Below are positions 1-64,000 of a DNA stretch of 64,000 nucleotides, in pieces (the first letter of the stretch is position 1; each line of letters begins with the position of its first letter). The notes under the pieces were generated by a model. The model ran no database searches and was not told the origin of the DNA. It saw only the letters and a program-made list of their open reading frames with translations. This DNA comes from Acorus gramineus. Its lineage: Eukaryota > Streptophyta > Magnoliopsida > Acorales > Acoraceae. The translations under genes were made by a program, and so were the position numbers. The DNA lies in the NCBI GenBank assembly GCA_030737835.1, contig JAUJYN010000012.1, positions 6,819,003-6,883,002 on the forward strand. The letters run 5' to 3'.

Positions 1-990
1 CAATTAGCTAGGATGATAAATATGCATAATTTTTACATATTCCAATGATATAAAAATAAATAGGTTATATGGAGTGGTATAAAAATAATGGATTTTTTTA
101 TTTTTAAGTCCCCATAAACTATAGGATTTAGTGATCGATATCTCAATTCATCCTATTTTTGTTTTAATCCCTAAATTTAAAAGATAAGCTTTTTTTTAGT
201 CCATGGGAAGGATCTATCCCTAAATTATTTATTTTTTTTAGTCTCAAAATGAATATGTCCTTTAAATCAGATAATTAAAATCAAAATATGAAGCAGTGAG
301 CTATTGGTGTTTACAAGGATTGAAAATTTAAAAAATCCAAAAATAATTAGTATAATTTTAGATGGTATACGGGTCAAAAACCAAAAAAAAAAAAAAAACG
401 TAACATAAATCCTCATTAAAAGTTGTCATGATTTGGTACCTATTCTATAGGTTTTAGTTACACAGCACTTATATTAGAGGTTTGACCTACTCGAATTGGA
501 TTCCATACGCTTCTCCAGTTTTGGGGTGTGTTGGTTTCGGAAAAATTGAGAGTTTTTGCAAAACTTTGATGCGTTGAACTGTTGATCAGGTATCTCTGAT
601 GGATTTTTTTTTTTTTTCGTAAATGAAACTTGAGGTTTTTTTTGTTGGATTAAATGTTTTTGTTTTTCTGTTTCTAGAGTTTGATGTTCTTCGTTTTTAA
701 ACCCTAGTTGTTCATTTGAGCAAGAAAGTACGATTTTATTAGAAAAATATATGTGAAGATTGGGTTTTTTAACAAAAGAAAAAAAAAACTGGAATGAAAA
801 TCAGTATAAAGTAATTTAAATGTTTGCAAGTTTGTTAAGCATTTGATTCTCCAAATGTTTCACATAATGTCTGATCGCAGACTTTTTTTTTTTTTGAAAA
901 AAGGTGACCAGATTAGAGTTATCTAATATGTTTAATTGATTCTGAGTCTCATCATAATTTGGTTTTGTTTTTGTCTGTGGAGTTTTCTCA
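1..990. other. Non-coding flank of SSRP1 copy A, with foldback-repeat fragment
   Basis: No coding sequence is visible. About 80-260 resembles the dispersed family also found near 7045, 34785 and 40483 (a run like ATTTTTAAGTCCC followed by several 'agtccc/ggtccc' blocks). From about 480 to 990 the sequence is T-rich with AAACCCTAG-type motifs. It reads like a plant first intron and leads into an SSRP1 exon remnant. The true first exon of this copy, if it survives, lies left of the window. Confidence 0.4.
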
Positions 991-1173
991 TACCCAGGAT
1001 AGCTTAGGGTGCACTTAGGAGGTACCATTTGGAAGAAACAGGGAGGTGGGAAGTTTGTTATGTTTGATATATTGGATATCTTAAGCATTTTCTGGTTGGG
1101 GGTCCCCAGCAGTTTCCAACTAACTGTCAAAGTGAAGGACGACTTGCTTTAGTGACCAGGATTATCTTTTCAG
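991..1173 (+). pseudogene. SSRP1: SSRP1 N-terminal exon remnant (copy A)
   Basis: The frame starting at 991 reads YPG*LRVHLGG followed by WKKQGGGK and a tail like FQLTVKVKDDLL. This matches the start of plant SSRP1 (NPGQLKV-SGG, WKKQGGGK, NQLGV-KDGLYYKF), which contributes the FACT heterodimerisation domain. A stop replaces the expected Gln of NPGQL at 1000-1002, and the frame closes at about 1141 near the KDGLYYKF position. A downstream stretch, SDQDYLF, resembles the FRDQDV segment and is followed by a possible donor near 1173. The exons that should lie between here and the next homologous block (roughly 130 residues of the family) are missing, because only about 375 bp separate the two blocks. 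This is therefore a decayed exon, not a usable 5' end for the open frame that begins at 1574. Confidence 0.75.
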
Positions 1174-1573
1174 GTTTTCTTACTTTGTTTTGATGATCAA
1201 ACAAAATTTCAAATATTAAAATAGCTTCCCTTCAGACTTAGCTGGTGCATAGGTTGACATGATATTTCATGAGTCCGAGTTTTCCAACTCTTGGCATAGT
1301 TCCTCTCCCCCAATTCGGACATTTCCTGTTTTGATTCTATATTAAAATAGATATGCCTCAAAAAAATTTCTTCAAAAAACTCTTGCTGCATAGGAGAAGG
1401 CTCCTTAAATTCACATTTAAGATAATCTTGGATAATTTTCTTCTAGTTTTTTTTGCAGACAGTACTGTAGTGAGCATAATTTATTAAATTCTAGGATTTT
1501 CTTACCATGTTTTCCATGATAAAACTATTTTTAGGATTTTTTTATTTCAGGTTTCTGTGATAAAATTGTAACT

Positions 1574-3912
1574 ATGACAGACGTCGGCTCAATGGTTGAG
1601 GTACCTGTTGTTACTTTTGAAGATGTTTCTCTTCTTACACCGAGGTATTGGATCCATAGTTCAAAATCTTTCCCATCATTGTGGTGTACATTTTATTTAT
1701 TTATTTTGAAAATGTATGGTGCAATCTTTTTGTACATCAACATCTATCTTTTTTGGGGAAGCCAACACTATCTTTTGATTGCAGAGGACAATACAATGTT
1801 GAACTTCATCTTCAATTCATGCAGTTTCGAGGACAATCTAACGACTTTAAGATTCAATATAGTAGTTTACTTCGCATTTTTGTTCTTCCAAAGGTTTGAA
1901 TATATTTGAATCTACTTTACTTGAATTTTCTTTTCATGTAATGCGCATCTATTTTTTTTTTTAATTTCATGTTTTTCGTGTGGTTTATTAACTTAATTTG
2001 ACTTGGATAAGCTTCATGTATTCCGGTTCTTGCAGTATATTGAGCCCCATACCTTTGTTGTTCTGTCACTTGAGGATCCCATATGTAAAGGAAGAAATTT
2101 GTATCCACACATTGTGATGCAGGTATTGTTAGTGAATGTTTTGCATGGTTCAAATTGGACCTTAAATGGGCAAGTTTTACTAACTTTGATGATTTGAATT
2201 TTTTCTTTTGAAGTTTGAAATAGAACATGATGTTGAAATCAATCTTTCACTCAGCGAAGAACAATTAAGTACAAAATACAATGGTAATTTAGAAGCAGCG
2301 TATAAGGTATGATATTATTGTTACTGTATTTTGAATTTTATCCTTGATTAAATGTATAATTCATTCCTTTATGATTAAAGTGAACTATGTCAGGCATAGT
2401 TTGCATTATCCTACAGAGCATGCTTTCCAATTCAGAGAATGCTATCATGTAAATTTTTCGGAGACGCTCTCTTTTTGGGGTGGGGTTTTTGCACCAATAA
2501 AATATTATGAGAATTCACCCCCAAAAATGCTTAGCTATAAAAAAAATAAAAAAAATGTGGCTATTTTTCTAGATGTTATTCATGTTGTTTTCACTATTAT
2601 CTGTTTTTGTTTTTGCTTTTGGTGAATATTGTTGGGCTCACACCTTTTGATATATTTTCAGGGTTGTATTCATAAAGTCTTCAAAACAATTCTGCGTGGC
2701 TTATCTGGTGCAAAAATTACGATGCCAGGAAAATTCCGTAGTTCTGTAGATGGATACGCAGTTCAGTCATCATTGAATGACAAAAATGGACTCCTATACC
2801 CACTTGAGCATGCATTCTTCTTTCTTCCAGAACCTTCTACTATCCTTATTTATGATCAGGTCCAGATTCTGGAAACTTTTGATGTCTCATCATTTTGATT
2901 TTCTTCCTGTGCCTCAATGTATATGCTATGTATCATGATCCAGTCTCTTATGGGGTTGGTTGCGATGTTGCATTATTTTACAGATTGAATGCGTTGGGTT
3001 TGAGTGGCATGAGGAAAGAGGAGATGACCCAATGTTAACGTTTAGATTTTTTGATATTACTGTGAGACTCAAAAGTGAACATGAATTCCAGTTTAGGAAC
3101 ATCCAAAGGAGTGAATACATCAACCTTTTTAATTTCATAAGGTTTGTTCCTATGAAATACGCATCCTTTTAAAGCACACTTTTGTAATTATCAGTCACCT
3201 TCGGAGACTTTGTATGTGCAGTGAAAAGGATTTGAAAATTATGAAGCGTCGTGTTATGCAAGCCGTTGTTCGTGTTGTAGAAGTACTTCTGCAATATGAA
3301 AAATATGGTGATGCTGCTGTTGATCAGCAATCTGAGCGGATCAGAAATGAATCAAAATATGAAAAAGATGGTGATGATGGCAAGGAAAGTGATGAGGAGG
3401 TAATCGTAATTCAAACATGTATTTTTTTTTTAATTTTTCTTAAAAAAAAACACGTATTTATTATAATTTTTTTCCTTCTGGGTTGACCATTTATGCCTCT
3501 TTTATCTAAATACTCCAGGATGAAGATTTTGTTGTCAACATGGATGATGGTGGTTCACCTACTGATGTTTCTGAAGAATTTGATTCTAGTGAGAGTGGAG
3601 ATGACAATGAAGTAACCAAATTTGGTTTAACCTTTATTTTGTGTCACTGTGACGTGCACATCATTGCATGCAACACAACTATGTTTTAATTCATTTTATG
3701 TGTTATTCCTGCTTCAGAAACCTTATAGAAAGGTGGTAAAGAAAGAAGCTGCTACTTCTAAGGCAACCCCTGCTAAAAGGAAACTGGACAGTGATGAAGA
3801 TGGTTCAAGAAATCAAAATCCAGTGAGAAAAGGTCCTGCTTCCCCAAAAGGACCATTATCTGATTTTATGTTCTTCTCAAATAGTGAAAGGGAAATATGC
3901 ACTGCTGCCTGA
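1574..3912 (+). CDS. SSRP1: Truncated SSRP1-like FACT subunit (copy A), open over seven spliced blocks
   Basis: SSRP1 pairs with SPT16 in the nuclear FACT complex, which handles H2A-H2B and H3-H4 during transcription and replication. Predicted coding blocks: 1574-1644, 1785-1893, 2036-2122, 2214-2306, 2662-2859, 2984-3141, 3222-3399, 3519-3611 and 3718-3912. All junctions are GT-AG, phases agree, and 393 codons are open to a TGA at 3910. Recognisable parts: residues about 10-120 ([25 protein letters not shown]) and 121-240 ([26 protein letters not shown]) form the middle double-PH region; about 280-330 is the acidic tract ([16 protein letters not shown]); about 340-380 is a basic linker, then FMFFS of a cut-off HMG box. 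The family is about 640 residues, so the N-terminal dimerisation domain and most of the HMG box are absent. Homology runs upstream of the ATG to an acceptor at 1550 (FCDKIVT precedes M), so ATG 1574 is an internal Met. The frame is conserved, but expression is unproven; it may be a young pseudogene. Confidence 0.72.
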
Positions 3913-4179
3913 GTGATAGTGATTTCTGCTTGTCACCATAACATTCACCATTTTACTCTTTTCTTGTCCCAAAGTGACATATTTAGCTGTCATGTCTAAA
4001 AACTATTTGCACAGTGTAAATTTGCCATGTGATATCTATTAAGCACTTTACATGAAGTTTTGAGTTTTTTTTTAAACCCTACTTTTGCTCTATCATCTTC
4101 CATAGCATATACATGGGCTGGCATCACCTCTCCCTTTGTGATGGAATAAGCATGTTTTAATTTGGCTTCTTTTTTGCAG

Positions 4180-4233
4180 AAACGGAAGAAAATAATTCGG
4201 GACTGTCTCTGAAAGAGGTGGAAGAGTGTGACT
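4180..4233 (+). pseudogene. SSRP1: Orphaned HMG-box exon of SSRP1 copy A
   Basis: After a good acceptor (TTTTTTGCAG ending at 4179), one frame reads TEENNSGLSLKEVEECDW. This aligns with the SSRP1 HMG-box stretch KKENPGISF-EVGKVLGDKW, and a GTATGT donor splits the Trp codon. The block should follow the exon ending near 3897. There the expected donor reads GAAATATGC where GAAAGTATGC would be normal, as if the G of GT had been lost. Reading therefore runs on into the intron and stops at 3912. No later HMG-box or tail exon was found downstream. Confidence 0.6.
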
Positions 4234-6256
4234 GGTATGTTTAATCTAGTCCCATGCATCATAATTTGTGTGTAATTCAGAAACTGAGTCATGGGATTTT
4301 AGAATCTAACCAAATTTCAAAGTCAAATCCAATTCGCCGTGATCTTTAAAATCCATCATAGAAGTTTGAAGGAATTGGTAGCTTGTGTCAAATATGACGT
4401 TTATGTTCAACCATTAGACATTTTATGTTATGGTTGGTTGATGTGGCGTGATGCCGCCTCTGGTTCCGATCAATTCTTCTTCTAATCAATTGATTTTCCT
4501 CATGTTTTTTTTTTTTTTTTGTTTTGATATGGGAGGGACTCCTCGTGGCTGACCTTACGGCCAAGCTGGGAAAGCTACCTTCGTCTGTTTCTGATGATTT
4601 TCCTTATGGTTAAATGCGACATTATCAGATTTTAGGGACATGTGCACATTGAGTTAAATAATATGTGGGTTGAATAAAAATCTCTGCAATTCAATCAATG
4701 CTCTAAATGTTTGTTACACACTGGGTTCTTTTTCAATCAAATTAGTGCACTGGGATCATTGTTTTCAGTTAAGTTTAGAATGACTATATTTTACTAACCC
4801 TCCTACCTTGAACTGCGCCTCGTACTTAACTAGCTGAGGCCTGAGGAGAAAGAGCCCTTGGTGCATGTAAGATCAGTAAGCATGGACTCCGGCGCTGTGG
4901 ACACATTGGGGTTTGCTTGCCCGTCTATTTTGACTGGCCTCACATAGCTTTTCATTCAACCTCTTAGTGGTGCATATATGTTTTTTAACATACATTTCAT
5001 TCAACCTCCTAATATTATGGATTGATGCATTTCCGTTAAAAGACCCGAAGTAGCAAAGCCTTGGGTAAAAATAGCACTTGGCGCAGTTATTGCACTGAAA
5101 TGATCCCCGGGATCCCTAGGATTAATTATGGATCCGACAAAAAACAATAACCCGATGTCGTAGGTTCAAATCCTAAAGAGCGTGATTCTTGTAATGTTTA
5201 TCATCTTTTTTTTTCTGTCATCAAAAAGTGTTTATGATTGATTTTGATAATTTGATATGATAAATGAGAACTGGAAGAGTTCCTTAAATGTGGTTTCGTT
5301 TCCAATTTGCGACCAAAATTGATTCCCAATGTTATCTCCCCAATCTACCTTATAAGCATGTAATCGCTGCAGTTTTCTTTTATGGTTACTCCACAAGTGT
5401 TTTGAGTGTCATTTGATTGTTTTTGATGATGCTACTGTCTGTAGAATTATGTTAGTGCCATTTCATTCTTCGGAAATTTAAACATTGCTGGATAAGATGT
5501 GTAAGAAGAAGGCGATGAGCTAATTTGTAATTCAAAATTAAGCTAAATTGATGAAATAGTACTTGTATATATGTACGCAATCCAACAGAACTTTGGCATT
5601 TTTTTCAAAATAATCACCATTAACCAGATTAATTACTAACATAATAATGGTTTTTAAAAATTTATCAAACTAGTAAGATGATCAGAGATGGCATATATTT
5701 TTTTTTTCAATTTTTTCTTTATAAATTGAAAATGCGGTTAGCATTATATGTAACCCGCACAAGAAGATGCTAACCATGTTGGTGTTTTTAAACATGCATA
5801 AAATGAAAAGCCAAAAGCACGTGACTTTCAAGATGTTAGGGCAGTTAATGAGATGGTTGCATGAGTGGGGACTAGGGGTTGTTACATTATTGGATCACAG
5901 TAATGGACGGTGAGGAGAGTGGATAGTTGGTCATAATGCCAACTCTTTTTCAATAGATACTCATAATGCCAATTTGTCCAAGATCTCATATGCTCTCATC
6001 TGTGTCAAGATAGTGCTGCAGATCCCTTTCCAGATGTTATTTTGCTGAACTCACTTAAGGGTAATCAGGAGGCATCCACCATACTTTATTAATGAAAGCT
6101 AATGTATGTTTTTATTGTGAAATCTTTGATCACAATGAATATATCTACAGTAGAAAATATCTTACTAAGATTGACATGAATTGAGAAAAAGAGGAGGCGG
6201 TTGTATTATTCCTCTTGAGTGTGCTTTACTATTATTACCTTTCTTTTTTATGTATT
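4234..6256. other. Intergenic sequence, no gene seen
   Basis: About 2 kb of AT-rich sequence follows the SSRP1 remnant. No long frame, LTR or paired inverted repeat stands out. A tRNA-like B-box (GGTTCAAATCC near 5166) was noted and rejected as a tRNA gene. A short GC-richer tract lies at 4530-4590. Confidence 0.4.
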
Positions 6257-7516
6257 TCTTTTCTGGGACTGAATCCTCTGGTATCCATTTTTGTGCTATC
6301 ATCTTGCTACTCTTTGAATCACATAGTGATAAGTGTAATTTAAAATTTAAATGATTAAAGTTTGAGGATGTGGTGGCTGGTGGGCCACCCCCACATTTTT
6401 CCTTTTTGAGAGACTACGGTGGGCCAACTCACCATCCCAAATTAATGCTTTTTATTTTTGTCTTTCTTTCTTTTCATTTTTTTCTTTATTTGGCCCACGA
6501 AGGCTACTTGGGTTTTTATTTGTTTATTTTTCATTTTAAATATGATATTCATATTTGGGGTTTCTTGTGATAAAATCAAACTGTATCATTAATAATATTT
6601 TGGATCCTGTGTTTTATTTGATAAAAGTGAGTTACATCTCATTAGTAATATTAAGTAAAATCAAACTGCATCAGAAACAACATATTTGAAATTAAAATAT
6701 AAAATGAAAACATAATACATAATATATTAAAGATAGATGAAGAGTTGCAAAACATTATAAAAAGACATTTTATACAAAAATATTACTTGAATATCACACT
6801 TTTCGGTTGGGATTCTTTGTCCACGTATCTTCAACAGTAGTACTGTTCAACACTTGAGAATCTTGTTGTGCTAAAGTGGAATGTTCAGATAATGAGTTTG
6901 ATTGAAGTAATTACAGAAAGCTAGTATGTTGGGCTTTTCCATAGGACACTAATGGTGATGAATTAGACATATTGTCTACATGTGGTTGTATCATTAAGTA
7001 AATTCACTGACAAACAAGATACAATTGTACATATAAATAGAAAGGGATTTTTATTTTTAAGTCCCTGTAAACATGCCTATTTAGGGATCGGTCCCTCACT
7101 TCTTTATATTTTTTTTTTAGTTCCCATATTCAACCGCCTATTTAGTTTTTAGTCTCTCCGTCAAACATCCGTCCATACACCGTCAAAATGTAAAAGAACT
7201 CTTTTGAAGCATATGCCTTGTTAATGTGAGCATATGCGTCGATAGAAATCTTTGAACACATATAAGGTTGGAATTAAGACTGAAAATAGATCTGGGTGTA
7301 ACAGCGCCCTAGATAAAAGGCAGTAATTTGGATTGGTGAGTTGGCCCATCGTAGTCGCTCAAAAAAGGGAATATGTGGGGGTGGTCCACCAGTCCACCAC
7401 ATTCTCAAAATCTAACCAGTTAAATTTTTAAATTACACTTGTCACTTTGTGGTTTAAAGAATAGCAAGATGATAGCACAAAAAGCGATAGCAAAAGGATC
7501 CGGTCTCCTCTTTTCT
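6257..7516. mobile_element. Non-autonomous long-TIR DNA transposon (Mutator-like), about 1.24 kb
   Basis: Arms of about 190 bp at 6265-6455 and 7320-7508 are inverted copies; both hold GGGCCAACTCACCA and a TTTTTGTGCTATC block. The 8-bp sequence TCTTTTCT occurs directly outside each end (6257-6264 and 7509-7516), a convincing target-site duplication. The right end, GGATCCGGTCTCC, closely resembles that of the 289-bp element at 53628, so the two share a TIR family. The interior is AT-rich with no transposase frame. A fragment of the foldback family (7045-7190) is nested inside. 8-9-bp duplications with long TIRs suggest Mutator-like, but hAT is possible. Confidence 0.75.
7045..7195. repeat. Half copy of the foldback repeat family
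   Basis: GGATTTTTATTTTTAAGTCC, then blocks reading CCGCCTATTTAG and CCGTCCATACACCGTC, nearly reproduce the left arm of the complete foldback element at 40483-40960. The opposite arm is absent. The fragment lies inside the TIR element at 6265-7508. Confidence 0.65.
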
Positions 7517-7926
7517 CATCCCTATTTGGACATTGTCCGTTCTGAAAGTTTTTGAAATGGAAATGCCCATAATTTACTTTTTTTTAAAAAAGATTGACAT
7601 GAATTGAACAAGAAAATGACTATCTTACTAATACTAGTGTTTGGTTACACGATTGTGTAGTTTTTGCATTTGTTTGCAATGTGCAATCAAACAGAAAAAC
7701 TGTGACAGTTTTCTGCATATATATTTCAGGTAAATAGTGCACAAAAGTTGTTATTAAGCTGGAGGGGGACAACTTCGTGCATAATGAATTTAAATCAAAT
7801 CGTGTAGAAATCAGTTTTGCAATCATGCTATCAAAGTAAGAACCATGCTTCGCACCTCCCTTCAAGAACTGTATTCTTTCTTGTTGTGATTTGTGAAATG
7901 TGCATTCTCAAATGCTAAATAAGGTT

Positions 7927-8137
7927 TTTTTTTTTTTTAACTAAATGAGCTCGAGCTAAGTCTTGATTTGAGCTTCGGCTTGGCTTGTTTAACAAATGAG
8001 CCGAGCCGAGCTTCAATCGAGCTTTTCACGAGCCCAACGAGTCGAGCTTGAACACAAAGAACACAAAATAAAGCTCGGCCCCAAGCCGAGCCTGAGCAGG
8101 TCAAAGCTTAGCTTGTTCGACTCGTTTACCACCCTTA
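7927..8137. mobile_element. Truncated hAT-like MITE, GAGCC/GGCTCG-rich
   Basis: A GC-richer patch built of repeated GAGCCGAGC-type words ends with GTTTACCACCCTTA. It is the reverse complement of the left half of the complete element at 44842-45372. Only one TIR is present, so this copy is truncated and its own target duplication cannot be shown. Confidence 0.65.
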
Positions 8138-8689
8138 TTGGCAGAGGTGGGTTTCTCTCTTGTCACCCGAGTCCCTTCAGACTCCTCAAAGTATCAATCT
8201 ATAAAAAGTTCATCCCATTTTATGTAGCCTTGGCATGTATTTTTTTTAAGATGATGTAAAAATTATATTGCAAACGTTAAAAACATCAAAATACAAAATC
8301 TGAATAGAAAAGAAGAAAATGGAACATAAAAGATAAAGGGAGAAAATAAAAAGCAAAAGGACAACACATTAGGAGCGATGGTGAGTAGATGAGTATCTCA
8401 GGCCCAACACTCCTAACCACACCCGAGCAAAACCGAGCCACTAGCCCGTGACGACCAAGCGATGGTTGGGCATGTCTTTTGTTAAAGAGTCATTATTATG
8501 AGAATATTAACTCTTTATTATCATTATTATGATAATTGCATTAGTTTCCTAAGTTTTCTAATTTCTTTCTCTGGTATTTTAGGTTTTCTTTTATGTATCT
8601 ATAAATTGAGTCTTTAACTCCTCTAATACAATAACAAGAATTTCATTTTCTTTATTCTAATGACTCTCTAACATCTTTAAAAAGGGCGT
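8138..8689. other. Intergenic sequence, no gene seen
   Basis: AT-rich sequence with no recognisable coding segment. A tract near 8400-8460 rich in CACCCGAGC and CGAGCCACTAGCCCGTGACG is GC-richer but carries no supported feature. Confidence 0.35.
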
Positions 8690-9182
8690 TGTTATACTCA
8701 GTTTTTTTTTTACAATCCTATATACCTCGTTACAAATCCAGTGGAGTATATACCTTGTTAGACGATGTATATACCTCGTTAAATTTTTTCTTACACTTAA
8801 GTAGCGTTTGGTAGCGGGATTACAAAATTGATGTTCTGCAAACACTGGATTTTAAATTGATTATGTAGGAAGTTGTTTCCACCTAGCTTTCCCAAATCGC
8901 AGCTTTTGGGCACTATTTGCCTAAAATTTGTCTGCAGGAAGCTGCAATTGTAAAACTATTTGGTTGTACGATTACAAAACTAACTTCTCGAAAACACAAA
9001 AGTTGTCCAATCACATAACCAAACATTGCCTTACTAAAAATGGATTCATTGAACTCGAAATAAAGCGATATACGCTTTTTATTAAAACATATATCTCATT
9101 AGATAATGTTTACTATTTTTAAAAAATAAAAATATGTATGGTATGAGTTTTAGTTGATAAAAATGACTGAGTTTAATATTTT
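8690..9182. repeat. Member of a dispersed repeat interrupted by a transposon
   Basis: Phrases such as ATACTCAGTTTTTTTT, ATATACCTCGTTA and TATACGCTTTTTATTAAA recur, diverged, at 29945-30225, 30475-30785 and about 59760-60100. The family ends in a GTTTAACATTTTCC-like word. Here that word is split by the 1.4-kb element at 9183-10581: TAATATTTT lies on the left side and TAACATTTTCC on the right. Confidence 0.55.
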
Positions 9183-10590
9183 GGGCACGTCTATTCCCAC
9201 CGATGGATTCACTTAACCCACCATAAAAAAAATGGTGTTTTTTCTGTTCCCACCGATCCGGCCAAGTCGATCAAACTTGGTTGCAACTTTAAGTTTTGGG
9301 CAATCAAACTTGGTCGTCATTTCATAATTTGGGCAACTGAACTTAGTCTCTATTTCAGGTTTTGGGCGACCGAACTTGGTTGAACAAGGATTATAATAAA
9401 GTTTATAATTTTTTTTCTTGGAAACCTTATCCCATGACGTGTATCCTCCTTGGATTTTTCATGACACTCCAAGTCTGAGTTGTAATGTAAGGAGAATCAA
9501 TCATTATTCTTAAATGTAGAACATATGAACATTTTTTTGTAGAAAAGTGAGGGATTAATTTTCAAAAGTCAAATTTAAAATGTGTTTGGATCAACTGGTA
9601 GTTTTTTTTTTCAAACATACAATCCACTTAACTACGAATTTAAATGAAGCTTAAAAATGATATATATGTCTAATAAGATATGTTTCTATATAAAATTGAA
9701 TTAATTGAAGGGAAAAATCCATACAACCCCTTGAAATCTGACTAAAATCTATATAACCCTCTTACTTTTCTTAAAATTCATATAACCGCCTGAAAACACC
9801 TAGTAAATCCAAATAACTCCCTGAATAAAATTTTGGTTAATAGAAGATGAATATTTTATTTGGTTAACCCTAATTGAAAACACAATATACTAAAATATCA
9901 CTACAATGTGTTAAAAATGTGAAAAATCTTATAAAAATGATGATTTACCCTCTGAATATATTACAAAAGTCTATCTGGAGGGTAAAATCATCATTTATAA
10001 AAGATTTTTTTGCATTTTTAACATATTGTAGGGTTTTTTTTATATTGTGTTTTCTACCAGAGTTAACCAAACATAATATTCACTAAACATTCATAATCTG
10101 TAAACGCAAATTTTATTCGAGGGGCTATTTGGATGTACTAGGTGTTTTTAAGAGGTTATATGGATTTTAAGAAACGTCAGGGGGTTATATGGATTTCATC
10201 AGTTTACAAGAGGTTATATGGATTTTCCCTTAATTGAGAGGTACCTACTTATATTTTTTCATGTCCCTTAGCTGCTGTTTGGATAAAGAATAAACGTAAA
10301 ATATGATGGATAAACCAAAAAAATTATTTGTTTATAAAAAATAAGTAGATATAGCTATGTGAAAAATATGTAATATCTGGACCATGTTCAGTCAAGTTCG
10401 GTAGTTCAAAACCTAAAATGCGATCAAATTCGGTCGCCTAAAACCTGAAATGACGACCAAGTTCGGTCGTCTAAAATATGAAATGGCAATCAAATTCGAT
10501 CAACCTGGATTGGTGGGAACAACTAAACACCTTTTTTTTATGATGGGTTAAGGAAATTGAACAGTGGGGATAGACGCGCCCTAACATTTT
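9174..10590. mobile_element. Mutator-like non-autonomous element, 1.4 kb, with nested MITE
   Basis: The left end GGGCACGTCTATTCCCACCG and the right end (reverse complement GGGCGCGTCTATCCCCACTG) head inverted arms of roughly 200 bp. Both arms include TTAACCCA-CATAAAAAAA and several 'caa(a)cttggtcg' words. The element is 9183-10581, flanked by 9-bp TAATATTTT (9174-9182) and TAACATTTT (10582-10590), a duplication with one mismatch. The 9-bp size, long TIRs and terminal G fit Mutator-like elements. No transposase frame is present. A separate 521-bp MITE sits inside at 9709-10229, so this element is the older of the two. Confidence 0.75.
9701..10237. mobile_element. 521-bp MITE, full-length, TSD TTAATTGA
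   Basis: The element runs from AGGGAAAAATCCATACAACC to GGTTATATGGATTTTCCC (9709-10229). Its near-palindromic arms carry three 'atccatataaccccctg'-like phrases each, and the centre holds an inverted pair around TACCCTCTGAA and GGAGGGTAAAATCATC. The 8-bp TTAATTGA stands on both sides (9701-9708 and 10230-10237). Related copies lie at 21914-22445 (complete), 22467-22605 (partial) and 14980-15104 (partial). No coding capacity. The duplication size is compatible with hAT. Confidence 0.85.
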
Positions 10591-11360
10591 CCCTTTAAAA
10601 ATGATTGAAAGGACAAGTCTAACAACACTAGTAAGCCCAAGAAGATTAGTTTTGAATTTTTTTTTTTTTTGAAACCTCTCTGGTACACTTGGACATTCCT
10701 GAAAATTTAAGGAACACATGGAAAAATTAACAAAAAAAAGAGCTTCTTGTTACACTCAGTGCGAGGATAATCTCAGGGACAATCCACATACCTCGATGGT
10801 TATTTAACAAGTATATACCTCTAAATGCAAGATATATAACTCTTTGACGAGTATTTATGTTTTCAATCTAATGGGTCCATGTGATCGATGAAGTCACGTA
10901 CATTTTCATAAAACTATATTCGTTACTATTTTTTAAAAAATCAAAACTTATGCAGACTATCCACAGGATTATCCCTAACATTGTGCATATTTCCACCTCA
11001 TTTCTAGATGCCTTTGTGAGTTACTCACGAAGTTTTTTTAATATACGGATAGATAGAGGTTTTATTTTCATTCATATCATAATACTACAAATATTATATG
11101 ATTAAAAGTATTTTTTATGTTCCAAATGAGATCTTATTTTTCTGTGTTAACCATTCAGTAAGACTTTCATAAATGTTAAATAGAAATTTTGTTTTATAAA
11201 TAACTCAGCACATTTTGAGAAACATGATATGATGTAGTTGTTAATTGAGGATACCAAAACTCACAGGAAAGGTTATTAATTCAAGTCAAATTATATAAAG
11301 ATTTAATTTCCAATCATATCATATTTCTGTAAATCTTGTATTCTTTAAATCCATCTTATC
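10591..11360. other. Intergenic sequence, no gene seen
   Basis: AT-rich, no supported frame. About 10740-10990 echoes words of the dispersed repeat at 8690 (CATACCTCGATGG, AGTATATACCTC) but too weakly to set limits. Confidence 0.35.
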
Positions 11361-14300
11361 TTTCCTATGTGCAAGTTGGGAATCAACATCTCTGTATTCA
11401 TTATGTAGGAGGTAATTTATAATAAAGGGAACCTTACAATCCAAGCCATTATCTCTTCCTCAATTAGAGGAGAGTCAAAACAAACAAATAGAATGAGATA
11501 AGAATGAAAGAACATAAGATCTGGCAAAATCTGTAATAAAAACAGAATACCAGGATGAGGTGGTTTAACACCCCCCCCCCCCCCCCCCCCCCCCAAACTT
11601 GGCGGTCTATGACAAACAAGTTTGGAGCGTAGGAAGATAAACTATCATTTATGAAGACCCTTTATAAAAATATCTGCAGTTTGATGAAGAGAAGGTACAA
11701 AATGTACTTGATGGCTGTCACTGGCGACATGTTCTCGAACAAAATGATAATCGAGCTCAATGTGTTTTGTTCTAGCATGAAATACATGATTGGTAGCCAT
11801 TTAGGTGGCATTCAAGTTGTCACAGTAGAGGACAATAGGAGAGGTGCTTGTTATGGCGAGTTCATTGAGAAGATTTCATATCCATATTGTCTATGCACAA
11901 GCATATGCCAAAGATTGACATTCCACACTAGATTTAGATATCGTGGGTTGTTTCTTTGCACTCCATGATGACAAATTCGGTCCCAAGAATATGCAAAGGC
12001 GAGACATAGAACGACGGATGTTAGGGCAACCTGCCTAGTATGCGTTAGAGAAGGCAATGAGTTGAAGAGGTTCAAATGACAGACTGAACTATAAGCCAAG
12101 ACCGAGAGAACCTTTGAAGTATCGAATGATACATTTAGTAGCTATGAGATATGGTGATCAAGGAGCGCTCATGCACTGAGCAGTTTGCTGAACTGCAAAG
12201 GAGATATCTGGTGGTGTCTGAGTAAGGTATTGAAGAGCTCCCACAATGTGGTGGTATTCAATGGCATTAGGAATCTGATCACCCTCTATGGATGACAATT
12301 TCGATTTGACAGAAATTAGAGTAGAGCATGACTTACAATCAGTCATGTTGGTCTGACATAAGAGTTGTACTATGTACTTCGTTTGGTGTAATGAAGACCA
12401 TGATTTGAATGAGTGACTTCGAAGCCAAGAAAGTAGTGAAGAAAGCCAAGGTCTTTGATATCAAACTCGATACTCAAAGTAGAGGTAAAGGTTGTCAAGG
12501 AAGACTATGAATTGCTTGTTAAGACAATATCATCCACATACAGCAATACTATCGTGAGTTGCAAGTGACAATGATAAATAAGCATAGCAGAATCAGCACA
12601 ACTTTGAGCAAAATCAAATCTGAGAAGAAAGTAGCACGACTTTGGGCAAAATCAAATCTAAGAAGAAAGGAGTTGAATCGCTGAAACCAGGCCTAAGGTG
12701 CTTGTTTGAGGCCATAAATAGCTTTTTGAAGGTTGCACACATGATGAGGGCGAATATTGTCGATGAAGCCAGGTGGTTGTTGCATATAAACTGTCTCATA
12801 AAGATCGCCATGGAGAAAGGCAATTTTGACATTCAGTTGTTGAATTTGCCAGTTACAAGTTGAAGCTAAGCCAAGAATAATACGAATTGTATGCGGTTTG
12901 ACAACCGGGCTAAATGTCTCATCATAATCGAGACCAGGATGCTGGTGAAATCCTTTTGCAACTAGACGAGCTTCGTAACGCTTAATAGTGGTGTCATATC
13001 ATCGCTTGATTTTGAAGACCCATTTGCATCCAACAATGTTTTGATTAGAGGAAGTAGGAACCAATGTCCAAGTGGAATTCTTCAGGAGAGCATTAAATTC
13101 TTCAAACATTGCCACACGCCATTCAAGAAATTTGATCGCTTGAGTATAACACATTGGATTGACACCAGATGCAGATAGCTTAGTAGTACATGCCTGCAGG
13201 AGCGGATACCTGGAAGTGCACATATTTGAAATGACTTTCACCCGATGGCTGTTATCTCATAATCGAGTAACCATATGGTGAGGGAAAGAGGTGATTTCGA
13301 GGGCAGTTGGACTGATGTTGATGGTGGAGACTCTTCTGCAAGGGAAGCAAATTGTGATGTTGATGAGGGCATGTCTGGCACAGAACTTTGAGGTGTAGAA
13401 GCTGAGGTGGAGGAATCCACAGATAGAGAAGGCACAATCACTGATGGTATTGGTGGGTAGTCAAGTAGAGTATCGATGGATGTAGGAGTAATAACTGGAA
13501 AGAACAACCAAGAGGTCTAAGAATCCGTAGAGGGAGTTGAGCTTGAAATATCAAAGGGATACCTGCTTTCATCAAAAAGAACAAGGTGCGATATGTAGAT
13601 GCATCCAAACTTTGAATCCAGACAGTGGTAGCCTGTGTTGTGAACTGTAGCCTAGAAACACACATTCAATAGAGCAAGGTTGCTGTTTTTGAGCAGCAAT
13701 ATCACCTAAAAATGGGTAACATGCACAACCAAAAATGAGAAGCATTGAGTAATCAGGAGATGTCCCAAAGAGTGCTTCAAAGGGTGGCTTCCAATTGAGA
13801 AGCGGTGTAGGTAGCCGATTAATCAGAAAAACAGTAGTGCAAACAACTTCGACCAATAGCTTGAGAGGCATATTGGCGGTGAGAAGAAGGGTGCAAGCCA
13901 TGTCGGCAATGTGGCAGTGCTTCCTCTCAGCAACTCCATTTTGTTGAGCCATATGGGAGCATGAGAAACGATGGTGAATACCCTTATTAGCACACAGGTT
14001 TTTGAAATGATTATTGACATATTCCATTCCGCCATCACTTTGAAAAAATTTAGGAGTGCAAGAAAATTGATTGTTAAGAATAGCAAGAAAGTGAACAAAG
14101 TGGTCAAAGACTTCTGATTTTCTTTGGATGAGAAAAATATAAGAAAATCAAGTGAAATCATTAGTGAACAACATATAATACTGAAATTCACTCACAAAAG
14201 AAATAAGAGACATCCTAACATCTGAGTGAACTATGAAAAATGAGGAAGTAGCACGTTTATGATTTAACGAAATAGACTTGCCGATAGCACAGTGCTTACA

Positions 14301-14870
14301 AAAATATAACTGCGAGAAAGTAAAAACAAAGCCTAATAATTTCTGAGATCCTAAAGCAGAAAGCACATCGGATGTGGGGTGGCCAAGACGAAGATGCCAT
14401 GACTTCAGAGAAACTTTAGATGAGGAGAAGGCAGAACGAGAGACTTGTGGTTTAATGGGAAAGAGACCAGCATGTAAATCATTGATACAAAAATCTCACG
14501 GATAAAATGTGAAGCTCACATAATTGTCTTTGGTGAACTAGGCAACGGAGAATAAATTCTTGCATATGGATGGAATATGAACATTGGAGAAGTGAAAGGA
14601 GGCAGAGGAAGTAGGGTAGGGAGCATAACTCGTGTGCTGAATAGGGAGATCACCATTGCCCAACATCACCTTATCAGAACCAGCATAGACTAAACTTTAG
14701 TGCATGGAGCACATGTCACCCGTCATGTGATGAGTAGCGCCAGTGTCAGGATATCAATTAGGATCAAGCTGTGGATCAACCTGTAAACTAGCAAGTGACG
14801 AAGATAGATCATCTCTGATAGTTGAATGGCGATGCCAAAAAGTCATTGCAGAGTGTCTGAACTCGTTACA
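11360..14870 (-). mobile_element. Broken Ty1/copia LTR retrotransposon
   Basis: On the minus strand, from high to low coordinates, are the retroviral-like protease region with a DTGATHHMT motif (near 14740), a GAG-pre-integrase motif like WHLRLGHP (near 14390), an integrase core segment (about 13570-14027), reverse transcriptase start (about 13000-13240) and an RNase H-proximal segment (about 12160-12346). This is the copia order. A run of 24 G on the minus strand (11571-11594) next to TGTTAAACC looks like a polypurine tract followed by the start of a 3' LTR, which may extend to about 11360. No 5' LTR or full gag was found, so the left part of the element is lost. It is a clearly inactive fossil with many breaks, probably old. 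Confidence 0.85.
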
Positions 14871-14979
14871 TATATATATAAATTTGAAATAATTAAGACC
14901 AATTTTTTGTTTTTCAAGATTTACTTTCATCTATATATATTCTGAATTTTTAAAAATAAAAATTGATTATTATATCTAT

Positions 14980-15104
14980 GAGAAAAATCCATATAACCCC
15001 CTGTAAACTGACTCAAATCCATGTAACCCCCTGACTTTTCTTAAAATCCATATAACCCCCTAAAAACACCTAGTAAATCCAAATAACACCCTGAAAAAAA
15101 TTAT
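14980..15104. mobile_element. Partial copy of the 521-bp MITE family
   Basis: GAGAAAAATCCATATAACCC and two further 'ccatataaccccc' phrases, then ACACCTAGTAAATCC, match one arm of the complete MITE at 9709. The other arm is missing. Confidence 0.7.
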
Positions 15105-15622
15105 CTTAAATGAAAAAAATTATTTCTATTAGATTTAATATAAATAAAGATGACATGCATATATCTTAAATGAAATGTCAATAACAATTTCTCACTATAA
15201 AAAAAAAAAACAGGACACATGATTTATTGTATCAAATAATATTAGTCCAATCACTAATATAACGAATGAAGAACCCTGAACCATCAATATACACATTACT
15301 ATTATTGATGCAGCACAAAGGAGGAAGATATAGAAGCCCGACAATATACATGTAGTTGCATGCAAAAGAATTCATGATCAAAATACATTGTATCACATAA
15401 AAACAACATGTTGTTATCTTAAATAAATGTCAATCACAATTTCCCATTAAAGAAAAATAAAGATATGACTTAATTTTAGAAACATAAATAAAAAACAAAA
15501 CACATGACATGATATATATATATAAAATAGATTTAAAGGTATAATAGACAATTTATAATTGTCACGTCACGGGACCTAGTTTAGACCTGTGATGTTGGGG
15601 CCTAAAAAATAAAACACACGAC
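15105..15622. other. AT-rich intergenic sequence, no gene seen
   Basis: Low-complexity AT-rich sequence; no frame or paired repeat supported. Confidence 0.35.
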
Positions 15623-15793
15623 TATATATATATATATATATATAGTGGGGTGATTACCTGCGGACGAACGGAGAGATTTTGCCTTGGTCACGACTTCCTC
15701 TTTGGTTACCGGATGCACCCGGTCGAATATGTTTGAGTGAAGCTCTCATCACCGTCGGATGCGATGGACCCAAATCGGACGGCCCATGTTCCG

Positions 15794-15834
<41 letters not shown>
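15623..15834. mobile_element. Micron-like unit between two (TA)n tracts
   Basis: A 149-bp block of much higher GC (about 15645-15793) lies exactly between two pure TA microsatellites (15623-15644 and 15795-15834). It contains words such as GGACGAACGGAGAG, CACCCGGTCGAATATG and CACCGTCGGATGCGATGG. Rice Micron elements are known to be inserted in (TA)n and flanked by it, and this arrangement is the same. I cannot show sequence kinship to that family. Confidence 0.45.
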
Positions 15835-15839
<5 letters not shown>

Positions 15840-16439
15840 TGAGATTAATCTAATAAAAAGAACACTTTGTTTGAGTAAATCTAGAATAAATAAGTTGTTA
15901 ATTAGATTAGATATAGATAGAATCTTTTATTTTTCACATCCATCCATTTATATATATACACAGAATGTAACTGATATACAGAATTGATACATATATATTA
16001 ATTTAACAATATAATAATAATATAATTTTAATTACATTTTTCTTATTTAAAAATATGACATGAAAAACATAAAAATGATATGAAAATATGTAATCTCTGT
16101 ATCAACAATTCAATCAATTTTGTTAATCAACCTTGTTTAGCTCTTATAACTTAAAAGATAATTATAATAACTTACCCATTATACATATAAAATTATCAAT
16201 CACTTCTATTATAGATAAAAAATAATAATAATAAATAAACTGAAGCAAATTTTCATACCTTTTACTTGTAGCTGAAAATTTAACCGTGATCTATCCCTAC
16301 CACATACATACCCTCCTTAGAAAAATACACTACTTTCTCTCACACCATGTATCATAGCTAAAATATGCATTAAATTACCAACATAGGTCCATAAAAACAC
16401 CCATAATTCAAACATAAATGTAATATACAAATCTGAAAT
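15835..16439. other. AT-rich intergenic sequence
   Basis: Nothing coding is visible. The base composition changes abruptly at 16440, where the GC-rich block begins. Confidence 0.35.
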
Positions 16440-17192
16440 TTAGACAAAGGGAATTAAGGAAAATACAGTGGCTCGTGTGACCCCGGGTACGTTCCCCTCA
16501 GCCTCGTAAGGATCATCCATCCCGTCGTCGTCTCCCTCTCCATCCTCATCCCCCTCCTCCTCAGCCATGGCCTCCATGGCCCCGGCGCCCTCAACATTGG
16601 CCTCTGTGGCCCCGTCATCCTCAAATTCCTCCTCCCTGACATCAGCACCCATGGCCTCACCAGCCCCAACTCTTACGCCCTCGCCCTCCTCCACGCTCAC
16701 CGCGTTGGAAGCCAACACCTCATAGTCCTCCATGGCCCTCCTCACATCTTCCTCACCCCACATGAGTCTCGCCCTCACCTGGACCCCCCTCATCCTCGCC
16801 AAAGACCTCGTCGAAGATACGGGCTTGCTCCTCACTAATACCCGCCACCCTCTCAGCCCCAACCTCCCTAACAATGCCCTCGGCCGACCCTCCGGCCTCC
16901 AAACCCGCACCTTCGGCCACCACCGATACACCCTAATGCCTCCTCTTGCACGTATACCCTACCATACCACTCCCAACCCCTGGGGCAGCCCCGAAGTCGT
17001 GCCCCCGACTTCACCCGCCCCGGTCGATGACGTCTCCACCGTTTGGGTCGTGTCCCACACGACCACCCTTTTCGACCCATCGCTCTCCGATGAGCCCAAC
17101 CCCAAGACAGCCCCCCTCTGCTCTCGGGAAGACCGAAGACGCTTCATCATCGTGGCCGTCTTCTTCCCCTTCATCATCTCTCCCGATTTCAC
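16440..17192 (-). pseudogene. GC-rich acidic coding remnant of unknown family
   Basis: This 0.75-kb block is far richer in G and C than its surroundings. On the minus strand a frame ending at 16440 has a strongly acidic C-terminal half (repeated EEE, EGDEDGEGDDDG) before a stop. An upstream ATG near 17192 starts another frame beginning MMKGKKTATMMKRL. No single frame is open through the whole block; protein-like composition moves between frames, so the unit looks frame-broken. A TATA-like CGGTTATAAGGG and AAACCCTAAAATC-type leader words lie further right, beyond a MITE at 17213. No domain was recognised. It could be a host gene fragment or part of a larger repeat. Confidence 0.4.
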
Positions 17193-17209
17193 AAGAAAAA
17201 GGAGAACAC

Positions 17210-17707
17210 AAAGGCCTAGTTTGGCATGGGGATAAGGGGTTGGGATAAGGAAAAAATTAGGTTAAATTACTTGTTATCCTATATGGCATTAAAAAAAAGG
17301 GATAAAGCATGGACAATTGTTTACATTTTGAGATAAAAAAAATGGGGATAGTTTGTTCTGGGTAAAAGGTATAACAGACTTTATCCCAATTTTTTAAAAT
17401 TGGGATAACATTTATGACTACCCTTCCCAACAAAAAAAAAACAAAAACCCAAAAAAAAAAAAGAGTGTGTTCCACCAAAGAATATTAATGACCCATTAAT
17501 AGGAAGGGTAGATCTGGTATTTTTTAAAAAAAATTAAATTTATCCCATATTTGATCCAAATACAAGATTGAGGATAAGAACACAAAAAATGAGGATAATA
17601 AAAAAACATTACCATATGCAAATCTGGATAAAAATAGTTGTTTTTTTATCCCTATAAATTAGGCTAACTTATCCTAAAAATTTATCCCTTTACCAAACTA
17701 GGCCAAA
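17210..17707. mobile_element. Tourist-like MITE, 492 bp
   Basis: Perfect 12-bp TIRs, GGCCTAGTTTGG at 17213 and CCAAACTAGGCC ending at 17704, resemble Tourist/PIF-Harbinger ends (GGSCTGTTTGG type). AAA flanks each side, a 3-bp duplication although TWA is more usual. The interior repeats GGGATAA and TTATCC. The element separates the acidic coding remnant from its apparent promoter-like flank. Confidence 0.75.
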
Positions 17708-17879
17708 AGATTTTAGGGTTTCAAAATCAAGAAGAAGGAGATAATCTAAGGTGAATCAAAGCCAAGGAAACCAAGTTTTTTCGGTTTAAAATGGAGAAGA
17801 AGAAGAAGAGAGGGAAGAGCAACCATTTTAAAAACGTGCGGGAGAGAGAGAGGGTCTCTTTTCGGTTATAAGGGACCCA

Positions 17880-18539
17880 GTCGGGCGGTGGCTACTCAAG
17901 ACTAGCCGCCCCCTATTCGTCGACTAAACACAAGTAGCCGCCCCTCTCTGCCGGCTAAAATCAACTAGCCGCCCTCTGCCAGCTTCTCAAGACACACTTA
18001 TTTCCAAGTTTTCTAAACCAAACAGCCATGTACTGGTTTATTTCCAAAACCTACTTGATCAAACACAACTCTCTTGAAGTTTTATCACATTTCCAATACC
18101 GTTCAGTTCGAATTTCCTTAGTTCTGGTTCTTTTCCAGAATTTTCTATCCTTTGGATGATCCAATTCACCAAACTCAATACCTTTTACTTGCTTTCTATC
18201 TGTGATATCCCCTTGATTTGCTGAGTTGCTATGCACGGCACGGTAGGCACAAGGAAACCGACTCCGGGGGGCTCCGTGCACGATTGATAGGAACCCCGTC
18301 CGAGGGTTGAATCACTCGCTACTTTACTTTTTTCCATCTTCCACCTGGATCATTCCTTTTGGTTGAAAATTCTAGTCAACACCTAGCCTCTGACAGTCTA
18401 AATCAACTCCCTGAATAGTATTGGTCATGTTACCTGAACTTCTTGAAGGTCGGGTCGGCCAAAATAGGGGTCTCTTTCCATATCATCGGTCGAAGTCTTT
18501 CTGTTTCACACAAGAGACTCCATCCGATGAGAGACAATT
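17880..18539 (+). repeat. TAGCCGCC-motif region upstream of an LTR start
   Basis: GGCGGTGGCTACTCAAG, ACTAGCCGCCCCC, AGTAGCCGCCCCTC and AACTAGCCGCCCTC lie within 17884-17980, and the same motif recurs to the right inside the LTR-like sequence. Between them lies ordinary sequence with a GC-rich patch (GGCACGGTAGGCACAAGG). It could be the 3' internal part of a Ty3/gypsy-type element whose LTR begins at 18541. No coding domain was recognised. Confidence 0.35.
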
Positions 18540-18540
18540 G

Positions 18541-19540
18541 TAGATACCCCAATTTTGACTGTCCAAAGAGACGAAAATACTTCAAGTAATATTTAGAAAT
18601 GACCACATTTGGAAGATCATAAAGAAAACTTCCTTAGAAACAAAACCAAAAAAGCCTTAGTCTAAAGCCTTAGGAATTTCTAAGGATGGACAGGGGTAGA
18701 TACTTGAGAGTAGCCACCCCATATTGGGCAGCTAGTTTCAACTAGCTGCCCCCCTGACCGACCCCAAACCTCTTCCCTTGGATGGGACATAAAGCAACAT
18801 TTAATGCTGATGATTGCAGTAGTTTGTTTCGTTTAGCTACCCCATCTTGGCCGGTTTAACCCTAGTAGCCGACCTAAGCCACCGCTTGTCAGAGATGGGA
18901 CATTTGGTAGGCCATCATTGGGGCGGCAACTTGAGAGTAGCCGCCCCTCACTGAGTGGCTAGTTTCAACTAGCTGTCCCCCTCCTGGACAATGTCAGAAG
19001 AATAAAAATCTAATGGGGGTAAAATCAAGCACCTTATTATCCATTTTGATCTATTGTCCAATGGACATTTCTCTGCCTCTCTTTCACTATAAATAGAGGG
19101 GGTCCAAAACATTTCAAAATCATTTCCAATCTACAATATCAATCATCAATTCACAATTCACAACAATCCACCATTCAAATCAACACACTTCCACACCTAC
19201 CACTTGAAACCTTAGAGCGAGAGAGAAAGAGAGTTCTATTTGTGAGTAAAAACTCATTCCCTACACAAATTCACTCTCCAAATCCACTCTCCAAAACCCA
19301 GGTTAAACCTAGTTTAACCTTAGCCAAACCGTAACCCATTTCTTGCCCAGGTTCTGCCCAAATTAAACCAAACACCAGGCGGCTAAACACCACTAGCAGT
19401 CCCCCTTTAGGCGGCTATTTTCCACTAGCTGGCCCTCACCTACACCCCCCTGACTTCCAAACCCCCTTTGTCAAGTTCCCAAGGCAAAAAAAAGATTCTT
19501 GTTTTTCACCTCTGTGTGCGGCAAGCCCGTATCTCAAAGC
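18541..19540 (+). mobile_element. Ty3/gypsy-type LTR remnant (Tat-like ends)
   Basis: The block begins TGTAGATACCCCAATTTTG, the usual LTR start of Tat-like gypsy elements. It carries a TATA box CACTATAAATAGAGG at about 19086, and near 19537-19552 reads GCGGAGACTCCACAAA, resembling the leader just inside such LTRs. The mate LTR and the gag-pol region were not found, so this is a solo or truncated remnant. It is a fossil without coding capacity. Several TAGCCGCC/GGCGGCTA motifs occur within it. Confidence 0.5.
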
Positions 19541-19559
19541 GGAGACTCCACAAACTCCC

Positions 19560-20090
19560 CCACGAAGGCGATCAAATCAAACCCCAACTTTTCTAGCTTT
19601 TCGAAAAAGCAGGTGGCGATCGCTATCCCCCCTGAATCCTCCTGAGGAGCTGCCGGGCACCCTAGCAAGGAACTACATACACCCCTCCCCCTTCCGAGAG
19701 ACAATCCAACCGAGCCTGTCAAGGCGCGCACCGGATCCGAATCTCCGAAGAACCCCCACACACGTTGCGCTAGAGAAAGGCGCTTTTGGGGACCCTCCGA
19801 AATCCGATACCGACAAGAAGGGACTCGGCGTTGTCCTTGCTGGCTCTGAAGTAAACAAGGGAGGAAAATGGTCTGAAATTGTCCTCAGGAGACCCTGCAG
19901 CAAACTTTTCAGATATGCGATCTCCCACTCGTCATCCACAAGGACTCGGTCCAACCTCACGAGAGAAAGCTCCTCGCGCATGTTACTCCATGTGAATGAG
20001 TTGTTCGAGATCAGCAAGTCGATGAGTCCCTCCTCTTCGATCCATTCAGAAAAGTTAGTCATGGCCGGAGACAACCCCCCCCCCCCCTGA
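19560..20090 (-). mobile_element. LINE endonuclease-domain fragment
   Basis: The minus-strand frame 19673-20074 reads FSEWIEEEGLIDL, then SFTWSN, VRLDRVLVDDEWE and SDHFPP. These are the hallmark segments of the apurinic-type endonuclease of plant L1-like LINEs, ending with the conserved S-D-H. The reading frame continues a short way as unrelated sequence; no reverse transcriptase follows. A run of 12 C/G bases at about 20079-20090 abuts the 5' side. It is an internal piece without ends, so insertion features cannot be judged. Confidence 0.8.
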
Positions 20091-20640
20091 GCACGTTAAA
20101 ATCTCCATTCCATTGATGGATTTTAAATATATATTAAAATATATATTAATCTTAAATGATGGATTGTTCATGACATAATGTTAAACGATGGTTACACAAA
20201 ACATTAACTATTAGTGATGTATGCTCAATTGATTTTTGTGGCATGCAGCAATGTAGCTGCTTGGAGTGTCTGAAACAAAAACATGAAAGAATCGCCACTT
20301 ACCTTTGAAGGGAAAAATGAAAACAAGTTTCTCATGTAAGTAAAGTAATATTTACTTAAAGTAATATTTCCAATATCCTTCTGTAACTTGTGAATGTAAA
20401 CTTGTACATTTTGTTCAGTCAAAGCAATACAAATCTTATATTACCAATTAAAAAAAAAAGTAATATTTACTTAAATCTCTTCTTCTTTTTTCTGATCTTA
20501 GTTTCGTCCCGTTTTTGTGATGTTCTATTTTTCATTCCAAATTTAATATGAATCATTCTCTTGTCTTATAGTACTCAATCTTGATTGTTAGAGCTTACGT
20601 GACAGACACCACACCATCAAATTCTTCATGAATTTCTCAA
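20091..20640. other. Intergenic sequence, no gene seen
   Basis: AT-rich, with short direct repeats of AAAGTAATATTTACTTAAA (about 20341 and 20458). No supported gene. Confidence 0.35.
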
Positions 20641-21640
20641 CTGCTAGTATTGGGCCCATCTAAACTAGCCCATTCCTTAGTTGACCAGAAATTGGATCTT
20701 TTCTTTTTCCTTCATAACACTTTAATCCTACATCGGAAAAAACCACTTGAATTTTTCACCTTATATATAGAGACAAATCATTCTATTGTTGAGACTTGTT
20801 GGACCAAACCCTACGCAAGCACACATGAGGCCCAGCCAATTAGCCCATGGGCTTAGATTTTTGTTGGCGAAACTAGTTAACTAGGCGTGCATGCTCACGC
20901 ATCGCACTTGCGCATGAGACGGGCCGGGCCGCGGGCCACACCTTGGCAAGTCCACATACACGCACTGGCCACTTTGGGCCCGTTCCATGGGTTCGGGCTT
21001 GATCTTCATGCGCACGGGTTTATTTTTGTCTCTCATGACATCTCCTTTTATTTGAATTTGAATTTTCAAAACCTATCCGTGCAGAGATCTCTCAACGGAT
21101 GCAATTGTAATAATTTCAATTAATTTGTCCATTATTAATGTGCACAATTAATTGGTCGATTTCCTTTTAAACATTTTTGAACGTTGTTGGAATGTCTATA
21201 TAAAAGCGTCAAATTGTTCTCATTCACCACCAGCAAAAAACACAAGTCTAGAGCCACCCACACTTGGTATTTTTCTTATGTTTTGGCCTTTCGCCTTTAT
21301 AGAGGAATCGTCTCCACCTTCTTCATTCTCTCCTCTCTGATCTAAGTGTCTGAAAGGATCGAACTCATTCACTATAGTCTCCTCGTAGCTCGCACCCAGA
21401 GGAGGCATAACCCTGGTGGTCGTATCTCTCAAGTGGAGCCGTTCAACCTTGTGCGTGAGGTGGCCTTATTCACTGAGGACAGAGCTTCTCCACTCGCTTC
21501 CACCAAATTGATATGCTATTCTAATCCTCGACTCTTTATTTGCAAAATATTTTATCGGTGCTATGTTTTCATATTGGTTTGATTATGTGGCTTTACTACA
21601 TTTTTGCATTGCCCTTGTCATAAAATTTAACAACAACTAA
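20641..21640 (+). other. Promoter-bearing repeat-like block, possibly an LTR
   Basis: Two TATA-like boxes lie at 20761 (TTATATATAG) and about 21194 (GTCTATATAAAAGCG). TGTTGGACCAAACCC starts at about 20793 and AATTTAACAACA lies near 21627, which would fit the TG...CA ends of an 830-bp copia-type LTR. No target duplication or internal domain supports this. The middle is GC-rich (GGGCCGGGCCGCGGGCC at about 20922). The short frames here are not protein-like. Confidence 0.3.
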
Positions 21641-21905
21641 ATTCGAATTCTCTCATTGAAGGATTCCACCCCTTCAAGTTTAAATAATAGCGAAAGCCAT
21701 GAAAGCCATGTGTTTATTTTTTTCTTCTTAGAATCTTTTTTTATTATTATTGTTAGCGGTTAATATTGTATTAGAAATCTATTTTTATTGTTAGGAGTTA
21801 ATAATGTATTATGTAAATTTATGAAGTAAGTCTCATGTATTTAAAATTAAATTTTTACCTTTCATTAATTTTTTATTTTTTATAATCAACTATCGATTAT
21901 GTATT
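21641..21905. other. AT-rich spacer
   Basis: No feature seen. A diverged local repeat of 'attgttag(c/g)(g/a)gttaat' occurs twice near 21750-21800. Confidence 0.3.
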
Positions 21906-22453
21906 TAAATTAAGGGAAAAATCCATATTACCCCCTATAAACTGATTGAAATCCATATAACCCCTTGACTTTTCTTAAAATCCATATAACCCCTTGAAAT
22001 TATCTAGTAAATCCAAAGAACCCCCTGAATAAAATTTACGTTTACAGATGATGAATATTTTGTGAATATTATGTTTAGTTAACCATGGTAGAAAACACTA
22101 TATATAAAAAAACCTTACAATACGTAAAAAATGCAGAAATCTTCTATAAATGGCAATTTTACCTCTCGAGATAAAGTTTTATAATATATTTGAAGAGGGT
22201 AAAATCGTCCTTTTTATAAGATTTTTCACATTTTTAACACATTGTAGTGGTTTTTTAGTATATTACGTTTTCAGTCATGGTTAATCAAATAAAATATTCA
22301 CAAAATATTCATTATCTATTAACAAAACTTTCATTCAGGGGCTGGATTTACTAGGTGTTTTAAAGGGGTTATATAGATTTTAAGAAAAGTCAGGGGGTTA
22401 TATGGATTTCAGTCAGATTTCAGAGGGTTGTATGGATTTTTTTTTTAAATTAA
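21906..22453. mobile_element. Full-length copy of the 521-bp MITE family
   Basis: GGGAAAAATCCATATTACCC at 21914 and GGTTGTATGGATTTTTTTTT at the right end bound about 532 bp of near-palindromic sequence matching the element at 9709. TAAATTAA stands on both sides (21906-21913 and 22446-22453), an 8-bp target duplication. No coding capacity. Confidence 0.8.
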
Positions 22454-22466
22454 ATATTTTTGTTAA

Positions 22467-22605
22467 GGGAAAAATCCATACAACCTCATAAAATCTGACT
22501 GAAATTCATATAACCCCTTAACTTTTCATAAAATTCATATAATCTTCTGAAAACACCTAGTAAATCCAAATAACCTATTGAATAAATTTTTTGTTAATAG
22601 ATGAT
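22467..22605. mobile_element. Truncated MITE copy cut at the GC-rich island
   Basis: GGGAAAAATCCATACAACC to GTTAATAGATGATGA reproduces the left quarter of the MITE family. The homology then stops abruptly at the GC-rich island and does not resume on its far side, so the junction is a rearrangement rather than a clean insertion. Confidence 0.65.
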
Positions 22606-23791
22606 GACAGTGGCCGCGGCTGTAGTGCGCAACTACGGGCACTGGCTGAGCACGTGCGCGGACAATGTTTGGGCACGACGTGGGCTCGCGCAGGCTTAGC
22701 AGACACGTTCCCGGGTGATCAGGGAGCGGATTGCACGGGATCTTGGGACGCGTTATGGAGGTGTGTCGATGTGCTGGCAAAGCGCGTCCGGGAGCAAGCG
22801 CTCGGAGATCGCGCGCTGTCGCGTGAGCTGGCACTCAGGAGCTGGCACGTATGCGGTTTCAGGATTCGCAAACATGTTTACGCGTCAGGCACTGGGAGAG
22901 CAAGCTGGCACGCACGTGCTTCCGGGGACAGCATGTCAGGATTTGCGGACGCGTTTGTGCATTTGGCACACGGGCACTCGGGCTCGGAGAGGTGGTGCGA
23001 GCACGGCGCGGCAGTGGTAGCGACGCAGCCAAGGCAAGACACGACGCGGTTAGCGCGTGCTGCACGGACAAGGCAGAGCGCGGCGCCGGCTAAACCCAGG
23101 CAAGACCATGTGCGGCACTGAATAGGCAAGGCGGCACACGATACGGACTGGGCAAGGTACGGCGCTCAGGAAGGGAAGCGCGCGTCGCGGGCTGAGCTGT
23201 GCAGGGATGGGTAGGGTGGCGTGCGGCGTGATTGGGCAGGGCACAGCTCTCGGGCAGGAAGGCACGTGGCTCGGGCTGGGCTGCGCACTGCTGGGCAGGG
23301 CACTCAGACTGGACGGCACGCAGCATGGACAGGGCGGCGCTCGGAGTGGGTACGGTAATGCGCAGCGGGCACCGAGCATGCATGGAATGCGTGTCAAGGT
23401 GCACGGGCGGGGCACGAGGCCGTGGCCATACGAGGAAGGTGTGAGGCGAGGAGGTGCATGGGGTGGCGGCTGTTGGCGCGGGAAGTGCATAGTGAGGCAG
23501 CAGTGGGCGAGGAAGGAGCACAGGGAGGCGGCGGTGGGCGCGGAAGGTGCACAGGGAGGTAGAGGTGGCTGCACGGAGGACGCAGAGGTGTGCGTGCCAC
23601 GAGGTGAAGGATTCCGACAGGAGAAAAAAAGAAAAAAAAAATTAAGGGTGACTCTGATACTGTGTTACAATTAGAGAGAGAGATTGAGAATTTTTGTATT
23701 CATTTTAGAGTCTAAGCCTTTTATATATAAGTACACAACAATTATATGTGTAATAGACAACACATATAATGACATAACATATAATCTAACA
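22606..23791 (-). mobile_element. LTR-retroelement fossil: 129-bp LTR plus GC-rich interior
   Basis: On the minus strand, TGTTAGATTATATG to CTCTCTAATTGTAACA (23791 down to 23663) is a 129-bp LTR-like unit with TG...CA ends. It is followed a few bases inside by a sequence like TATCAGAGTC, close to the initiator-tRNA(Met) primer-binding site (TGGTATCAGAGC). The adjoining interior, about 1 kb, is extremely GC-rich with loosely repeated GGGCAGGGC and GCACGGG words and no recognisable gag-pol. The short LTR and non-coding interior recall miniature (TRIM-like) elements. The second LTR is absent. A broken, inactive relic; the long frames in the island on both strands reflect base composition. Confidence 0.55.
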
Positions 23792-24514
23792 GAATCTTGC
23801 TCACAAATATACACCAATGTTTCGTATTTTGGCTCGAAAGCCATAGGACCCTTGAAAATTGGAAAATCATAGAAGTTTCTCACCCCCTTTTTTGGGTTCT
23901 AAAAGTGGATGAAATTCATCAAAACATAATAAAAAAGAGAGTTAAAATGTACCCATATGTAAATAAGGAAGCAAGAATCATGAACAAAAAAAAATCTATG
24001 AAACAAATCTTGTTGGAAGATTTGGGGATTCATCTTTTTTCCTTGGGTGTATAAAAAGTTAAACTTTCAAAAATTAATTTATGTGAATGTATCAGCTTTT
24101 TTCTCCTTGTGAATGTTTTTTTTAAAAAGTAATTTTAAGTCGATAATACAATAAATATTTATGAACTCTTTAGTTTGTATTTCAAATAATATCCTGAAAT
24201 AATGAAAGATGTGATAAATCAAGCACACTAAGACGAGAATATCCAGATCTTAAAAGATATTAAACACAATTCGGCAATAAGAGTTTTTCAGCCAATTGGT
24301 ATAGACATACCCCATCGTTTGATTTTTGCCTTACTCACATATTCATGAAATAAGAATAACAAATAAAAATAATTAAAAAAATTGTGTAAAATGCAATCAG
24401 ATTGTGCACATCATGCATAATTCCATATCATATTTCTGTTTACTTCTTTGTCATCTCCATCTTTACTAGCATCATATTCGTCTCAGAATCATCATTAGGT
24501 GAACCACCAACAAC
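23792..24514. other. Intergenic sequence
   Basis: AT-rich; no supported gene. A stretch near 24440-24514 may be decayed SSRP1 intron or exon leading into copy B, but homology is only convincing from about 24515. Confidence 0.3.
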
Positions 24515-25385
24515 TTTGCAAGTGAAAATTATGTTGTCTTGCATTTTTATGCTAATGACACTGTCGGAGCCAATGAGTTTGTCTCCTTTCCTTAATAGTG
24601 CTATTTTTGGTGTTAATTAATTGTGTTATAACTGCTTCACTTCTTTTTGGTTTCAGATACATTGATAGGTTTAATTTTTCACATTTCCAATTCTAATACA
24701 CACTTCATTGGTAATAAAACTTTATCTGCTATCAAGTTGAGTCCCTAGTTTTATTTACATTGCAGAGGTTATATGTTGAGCTATTAATTAGTTAAATTGT
24801 TTTACTTTCAGGTTTTCATCATGACAACATTACTAATAAGACAGGTGTTGACTCAAGTGGTCACAAACTCCTTGTTACTTTTGAAAATGTTTCATTCTTA
24901 ATCGAGATAGTGGACCCATTGTTAAAATTCTTGTTTCATCATTGTTATTTTTAGAACTGTATGATATTTTTTTCTGTCCATTAACATTTATTTTTTTTTA
25001 GAGAAGCTAACACTATCTTTTGAGTGCAGAGGATACTACAATTTTGAGTTTCCTCTTCAATTCATTTACCTTGAAAAAAGCTATGGAAATTAAGATCTAC
25101 TATAATAATGTGATTCAGATTTTCGTTCTGCTCAAGGTTTGGATATCATTAAATCTACTTGACTTGGATTTCCTTTTATTCTGTTTGCTATTAATCTAGC
25201 TTTTCCTGAATTTTACAAGTCGAAATCATCACGCATCTTTGTTGTTTTATGTTTGTTTCACTATTATTGTATGGTTAACTTAATATGAATTTAATTGTTG
25301 ACATGTGCAGATTGATCAACCCTATACTTTTGTTATTGTATCACATGTGAATTCCACTTAAATAGGAGAAACCTTTCATCAACAT
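24515..25385 (+). pseudogene. SSRP1: SSRP1 pseudogene body (copy B), left arm of palindrome
   Basis: Degenerate exon blocks in SSRP1 order: about 24520-24600 (a match to the QGKNDVTLEFH region), 24655-24770 (DTLIGLIFHISNSN-like, followed by GNKTLSAIKL), 24870-24905 (LLVTFENVSFLI), 25028-25137 (YYNFEFPLQFIYLEK, then KIYYNNVIQIFVLLK) and 25311-25385 (IDQPYTFVIVSHVNST). Stops interrupt several blocks, for example within the 25028 exon and after VNST. AG acceptors and GT donors are partly recognisable. Copy B is cut off after the PHTFVV exon by the palindrome centre. It is a mirror image of copy C at roughly 75-80 percent identity by eye. Confidence 0.75.
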
Positions 25386-26270
25386 ATGGTGGGTAAAAGT
25401 GCAAAACAATCACTAGACAATGCATCACAATTTGTTGGAAAAAATTTCTCCCATTTGAATAGAATTCACAAATGATACAACAACAAAAATATGAGACTGA
25501 TTAGTCTGCATACCACAACAATAAAAGTTATATTAAGTTATCCATACAAAAATAGTGAAAAAAAAAGATGCGTGATGATTTCTAGGAAAAAAAAACTAGA
25601 TTACTACCACGTAACAAAAAAAAAAGAAATTCAAGTCAAGTAGATTTATGGTATTTAAACCTTGAGCAATCCGAATCACGTTAGTATAGTAAACCTTAAA
25701 AGTCCATAGCTTTTTCTCGAAGATGTATAAATCAAAAATGAAGCTTAACATTGTAATGTTTTCTAACACTTAAAAGATAGTGTTAGCTTCTCAAAAAAAT
25801 AGATAAATATTTATAGATTGAAAAAGACATCATACAATTCTAAAAATAATAATGATGGGAAAGTAATTTTAACAATGGGTCCACAAATGAAAACATTTTC
25901 AATACTAACAAAGAGTTTGTCACCACTTGAGTCAACATTTATCTTATTGACAATGATGTCACAATGAAAAACCTAAAAAATAAAATAATTTAACTAATAA
26001 ATAGCTCAACATTGTTATAACATCTCAATGTAAATAAAACTATACACTCACCTCGGCAGCAGATTGAGTTTTATTACCAACGAAAGGTGGATTAGAATTG
26101 GGAATGTGAAAAGTTAAACCTACCAATGTATCTGTCTGAAACCAAAGAAAAGCAGTTAGAATACAATTAATTAATCCCAAAAATAGCACCATTAAGGAAA
26201 GGAGACAATCTCATTGACTCCAGCAATGTCATTAGCATGAAAATGAAAGGTAACATCATTTTTCCCTTGC
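24515..26270. repeat. Old inverted duplication of SSRP1 gene bodies
   Basis: Left arm 24515-25385 and right arm about 25436-26270 are reverse complements, with a 50-bp loop. Matching landmarks include GTGTTGACTCAAGTGG (left) against CCACTTGAGTCAACAT (right), and TGTTGAGCTATTAATTAG against CTAATAAATAGCTCAACA. Both exon and intron sequence is mirrored, so genomic DNA was duplicated, not an mRNA. Confidence 0.8.
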
Positions 26271-27415
26271 ACTTCTGCTTTAGATATATCCCATAAAGGT
26301 ATTTCAAAAGACAGTTTTGATTCAATGAAAAATGTCAATATGTTCCCTGCAAACACTCACAACAGCAACAAAATAAAAACAATGAAACACAACAACAGTA
26401 TAAGAATCAAAACTGACCATCCAATTATACATCGCCCCAATTATGGCCATTGACACTGTGTTCTTTTTGTTCCAATTCAATACCTCCTAAATGCGCCAAA
26501 TTCTCCCGTGAAACTCAACATACAAAAAACAAACAAAATTTTAATGACTCTAAAAATCAAATAAAATTTGGAAATTAAATAAAGATTTAATGATTTAAAA
26601 TCTTATTCGGATTAAAATTTTGAACTTTAACGTCTAGTTTGGGGGGGGAGGGGGGGAGGGCGGGTAAATTTTGGGATAAAGGTATAATTGTGATGATAAA
26701 CATAATCACAAATTACTCCAAATTTTTTCAAATATAAAAAAAAATACTCCAATTAGATATCTCAAATGATGTATCGTACTGAACATATAAATGTAAAATC
26801 CATATATCCATCCTAATGATAGATCATACATATTACGAAAATATCTAATTATCTCCATGCTTTATTTGTATTTATTCTATATGATTAGCGAATGCATATG
26901 TACCATACCCTAATATTTCCCATACATGAGCATTTTCACCATATTTATCATACATTAGTACATGAGCATTGTCACTATGGTGATAAATGGAGTTAGAACA
27001 ACTAATTTCATTTATTATAAAAATAAATTGGGATAACGTATAGACAGTTGTTTTGCTTTTGAAGTGAAAACTAGAATATTTTATTCCACCTAAAAACTAG
27101 AATAATATTATCTCCACTTTATGCCCTGATTCCAACAAATATTTTTTTATCCCTTAAAGATTAGGTGTCTAAGGTGATCCCAAATCATATTAATAAAGGC
27201 TTGGATTATAATTTAATGATTAACAAGAGTATTTACAACGAAAAGGTCAATGGATCAAACCTCTTGGTTGAAAATCAAAATTAGATAATGTGCTTTGACA
27301 CCAAGTTGTAAACTCCTGGTAATCTTCAACCAAAAAATACTTAAGATGTCAAGTTCGTCAACTTCAACAACATTCCCACCTCCCTGTTCCTCCAATCAAC
27401 ACATCCTTATTGCAA
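25400..27415 (-). pseudogene. SSRP1: SSRP1 pseudogene body (copy C)
   Basis: Minus-strand blocks from high to low coordinates: about 27415-27240 (QGGGNVVEVDELDIL, then TRSLQLGVKAHY), 26495-26420 (IELEQKEHSVNGHNWGDV), 26345-26190 (GNILTFFIESKLSFEIPL, then QGKNDVTFHFHANDIAG), 26140-26050 (DTLVGLTFHIPNSN, then PPFVGNKTQSAAE with a GTGAGT donor), 25960-25900 (remnant of VTFE-VS), 25790-25680 (remnant of the YNVELHL exon) and 25500-25400 (TNQSHIFVVVSFVNSIQMG). These cover the N-terminal half of SSRP1, including the dimerisation domain missing from copy A. Stops are present, for example after NWGDV. Together with the minus-strand first exon at 33417-33476 this may be one broken gene with a long first intron. 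Confidence 0.78.
26521..27230. mobile_element. Probable decayed Tourist-like MITE within SSRP1 copy C intron
   Basis: CGTCTAGTTTGGGG at 26630 followed by GGGATAAAGG, and TTTTTATCCCTTAAAGATTAGG near 27145, resemble the ends of the MITE at 17213. The TIRs are diverged and a guanine run (26641-26664) has expanded just inside the left end. Limits are uncertain. The element would lie in the intron between the first two body exons of copy C. Confidence 0.4.
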
Positions 27416-28808
27416 TGTAAGTTCTCTAGTATTCTGAAATTCAACATGCAAAAAGCAAACAAAATTATAGTGAGACTCTAAAAATCAAATAAATTTTGAA
27501 ATTCAAATAAAGATTTAATGATTTGAAACATATTCAGATTAATGAATGTGAAGCTCTTTAATTTCATTAGAAACTCTTCATCCTTTTAAATCACCTTTTG
27601 AAATTATCATGTCTTCATTTATTTCTAAAATAAAGAATCATACAGAACTTTCACATGAGACAGTGATAATTTCAAAAGGATGTTATCATATTCATTCTTT
27701 TGGATATGCCTAAACTATTTGATCACACCCAAGTTCACCAGAATCAATACTTCAAAAAGAGTGGTGCCTCCACAAAAAATCCATATTTTAAAATTTTAAA
27801 AATATCTAAAATATTTCAGACAGGAATATGATAATATACAATTCAAATATTATATTCGTATCTGAAAATTATTTTATATTATTATTTATTATATTAAAAT
27901 ATTTATATTTTTAGGATTAGTATGAGTTTTTATCTTTATTTATTATACTTTAAACCATGTAATATACTTATAATTTTTATAAATTTATATTTTATGTTAG
28001 GTAATTATTAGATTTTTATATATTTCATATATTAGATATATCATTTTTATTTTTCAGATATTTTAGATAATTATATGAATCTGAATTCTTAGATAAGATG
28101 CGAATACTTAATATAAATATTTTTGAATAAGTACTATCTGATACGCATCCGCTCAATTGCGAGACCACTAGTTCTCTACCTCTCCGACGTCCGATGACGG
28201 TACAAGGCACTGGGGGAGGTGGAGAACGGACGGTTGTGAGGTGAGGAAAAGGAGGGTGGGGTGAGAAGTCCAGATATGGATCGTGGATTTCGATGTGGGA
28301 CAAATATGAAAATGAGGAGGAGAAGAGGAGTCGGTGGGGGTGGCTTTGCTTCGGTGGAGGCTGTTTAAATAATAAGTTTTCTTGTAAGGATAGGATAGGA
28401 ACCAGATATTCTGACAACCCAACCTTTCCCAACCCTATCCGTCCAAAACTTCCTGTGATTACATGTTCTGCTTTGATTGGTTTAATATGTGTTGAAAGAT
28501 ATCTTTATCTTTAAAGGGATTTACCATGTATATCCTTTTAAAATTTAATATTTAGTTTTATATATTCTATTAAAAATAAGCAATTTATGTGAATTTCATT
28601 GTAAAGTTTAAGAATGATACATATTACCAATCATGTTAAGATCTATTATATTTTGGATTATATTGATATTAAAATCATTTAAATTGAAAGAGAAAAAAAA
28701 ATCAAAATACCCATTATTTTCTCTCTTTTAAATATTTTGTTTCAAAAAAAGAATATTTAATTGTAAAATTGATAAATTATTATTTTTTAAATCCATCTAA
28801 AATTAACA

Positions 28809-28841
<33 letters not shown>

Positions 28842-28990
28842 CTTTAAAAAAAACTTCTTATTGTACTTTAATTGACTAAAAATAATCACATATTAATTTT
28901 ATAAATATTATATTAAGGTTATTTATGTTAAAATATGTTAAATGATATCAATATCTTACCTTTAAAAAAAATTAATGAGATATATATCTC
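27416..28990. other. Intergenic or ancestral intron sequence
   Basis: AT-rich, ending in a TA microsatellite (about 28814-28840). A GC-richer patch at 28140-28440 holds a 135-aa minus-strand frame of proline- and serine-rich, low-complexity character with no recognised family. I do not call it a gene. Confidence 0.35.
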
Positions 28991-28996
28991 GTATAA

Positions 28997-30268
28997 CCAG
29001 GGACGGAGCCAGGAATTAGAATAAGGGGGGGCCACATATAATAGAATTAAACTAAAAGAAAAAAAAATTCTAATATAAAAATATGATATGATAATTTAAG
29101 ACAAAATTATGTCAAAAGTCAAGCGATTCATAAAATCAATGCATAAATACATATTTAATCAATGTTTTTAATTTAATACCCACAAAAAAGAAAGAGAGAA
29201 AAGTTCTATTCAGATTATAGACAGCTAAGTAATGTACCATCACAAAAAAAAAAAAAAAAGAGTATTTCTTGGAATGCACCATCACCACCTAAAATAAAAC
29301 AAACACATATCATCACCACAAAATTTCTTCATTAACCATTAATCAATTCATTGGCTAACAGAATTCCTAAAGAAATTTACTAACAATTTTTTCTGGATCT
29401 AAAAACATCATCTCCTTCCAAAGGGTTACATAATTTGTTCTAACTTCTACATAGATCTAAAAACAATTGAATCTCATTTGTTATAAATTTTTCAATGTCA
29501 GATTCTCTTCCTCTCTTCAACTCTCTGGTCCCAAACATCAAAACAATTAAATAAATATAAAAAAATTTCAAATAAAATTTATACATTTTTTAAAGAAAAT
29601 ATTTTAAAAAATTCAATATAACAAGTAACACAATAAAGAGATTCAATTCCAAATTAACAAATCATGCGATAATAAACAAAAATTAAACATAACAAAGAAT
29701 AAATAAATAAATAATCAATTATATAACAAATAAACTATGTAAGTATGTATAATATATAAATAAATAAATAAAAAGCCTGAGAAAGAGAGACTGACGCGTT
29801 GCAGAGGACGCAATTTGAAAAGCTTAATGTTGCATATGGTGCTGCATATGGTGCTGGTGAGAAAAGTCAATAGGGTTTTTGTTTCTTTTTTTAGTTTTTT
29901 TTAGGGCATTCATTGAATGGCCCACGTAATGTTTTTTTTGTGGAGTGTTGATATACTTAGTTTTTTTTTCAGTTGAAAACACAGTCTTATATATCACATT
30001 AAAAATCTAGTGAAGCATATATCTCGTTAGATGTTGTATATACTACATTAAATATTTTCTTACACTTATTAAAAATAGCTTCATTCAATTCGAAATGGTG
30101 CAATATGCATTTTTTATTAAAGCATATACTTTATTAGATGATGTTTATTATTTAAAAATAAATAAAAACATGTGAGGTCTGAGTTTTGATTGGTGAATGT
30201 GACTTTAGTCTAACATTTTCTTTTTTTGGGTTTGCTTAGGGGGCCCGGGCCCCACCCTGTCTCCCTCA
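28997..30268. mobile_element. Probable non-autonomous DNA transposon, about 1.27 kb
   Basis: The left end CCAGGGACGGAGCCAGGAAT with GGGGGGGCCACA is a very common plant transposon end. The right end has GGGGGCCCGGGCCCCACCC followed by TGTCTCCCTC, a diverged inverted copy. The interior is AT-rich without frames and carries part of the dispersed repeat seen at 8690 (29945-30225). No clear target duplication; a TG/TA microsatellite follows the right end. Confidence 0.5.
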
Positions 30269-30269
30269 A

Positions 30270-30300
<31 letters not shown>

Positions 30301-30474
30301 TTTTTATTGAATTTCTAATGATGTATAAAAATAACTAAGTATAAGTGAATTTTTTTTTTTAATCTGAATTAAATGAGGCCGGTCAAATCGGGCTACTAGG
30401 GTGGCAAGTTATAGGGTTTGGACCTAGATCGTTTGGGGCGGGCGGCCAAAGGAGGTGGGGGTGGTGGGGGGAGG

Positions 30475-31100
30475 AAGGTTTTATACTCAATCTTTTTATA
30501 GTCCAAAATACAGTCTCATATATATAGTTAGAAATCAAATGAAGAATATACATTCTTAGAAATCAAGTGAAAAATATACATCATTAGATGAGATATATAT
30601 CTCATTAAATCCTTTTTAACATTTACTAAAAATTGATTCACTTAACTCAAAATTGAGCGTTATACACTTTTCATCAAAGTAATACATTTTAAATGATGTT
30701 AGGCTATTTTTTTTTAAAAGAAAAACATACGTGTGGTTTACGTTATGAATGGTAAAAAGCAATGGGTCAAACATTTTCCTTTTTTTGTTATTTCAATTCA
30801 TGCCATAGGTACTGGGTTAGATTAATCTAGCTCTCTCTATTAAATTATAAAAATTAAACCATATGCATTAAATTCCTTTGATATATATTTTATTTTTCTC
30901 TAAATATGTGAATTTCATTTTAAGAAAATATAAAATATATTGACAGCTAGATAAATTGTTGTCCTAATATTTTTCAGTTTTTTTATTACTATAACATGCA
31001 GAATGTTAGGAAATTTATTCCAGTCCATTTTGCAATAGTAACATTGTAATTTTTTTTTTTTAAGAAATACGTCTATCTAATAAATATATATATTTTTCAT
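30475..31100. repeat. Left member of a 0.5-kb diverged direct repeat
   Basis: About 30590-31100 resembles 34160-34625 in the same orientation. Shared landmarks are GGGTTAGATTAA, GATAAATTGTTGTCC, AATGTTAGGAAATTTA and TAAGAAATACGTCTAT. The two copies flank the young SSRP1 palindrome. The first part (30475-30785) is also a member of the dispersed repeat family seen at 8690. Confidence 0.6.
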
Positions 31101-31916
31101 AAATAATGAAATATCTACTTGAATTAATGGAATGTATATATTTTTCTAGCTTTGTATATGTACGAAACTGGGGAAATTATATCTAGATTAGCATTGCATG
31201 GACCATTAAGCATGTCAGCTGCCTAATTGTAATTTAATCCATGTGGTTAGTTTGACAAGATGATAAAAAAAAAATAGAGGAAAAGTTATCTGAATTTTAA
31301 GGACTTATTGTGAGGGTCTAATGTTGCATGGACTTATTATTATTATGGAGATAGGGTCAGGAACCCTAATTAATTTTTCCTAAAATAAATGATAATTATA
31401 AAAATTATAAATACTTCATATTCATTAAATTAATCGAGAATATGCATACAAAAATTTATATAAGACATCATATAAGATTAATGAATGATACCACATAACA
31501 ATAACACGAAATTTTAGTTTGACAATGAATTAAGGTTTTGATGATAAATTGTGTTAGGTTTAGAGTATAAAAAGATTCTTTAATTTTGTCCTTACTCACG
31601 TTGTCAAAATTTGAAAAAAAAAATGGGGATAAATGTTATTCCAGTCTTTGGGTAAAAAAAAAATTCCTCATTTTTATTTTAATTTCAAAACAATTGTTTG
31701 TATTTTATCTCGATTTTTTTTTTTATATCAAACGAAATAAATTGTTATCTCCCACTTATCTTTACAATTACGTCTTATTCCACCACTTATCGTCTTAGAG
31801 AAGAGAGTTTATAAGAACATCTGGAGAACATCTAACACAACCTCGTCTGTTAATGTTAACGAGTGTGTATCATTGAAATTGACAAATTTGAATAACAACA
31901 AAATGAATAGGTTTTT
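31101..31916. other. AT-rich flank of the palindrome
   Basis: No gene seen. The inverted-repeat homology begins at about 31917 (GACGTGACGCGTCAGTT). Confidence 0.35.
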
Positions 31917-32356
31917 CGACGTGACGCGTCAGTTAAATAAATAAAAAAGAAAAAAATAAGTGGGTTGGGTGGGCCCCACGAGTCGAGTCAGTCACGGACC
32001 AAGATAAGAGACCCTTGAAATACAACTCTTCTTTCGTCTTCTTTTTCGTTTTCTTTAGTGAGACACAGAAAAACCATCTGTAACATTTTTTTTTTTTTTG
32101 AAGAAAACATGAAGCTCTCTTTACAGGCCCGTGAAACTCTGTATATGTACACATTTGTTCTTTCAGAAATCTTTTCTTTTCATTGAAATCAAGATTCGTG
32201 AATTCGATCAGAAATTCTTCCGCTCTCTAATGTATGCATCGTCTCTGATTCTCTCTCTAGTGTTTTCGATTGAATCCTCTGATTCTCTTTGTAGTGTATT
32301 TTGAAGCCTCTGATTCTCTCTCTCTTTTCAGTCTTCCACGAGTGATCAAGGTGAGA

Positions 32357-32410
32357 ATTGCTGACGAAATCGTAATCAACGACATCGTCCTCACTGGACG
32401 CGGCTGGAAG
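32357..32410 (+). pseudogene. SSRP1: SSRP1 first coding exon, plus-strand arm
   Basis: The exon reads ADEIVINDIVLTGRGWK after an ATT where the other arm has the ATG, and ends with an intact GTACTC donor. It matches the SSRP1 N-terminus (MADGH-FNNISLGGRGG). The start codon is lost and a Trp replaces Gly of the GRGG motif. No second exon follows on this strand before the palindrome centre, so it is an isolated exon. Confidence 0.75.
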
Positions 32411-33416
32411 GTACTCTCTCTAGAGTTTGTTTAATCTGTGCGAGATTATAAGTGTTTTTTGGTTTTTAGGGTTTGCTTGTCTTTTTAGGGTTTATATTGA
32501 AGATGAATCAGCGATTTCGTTTTGAAAAAAATTTGTGAATCGTGATTGTAACTTTGCATTGACTAATAAGCAACGTTGTTTTCAATTTGAGTGAAATTTG
32601 TGATTTTTTTTAGTGAAATGTTTTATTTTGTGTTATAATTTTATAATGTTGAAGATACTCTCTCTCTAGAGTTTGCTTAATCTGTGCGGGGATTGTACGT
32701 GTTTTTAGGGTTTGTATGTCTTTTTAGGGTTTATATTGAAGATGCATCAGCGATTTCTTTTTGAAAAAAATTTGTGAGTTGTGATTGCAACTTTGCATTG
32801 ACTAATAAGCATCGTTGTTTCCAATTTGAGTGAAATTTGTGATTTTTTTTAGTGAAATGTTTTATAAGTCCTCAACCCCTCTCTACCAAAAGACAAGGTG
32901 TCATTTTAGGGTTTATATTGAAATGTTTTATCTTCAACACAAAATAAAAGCATTTCACTAAAAAAAATCACAAATTTCACTGAAATTGGAAACAACGATG
33001 CTTATTAGTCAATGCAACGTTGCAATCACGACTCACAAATTTTTTTCAAAAGGAAATCGCTGATGCATCTTCAATATAAACCCTAAAAAGACATACAAAC
33101 CCTAAAACCTAAAAACACGTACAATCCCACACAGATTAAGCAAACTCTAGAGAGAGAGTACCTTCAACATTATAAAATTATAACACAAAATAAAACATTT
33201 CACTAAAAAAAATCACAAATTTCACTCAAATTGAAAACAACGTTGCTTATTAGTCAATGCAAAGTTACAATCACGACTCACAAATTTTTTTCAAAACGAA
33301 ATCGCTGATTCATGTTCAATATAAACCCTAAAAACCCTAAAAAGATAAGCAAACCCTAAAAACCAAAAAACACTTATAATCTCGCACAGATTAAACAAAC
33401 TCTAGAGAGAGAGTAT

Positions 33417-33476
33417 CTTCCCGCCGCGTCCAGTGAGGACGATGTGGTTGATTACGATTTCGTCAGCCATTCTCAT
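33417..33476 (-). pseudogene. SSRP1: SSRP1 first coding exon, minus-strand arm
   Basis: Minus-strand ATG codons at 33476 and 33470 start MRMADEIVINHIVLTGRGGK, a good match to the plant SSRP1 N-terminus with the GRGG motif intact. The donor position reads AAG|ATACTC, so the GT seen in the other arm is AT here. The next SSRP1 exon on this strand is at 27415, 6 kb away, which suggests the two once formed one gene. Confidence 0.75.
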
Positions 33477-33479
33477 CTT

Positions 33480-33935
33480 GATCACTCGTCGAATACTGAA
33501 AAGAGAGAGAGAATCAAAGGCTTCAAAATACACTAGAAAGAGAATTAGAGGATTCAATCGAAAACACTAGAGAGAGAATCAGAGACGATGCATACATTAG
33601 AGAGCGGCAGAATTTCTGATCGAATTCATGAATCTTGATTTCAATGAAAAGATTTTTAAAAGAACAAATGTGTACATATACAGAGTTTCACACCGCCTAT
33701 ACTATTAGGCGGAAGCTCAACGGGCCTGTAGAGAGAGCTTCATGTTTTCTTCAGAAAAAAAAAAAAAATGTTAAAGATGGTTTTTCTGTGTCTCACTAAA
33801 GAAAACGAAAAAAAAGACGAAAGAAGAGTTGTGTTTCAAGGGTCTCTCATCTTGGTCCGTGACTGACTCGACTCGTGGGGCCCACCCAACCCACTTATTT
33901 TTTTCTTTTTTATTTATTTAACTGACGCGTCACGT
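33480..33935 (-). promoter_or_regulatory. SSRP1-type 5' leader and promoter region
   Basis: Mirrors 31917-32335. It contains leader sequence with pyrimidine-rich CTCTCTCT runs. Relative to the left arm it has an extra stretch of about 30 bases holding the hairpin CCGCCTA-ATAGTA-TAGGCGG (plus strand about 33694-33713). No clear TATA box was identified. Confidence 0.45.
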
Positions 33936-34035
33936 CATGGGGCCCACCCAACCTGCTTATTTTTTTCCTTTTTTTTATTTAACTGTGCGTCAAGTCATGG
34001 GGCCCACCCAATGCGATTTTCTTTTTCTTTTTTAA
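33876..34035. repeat. Three tandem units around GGGGCCCACCCAA
   Basis: GGGGCCCACCCAA followed by a T-rich stretch and a (T)GCGTCA word recurs at about 33878, 33940 and 33999, a spacing of about 60 bp. The left arm of the palindrome has a single unit, so the tandem growth is specific to the right flank. Confidence 0.6.
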
Positions 34036-34159
34036 TTATTGTTTTGGGTGCCCAGCCCTTGCATTTGGGGCAGCCAGTCGGTACTTGTTTTTTTTTTTTT
34101 TCAACATTAAATTTAATTTTATAATATTTTTAAAAATTTAAAAAAATATATACATAAAC

Positions 34160-34625
34160 TATATATATATATACTTGATTAAATTTTTTATTTTAAAAAA
34201 AATAGATTAATTGAACTCATAACTTATTGTTAAACATTTTTTATTAAAAAATATATATAGTTAAATAATATTTATTATTTTAAAAAAAATTAAAAACATA
34301 TATAATCTGGGTTAGATTAAGTTAACTCTATATATTATAAAAAAAAATAAACGGATGTATTAAATTCATTTAAAACATATATTAAATTCGTTTTATGTAT
34401 ATGTTATTTTTCTATAGTTACGTGCATTTCAGTAAACATGTATATTTAAAAAAAAATTCAAAGTATATCGACGGCTTGATAAATTGTTGTCCAAATCTTA
34501 TCAGTTTTTTAGCATTATAAGTTTATAACGCACAAAATGTTAGGAAATTTAATCCAATCGATTTTGAAATAATTTGTAACTTTTTTTTTTTTTAAGAAAT
34601 ACGTCTATTTAATAAATATATTTAA
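34160..34625. repeat. Right member of the 0.5-kb diverged direct repeat
   Basis: Same orientation and order of landmarks as 30590-31100: GGGTTAGATTAA, GATAAATTGTTGTCC, AATGTTAGGAAATTTA, TAAGAAATACGTCTAT. It lies 3.57 kb from the left member, with the palindrome between. Confidence 0.6.
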
Positions 34626-34784
34626 TATAAATTACGTTAGGTTTTTTTATATAATCTTATTTAAAGGTTTTGTGTTTCATTTAAAATGACATTTGAAAGT
34701 AACAGGGAAGATTAAGATTAAATAAAATAATAACGAATACAATGTAAATGTAAAGTTGATAAAAAAAAGAAGAATTTTTAATTT

Positions 34785-35120
34785 TAAATCTCTCTAAACA
34801 TATGTATTTAGAGACCGATCTTTGTTACATTTTGTTTTTCAACTCTTCAAATTCAACAACTTATTTGATTTGTAATCTATTTGATTTTTAGAGTCCATTT
34901 GAAAATACATATTAAAAAGTAGCTTTTGAAATAAAATTATTTTTTAAGATGATTTTAGACCTTCATTTTTATTGGGATATTTTTTTTTAATTCAGAAATT
35001 AATATTTAAAAGCAGTTAATGTTTGACAGAGAAAATTGTTTTTCAATTCAAAAAATCAATTCCAACCAAACAGCGTCGTTTTTTAACTTTTCAAAACACG
35101 GATTTGGAGAAAAAAAATTA
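34785..35120. repeat. MITE half-copy in inverted orientation to 35228-35454
   Basis: 34889-35120 is the reverse complement of 35228-35454 with moderate divergence. Shared words include AAAAGTAGCTTTTG, TTTTTAAGATGATTT and TTTAATGTTTGRYAGAGAAA. The outer end reads GRGTCYRTTTGRAAA, typical of a Tourist-type TIR. 34785-34860 carries a trace of the foldback family. Confidence 0.6.
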
Positions 35121-35566
35121 AAGCCCCGTTTAGTTGCGCGTTTAGACGCACTTTTGCTTTTTGAAAAGCTGAAAAACTAAAATCGTACAGTCAAACAGGG
35201 TAGCTTTTTACAGAATCGAAAGCTGGATTCCTTTTAATTTTTCCCTCAAAATCTGTGTTTTAAAAAGCTCAAAACAGCGTTTTTTTATCGGAATCGATTT
35301 TTTTAATTGAAAAGCAGCTTTCTCTACCAAACATTAAACTCCTTTCAAATATTGATTAAAAAAAACATCATAAAAAAGTCAAGGTCTCAAATCATCTTAA
35401 AAAACAGCTTTATTCCAAAAGCTACTTTTCAATCTATGTTTCCAAACAGACCCTAAAAGGAATTCAACTTCTGATTCTGAATAAAGCTGCACCGTTTGGC
35501 TGCTCGATTTTAGCTTTTCAACTTTTCAAAAAACAAAAGTTGCATACAAACCAAACGAGGCCTTAA
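35119..35566. mobile_element. Tourist-like MITE, 442 bp, TSD TAA
   Basis: AGCCCCGTTTAGTTGCGC at 35122 and the reverse complement AGGCCTCGTTTGGTTTGT at 35563 are imperfect TIRs. TAA flanks both sides (35119-35121 and 35564-35566), the canonical PIF/Harbinger duplication. The inner arms pair around AAAAGCTGAAAA and TTTTCAACTTTTC. A second MITE-related segment (35228-35454) is embedded. It sits about 290 bp downstream of the THG1 stop codon. Confidence 0.75.
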
Positions 35567-35854
35567 TCTATTCACCAAACATCCGTAACCGTGAGTTTGT
35601 AAAATGTGATTTTATTTTTAAATCTATATAAACTATGTCATAGAATTCCAACCCAACTAACATAACCCATACTAATACAACTGAAATTCTAATACCAAAA
35701 AAAAAAAAAATACTAAGTACAACTGAAATTCAATATCTAGCATCCTCAAAAATTTTCTCTAATTTTCATCAGCATCAAAACGCGTAGCAGACCAACGCAG
35801 CACGCTTCATCCAATTTATGCTTCTTGCACTTGTTTAGTCCCTGATGCATTAAT

Positions 35855-38800
35855 CTAATTCTCTTCAATGATATATGGGTGTTCCCTCCAGAAATCTGTT
35901 TTGATTATGTCAAAGTGACCAACTGTTACCTTCCTCCGAGTTCTCTTAACAGGACATCCATTCTTGTCTAATTTCCCAATCTCTTCAACCTGAAATTCAG
36001 AGTGGAAAAAGGAGTGACTTTTATTTTTGCAATTTTATGGTTGTTCATTATATAAAAGTTTTCCAATTATGAATGACTTCAAGTTTTCATACTTGATACC
36101 CCATCAAACCAAACCTCCCTCAATATAATGGGATCTATGTATTTAGTTCCTACTATATAAATGAAATACATATAAGGAAAGAAGAATCACCATTTCTCTA
36201 TACACACAAGATCCTTTTCGGAAGATAGCAGGTAGAGTGTTATAATTGATCCCAAACTTCTCGAAAAGCAGGTCATTCTTCTCTTGTTTCTGTGTGCCCT
36301 GTGGAGCAGAGAGTCAGACAAAAGGTTGCTTATTAATTTTGCTTAAGAGAACATGATTTTTTCCTCTAATATACAGTTTCATATTCATATTCGCTTCATA
36401 TATGAACAGAAATCCCAATAATGCAAAGAGAAATCTTAACTAATGGAAGAAAAATTGCATAAACCATAACTGAAAGTTTATAATGTATGAACCTCAGATA
36501 TGCAGTGTTCATTCAATTTATGAAATCATTCCAATTTTGTTAAAACTAAGCATGGATTTATCATGTCAGAGGGGCAGTAGTCAAATAATTTCCAATGCCC
36601 ATTTGGAATCAATTGTCAAACTGACTCCGCTTCTACAAAATCAGTTTTTATTTAATCAATTAAATGGGTGTTTTTAAATTTTAGAAATTGATTGAGAGTC
36701 AACAAAAACAAACAGTTTTCATGGAAAAATGGTTATCGACAAAAAAAAAAAAGGTTGTTATGTAGGATTTCTTTGTGAGTAGTAAAAAACTATTGCCATA
36801 AAAAAACAAAAAAAAGGAAAGACAAGAGTATAGAACTATATTTCAGATGAAAGTTTGCGACTGATGACACATGTAGCGATCAAATCTTTATATTTCATCT
36901 TTACCATGTAGGCTATGGCATTCTGAGAAGAGGTACGAGGTAGGAATTAAAGTTCACGGAGGTTTTGTAACTAGTATAAAGACTCTGGGGCACAATGCTT
37001 GGATATTTAAGGTCATCCCATCTACTTCAGCTCTTTCATCACAACTGGCAGATGAACAGAAGGTATCAAAAGAAAAGTAGGTTAAACAACTAAAAGATCG
37101 AGGTGATAAATATATGGAACAAAAGAAACCAAACATTTTAATTGCCAATGTCAATCGGTAGAAACCTTAATGAAACCACTAGACCATAGTCTTTTAAGAC
37201 ATGGATAATTTTTTGGGGGGAAAAACAACAAGGGACAAATTTTGCTGATGAATATGTGGATACGCTAAATGTTTAGCACCATTAATACTAAATGAACCAT
37301 ACGAGGAGCTTATGGGCCATCCTATATGTGACATTTCTTGCATAATGATGATGCTTATGTTGAAACCTTTAATCATAATGCATGCATAAAACTATAAATA
37401 TATCCATTGTTTAAAATGAATAGTTTTTGCATCACCTTCAGAACATGTTGTGCTTCGTGTTCAGTTTTCCCTGACTTTACCAGCATCCAAAAACAAGTGT
37501 TGTATTGGTTATTTATGTGACCTAAAAAATAAAGAAGCATAAAAATTGAATAAACCAGCACTTACTTTCCAACAGGGTTATACTTTATACGAAAAAAAAT
37601 ATACATGTTCATCAACCTTATAAAATGTTTGATAATTCATTCAATTAAAAATTACAGGTTATCAATATCTAATAAATTTTGTTGAGCTGCAAAGAAAAGT
37701 AATACTTACAGTCTACCTGCCTCCAGGCCAAATAATCTAGAATAATCTTAACCTTTGGATAGCACACAACCCGACCATCAAAAGACGGAGGATACATCAA
37801 TTCTTTCTGAGGAAAGAAATCCTTCCACTTCATCACATACACAGAGGTGAAGAACGATACAGTGATGGAGAGTATTTTACTGCAATGCCACGCAAGGGAA
37901 AAAATCAGCATTGAACCAACATAGGAATTCCAGTTTTAAATGATTTACGTTTCAATGTAATTTGATCACGGCCTTTAGCAAAACCAAAATATATCTGCAA
38001 GGCATACAAGATGTCATTTAAAGAGAAGGATCATATGGACATAAAAAAAAACCTTGCTCGTCTTTGGAACATTTCAGTAGCCTCCTTCAATACAAAACTG
38101 TAACATCAAACATGAAAAATAACGTGAGCATAGAAGAAATAAATGGAATAAATGTATATTTTGTAATTGAGGCCGAAAGGTCTCTTATATAGGTACAAGA
38201 TGTACAAACCCTAAAACAGAAAAAGACCAAAATACCCATGACAAAAATTCGAAATTCATAAGGAATATGAATAATGTATGACAGGAATAATGTTTTCTAC
38301 TAGAAAATAGATATTCAAACCTGTGTCCGGTATTTTAATAGGTAAAAACTTAAGTTGGATGATTGATAATAAAAAGTCAAATGTAGTTAGTTCAGTTGCA
38401 ATCTTTATTATAATTTTGGGTTTATGTTCAGTAGAACAAAGAAAGACAAACCTTATTTGTGGTATATTTATGCGACGAAACAAAATAAATACAAGATTCA
38501 TTTGGGCCTTATGCTTGAAACTAGCTGGGGATAGGACATCTCTCCAACATGGTGGACTAATGTTGTGGCAAAGCCTCCCCCCCCCCAACCAGGCCAACCT
38601 AATCCAACTTTTTTAGAAGAAGAAGAAAAAAGTTTGGGAGCCCTCACTACCTGAAGTGAGTGAACAAACGAGGGACAGATGCATGTGGGCCTATGTGATT
38701 AAAAACCAAACATAAGAGTTTCATTTTTGTTTTAATTATCTACGTATAAATATAAATATTAAGTAAATACACTCTCTTCAACCTTACTTTGTGGGGGCCA

Positions 38801-39630
38801 TGACTATAAGCTAGAGATTGATAATTTTTTAAAAAATTATTTTTAGAGGGCATCATATAACTGAATTGTCTTTCTGATCGGGCTTCATGAGCTTGATAAA
38901 GATTTTTCACATGATTGCTTTTTTATGATAAGATTAATTGATATTTTTTTTAATGTGTGAGCATGTTCTTGAAAAAAATGATGAATGATTGATAGGAACA
39001 AAATGTTTTGCTTAAAGGGTGAAACAAATGATAATCATTTCTTCTTTTTTATTCTTTGTAAACCTAGAAGCATGAAATGTACTGTAATGAGTTTCTAATA
39101 TAAATTTGGAGACACTGAATAAATGAAATATTTTCTTGGGTTCTTCATGATCATTTCTGAGTTGATCCCTGTATTTTTAAATATTAACTTCTATGCAAAC
39201 AAGACTTACATTACATCTGGGTCTCAACAAAAGAGACATTAAAGAAAGCATATGACTCTCAAACCTGTACTCATCGCTGACACCATAAGCGAAGACTATG
39301 TCAGGGAACTGCTCCAACATGGCCAAAGCACACGCATTCATCAAGTTCAGCGCGTGCTCATCATTGGGCTTCTCGAACTCATGAATCGCTGAGAACCTAC
39401 ACAAGATCCATGCATTCGCACGCACGCACACACGCACGCGTGCATTATAGAACCACAACATGAAAACATGCGAGCAGCACAAAACGAAATGCGCGCACAA
39501 GCACGCACAAGGGAGAGAGTCCTAACCTGTGAAAAGAGCATCCGTCAATCCTAACAACAAGCCAATTGGATGGCGGCAACCGGTCGTCCAGCTCGAAATT
39601 CTTCACGTACTCATACTTGCTGTTCGCCAT
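35855..39630 (-). CDS. THG1: tRNA(His) guanylyltransferase, single-domain, seven coding exons
   Basis: Thg1 adds the obligatory G-1 to the 5' end of tRNA(His), the identity element for histidyl-tRNA synthetase. Coding exons on the minus strand: 39630-39527, 39396-39265, 38097-38053, 37879-37710, 37521-37436, 36298-36191 and 35989-35855. All introns are GT-AG, phases agree, and the product is 259 aa, close to animal and fungal Thg1. Visible motifs: RIDGCSF with Asp29; FEKPND at 42-47; GVSDEYSF with Asp76 and Glu77 (the three carboxylates that bind the two metals); PPSFDGRVVCYP; DYLAWRQVDCHINNQYNT with the HINN signature; then RKGS and the C-terminal segment VKRTRRKV, HFDII, FWREHP. The ATG at 39630 begins MANSKYEYVKNFE, the family N-terminus. 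Donor GTAAGT at 37709 is preferred over the nearer GTAGAC because it restores D-C-H-I-N-N. Arabidopsis THG1, as I recall, carries two tandem Thg1 domains; only one is present here. Confidence 0.9.
38130..38650. other. Possible repeat insertion in THG1 intron 2
   Basis: This part of the 1.17-kb intron between 39264 and 38098 holds a short TATATAGG-containing motif (about 38195) and a C-run flanked by GCCTCC and CCAGGCC near 38575-38596. It looks like transposon-derived filler, but ends and family could not be set. Confidence 0.3.
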
Positions 39631-40440
39631 CTCATACCATTATCATCCTACGTGGGGTGATTTAATCGGTCGGTGCTACTAAAAATCACTGGTTCAATTT
39701 ATTTATTTTTGTTAGGACTTTCGTTGAACAATTCGTACGCAGAGACAATTCATGTAATAGTAGCATATACAATGTAATCTTAAAAATATATATATATATA
39801 TATGAGGTAGGGTTGAAACTTGAAATTCACAAAACAAAAAAGAACATTTTGTCCAAAAATCTCACATTCCTTCAAAGCAGCAAGAGATCCGACACAAGTG
39901 CAAATCAAAATCAAATCTTTCCAAACATAAAACCCAAAACCAATTATTTTCACTAAAAAAACATATCCATGAATCAAATTTGAAAGCAAAAATAAATTGA
40001 GAGAGAGAGAGAGAGAGAGATTACCCTGCTGAATGTATCTCGCAAGGAGGTGGGCAGCCGGGGGCAGACAGAGAACAAAAAGTCGGGATCGCAGAGAACT
40101 GAGGTTTGGGTTTTAGGGTTTCTCAGTTTGAGTTGGGAGGGGAGGGGAGGAGAGGGTGAGAATGGGCGGCATGTGAGGTTTTCGAGAGGTCGTCGGTGTT
40201 GCCGTAGGTGATCTTGTCGATCATGTACCGGTGGGTTGTCTCGAGGAAGACAATGGATTGTTTGATGGGTGAGAACATGAAGGACTGGAGGTCGTCGTGG
40301 CTAAGATGGTGGTGAGGCTGGGGAGGAAGAGCTGTAGAGCGTTGTGGGTTTGATGAGGGAGGGGGTCATGGCGGCTGCCATGGCTGATGGTTCTTTTTGG
40401 GGGTTTAAAGGGATTGATTGATGGGGTGTGCAATGAAAAC
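39631..40440 (-). promoter_or_regulatory. THG1 leader and promoter region, GC-rich upstream patch
   Basis: Upstream of the THG1 ATG (read leftwards) lie a (CT)n leader tract (plus strand GAGA repeat 39999-40020) and a telo-box type AAACCCTAA (plus strand 40115-40125), both frequent in promoters of plant translation-related genes. A GC-rich patch at 40130-40400 reads on the minus strand like former coding sequence (for example [16 protein letters not shown]), but frames are short and no family was recognised. Confidence 0.45.
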
Positions 40441-40482
40441 TTTATGTCCATTTAATTGGGTTTTCTTTACCAAAAAATATAG

Positions 40483-40960
40483 AGATTTTTATTTTTAAGT
40501 CCCTGTAAACATACATATTTAGGGATCAGTCCCTCACTTCTTGATATTTATTTTTTAATCCCCATATTCAACCGCCTATTTGATTTTTAGTCCCTCCGTC
40601 AAACGTCCGTCCATACACCGTTAATTTGTTAAATATGATTTATTTTTAAGTCCCTGTAAACTATGTTATTTAGTGATTGGTCCCTCCATTCTTTAGTGAT
40701 TAGTCCCTCCATTCTTTATATTTTACAGGGACCAATCACTAAATAACATAGTTTACAGGAACTTAAAAATAAATAACATAGTTTATAGGGATTAAAAAAT
40801 AAAATTAAATTTTACAAATTAACGGTGTATGGACGGACGTTTGACGGAGGGACTAAAAACCAAATAGGCGGTTGAATATGGGGACTAAAAAAAAATATCA
40901 AGAAGTGAGAGACCTATCTCTAAATATGCATGTTTACAGGGACTTAAAACTAAAAATCCC
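40483..40960. mobile_element. Complete foldback element, about 478 bp
   Basis: Arms of about 230 bp run from GATTTTTATTTTTAAGTCCC to its inverse GGGACTTAAAACTAAAAATC. They include CCGCCTATTTGATTTTTAGT against ACTAAAAACCAAATAGGCGG, and CGTCCGTCCATACACCGTTA against its inverse. The centre carries a second, inner inverted pair around CAGGGACCAATCACTAAATA. AT-rich sequence on both sides (AAAAATATA, AAATATATA) could be an imperfect 9-bp duplication. Partial copies lie at 80-260, 7045-7195 and 34785-34860. Mutator-type foldback is possible. Confidence 0.7.
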
Positions 40961-43112
40961 AAATATATATATATATATTTTGGGTATTCAAAGAATATAT
41001 CTTACTTGGGTGTAGAAAGAATTAGGTGTACAAGGCAAAAATAAGAGTGTAAAATTGCAAATAGAGGCACCCTTTCATGTTTTTATTATTTTTAGTTTTA
41101 TTTATTCATTTATTTGTATTTGAAGGGTTGCTCTATTTATTTTTATTTTTTTTCAGTACACCCAACATAAATAGATTTTTGGATGTGCAAGAGGAGGAAG
41201 AGGAGAGATTCAGATAAGAGGAAGCAGGGTAGAGGTCAGGGTGGGGAGAGGGTAGAGGAGGGTGGGGCAGGGGCGGACCCGACCCACCCCGACCCCTCCT
41301 CCTCTTCCTCCTTATTTATTTGGGAGAGTCTAAAGAACATCATCCATTTGGATTTGATGTGCGTAAATATTGGATGTGTAAAGAAAAAAGATTGGTGCAA
41401 ATAGAGGCACCCGTATTTAAATTAGGAGATTACCAGATTTAGTATCTCGGGTGATAAGGTCACATGCTCACAAAAGGAGTGGGTAGTGTTCGCATTTTTT
41501 AGTAGTTTTTTTTTCTTTTTCTAAATATTTTGAAAACTAGACCTATTTAGTGAACCATAAAAAGAAAGAACGTGACGATGACTGATTCAATAGTTAGATT
41601 AATCATAATTAAACATAATAAATATATTTAATTATTATCATTAAATAAATAAAATTCATAAAAAAATATAAAATATCAATTTTTAATTTTAATATTTTTT
41701 AAAATTATCACTTAACATCATATCATATCATGATTATATTATATAAATCCTAAATTTTTTTGAGATTTAAATTTTTAATAAATAATTAATCGTAATTTCT
41801 ATGAATAAAAAAATAAGTTGATGTAATCAACTCGTAGTCGTTTTTAAAAACCATTGGTTCAACCAGTGGGTTGGTTGATTTTTAACTATTTTTATACTAT
41901 CAGGTTTTAAGGGTCCAGAATTCGAAGCAAGTAAAAATTTAGCCAGTTTAAATAGGCGGGGTCAGATCAGGTGTTGGCTCCGTTTGGGAGCACGCCCGCG
42001 GTGCCAAGACACAGGTAGCGGAGTCGAGGAACGAGACAAAAACAAGTAAAAAACAAGATACAACAAGGTTGTTGTGAGTCATCAACGCAGCGACAGAAAA
42101 TAGGGGCAGATTTATGATACTTTTTCGGGGTGGGTTAAACTATTCTTTTCATGAATATCTTTATTTTTGATAAAAATATATTAAATATTTTTTTTCATTT
42201 TGGTAGTTAAATTAAATGGGGTATTTTGAAATGAAATAAATTCATGAAAAGATTAAGCAAAACAAAACAAGTTCACTAATCCTAACTAATCCGAGAAAAG
42301 AAAATAACAAACAAACACAAATATAAAGAATAAACAATTAAAGATGAGATAAAATATTAAAATTCCACTTTCTTTTAAAAAATAAATCTAGTTAAAAAAA
42401 ATATAAAACAATAAATTTCTTGTAAGATAAAAAATCTCATCCTTTGCAAAACAATCTATTCACATCCACTCATTCCATCCACCTCATCCATTGATTAATC
42501 TGATCCAATTACCTTATTACCCTAAGCAAGAAAAAACAATAAAAATACACAGAATGAATTAAAAGAATCAAAGAATATAAAAATTAAATCAAAATCTTTG
42601 TTACATAATGTGGTTAGTGTTTGGTAAAGGGGGGGTGTTGATTTATTCACCATTCACGACTGCAAAAGATTAAAAAAAAAAAAAGAGGTTTAATTAGGAT
42701 ATATTTAGGTTTACATAGCAAGAATATTTTGGGGGCTTTTCTAATAAAATCTGTGCTGAACTGGTATTTGGGTTATTTTCTAACAAAATCTTAGCTGGGT
42801 TGTACTGAGGATTTTCTTACAAAACTGAGCTAGGCTAATATTTTGGGGTTTTTTAACAAAGTTTGGGCCGGGTTAGCCCGACCCAGCCAACTGTTGGGCC
42901 TGCCCGTGGACGGCAATCCATCGCCAAAGACTGATGGGCTAGATTCGTCTTTAAAGAGCGTCAGTCACCATTGTTCAATTTTTTTTGTTTGTATATGATA
43001 TGTTTAGTCGAGAGAATAAATATAGCAATAGAAGACATGAAAACATGAAAATATTATACTTATAATTATTCATGCAATCATTTTTACAGTACGAATATAT
43101 TTTAAAATTTAT
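40961..43112. other. Intergenic sequence, no gene seen
   Basis: AT-rich with short GC-rich stretches (41185-41300, a GA-rich then CCGACCC-rich tract; 41985-42070; 42880-42960). The frames here are low-complexity and show no family signature. Confidence 0.4.
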
Positions 43113-43574
43113 TTAGCCCCCATTTGTTTCTGATATAAGGCCCCAGATAAATCTGGATAACCCAGGATAAAAAATTTTAAGTGTTTGTCTATCCTGGATA
43201 ACCCCTGATAAAGTATGTTAGAATAAACTTTGATAAAATGGTATAGGGATTCCAATCAACCCTTAGAATTAAAGTTATCCTAGGTTATTCCACCCAAAGA
43301 ATATGTGGGCCCATTGTTAAATCAACTGTTATCACCTCTTGTAAATCACATGTTAAATCAACTATCATTATTTTTTTACCTTTTATAAATCCTTATCCAT
43401 ACTTTATTTATATTTTACCTAAACAACAAAACATTTATTCTTACGTTTACCAACGATAATAATTCAAAACACAACCAAACACAAAATCACTTTATCCTTA
43501 TTTATACTCACTTATGCTTTGATAAATGTATACCCTAGAATAAAACATATCCCCGTTTCAAATGGGGGCTTAAA
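43113..43574. mobile_element. Tourist-like MITE, TSD TTA
   Basis: GCCCCCATTTG at the left and CAAATGGGGGC at the right form perfect 11-bp TIRs, each directly flanked by TTA, the PIF/Harbinger duplication. The interior carries GGATAACCCAGGATAA and TTATTCCACCC words. A diverged relative in the opposite orientation lies at about 52796-53210. Confidence 0.8.
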
Positions 43575-44689
43575 GTAGAAAACGCATATTTTCATAGAGA
43601 ATGAATTACATAATTTAATTAATTGAATGCATAGTTTTTTTTACATTAATAGATTTGTACTCTCTAAATATTTAATATGATGAGTTAAGACTCCACTCAG
43701 GTATATTTACATGACATTGAATGTCATTTTTTATTTTTTAAAGAATTTAATTCAATTAACATGAAAGGAAAAAATTTATTTGAGATGTTTATGGATGGAC
43801 AAATTAAGGAATGAAAGAGTACTCAATGAGAAGAAGAATGAAGACCAATGTCATATTGGCCTTGAATTCTCTTCAATAACTTGTGATGCAAGGATCCCCT
43901 ATCGATTATTTTGGTCTTCCATGTTGGGGGAATTTTCTTTCAAAAAAACAGTAAAACATCATAATATTATACAAGTTCGCTGACTTAGAGCCCTCTTGTT
44001 AGGTCGACCATTACTGTATAATTTTATAACATAAAATGTATTTAGACTCTCTAAAAATTTTAAAACCTATAGAAATACTCCCTAAAGTTTAAAAATATGC
44101 AGTTACACTTTCTGTCATTATATTTTTCTGTTAAGATGGGATAAAAATATTTTAAAATGATTGTCTTATCTTTTATTTTCTAAATATCCACAAAAATTCA
44201 ATTAATTAATTCTTGGTATGCTTTTTGAATATTAACTTATACAATAATTAACTCTTCAATTGCATTTAGATGCATATTTTGTAAGAATTAAGTTACACAA
44301 TATTTAATTAAAAAGTAAAACTAGTTAACTAGAAAAAGGGTGAAAACACAAGAAATATTAAATTAAAAGGGTAAAATCATATTTTTATCTTATCTTAATG
44401 AAAAGTCTAACGGTGTGGGGGTATTATTGCATGTTTTTTAATTACAAGATGTGTGTCTACATGTTTAAAATTTTTTAAAGGATTCAAACGCATTTTACCC
44501 ATTTTTATAAAGAATCATATAAATCTTATTGACTTTGGGATGCGGTAGTTCTTTTCCATTAATCATATCCAACTATCACTTTTAAATGCATTCCATATGT
44601 ATCCCCAAAATCTTATCCTTGAAAATATCTTTCAAAATGATACCATGATGACATATTGCTGATGTGTATCATTAAATGAGCACCTAAAA
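43575..44689. other. Intergenic sequence, no gene seen
   Basis: AT-rich. One 67-aa frame (43780-43983) has somewhat protein-like composition (IPYRLFWSSML) but no recognisable family; I leave it uncalled. Confidence 0.35.
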
Positions 44690-45420
44690 TGACAACAGCA
44701 GCTTGAGCACCAAGCAATAAAAATCATTTCACCAAATAATTCACTCATTCCATTTTAGGGAAACTATTGCTAGCTTCTCCAAAACAGCCAGCCGTCAACC
44801 CAACCGTTACTCCTCACCATATGCCATTCGGGTCCTGGAGGTACGGGTGGTAAACGAGCCGAACGAGCCGAGTTTTGACCTGCTCAGGCTCAGCTCGTTT
44901 AGTATCAGGCTCAGTTGGGGCTCGGCTCGATTCTGGACTGAACTTCATTTTGTGTTCAAGCTCGGCTCGTTGGGCTCGTGAAAAGCTCGGTTAAAGCTCG
45001 GCTCGGCTCGTTTGTTAAACAAGCCAAGCTGAAGCTCGAATCAAGGCTCGGCTCGGGCTCGTTTAGCTAAAAAAAATCTTGTTTAGCATTTAAGAAGTCA
45101 CATTTCATAAATCACAACACCTTATACATGTGAAAGTAACATAAGTTCGGCCTCAGGCTCGGGTTCGACTCGGGCTCGGCTCGTTAACATTTTTTCAGTT
45201 AAGTAAACGAGCTCGTCTCTGCTCGGGCTCGGCTCGGCTCAGGCTCGTTTACAAACCGAGCTTTAAAAATTGTTCAAACTCGGCTCGTTTGTCTAATCGA
45301 ACGAGCTGAAAGAGCTTTAACCGAGCCGAACCCGAGCCGAGCCTGAGCTGCTCAGCTCATTTACCAGCCCTACCTGGAGGAACATTTAAGTTCGACACAC
45401 CTCACACAATTTCATGAAGT
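44690..45420. repeat. Third, truncated copy of the HIR upstream block, split by a hAT-like element
   Basis: GAGCACCAAGCAATAAAAAT, TTCTCCAAAACAGCCAG and CTCACCATATGCCATTC on the left, and GGAGGAACATTTAAGTTCGA then CACACCTCAC on the right, match 56985-57130 (CACCAAGCAATGAAAT, TTCTCCAAAACAGTGTG, CACCATATGG, CGGAGCATTTTAGTTCAA). The match is interrupted exactly by the element at 44842-45372. Homology fades after about 45420. Confidence 0.6.
44834..45380. mobile_element. hAT-like MITE, 531 bp, TSD CCTGGAGG
   Basis: The element starts TACGGGTGGTAAACGAGCC and ends CATTTACCAGCCCTA (44842-45372), giving imperfect TIRs TA-GG-TGGTAAA. CCTGGAGG flanks both sides (44834-44841 and 45373-45380), an exact 8-bp duplication typical of hAT. 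The body is packed with GAGCCGAGC and GCTCGGCTC words on both strands and has much higher GC than its surroundings. No transposase frame. Confidence 0.85.
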
Positions 45421-46009
45421 CAATAATGTTTATGTCTATTTTACAATCTTATCTACAGATTAAAAGTAATTTTCCAACTGGTTATACATTCCACTACTAG
45501 AACATATATAGTATAATATATACTCCATTAGCACTAATATGATATTTATTATAAATAGAATTGTAAACAATATGATCATATAAACGTGTAAAAAAGTTTT
45601 CAAATATATATATATATATATATTGAATCATAGGATTGTATGAATATGACCTTAAAAAATGAATTAAGAGTTTGTTTGATATCTATTCTCATTTTGTTGG
45701 AACTACAAAAATTGTGTTTAAAATCCTTTATTTTTATATTTATTCTTTAAAATTTTAGATCAAAATTTTCTTTTATATAATCTACCAGAACTGATTTTTT
45801 TTAAAAAAAGAATTCTTTTAAATCAGTATTGACCTAAGTATAATTGATACAATGTAGAATACGCTTTTCCATGGATACCATCTAACTTTGAGTATGAAAA
45901 AATGTGAGATATGTGAACTCCAACTAATTATTTCATCAAAATAATCAGTCTGATGATCTTCAACGTTGATTGAGTAGTTCAAGATCGTGCTACATCAGTA
46001 ATATTATGA

Positions 46010-46935
46010 GTCATGATACCCAGGCCCCACAATATAAGCCCCACTCACAAGCCCCATGAGGTGTCTTCATTTGATTGGTTGATTTGTTTGGTTTGTTGAC
46101 TTTTTCAAAAAATGGTAAAATGGCAAAATACAAATTTGCCCTTCATTAAAAATTTGTCTCGTTAACCCAAATCCCTCCATTTTCTCTATTCGGTTATGAC
46201 TTTTCTATATGAATCTTAAAATCCATTTACATATTTCAAATTTTGAATTTTGAAATTATTACCTAAATTATAATTGAACCTAGATTACACCAAAAATTAT
46301 CGAAAATGTTTTCATCAAAATCCTTCAAACGACCCATTTTTTTTAAGTATTTATTGTATTCAAATTTAAATAAAAAACACATATAGTTAACATATGAAAC
46401 AATTACATTTTATATTGGTAGTTACAAATACATTTTTTAAATGTTTACATCTCTCACAACGATTTGTTACATTTATATAAAAACTGATACATTTACATAG
46501 ATGGAACAAATAATTACATTTACCTAAATGTCAAACAGTTATATTTACTCTTTGAAATCATGTATTTCAATTTCTAGTGCACTGCCTTCCAAAGAAAATG
46601 TATTAGAATCCTCTGCAAAAGTATGTACTTCACTGTTACATTTATACGTCATTTCTATTTGCATTGTTAAAAGAAATGCACAACATGAGATAATGTTACA
46701 TTTCAGAGTGTTACATTTATAAATGTAACAAAATTGTGTAAATGAGTATCCGAGTTCGGGAGTCTAATATAAACATCACACGAACCATTAACAATTAAAT
46801 GTAACAATATTAAAAGTTACATTTATGAAATCATAACGAAATAAATATAAAAAAAGTGTGAAATAGTGATCAAAACATTTAAAAAAATTCATTTTCTGAA
46901 TTGAAACATGTAACATAGATTGAATATTTGATCAT
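46010..46935. repeat. Transposon-like block with a cluster of TTACATTTA motifs
   Basis: The left side CAGGCCCCACAATATAAGCC and CCCCATGAGGTG resembles the left end of the element near 60298. From 46380 to 46935 about a dozen copies of (G/A)TTACATTTA or its inverse occur, including the palindrome TTACATTTATAAATGTAA at about 46712. Such clusters are usual as subterminal binding arrays of DNA transposases. No right TIR was identified. Confidence 0.5.
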
Positions 46936-47335
46936 AAAAAATTTAATTTAAAAATCATATGACTTTCATTCAATAAGATCAAAAAATGATAAAAAAATAA
47001 TTGACAAACCTGATCCGTAAGATATTGTTGGAGATCCAACTCGATAAAGAACAAATCAGTTTTTCAAACTTCTCGGGATTAAAATTTTGGACTGCTACGA
47101 ATATGTTCATCCTAAATTATTAAGTTACTCTTACCTACATAAAATATGAATGAATGATTTTACACAATGCAAGGAAGAAGAAATACAGTAATTAATAAAA
47201 TCTCCACAATCCTAGAAATAAATCAAACTGTTTTCCTTGTTTAAAGATAGTTATTAATTAGAGAGTATAATAGATAATGTTTTATTACCATATCATAGAG
47301 TCTGTGATGAGACCTGAAAAATTGAGACGTGGAAT
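46936..47335. other. AT-rich spacer
   Basis: No gene or paired repeat seen between the motif cluster and the duplicated HIR flank. Confidence 0.3.
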
Positions 47336-48739
47336 ACATTATTATAATATTATAGATGATAACACAGATCATTTCACCAAAATAGTCCCCTTAATGGCCG
47401 CATCCCGTTTTTGGATGATGCGTTGCCAACTTTCTCCAAAAACAACGTGCCCTCACCCTTCCTACGCATCCCTGTCGTCATATGGTTCCTCGCGGAGCAT
47501 GTTAATTCAATACATCTCTTGAAGCCCAAAAATCACATCACTGTAAATAGTAAATACAGGTCCTCATTTCCTCAATTAAATTGCTCCGCGGGTCATCATC
47601 ATACGCCATTATAATAAAGGAAAAACAACCCTCACAAGCTTTCCTGGAAACTTTCACCAGAACAATAGAATTTGCAGAGGAAGGCTTTTTGTGAAGACCA
47701 AGGAGAGGTGTAAGTTTCTCTCTCTATTTCTCAGTTTGTTTAATCTTTTCAATCAAAACAAGAGAGACCTTTCTCATCATCTCTTCCAAGAATAACCAAA
47801 ACACTATCTTCTTGGAATTTGACAATCACCCAAATTGAAAATTCTTCTCCATTCAGCCGTTTTTGTTCTTGTTCCCATGTATTCTGTCATTTTTGTTAGT
47901 TATTGTCATTCCAATTTTTTAATACAAACCCACTTGGAATTTCTATGTTTTTTTTTTTTTTTTTTACTATTTTTTTTTATTTTTGCGAATGTGCTGTGTT
48001 GGGTTGTCAAACATCTGTATCTTGTACTCAATCCATTCGCTGTATTTTCTTCAATAGGCATTCATCACCGCTGACAGAGACTGAATATGATGATCTGGGC
48101 CGTTCATTATACTTGATCACTGATCAAATGATGTGGGACTTTGGGTCATGGCCGTTTGATCTTGATTTGTTGGTGGAGATGTGTAGGGGTCCACAAATTT
48201 TTGAGTGAACCCGGTTGATCCTTTGGTCTTTGACTTCTCAGAAGTCTTCACATAGAAATTTCCCCCAAGATGATGTTGATTAGACATCTGATTAAGGTGA
48301 ATCCATATCCATTTGATTTGGATTCTAATAAAAGATTATTGTTCCCCTTAATCTTTTTTACAGTCTAATGTATAATCTTATATAAATGAAATATATGATT
48401 GTTTAAAGAATGATCATATAAACACCTGTATTTTTTTTTTACTATAAACTAGATTAAGTGCAACGTTTTTTTTTAATTAATGATATATCATGAATAACGT
48501 TAAGAGGATAGTCCCGGTGCTCGTATGTTTTGATTTTTTTAATATAATAAAAACTTATTTTAATGACCTGGCATTTAATATTTACATTGCATATCTATGG
48601 GCCTACGTGGTGGATATCCTTATATTTTGCCTTAGCCGCGTTTGTCTCTCTCTATCTATATATATATGCCTATGTGTCTTCATATTTGCATCATCTCCCT
48701 TTGATCCCTTTCAGGTTCCCTTTGTGTGTTTCAGAAGTT
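47336..48739 (+). promoter_or_regulatory. HIR upstream region, TATA box and leader exon (first copy)
   Basis: This block is repeated at 57000-57575 plus 62590-62964. Landmarks are TTGCTCCGCGGGTCATCA, GTGAAGACCAAGGAGAG, GGGTCATGGCCGTTTGATCT and GCATCATCTCCCTTT. A conserved W-box core TTGACT stands at 48231, a TATA-type TATATATATA at about 48657, and a leader exon ending GTTTCAGAAGTT before GTAAGT at 48740. The start of transcription is placed near 48690 by distance from the TATA box, an inference. The intron 48740-50175 would remove the sequence before the coding exon. Confidence 0.6.
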
Positions 48740-50175
48740 GTAAGTTTTTATATTATTTTACTTTATCTGAATGAATAGTGTTGTCGGTATTCGGTATTTC
48801 TTTTTATTTGATGAATTATGTCTATGTATGAACCTTATTTGGTAAATTTGTTTTTTATATTTCTTCCTGGGTATTGGTATCTGTCTCTTTTTGGGTGTCT
48901 CTGATGAACCTGTTATAGTTGGTTGTCTTTGTTGAAGAAAGCAAAAAATGGGGTTTTGGGGGGCTGGCTTTGAAAGGTCTCTTATCGTTAATTAGTCATC
49001 CTGTTTCGTGAAGAAAACACAATTTTTTTTTTTTTTTGTAATAATGAACTATTATTCACCATCTCTGAGCCTATATCTGACTCTATATCGTTCTTATTTG
49101 TACTATCTCTGCACATATCTCTGCAATTTACTCTGTATCTGTTGGGGTATTTCTGTTGAGTCTCTAATTTTGGTTATTTGTGTGTGGGTGTGTGTTTGGA
49201 GCAACTGCTAAGAGCCCTACCACCAAATATTATTAAAGATTTGGGGTAAATTCCAAGAAGTTGTAAGACTCTGGTTATTTGTTGGAGAAAAAGTTCAGAA
49301 GTTGTAAAATTTATTTAATGAACTGTGTTTGTTAGTATCTACTGTCTGATATATTGAATGGAGTTTTGAAGGATGACATTTTTTTTTTTGGGGAATGAAA
49401 GAGTGGCCCTGTTCTTTATGAAGTTGTTAATATTTACTATCTGATAGGTTAAATTTATGAATGACCAATTGGAGATAAATATGGTTGGTTGATTTATAAC
49501 CAGCTAGAATTTTTTTTCTTTTCAATGGGCTGAGGAGCATGTGTTCTTGTAAGTTATATCTACATATCAACTTTCCCTATTCCTAATGGATTCTGCTGTA
49601 CCTACATATCACAGACATGGATATTCATCAAGGTTTGAATAAAATTAGCTCTATGATGAATATGAGTATTTTTTAAATAAATCCATCAATTATTTGGCTA
49701 TTTGCTGTATTCAGTTTGATGGCACAATGGTTTCCTTCAACCATCTAGAAGAAACACTCAGGAGCAATATATTGGTTATTGTAAAATAACGTTTGTTGAT
49801 ATGATAACGTCCTAAATGAACATATTCGTATTATACTCTCAAGTTTTCCTCAAATAGTTTGTATCTTCAAAATTCGTTCGGGGAAGTTGCAGAGACATTC
49901 TTGCAACAATTTTTCTCTTCAAAATTCTTACCAAGAATTTGCAGAGACATTTTGTTGTGTCAACTCTATCTTCTGGTGGATAATCACTGGTTTTATTGAC
50001 ATTTGATTCTTTTAATTTGTTTCGCTGCATCTGGTTTGGATGCCAAACTGTTGTTTTATTCATTATGCACTTTGTGTGCTGCAGTAGTTTGAATTTATTG
50101 TGCTGTAATTTATTGCTTACTTGATTGGCGATGTGACATAAATTATCTTAACATTCTCCTATATTCACATGCCAG
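48740..50175 (+). other. Leader intron of the HIR gene
   Basis: It runs from the GTAAGT donor at 48740 to the acceptor ACATGCCAG ending at 50175. T-rich, no internal gene seen. The ATG at 50169 lies within the acceptor and so is not used. Confidence 0.55.
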
Positions 50176-50183
50176 AGAAAGAT

Positions 50184-52429
50184 ATGGGTCAAGCACTTTG
50201 TTGCTATCAAGTAGATCAATCCACTGTAGCCATCAAGGAGCGATTTGGAAAATTTGATGAGGTGCTTGAGCCGGGATGCCATTGCCTGCCTTGGATCTTT
50301 GGGAAACGGATTGCAGGCCATCTCTCTTTAAGGTTGCAACAGTTGGATGTCAAGTGCGAGACAAAAACTAAGGTTTGTTTGCTCACTATTTTTTAAAAAT
50401 GTCATATGTGAACTTAGATTGACCATCATCAAATACAAGGGGCTTACTAATGCTTTTAAAATTTATTCTTCTTGTAAATGGCACGATACGAAGAAAACAT
50501 TTCTTTCCACAATATAACTCCTCAAGTTATATCCTTGTGTCCCAGAGTTTAATGTATCTTAATTAAGTTTGATTAATTGATTTTTACTTGGGAAGCAAGA
50601 CAACCATCTAATGTTTTGATGGAAAAAAGACAACCCATTTCAATTACTTCAAAAAGCAGTCATGCCATGATCATTTTTTAACAGAGTATCCAGTCAAAAA
50701 GAGCTAATGTTAGAATGATATCATGTTGTCCTCCTTCACATAATTCATCATAGTAATGCTTTATAATTATTGAGGATTTGTGAGACATTATACTGAATAT
50801 ATAGTTTGGGAATATGATGAGCACAATTTTTCTTCACTAAATTCTCTCATACTATTAAAATGTAGTCCTAATTGGATATGATCTGTTTTCTACATCCCTG
50901 ATTTTTAATGTCATTTGTTCCCCTCTTTTAAAAAAAAGTCATTTGCATGAAAGAAATTATATCATCAAATACAGCTCATGATATCGATGTGCAGTAATAA
51001 AAAATATCTTGTTTCTGTTTATTTGTTTGTAGGACAATGTATTTGTCAATGTGGTTGCATCCATCCAGTATCGTGCTCTGGCTGGTAAGGCGAGTGATGC
51101 CTTCTATAAACTGAGCAACACAAGGTCTCAAATCCAAGCTTATGTATTTGATGGTATGAAATTAAATATCTTCAATCCTGTTAATTATTATCCAATTACT
51201 GCATTTGTTTCTTAGATTTTGAACAATTAAGTCACCTAGTTTTAGAGTACGATGGTGCCTTATGCTGAGCAACAGTTGTTCCACAGCTTCATACAGTTGA
51301 ATGTTCGTGGCATAATTGATAGATTTTGTTACGACGATACACTAAAAATTCTTCCTTTTTTTTTTCTTTTGTTGAATTCCAATTTATTAAACTCTCTATT
51401 ATGGATGAATAAACTGCCTGTCCACATTGATCCTTTGAAAATTGAAGACCACAGATTCTAAGGCAAGTTGTTTTTGTTTATGATCGAGATGGTTTCTTTT
51501 CACTCTCATATGATCTTCAGTAGTGTTGTTGACAAGCTTTTGAATTCCAGATTAACCTTAAGATATACTTGATCAATTCTAATATCACATTTTTACTAAA
51601 ATTTGACAAGACCACCACCCTATGAGTTGATACTTCATATTTGTGTCGAGAAAATTTCCCAGTTTCCTTTTTTTTTTTCCAGTGATCAGGGCTAGTGTCC
51701 CAAAGCTCAACCTCGATGATGTGTTCGAGCAGAAGAACGAGATTGCCAAAGCTGTTGAGGATGAGCTAGAGAAGGCCATGTCTGCCTATGGTTTCGAGAT
51801 AGTCCAGACACTCATTGTCGATATCGAGCCTGATGAGCATGTGAAACGTGCAATGAACGAAATTAACGCTGGTAAACTTTCATTCTCTATATAATTGTTA
51901 CAATACTCAAGACACAATCATATTACATGTATATACATCATATACAGATATATGTATTTTTATAGATACACACACATATCTATGTATACATGCGTGCTTG
52001 CACACACATATAATGGTACTTCAATGAATTTTCATGACTTTATATAGCGTCTTACGATTTCGTTCAGCTGCGAGGATGAGGGTGGCTGCAAACGAGAAAG
52101 CCGAAGCAGAGAAAATCCTTCAGATCAAGAGGGCCGAGGGTGAGGCCGAATCCAAGTACCTCTCCGGTCTTGGTATCGCCCGCCAGCGCCAGGCCATCGT
52201 GGATGGCCTGCGCGACAGTGTGCTTGGCTTCTCAGTGAACGTGCCTGGCACAACAGCAAAGGACGTCATGGACATGGTGCTTGTCACTCAGTACTTCGAC
52301 ACCATGAAGGAGATCGGCGCCGCCTCCAAGTCTTCCGCGGTGTTCATTCCGCACGGGCCCGGTGCCGTGCGTGACGTTGCGACTCAGATCCGTGATGGGC
52401 TGCTCCAGGCATCTTCTTCTCACCATTGA
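50184..52429 (+). CDS. HIR1: Hypersensitive-induced response protein (HIR), band-7/SPFH family
   Basis: HIR proteins are plasma-membrane SPFH (prohibitin-fold) proteins that form microdomain oligomers and support hypersensitive cell death with NLR receptors. Coding exons 50184-50372, 51033-51153, 51683-51871 and 52068-52429 join in phase with GT-AG junctions to 286 aa, the usual length. The N-terminus MGQALCC offers Gly2 for myristoylation and Cys6/Cys7 for palmitoylation; there is no signal peptide. Key segments: [32 protein letters not shown], the band-7 core [35 protein letters not shown], the coiled-coil [20 protein letters not shown], and [13 protein letters not shown] with FIPHGPGAV near the end. 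ATG 50184 is chosen because an upstream in-frame ATG (50169) lies before the intron acceptor, and all family members start MG. The last exon is markedly GC-richer than the rest. AATAAA at 52522 is a likely poly(A) signal. Member number within the HIR family is my best guess. Confidence 0.93.
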
Positions 52430-53617
52430 TTGTTAAGAAACGACTCTCCTGTGTAGGTTTGGCTTTGATTTTGAATAGTTTGGATGTGGTGTGTGGTTGT
52501 ATGATGTTATTACAAGTGTTCAATAAATGATTTTATGTATGAACTGTCATGTTAATATTTCTGCAGTAATAGTTTTTTTTTTTACTTTTGTAAAATATTA
52601 CTACAGTAATATTTGGCTGAATGTTTTCTTCGAGGAAAAAAAATGTTCTATTCATATGAAAACTTTATAATTCATATCTTATGTGGTTGACTAGAATTTC
52701 ATGGCTATATACGCTTGACAATTAATATAGGATTAGAAGTTACAACCTAAAACAATGGATATTAAAACATGGGTCAATAATATAAATTTTAAACCCCGGT
52801 TTGGCTAACAACACAAGTTATTTAGCTATTTGGTGATAAATAACTATTCAAGTATGAATAAAAAAAATAAGTCATTTATTTTTTTGTTTGGTTTGGTTTT
52901 AATTATTTTTATCGGGAAATGTGATAATGAAATTTATTGTTTGGTTGACTATAGATAAATTGTAGATATAAGATGAATAATGTTTGTATAAGATTTTATA
53001 AAAAATAAAAAATGATTTGACATATGAGCTCCTTGATTTATAAAAGGTGATAAAATGTGATTTGACATGTGGACTCCGGTCCTTATTCCAACAAAAATGC
53101 AGAATAAATTGGGTGGAATAATATAATTTTAAGGGTCGGGATATGAAATATCAATACCAATGCTTATTTATTGATTTATTCTAAAAAACTATACCACCTG
53201 TTACTTGCAAGAGTGTTGATACACACAGCCTGTTTTGCAGCCCATACGTTATGATAACGTAGTGTATATTGCATTATCACAGTGTATACTGTAGTCATTT
53301 TTCACCATGAAAAAAATACACTAATGTATCTCAGTATATACTTAATTTCATATAATAGCATACACTTTAAATGGTAAGTATATAATTTTATAAAAACAGA
53401 AAAATGGGATAGACTACAATTGGGACTGAATGGAGGTTATGTGTATCATTTTCCTACTTGCAAACAAATAAGTTTTAGGTTTATTCCCTCCTATTCTATC
53501 AATTCCCCTCCCCAATTCCACAACCCAAACTGTGCTAAAACAATAGATAGCAATTTAGCACACTAAAATGAACTCAATATCTTGGCACAAAGAAGTCCCA
53601 CAGATAAAACAATGAGC
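52430..53617. other. HIR 3' flank with a Tourist-like relic
   Basis: The 3' untranslated region runs to about 52550. About 52796-53210 begins ACCCCGGTTTGGC and contains AAAGGTGATAA and GGGTGGAATAA. These are the inverse of words in the MITE at 43116, so it is probably a decayed copy in opposite orientation; the right end is unclear. The rest is AT-rich without a gene. Confidence 0.45.
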
Positions 53618-53926
53618 TAATTATAAGGGGGGCGGATCCAGTCATGACTGGATCTGATCAGTTCGATTCTGGACATACATTTAATGGAATTGCACAACAT
53701 ATAAATTGAACTGCACAATCAATTGTTGAATATATATTTCACTTTCTTATTGAATTTAATCAGCTATTGGAGAAAATATGAATTCTTAAGTATCATCAGT
53801 ATCTAATAAGAGAGTGAAATATGTACCCAACAATTGGTTGTGCAGTTCGATTAAAAGGGTGTCCAGTTCGGTACTGACCGAATTAACCAGATCCAGTCCT
53901 GATTGGATCCGGTCTCTAATTATAAG
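53618..53926. mobile_element. Short Mutator-type MITE, 289 bp, 10-bp TSD
   Basis: TAATTATAAG stands on both sides (53618-53627 and 53917-53926), an exact 10-bp direct repeat. Inside, GGGCGGATCCAGTCATGACT pairs with the right end TCCTGATTGGATCCGGTCTC. Inner arms pair around GTTCGATTCTGGACA against TGTCCAGTTCGG, and CAATTGTTGAATATATATTTCAC against its inverse. The right end GGATCCGGTCTC is shared with the 1.24-kb element at 6265-7508. No coding capacity. Confidence 0.82.
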
Positions 53927-54699
53927 TAGGCCCCTCATGTTCATCGTAACTATTTAAAAATCCTTATAACATCGTAACTATTTAAAAATCCTTATAAATT
54001 TAGCCAAGTTTTCTGTTCAAAATGAAAAATAAAAAAAAATTAAATCTCATAAAAAAATCCATGTTAGAGAGGAATTATTAAATCAATATCATCAAGAACT
54101 TATACTTTCTAGGTAAAATTCTCCAACAATATGAACTTATCATCTATCTCAAGGGGCTCAACACTTCGAATATGAGGTTTATCCCACATTAATTCTAGGC
54201 ATGGTTTGATATGTGGTATTTTTTAAGGTGGATTTTGATTTCATGTTAGATTACTTGAAAACTTGGAGGACAGATCATCTATTTTATTGGTGATCTTGAA
54301 AGAAAACATTGATCTCATTGGATCCAAAATCTAGGCACATCGAAGCTTTATCAATTTGATAGGATTCATATTGTTCATTCCTTTTTTAATGACAATATAT
54401 TCTTACATTAAAACAAAATTAAAATTTATAATTAGTATATATAATCCAGTGAATGTGGTGAATTCTCTTTTTAATGCTTAACTATGGATATTATCATTAT
54501 GTTGTGACTTTGATACATAAATAAAATGTAGCATACAACTAGGGTATGACTTTCATTTTGTTTTCAATTATATATACGTGGTTATTTTATTGATTTTATT
54601 ATTTTTTTGAACTGAATTTACTACTCGATTTCATTTCTAAAATTTGAATTACAAACTTTGAAAGGAGGGAGAATAGATAACATATATAAATATAAAAAA
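53927..54699. other. Intergenic sequence, no gene seen
   Basis: AT-rich; contains a short local tandem repeat of CATCGTAACTATTTAAAAATC (about 53943-53990). No gene. Confidence 0.4.
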
Positions 54700-55640
54700 A
54701 AGACATGGTTAGTTCCCACCAACCGTCTCCCAGGTAGAAGAGACATCTAACCCGGATGAGATCCAAAACAACTCTCACACCGCCATGCATAGCTTGCTGT
54801 TGTGGAAGTAAACGTCACGTGCCGACGTGATGCATTTCCCCCACTCACGTATTAGTGTAAGGAATATCTCCTACATATTCTCTTGTTAGATCCGTGCGCC
54901 TCTAAAGATCTTCTTATTGCTGGCCAAATCGTTCATGCTCTCGCTAGGACAATGGATTGTGAGATCATCGTTGTCACCGCATCGTCCTCCACTCGTTTCA
55001 ACGCTTTCCTTGCCCCCCAAAACTCCTCCAAGGATAGGAATGAAGTAGTCATGCCTGTGTGCGCACCTATGACGACCTAAAATTGCTTCGCCATCTTGCA
55101 CTCACATAATAAGTGCCGGACAGTCTCCAATGCCCTCTCGCACAGCGAACATGTTGTCGAATCGTTTATCGCCCATCTAGCTCTAAAGACCTTTGTGAGG
55201 AGATGTTCTTTGTTTAGCAGCCATGCGAAAACTTTGATTTTGAGTGGTATCTTCTTCCGCCAGATTTGGTGGAACATCGAACAAGTCTGTTGAGGACCCG
55301 CAGTGGCCAAATACCACCACCTATATGCCCATTTCACCCTGAACTCCCATGCTTGTCGTTGCCTCCATAGAATTATGTCTTCCCCGTGGCCAAGTTCCCC
55401 GTGCTCTCTGACATGCTCCATGAGGAGCAAGAACTGCTGTGTCTATTCCTCACTGAGTCGTGCTCTCAACAGATCTATGTTCCAAGCATTGATGTCCCCT
55501 GATCTCGTGTAGTATTCACTCACTGCTCCTGTTTTGTTGGCCGCAAGTCTGAATATATCTAGGGTCAGATCGCATAGCCGCAAGCACCAACGTCCCCCGA
55601 TCTCGTGTAGTACTCGCTCACTTGATTTTATTATTAAATA
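54700..55640 (-). mobile_element. LINE 3' fragment with zf-RVT domain
   Basis: The minus-strand frame 55077-55430 reads FHQIWRKKIPLKIKVFAWLL, then WAINDSTTCSLCERALETV and RHLLCEC. This is the zinc-binding reverse-transcriptase C-terminal domain (zf-RVT; C-x2-C, H-x3-C) of plant L1-like LINEs. A stop ends this frame at 55077 and the following segment is in another frame, so the copy is decayed. The GC-richer block about 54720-55620 probably marks the surviving piece. No reverse transcriptase core lies upstream. Confidence 0.78.
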
Positions 55641-56980
55641 TTTTATTGTGTTGGTTTTGATCAATTATTTATGATTGGAATATTATTATGAACTTGATTT
55701 TTAAAAATATGTATAATACTGCTGGTAAAGCTAAACATTGAAAAATAACTCTAGGTAGGATTCTATTGATGAACTAAACAATCTAATTATATTCTGTTGG
55801 ATTTTTAATGTGATCTTGCAACTCCCACACTTTGATTTTGAAATCCTGGATCAAGTAATGCAATTTGTAAAAGTTTATGATGATGATACATTTACGTAAT
55901 TTATTCAGTCCATTAAAATGGACGGTCAGCATTGACCAATTAAAGATGCATAAGATGTGTTGTGTTTTGATGGGAAACACACATAGTTGATTACATATTT
56001 AAAGAGGAGATCCCTCTCTCCATTATCCTGTTTTATATACCCCAAAAAATGAGTCCACGTGGACAACACACACACACACACAAAAAGAAAAAAAAAAAAA
56101 GAAGAAGAAGAGAAGCACCGACTTAATAGACACACACACACACACAGACTCCCAAAAAACAGGGGTCTCTCTTCTTCACTATGTTAAGTCGTTTTATTGG
56201 GGTCAAGTGTTCCATCACAAAAGGGTAAAAGGAGAGAGAAGGTCTTCTTCTTCAAGATTTTTACTCTCAAGTTTAAAGAAGGCTTTATGAGGAATGTATA
56301 TGCAATTTTTTATTCTTTCTATATATGCAAATGATTTGATTTTGATGTGTTGATCTTGGGTTTAAATCCATCATATTCGTGATAAAGTTAATCCTAATTA
56401 AAAGAATCCATCTGAAATAATTACCCATATCAAACGATTTTTTTGATTGGTAAGGTTTTTTTCTTTCTTTTTTTCTGGTCAAATTTTCCCATTTCAAAAA
56501 CTGGGAAGACTCCAGCCATAATATTTTTTAGATTGAATTCAATTAATGTTTCATAGTTCATGTCAATCTCCATATATGTCCCACAGATCTTACATGTTTA
56601 TCATGTAACGAGACATATACCATCTAGCACTAATAGATCATGTCTTAATTTTTTCTGACTTAACATGATCCCAACTAAAATGAAAATGAAAATTACAATT
56701 AAACTTTACAACTCTCTACCCAAATATTATATGACATGTACTCTTGTTACTACCTTAAAATATTTTGGATTAAAATAAGTTCAAATTTTGGAAAATTTGA
56801 TTACATTTTCTTTATGGGACAAATGATCATTCACTTAGGTGGTAGGTTTACATTTAATCCAACTACCCTCAAAATTGTATTCATTATGTATGCAGAAAAA
56901 TTGCCTCTCTTAACAAAAAAATAAAAATAAAAATTGTATGCAGAAAAATAACTAAATGACTCCACCAACACCACCACCAA
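55641..56980. other. Intergenic sequence, no gene seen
   Basis: AT-rich. It carries (CA)n tracts (about 56066-56082 and 56132-56146) and a GAAGAAGAAG tract. No supported gene or paired repeat. Confidence 0.4.
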
Positions 56981-57571
56981 ATTAAGCACCAAGCAATGAA
57001 ATCATTTCATTTTCCCATTCCCTTTTTGGGTGATCAGTTTTGCCAACTTTTCTCCAAAACAGTGTGCCCTCACCCATCCCTCCCTCTCACCATATGGTTT
57101 TTCGCGGAGCATTTTAGTTCAATACACCTCATTCAAGCTCTCCTCATCTCCTCAATTAAATTGCTCCGCGGGTCATCACACACATCATAAGTTCAACATC
57201 ACTAGCTTTCCTTGCACTTTCAGAACGACAGAATTTGGAGAGGAAGGCTTCTGTGAAGACCAAGGAGAGGTGAAGTTTCTCATAATTTCTATGTTTGTTT
57301 AATCTTTGTCCATCAAAACAAGAAAACCCAAAACACTGTTTCCTTGGAATTTGAGAGACCCAAATAAACAAATAAATAAAATCTTTTGTTCCAATGTATA
57401 CTGTCATTTCTGTATATTTTCTGTCATTCAAATATTTTAGTGCCAAATACCAACCCACTTGGAATTCTTTTTTTTTTTTTTTTATTGTCAACCATCTGTA
57501 TCTTGAACTTAACCCATTCGCCGTATTTTCTTATATACATCCATTCTTTGATGAGAACCGTTTTTTTTTTA
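56981..57571 (+). repeat. Second tandem copy of the HIR upstream block (5' part)
   Basis: AGCACCAAGCAATGAAATCA, TTGCTCCGCGGGTCATCACA, GTGAAGACCAAGGAGAGGTG, CCCACTTGGAATTC, ATCTGTATCTTGAACTTAA and CATTCGCCGTATTTTCTT follow in the same order as in 47336-48060. The copy is broken at 57571 by the Mutator-like element and resumes near 62590. Confidence 0.78.
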
Positions 57572-59655
57572 TTGTTATTAGGGAATTTTTCATTTATACC
57601 CCTGTTAAATATGGTATTTTGCGCTATACCCCCCTTAAAAAGCTAATTGCATCTATACCCCTGAAAAACTCTTTCGTGTTGCAACTGTGCCCCTCCGTCT
57701 GTCTCCGTTACCAAGGCTGAACCAACCATGGTTACGAACCTAACTCTACCCCACGAAATGTCTCTTTTACCTCATGAAATTTTGCATTTATACCCCTGTT
57801 AAATATGGTATTTTGCGTTATACCCCCATTGAAAAGCTAATTGCCTCTATACCCCTGGAAACTTCTTTCGTGTTACAACTATGCCCCTCCGTCCATCTCC
57901 GTTACCAAGGCTGAACATATAATTTATGTTGTTTTGTATTACAGTTAGAATAGGACACTCATGTTGATCTAATTTTTAGGTATGGAGGGTTTTGAAAGAT
58001 TGATAAAGGCTCAGGAAAAGGAACATATAAGAACATATAAGAGAACATATGTCTTGTATTTTTCAATGCTTATACATTTCACATATCATTGTGATCTTGT
58101 TTATTAAACAACAAAAATAAGTAGCTGAATAGACAAATATACATAGATCCATTTTTTTTTCTTGAAATATTTGTAATATCAACTTTAAAATCAAGACAAT
58201 TGTTTAAACAGTTTATCTAAAAAGTATCAAATTTCTACTTGGTTCTTCTATGCTTGGAGTGGATCATTGTTGAGTACCATATGGTTCTCATTATGCTAAT
58301 AGAGATTCTATTGTCTTTTGATTTTTGTTCGTGAAATCTCAACATTGAAATAAAATTTATGATTTTTTACTTTTGTTCATCCTACAATCAATCGGTGTTT
58401 TTTTGTCTCTATGTGGTGTATTATGCTAATTGATGCTTATTCTATATGTTGAGGATCATCTGACATGAAAATTTTATCAATCAATATTTTTATATTTTTT
58501 CACTGTGATAGTCAGGATGATTATGCCTTACTTTCTAGAATGGTTATATGATTGAAATAGTATTTGTTGATATTTTCTATTATGGAAAATAATATCTATC
58601 AATGAAACCCAAATAAACAATATTTATCTTAGTCTTTTGAATAATTGTAAGGTTTTCAACATGAAGAATTTAGCTAGATCCTGGTATATTTTATTTTTAT
58701 GTTGAAGAAGGTGAGAAAAAAGAGTTTCAATAGGTCTGGAGGTTGCAAAACTCACTCTTGACATGATGTTCACATACAATTGAAGATATAATTTGATATT
58801 AAAAGTCTTTAAACACGTTATGTTTTTTTTTTTTGTAACATGTAATTTTGATTATTTCATTTAATTCATATTTAATACTATTGTGTCATTTATACAGAAG
58901 ATCAAATAAATAAATAGAAATCCTAATAGTTAAAGTTTTGTATTACGTTATTTTTTGTAATAATTTTTTAATTTAAATGAACAACCATAACAAAAAAAAA
59001 AATTATTTTAGTAATTTTTTTATTTTGTTTTTCACTTTAGAATGAAATACCTAACTTCTGGTTTCAAAAAGAATGAAAGGAACTGGAGTTATCACTTCAT
59101 AATTTTTTAAGGGCAATTAGTCATTGCTTTTTTATTTCAAAATGAATTTTGTGATTATTTTCTGGTATGGTTATATGATTGAAATAGTGTTTGTTGATAG
59201 ATTTTCTATTATGAAAAATAAAATCTGTCAGTGAAACCCAAATAAACATTATCTATCTTAGTCTTTTGAATAATTATAAGGTTTTCAATCAATCATTGAA
59301 GAAGATGAGAAAAAAAGGGTTTCAACAAGTTTGGAGGTTGAAGAAAATGGGTTTTATAAGCATCACGCAAACACAGGGGCATAGATGAATTTTCATACAG
59401 ACACAGGGGTATAAATGCAATTTTTTAAGCCCCTACGGTCCAAAGGGTAGTTTGGTCAATTCATTTTGCATTTAACGCCGTTAATGGAATATTCCCGGTA
59501 TATTCCACTCTCATCCGACGGAACTTAACTTTAGGGGCACAGTTGCAACACGAAAGATTTTTTCAGGGGTATAGATGCAATTAGCTTTTTAATGGGGGTA
59601 TAACGCAAAATACCATATTTAATAGGGGTATACATGCAAATTTCCCTTGTTATTA
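57572..59655. mobile_element. Mutator-like non-autonomous element, 2.07 kb
   Basis: Ends GGGAATTTTTCATTTATACC (57581) and, inverted, GGGAAATTTGCATGTATACC (59646). TTGTTATTA flanks both sides (57572-57580 and 59647-59655), an exact 9-bp duplication. The long TIRs carry TATGGTATTTTGCG, AAGCTAATTGCATCTATACC and CGTGTTGCAACTGTGCCCCT. The left arm is tandemly doubled (second unit from about 57770). The interior has a diverged direct repeat of about 200 bp (58540-58740 and 59160-59345, sharing GGTTATATGATTGAAATAGT). No transposase frame, so it depends on a partner in trans. Confidence 0.88.
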
Positions 59656-60297
59656 TTATTTAAAAATGATAGGGTTTTTTTTTTTTTTTTAAAAGAAAAT
59701 GATAGGGTTGTTGATGGAGTTGTAAAATTGACGGAATATATCACCTGTTTTTAGAGTATTATTATATTCAACTTTTTTTTTATAATTTTAAATGCAGTCT
59801 CATATAACTTGTTGATCATACGTTTAGTACTGAAAAATGGAATGAGTTTAACATTTTCCTTTCTTATGATATGAACCATTCATTATATTTAAGAGTGCTA
59901 TTTCACATTTATTTTCAGTTTCAATTCTATTCTCATACATTCACACTGAGAAGGTATATGTTTCAATAAAAAAATTGACATTTTCCATTAATGTATCTAT
60001 ACAATTCATCGGAGTATATATAACTCTTTTTTTTTATACGCAAATATTTTATTAAATATGGTATACTATTTTTAAAAAATTAAAAACACATATAAATTGA
60101 AATTAGGGTTGGAAAATAACTAGACGTAACTTATCTTATACTTGCATTGCTATACTTTGTTGGAAGGGATCCCGAGGAGACACCGAGTGTAGATGCAAAA
60201 CCAGTAAAAAAATAGAATTGCACTTCGCTTCTGCTTATAACTGTTTGATCTCTGTCAAGATTAAAAAATTGAAAAATGATTCACAAGCTCCATTACA
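59656..60297. other. Spacer with dispersed-repeat member
   Basis: About 59760-60100 carries weak matches to the repeat family at 8690 (AATGCAGTCTCATATAAC, GTTTAACATTTTCC). No gene. Confidence 0.35.
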
Positions 60298-61672
60298 TAG
60301 GCCCCATGTAAGGTCCATGAGGTGACATTAATGACATAACCGATAATACCCTTGACTTCAATTTGTTTAACCTATACAGTATTAATGAGATAGTTAGGAA
60401 AATGTATAATTCCTTTTATACCCTTCTAAGTCATCAACCACTTTAAAAAAATCATTCCGGTATACATGTTCATCTTTGACGACCAACGTTAACACCTCTG
60501 AATTCCTCTCGTCGCTCCCTATCATATGAGAGGTGGTTTGACTACTTTTCAAGCCTTCCTCCAGCCCCCACCTCCTCCAACCTCCATCTCCACCGTTTTT
60601 TAAAATGTATCTGATAAACCAATTGCATTAGTTTATGTGATATTTTTTTACATGTTTTTATGATCTGGTGTTTTGATGTTAAAGTTTGAATCTGGAATGT
60701 TATTGTTTAATATTTAAAATCAGTTACATATTCATAATTTTATTGGACTTATATGCATTTATTTTCAAAACATAATTATATTCCAAACTAATTTATATAT
60801 TTATACATTTTTTTATAAGTTACTTATATTTATGAATGCAACTGATTTGTTATATGAATATATTGTAAAAGTTAGTTACATTCACAAATATAACTAACCT
60901 TTTTTGTGCAATTAATCGATTTGGCTATCGTTTTCAATATCTGTCGATTCAGATATGACCTTTCTTATTGTTTGTTTTTGCATTTATTACAATTTTTTAA
61001 TTGAATTTGGTGTTTAATATTAAATATGGCAGCCTTTGATCTGGCTTTTGGTTACAACTCTTTGAATCTGGTGTTTGATGTTAAATATTTTTTTTGAAAG
61101 ATTTTATAGAGTTTTGATGTTATATTGGCATATAGTTGTGTTACATTTTCAAACTAATATGCACATTTATGCATTATATTTTGTAAGCTAGTTATATATT
61201 TGAAATATAATAGATGTTTAAATAATAAAAGTCATATAATTGAACTATTTGTGTAGTATATTTCGAAACTAAGTTATATGCATAAAATATAATTGACTTT
61301 TTTATCTGATCTTAGTGTTTCGTCAAAAGGCAGTTACATTCATCAAAAAGTGGATATCAATGTTGAAAAATGTGGAATCCGGAGGAGGACTAAAAAGATA
61401 GTCGAACTACTTCTTATATGATAGAGAGCGACAAAAAGAATCTAGTGGTGGTAACACCATTTGTAGAAGTTGAGTAGGTCAGCCGGAATGATTTTTTAAG
61501 TGGTGGATATGTATTAGAAAAAACGGTTGGAAGTAAGGGTAGTTCTGTAATATTATTTTTATCCATAAAACCTTCCCCAAAACACACACACACACACCCA
61601 ATCCCCCCCCCCCCTTTTTTCAAAAAAAAAAAAAGACTCATTTTAAATAGATAGGACTTAACTTGGGGCTGG
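60298..61672. mobile_element. TIR element, about 1.37 kb, non-autonomous
   Basis: Inverted arms: CACTTTAAAAAAATCATTCCGG (about 60441) against CCGGAATGATTTTTTAAGTG (about 61483), and GTCGCTCCCTATCATATGAG against TTATATGATAGAGAGCGAC. The outer ends TAGGCCCCATGTAAGGTCC and, inverted, CCAGCCCCAAGTTAAGTCC look like diverged TIRs. The interior has scattered GTTACATTCA-type motifs as in the block at 46380. Target duplication not found. It interrupts the second HIR flank copy. Confidence 0.6.
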
Positions 61673-62589
61673 AAAGGTTTTTATGACATGACACATAAAA
61701 ACATTTTTCCACGTGACAATAAAGACACGTTTGAATGCAGTGATTATTTATACGTATTTTTTTGCACATGTAATTTTATATTGCACATGTAGGAAAAACT
61801 TTGTACAGTGTTAACACATGTTTGTCTGTTTTCATGTTGTGCTATCATTTATACACATGTTCTTGTTAATAGCTGTTTATCTCACATATGTGAAACTATT
61901 TGTATATGTGTCAATTTATTATGTTAAAAGATAATAATATTATAAATAGATAAAATATTTTTTTCAAATAATTATCAAATATGTTATTTTCTAGAAACCG
62001 AAAAATATATGAAAAAATATATTATATATAAAAATTTAAAAATTGCATATATTAGTTTTTTTTTAATCTATATATAAGTCAATGTGGTTTTAAAAAAATG
62101 GTTATAGTATAATAGAATATAAACAAAAATAAATCTGATTTCAACTAACAATAATCCCATAAGGTTTTTTTATATTTTATAAATAACAATTTTGTTGGAT
62201 AATATCTATGATAGTTAGTTAAGATTTCTTGATATATTTTAATATTATTCTAAGTTATATAAATTTATAAAATGTAATTATCCATTTTAATTCTTAAGAT
62301 AAGATTAGGAGAATAAATATTTGTTTTGGATAATATGGGTTTTAATAAATTTGTTAGAGGGTAAAAATGTAAAATTATTTTACATAGACTTGAAGTTGTT
62401 ACAAATAATAACACATGGGGTTGGTTGGAATTTTGAATTTTTTATTATCCCTTTGATGGAGCAAATGAAAACTCTGATATTTTATTTGTTACACTTATAA
62501 TTATCATAACCAAATAAAATATTGTGTTTAATCCAATATAAATAAAAATCTACCCCTATTTGCACAGTATCTAAACAAACCCAGATAAA
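61673..62589. other. AT-rich sequence, no gene seen
   Basis: The first 250 bases are richer in ACATG-type words (CACATGT repeated near 61770-61890). No supported gene. Confidence 0.35.
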
Positions 62590-62964
62590 ACAATATGAGT
62601 TATTGGGTCATGGCCGTTTGATCTCGATTTGTTGCTGGAGATGCGTAAGGTCCACGAGTTGTGTGGGCGGACCTGGTTGATCCAACGGTCATTGACTTCT
62701 CATAACTCTTCGCATAGAAACTTCCCAAAATGTTGTTTATTTATTATATATTCGAATATAAAGGATAGGATCCAAATTCATTCGGTTGACTTGGACTTTA
62801 ATAAAATATCATATCGTATATAATATCTAATGATAACCCTGATATTTCTGCCTCAAGGGCCAAGCCCCTCAAGTCCTCTCTATATAAATATTCCTTGGTG
62901 GCTTCATATTTGCATCATCTCCCTTTCTCTCTCTTTCAAGCTCCATTTGGGTGTTTCAGAAGTT
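62590..62964 (+). promoter_or_regulatory. Promoter and leader exon of a second HIR gene
   Basis: GGGTCATGGCCGTTTGATCT (about 62607), CCTGGTTGATCC, the W-box TTGACT at 62692, CTTCATATTTGCATCATCTC and GGGTGTTTCAGAAGTT match 48140-48739 in order. A TATA box TATATAAATA at 62881 is better formed than in the first copy. The leader exon ends before GTAAGT at 62965. The coding exons would lie beyond 64000, if the intron is of similar length (1.4 kb). Confidence 0.65.
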
Positions 62965-64000
62965 GTAAGTTTTATATATTTTACTTTATTTGAATGAATA
63001 GTTGTTGTTGGTATTCATTATTTCTTTTTCTTTGATAGATTATATGTCTATGTATGATCCTTATTTGTTGGTATGTATGATCCTTATTTGCTACGTTTTT
63101 TTTTTTTTTGCCCCATGCATTGGTTTGTGTCTCTCTTTGGGTGTCTCTGATGGAGTCTTATTATTATTCGTTGTCATTGTTGGAGAAAAATCAATTTTTT
63201 TTTAAATATTTTGGTGAACCAATGTTTGGTTCCATCTTTTGTCATCCCCCCGTAGTATTCTTTTCTGGTTCTCTCTAGGTGTGTGTCCTTTTCTTCTTTT
63301 TTTTTTTTTTTTAAGGAAACGGTAGGCATTAGCCATGAATGAATTTTATTCAGATCAAATGCTCAAAGCATACAAAAAGGCTCGTGGTTGAGGAGGTTTC
63401 CATCACGAGCCGAGAGGGGGACTACCCACTATTCTTCAATTATAATTTTTTCCTCTACATACAGAACTCTTTTGGCCCTTGCACAAGAGATACCACACGC
63501 TTTAATGAGGGAAATAACCATATCTCATATATTTTCAAAGTACACATACCTGTTCCCCAAAAGAGAAGGTGATTGTTGAAGCTGTTATTGTTGGTTTTCT
63601 TTGTGTTGGGATTTTATGGAAAATGTTGTTATCTCAAATGACAATGAGTATGAAGAACTCATAAAAAATAATATAACAAGAAACAAGATTAAGAGAGGAA
63701 TTGGACTGGATGGATGAGACTGGATCAAGATCTTTCACAAATACAAAAAATGAAGATGTAGTATGAGCCTTGTGAAGAAGATGAAGGCAATGGATTAACA
63801 TTTTTTTTGAGGAAAATATAGGAGAATCTTATTTGAATGGATTAACATTTTTATATGTACCAAAGCACTATCTTTAGAAGGTTATTATATAGACCAAACG
63901 GGAAACACTATTGGAACTACTAAAAACAATAAGTAATAAAAACGAATTAATATTCACATTCATAAATTGAATTTAAATTAGTATTAACAAAAATCAATAA
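62965..64000 (+). other. Leader intron of the second HIR copy, partial
   Basis: After the donor at 62965, GGTATTCATTATTTCTTTTTC, TGTCTATGTATGA, CCTTATTTG and CTCTTTGGGTGTCTCTGATG parallel 48780-48910. Homology to the first intron fades after about 63200. A block at 63330-63580 with higher GC is absent from the first copy, so it may be an insertion. No coding exon is reached before the window ends. Confidence 0.5.

Follow-up and report, generated by a model that had tools for sequence, protein, structure and literature searches.

A kilobase-scale inverted repeat built from 5' fragments of an SSRP1-like paralogue in Acorus gramineus, and its probable origin

In Arabidopsis Ws, the duplicated PAI gene is present at PAI1-PAI4 as two inverted copies at one locus, with unlinked relatives elsewhere. 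The two genes lie tail-to-tail, one of them is the main source of the enzyme, and methylation and small RNAs are reported for the inverted repeat (PMC3203196, in excerpt). A second described case is GmIRCHS at the I locus of soybean, an inverted repeat of a CHS pseudogene which is clustered with its paralogue and associated with natural RNA silencing; the region tends to undergo large structural changes (excerpt of PMC13051633); the silencing is reported together with a seed-coat phenotype (excerpts of PMC13051633 and PMC3804491). On a broader scale, the inverted-duplication model of plant miRNA origin, which involves two neighbouring gene segments that converge or diverge, was assigned to 11/142 miRNA genes in Arabidopsis and 93/290 in rice, according to the excerpted text of PMC3237417. 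The premise of the first-pass annotation of the locus described here, that inverted duplication is a recognised source of plant small RNAs, agrees with the literature in the parts available (PMC3237417, PMC3203196).

A palindrome of this kind is found in a stretch of 64,000 nucleotides of Acorus gramineus DNA, hereafter the window (C32:6819003-6883002), which was compared with a 398.6-Mb genome assembled into 137 contigs. As at PAI1-PAI4, inverted and highly alike copies of a host gene stand at one locus and additional copies of the gene are present elsewhere in the genome. As at GmIRCHS, the repeat is clustered with a paralogue in a structurally changeable region, and the adjacent gene segments recall those of the miRNA model. 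Unlike the PAI pair, which carries two genes, the palindrome is limited to a promoter, exon 1 and an incomplete intron; methylation, small RNAs or silencing are reported for the two described loci and would be hypothetical at the palindrome.

Structure of the palindrome

The features of the locus are listed below in window coordinates.

29107-31917, + strand: flank Y, upstream of the left arm
31918-32865, + strand: left arm, with a promoter that contains one 60-bp repeat, the leader and the exon-1-like stretch, as well as intron unit 1 and an incomplete unit 2
32357-32410, + strand: left exon-1-like stretch of 18 codons, in which ATT replaces ATG; a GT donor follows
32866-32904, + strand: 39-bp filler, an exact copy of C5:30588587-30588625
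32905-32943: small intron-unit pieces, scrambled and in both orientations, a putative junction scar (read by eye)
32944-33936, - strand: right arm, with the promoter in inverted orientation, the leader and exon 1, as well as intron unit 1 and an incomplete unit 2
33417-33470, - strand: right exon-1 stretch, MADEIVINHIVLTGRGGK, with ATG present and the donor AAG/AT, not GT
33868-34040: three promoter repeats of ~60 bp, each with TGGGCC on the - strand
34055-40431: flank X, upstream of the right arm

Alignment of the arms, which are separated by a 78-bp spacer (32866-32943), gave 914 identities, 28 mismatches and 57 gap bases, corresponding to 97.0% identity over 942 aligned pairs, or 91.5% with gap bases counted; the gap bases fall into 8 gaps. 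Judging from this alignment, a match of such length and identity cannot be produced by chance. The existence and shape of the palindrome, described in the first-pass annotation as arms of about 950-1000 bp across a short spacer with a doubled intron in each, were thus confirmed, the intron unit of ~240 bp being repeated in tandem in both arms; the coordinates given there were one base off.

An inverted-repeat scan of 223,540 non-N bases (matches of at least 150 bp, spacer below 3 kb) returned two cases with arms of at least 600 bp and at least 89% identity by BLAST, in regions picked for their similarity to the window or to SSRP1, so that the count does not represent a genome rate. One is the palindrome at 31918-33936 and the other lies at C32:7080001-7081479, where ~615-bp arms, 97% alike, are separated by a 249-bp spacer; this second repeat reaches the edge of the retrieved sequence and may extend further.

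The coding state of the arms was examined at the start and donor sites. The left arm has GTG and ATT at the start sites, the right arm two ATGs, and the related copy in a second cluster (cluster B, see below) GTG and ATG. At the donor position, AAG/AT is found in the right arm and in cluster B, and GT in the left arm and in the SSRP1 gene on contig C8. The first exon does not appear to be intact in either arm, and the arms presumably no longer encode an SSRP1-type protein. One TGGGCC is kept in the left arm. The exon 1 peptide of the right arm stands against MTDGHLFGNILLGGRGGT in the C8 gene, and the DNA from the ATG into the intron matches the C8 gene at 45/66 ungapped positions, a value reached by 0/20,000 mononucleotide shuffles. 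As regards the SSRP1 leader, first exon and intron that had been assigned to each arm, this similarity to C8 exon 1 and the intron start upholds the family; the source itself is a diverged paralogue and not SSRP1.

In the centre, the arms meet within the same intron unit. With up to 3 mismatches, the 30-base core of the filler occurs in the genome at the window and C5 sites only, and its reversed control at none. Filler from elsewhere in the genome, microhomology and rearrangement are described for break repair and end joining in plants (PMC8395108, in excerpt), and the centre is accordingly read as a likely end-joining scar.

A diverged SSRP1 paralogue and its second cluster

In a genome-wide family search, PF17292, PF03531 and PF08512 all matched C8:719-724 kb, and occurred together nowhere else. 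The best SSRP1 gene is located there (~718.3-724.3 kb), with a series of exon-like pieces in open reading frames; the PF03531 match runs through stops, as expected if an intron is spanned. Besides C8, PF08512 passed the threshold on C2 only, in an open frame of 1,075 aa which we take to be another histone chaperone, and at E <= 0.001 the same search gave no PF08512 match on C32. SSRP1 also has an HMG part. The N-terminal, SSrecog and Rtt106-like domains which mark an SSRP1 gene are absent from the arms, as these contain exon 1 only. To locate exon content, sixteen peptides from the C8 gene (e1-e16) served as tblastn queries; they were chosen by eye from its open reading frames with the known SSRP1 protein as a guide. 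Of these, e15 and e16 overlap in different frames, and the series is not a verified exon model.

A genome search with arm DNA, which ignores very common words, returned five matches, all on C32 and in two clusters, and the paralogue promoter was found by the same search on C32 alone. Cluster B (C32:7080001-7120000) lies ~250 kb from the palindrome, and there the arm-type promoter and exon 1 are followed, in one orientation, by SSRP1-like exon 2-5 pieces with 46-54% protein identity to C8. Because the promoter and exon of the arms precede SSRP1-like exons of this low identity, the SSRP1 label is right for the family only. On these comparisons, the arms derive from a diverged SSRP1 paralogue, not from SSRP1 itself.

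Other SSRP1-like sequences are present in the window. A decayed copy at 931-3891 on the + strand matches pieces e2, e6, e7 and e10-e14, and has an in-frame stop inside the exon-2 piece; it contains pieces of the domain covered by PF08512, which counts against the explanation preferred below. At 24517-26271 lies an older inverted repeat (~77%), with exon pieces 4-6 on one side and pieces 7, 5 and 4 on the other, which is found on contig C12 too and has a CpG observed/expected ratio of 0.32, against 0.48 in the corresponding part of the C8 gene. On C12, a homologue (92-98%) of the window from 10.6 to 28.6 kb is broken up by other sequence; the part at 20714-28647 is ~93-98% identical and C12 is possibly the other haplotype. 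This homology is cut off at the counterpart of base 28647 by a gap of 10,000 N, ahead of the palindrome position, and C12:100001-140000 has a single 182-bp match to the window (at least 150 bp, at least 75%), in a comparison that omitted C12:1-40000 and a few hundred bases directly past the gap. The window further holds an open reading frame at 52034-52429, apparently the end of a hypersensitive-induced-response (SPFH/band-7) protein, and one at 13572-14027 which resembles a Copia-type integrase.

The upstream flanks differ between the arms, with Y on the left and X on the right. The junction of Y with the left arm, between 31917 and 31918, recurs base for base in cluster B between C32:7101792 and 7101793 (B 21792 and 21793). 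In cluster B, the homologue of X and a promoter fragment of 285 bp, named B1, are ~1.2 kb apart, so that the pairing of X with a promoter is found there in a more distant version and in direct orientation; the promoters of cluster B are codirectional (B 16099-16240 and 21793-21931, both on the + strand). Over 139 promoter bases, the left arm agrees with the cluster B copy B2, and the right arm with B1, at three differing sites. The right promoter, however, differs from B1 at 23/273 positions, far more than from the left arm. Since it is so much closer to the left arm than to B1, the X/B1 pairing is best regarded as an old relative of the pairing of X with the right arm, and not as a close copy.

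Divergence is nearly equal in three comparisons: 28/942 (2.97%) between the arms, 23/846 (2.72%) between the left arm and B2, and 27/874 (3.09%) between the right arm and B2. At a rate of ~7e-9 substitutions per site and year, a divergence of 3% would be equivalent to about 2 million years. Between the window and cluster B, the Y block differs at 56/2,611 positions in the left copy and 59/1,380 in the right copy, the end of Y at 8/122 and 29/537, and the block Z (27002-28841) at 34/1,837. Far X differs at 27/2,665 and 19/2,145, another X copy at 68/1,461, and near X at 89/1,051. Flank-block divergence therefore spans from below 1% to 8.5%, which points to a contribution of gene conversion or of repeated duplication. 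As the block divergences are unequal, the cluster has undergone several exchanges of different age, and either arrangement, inverted or direct, may have come first.

Flank X itself is a mosaic, 8.5% from cluster B in its first kilobase and ~1% past 35454. The end of Y (31381-31917) is also, at 31917, the end point of an inverted rearrangement in cluster B at C32:7112526, and for this reason base 31917 is read as a breakpoint used more than once. Within Y, cluster B carries a 1.46-kb insert (C32:7100211-7101670) whose mirrored ends include a C6/G6 run (CCCCCCGTTTGG) and which resembles a transposon with terminal inverted repeats.

Predicted hairpin and competing explanations

For a transcript from 32050 to 33810 (1,761 nt), folding predicts 816 base pairs and -1,317 kcal/mol. 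This is consistent with the earlier proposal that read-through transcription would produce a very long hairpin, and on this model a long hairpin RNA is possible. That the hairpin is aimed at a core chromatin factor, as was also proposed, did not hold: no 17-mer is shared between the arms and the 20 kb around SSRP1 (C8:714001-734000; 0/932 in the left arm, 0/977 in the right). Long exact identity to a target, as expected of a silencing locus, is found instead with the paralogue cluster, where 550/928 21-mers of the left arm and 408/973 of the right have an exact match in cluster B. At up to 2 mismatches from the C8 gene there are 2/973 21-mers in the right arm and 0/928 in the left; at up to 3 mismatches there are 18/973 and 12/928, respectively, against 1/928 and 7/928 for shuffled and reversed controls of the left arm, pointing to a slight residual similarity. 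Rfam gave 0 matches in 24000-41000 and hence no recognisable precursor family, although a novel miRNA would be absent from Rfam anyway. In this, and in the lack of long identity to its presumed target SSRP1, the palindrome is unlike the loci of the inverted-duplication model (PMC3237417, in excerpt). Judging by titles and the starts of abstracts, the literature retrieved on SSRP1 with inverted repeats in plants contained nothing on the subject.

The CpG observed/expected ratio is 1.08-1.10 in the arms, 0.56-0.57 in X, Y and Z and 0.64 in the window, while the C8 gene has 1.28 at its 5' end and 0.46 overall. Private C>T or G>A changes amount to 4/12 in the left arm, 5/14 in the right and 6/12 in B2, over 841 ungapped columns from which those past 32783 are excluded owing to an insert in B2. 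The arms thus bear no mutational trace of methylation over long periods; the test is weak, given the few changes, the youth of the arms, their origin from a CpG-rich promoter and the low overall ratio of the intact C8 gene itself.

The reading most favourable to a function is that read-through RNA is diced to 21-24-nt siRNAs which silence or methylate the SSRP1-like gene ~250 kb away. The near-complete predicted hairpin, the exact 21-mers in the second cluster and the precedents of PAI and GmIRCHS, as far as their excerpts go, agree with it. Nevertheless, we consider it unlikely, in view of the CpG content of the arms relative to flanks and window, the missing excess of C>T and G>A changes, the empty Rfam search and the mere 410/928 left-arm 21-mers that are exact in the right arm. 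Less likely still is a fuller version, in which a young, promoter-built inverted repeat fires inward from each end and its small RNAs silence the paralogue promoter, true SSRP1 escapes through its diverged promoter and exon, and the repeat at 24517-26271, ~6 kb off, represents an earlier round. Regulation of genuine SSRP1, as first suggested, has a homologous exon 1 and a number of 3-mismatch 21-mers somewhat above the controls in its favour, but the absence of any common 17-mer makes it the least probable of the readings. It is also very improbable that a minus-strand gene uses the right arm as its functional promoter and first exon and splices from there over the left arm to the SSRP1-like exons at 27.4-26.0 kb. 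Strand and order agree and the right arm has an ATG; however, its donor reads AAG/AT, the exon-3 piece contains an in-frame stop, the exon-2 match starts only at residue 15, and these exons are just 71-74% like those beside the same promoter in cluster B.

The structure itself could have other sources. Long inverted arms around a short centre would suit a fold-back or Pack-MULE-type transposon which captured the 5' end of a gene in its terminal repeats. Yet no further palindromic copy is found among the five arm matches in the genome, no target-site duplication is visible by eye at 31917/33937, and the outer ends are explained by the Y/arm junction common to cluster B and by promoter repeats which continue outward on the right. 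Lacking multiple copies and a target-site duplication, this candidate was rejected and is given very little probability. An assembly artefact, through a fold-back read or a mis-join, is held to be just as slight a prospect. Long-read libraries are known to produce artefactual palindromes, but the arms differ at 28 sites and 8 gaps and have distinct flanks, and the filler has only one other location in the genome. Moreover, the exact recurrence of the left junction at a second site, together with the more distant form of the right pairing, argues strongly against a fold-back artefact.

Probable origin and significance

The explanation we regard as likely is a chance inverted repeat, formed by two truncated 5' fragments of an SSRP1-like paralogue within a repeatedly duplicated and rearranged cluster on one chromosome. 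The trigger may have been a fold-back event or a double-strand break that fell between two copies in opposite orientation; microhomology or theta-type end joining with template switching would have repaired it, with loss of the remainder of both genes. Alternatively, the palindrome could initially have been perfect and its centre revised later, a course with which the near-symmetrical end points of the arms would also agree. Should either promoter fire, a long hairpin RNA would result, for which the paralogue copies in the same cluster would be good targets; a small chance thus remains that the palindrome silences its own paralogues.

On the best reading of the sequence, the locus would be a natural gene-fragment inverted repeat, structurally similar to PAI1-PAI4 and GmIRCHS, and of a fairly ordinary kind, as arises when genes are duplicated locally. 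The junction is unusually readable, and the flanks and the filler have survived together with a related cluster in which the orientation is direct. The palindrome clearly lets one dissect the possible origin of a gene-derived inverted repeat, the structure from which plant siRNA and miRNA loci can develop, and it shows that a hairpin bearing the name of a gene need not target that gene.
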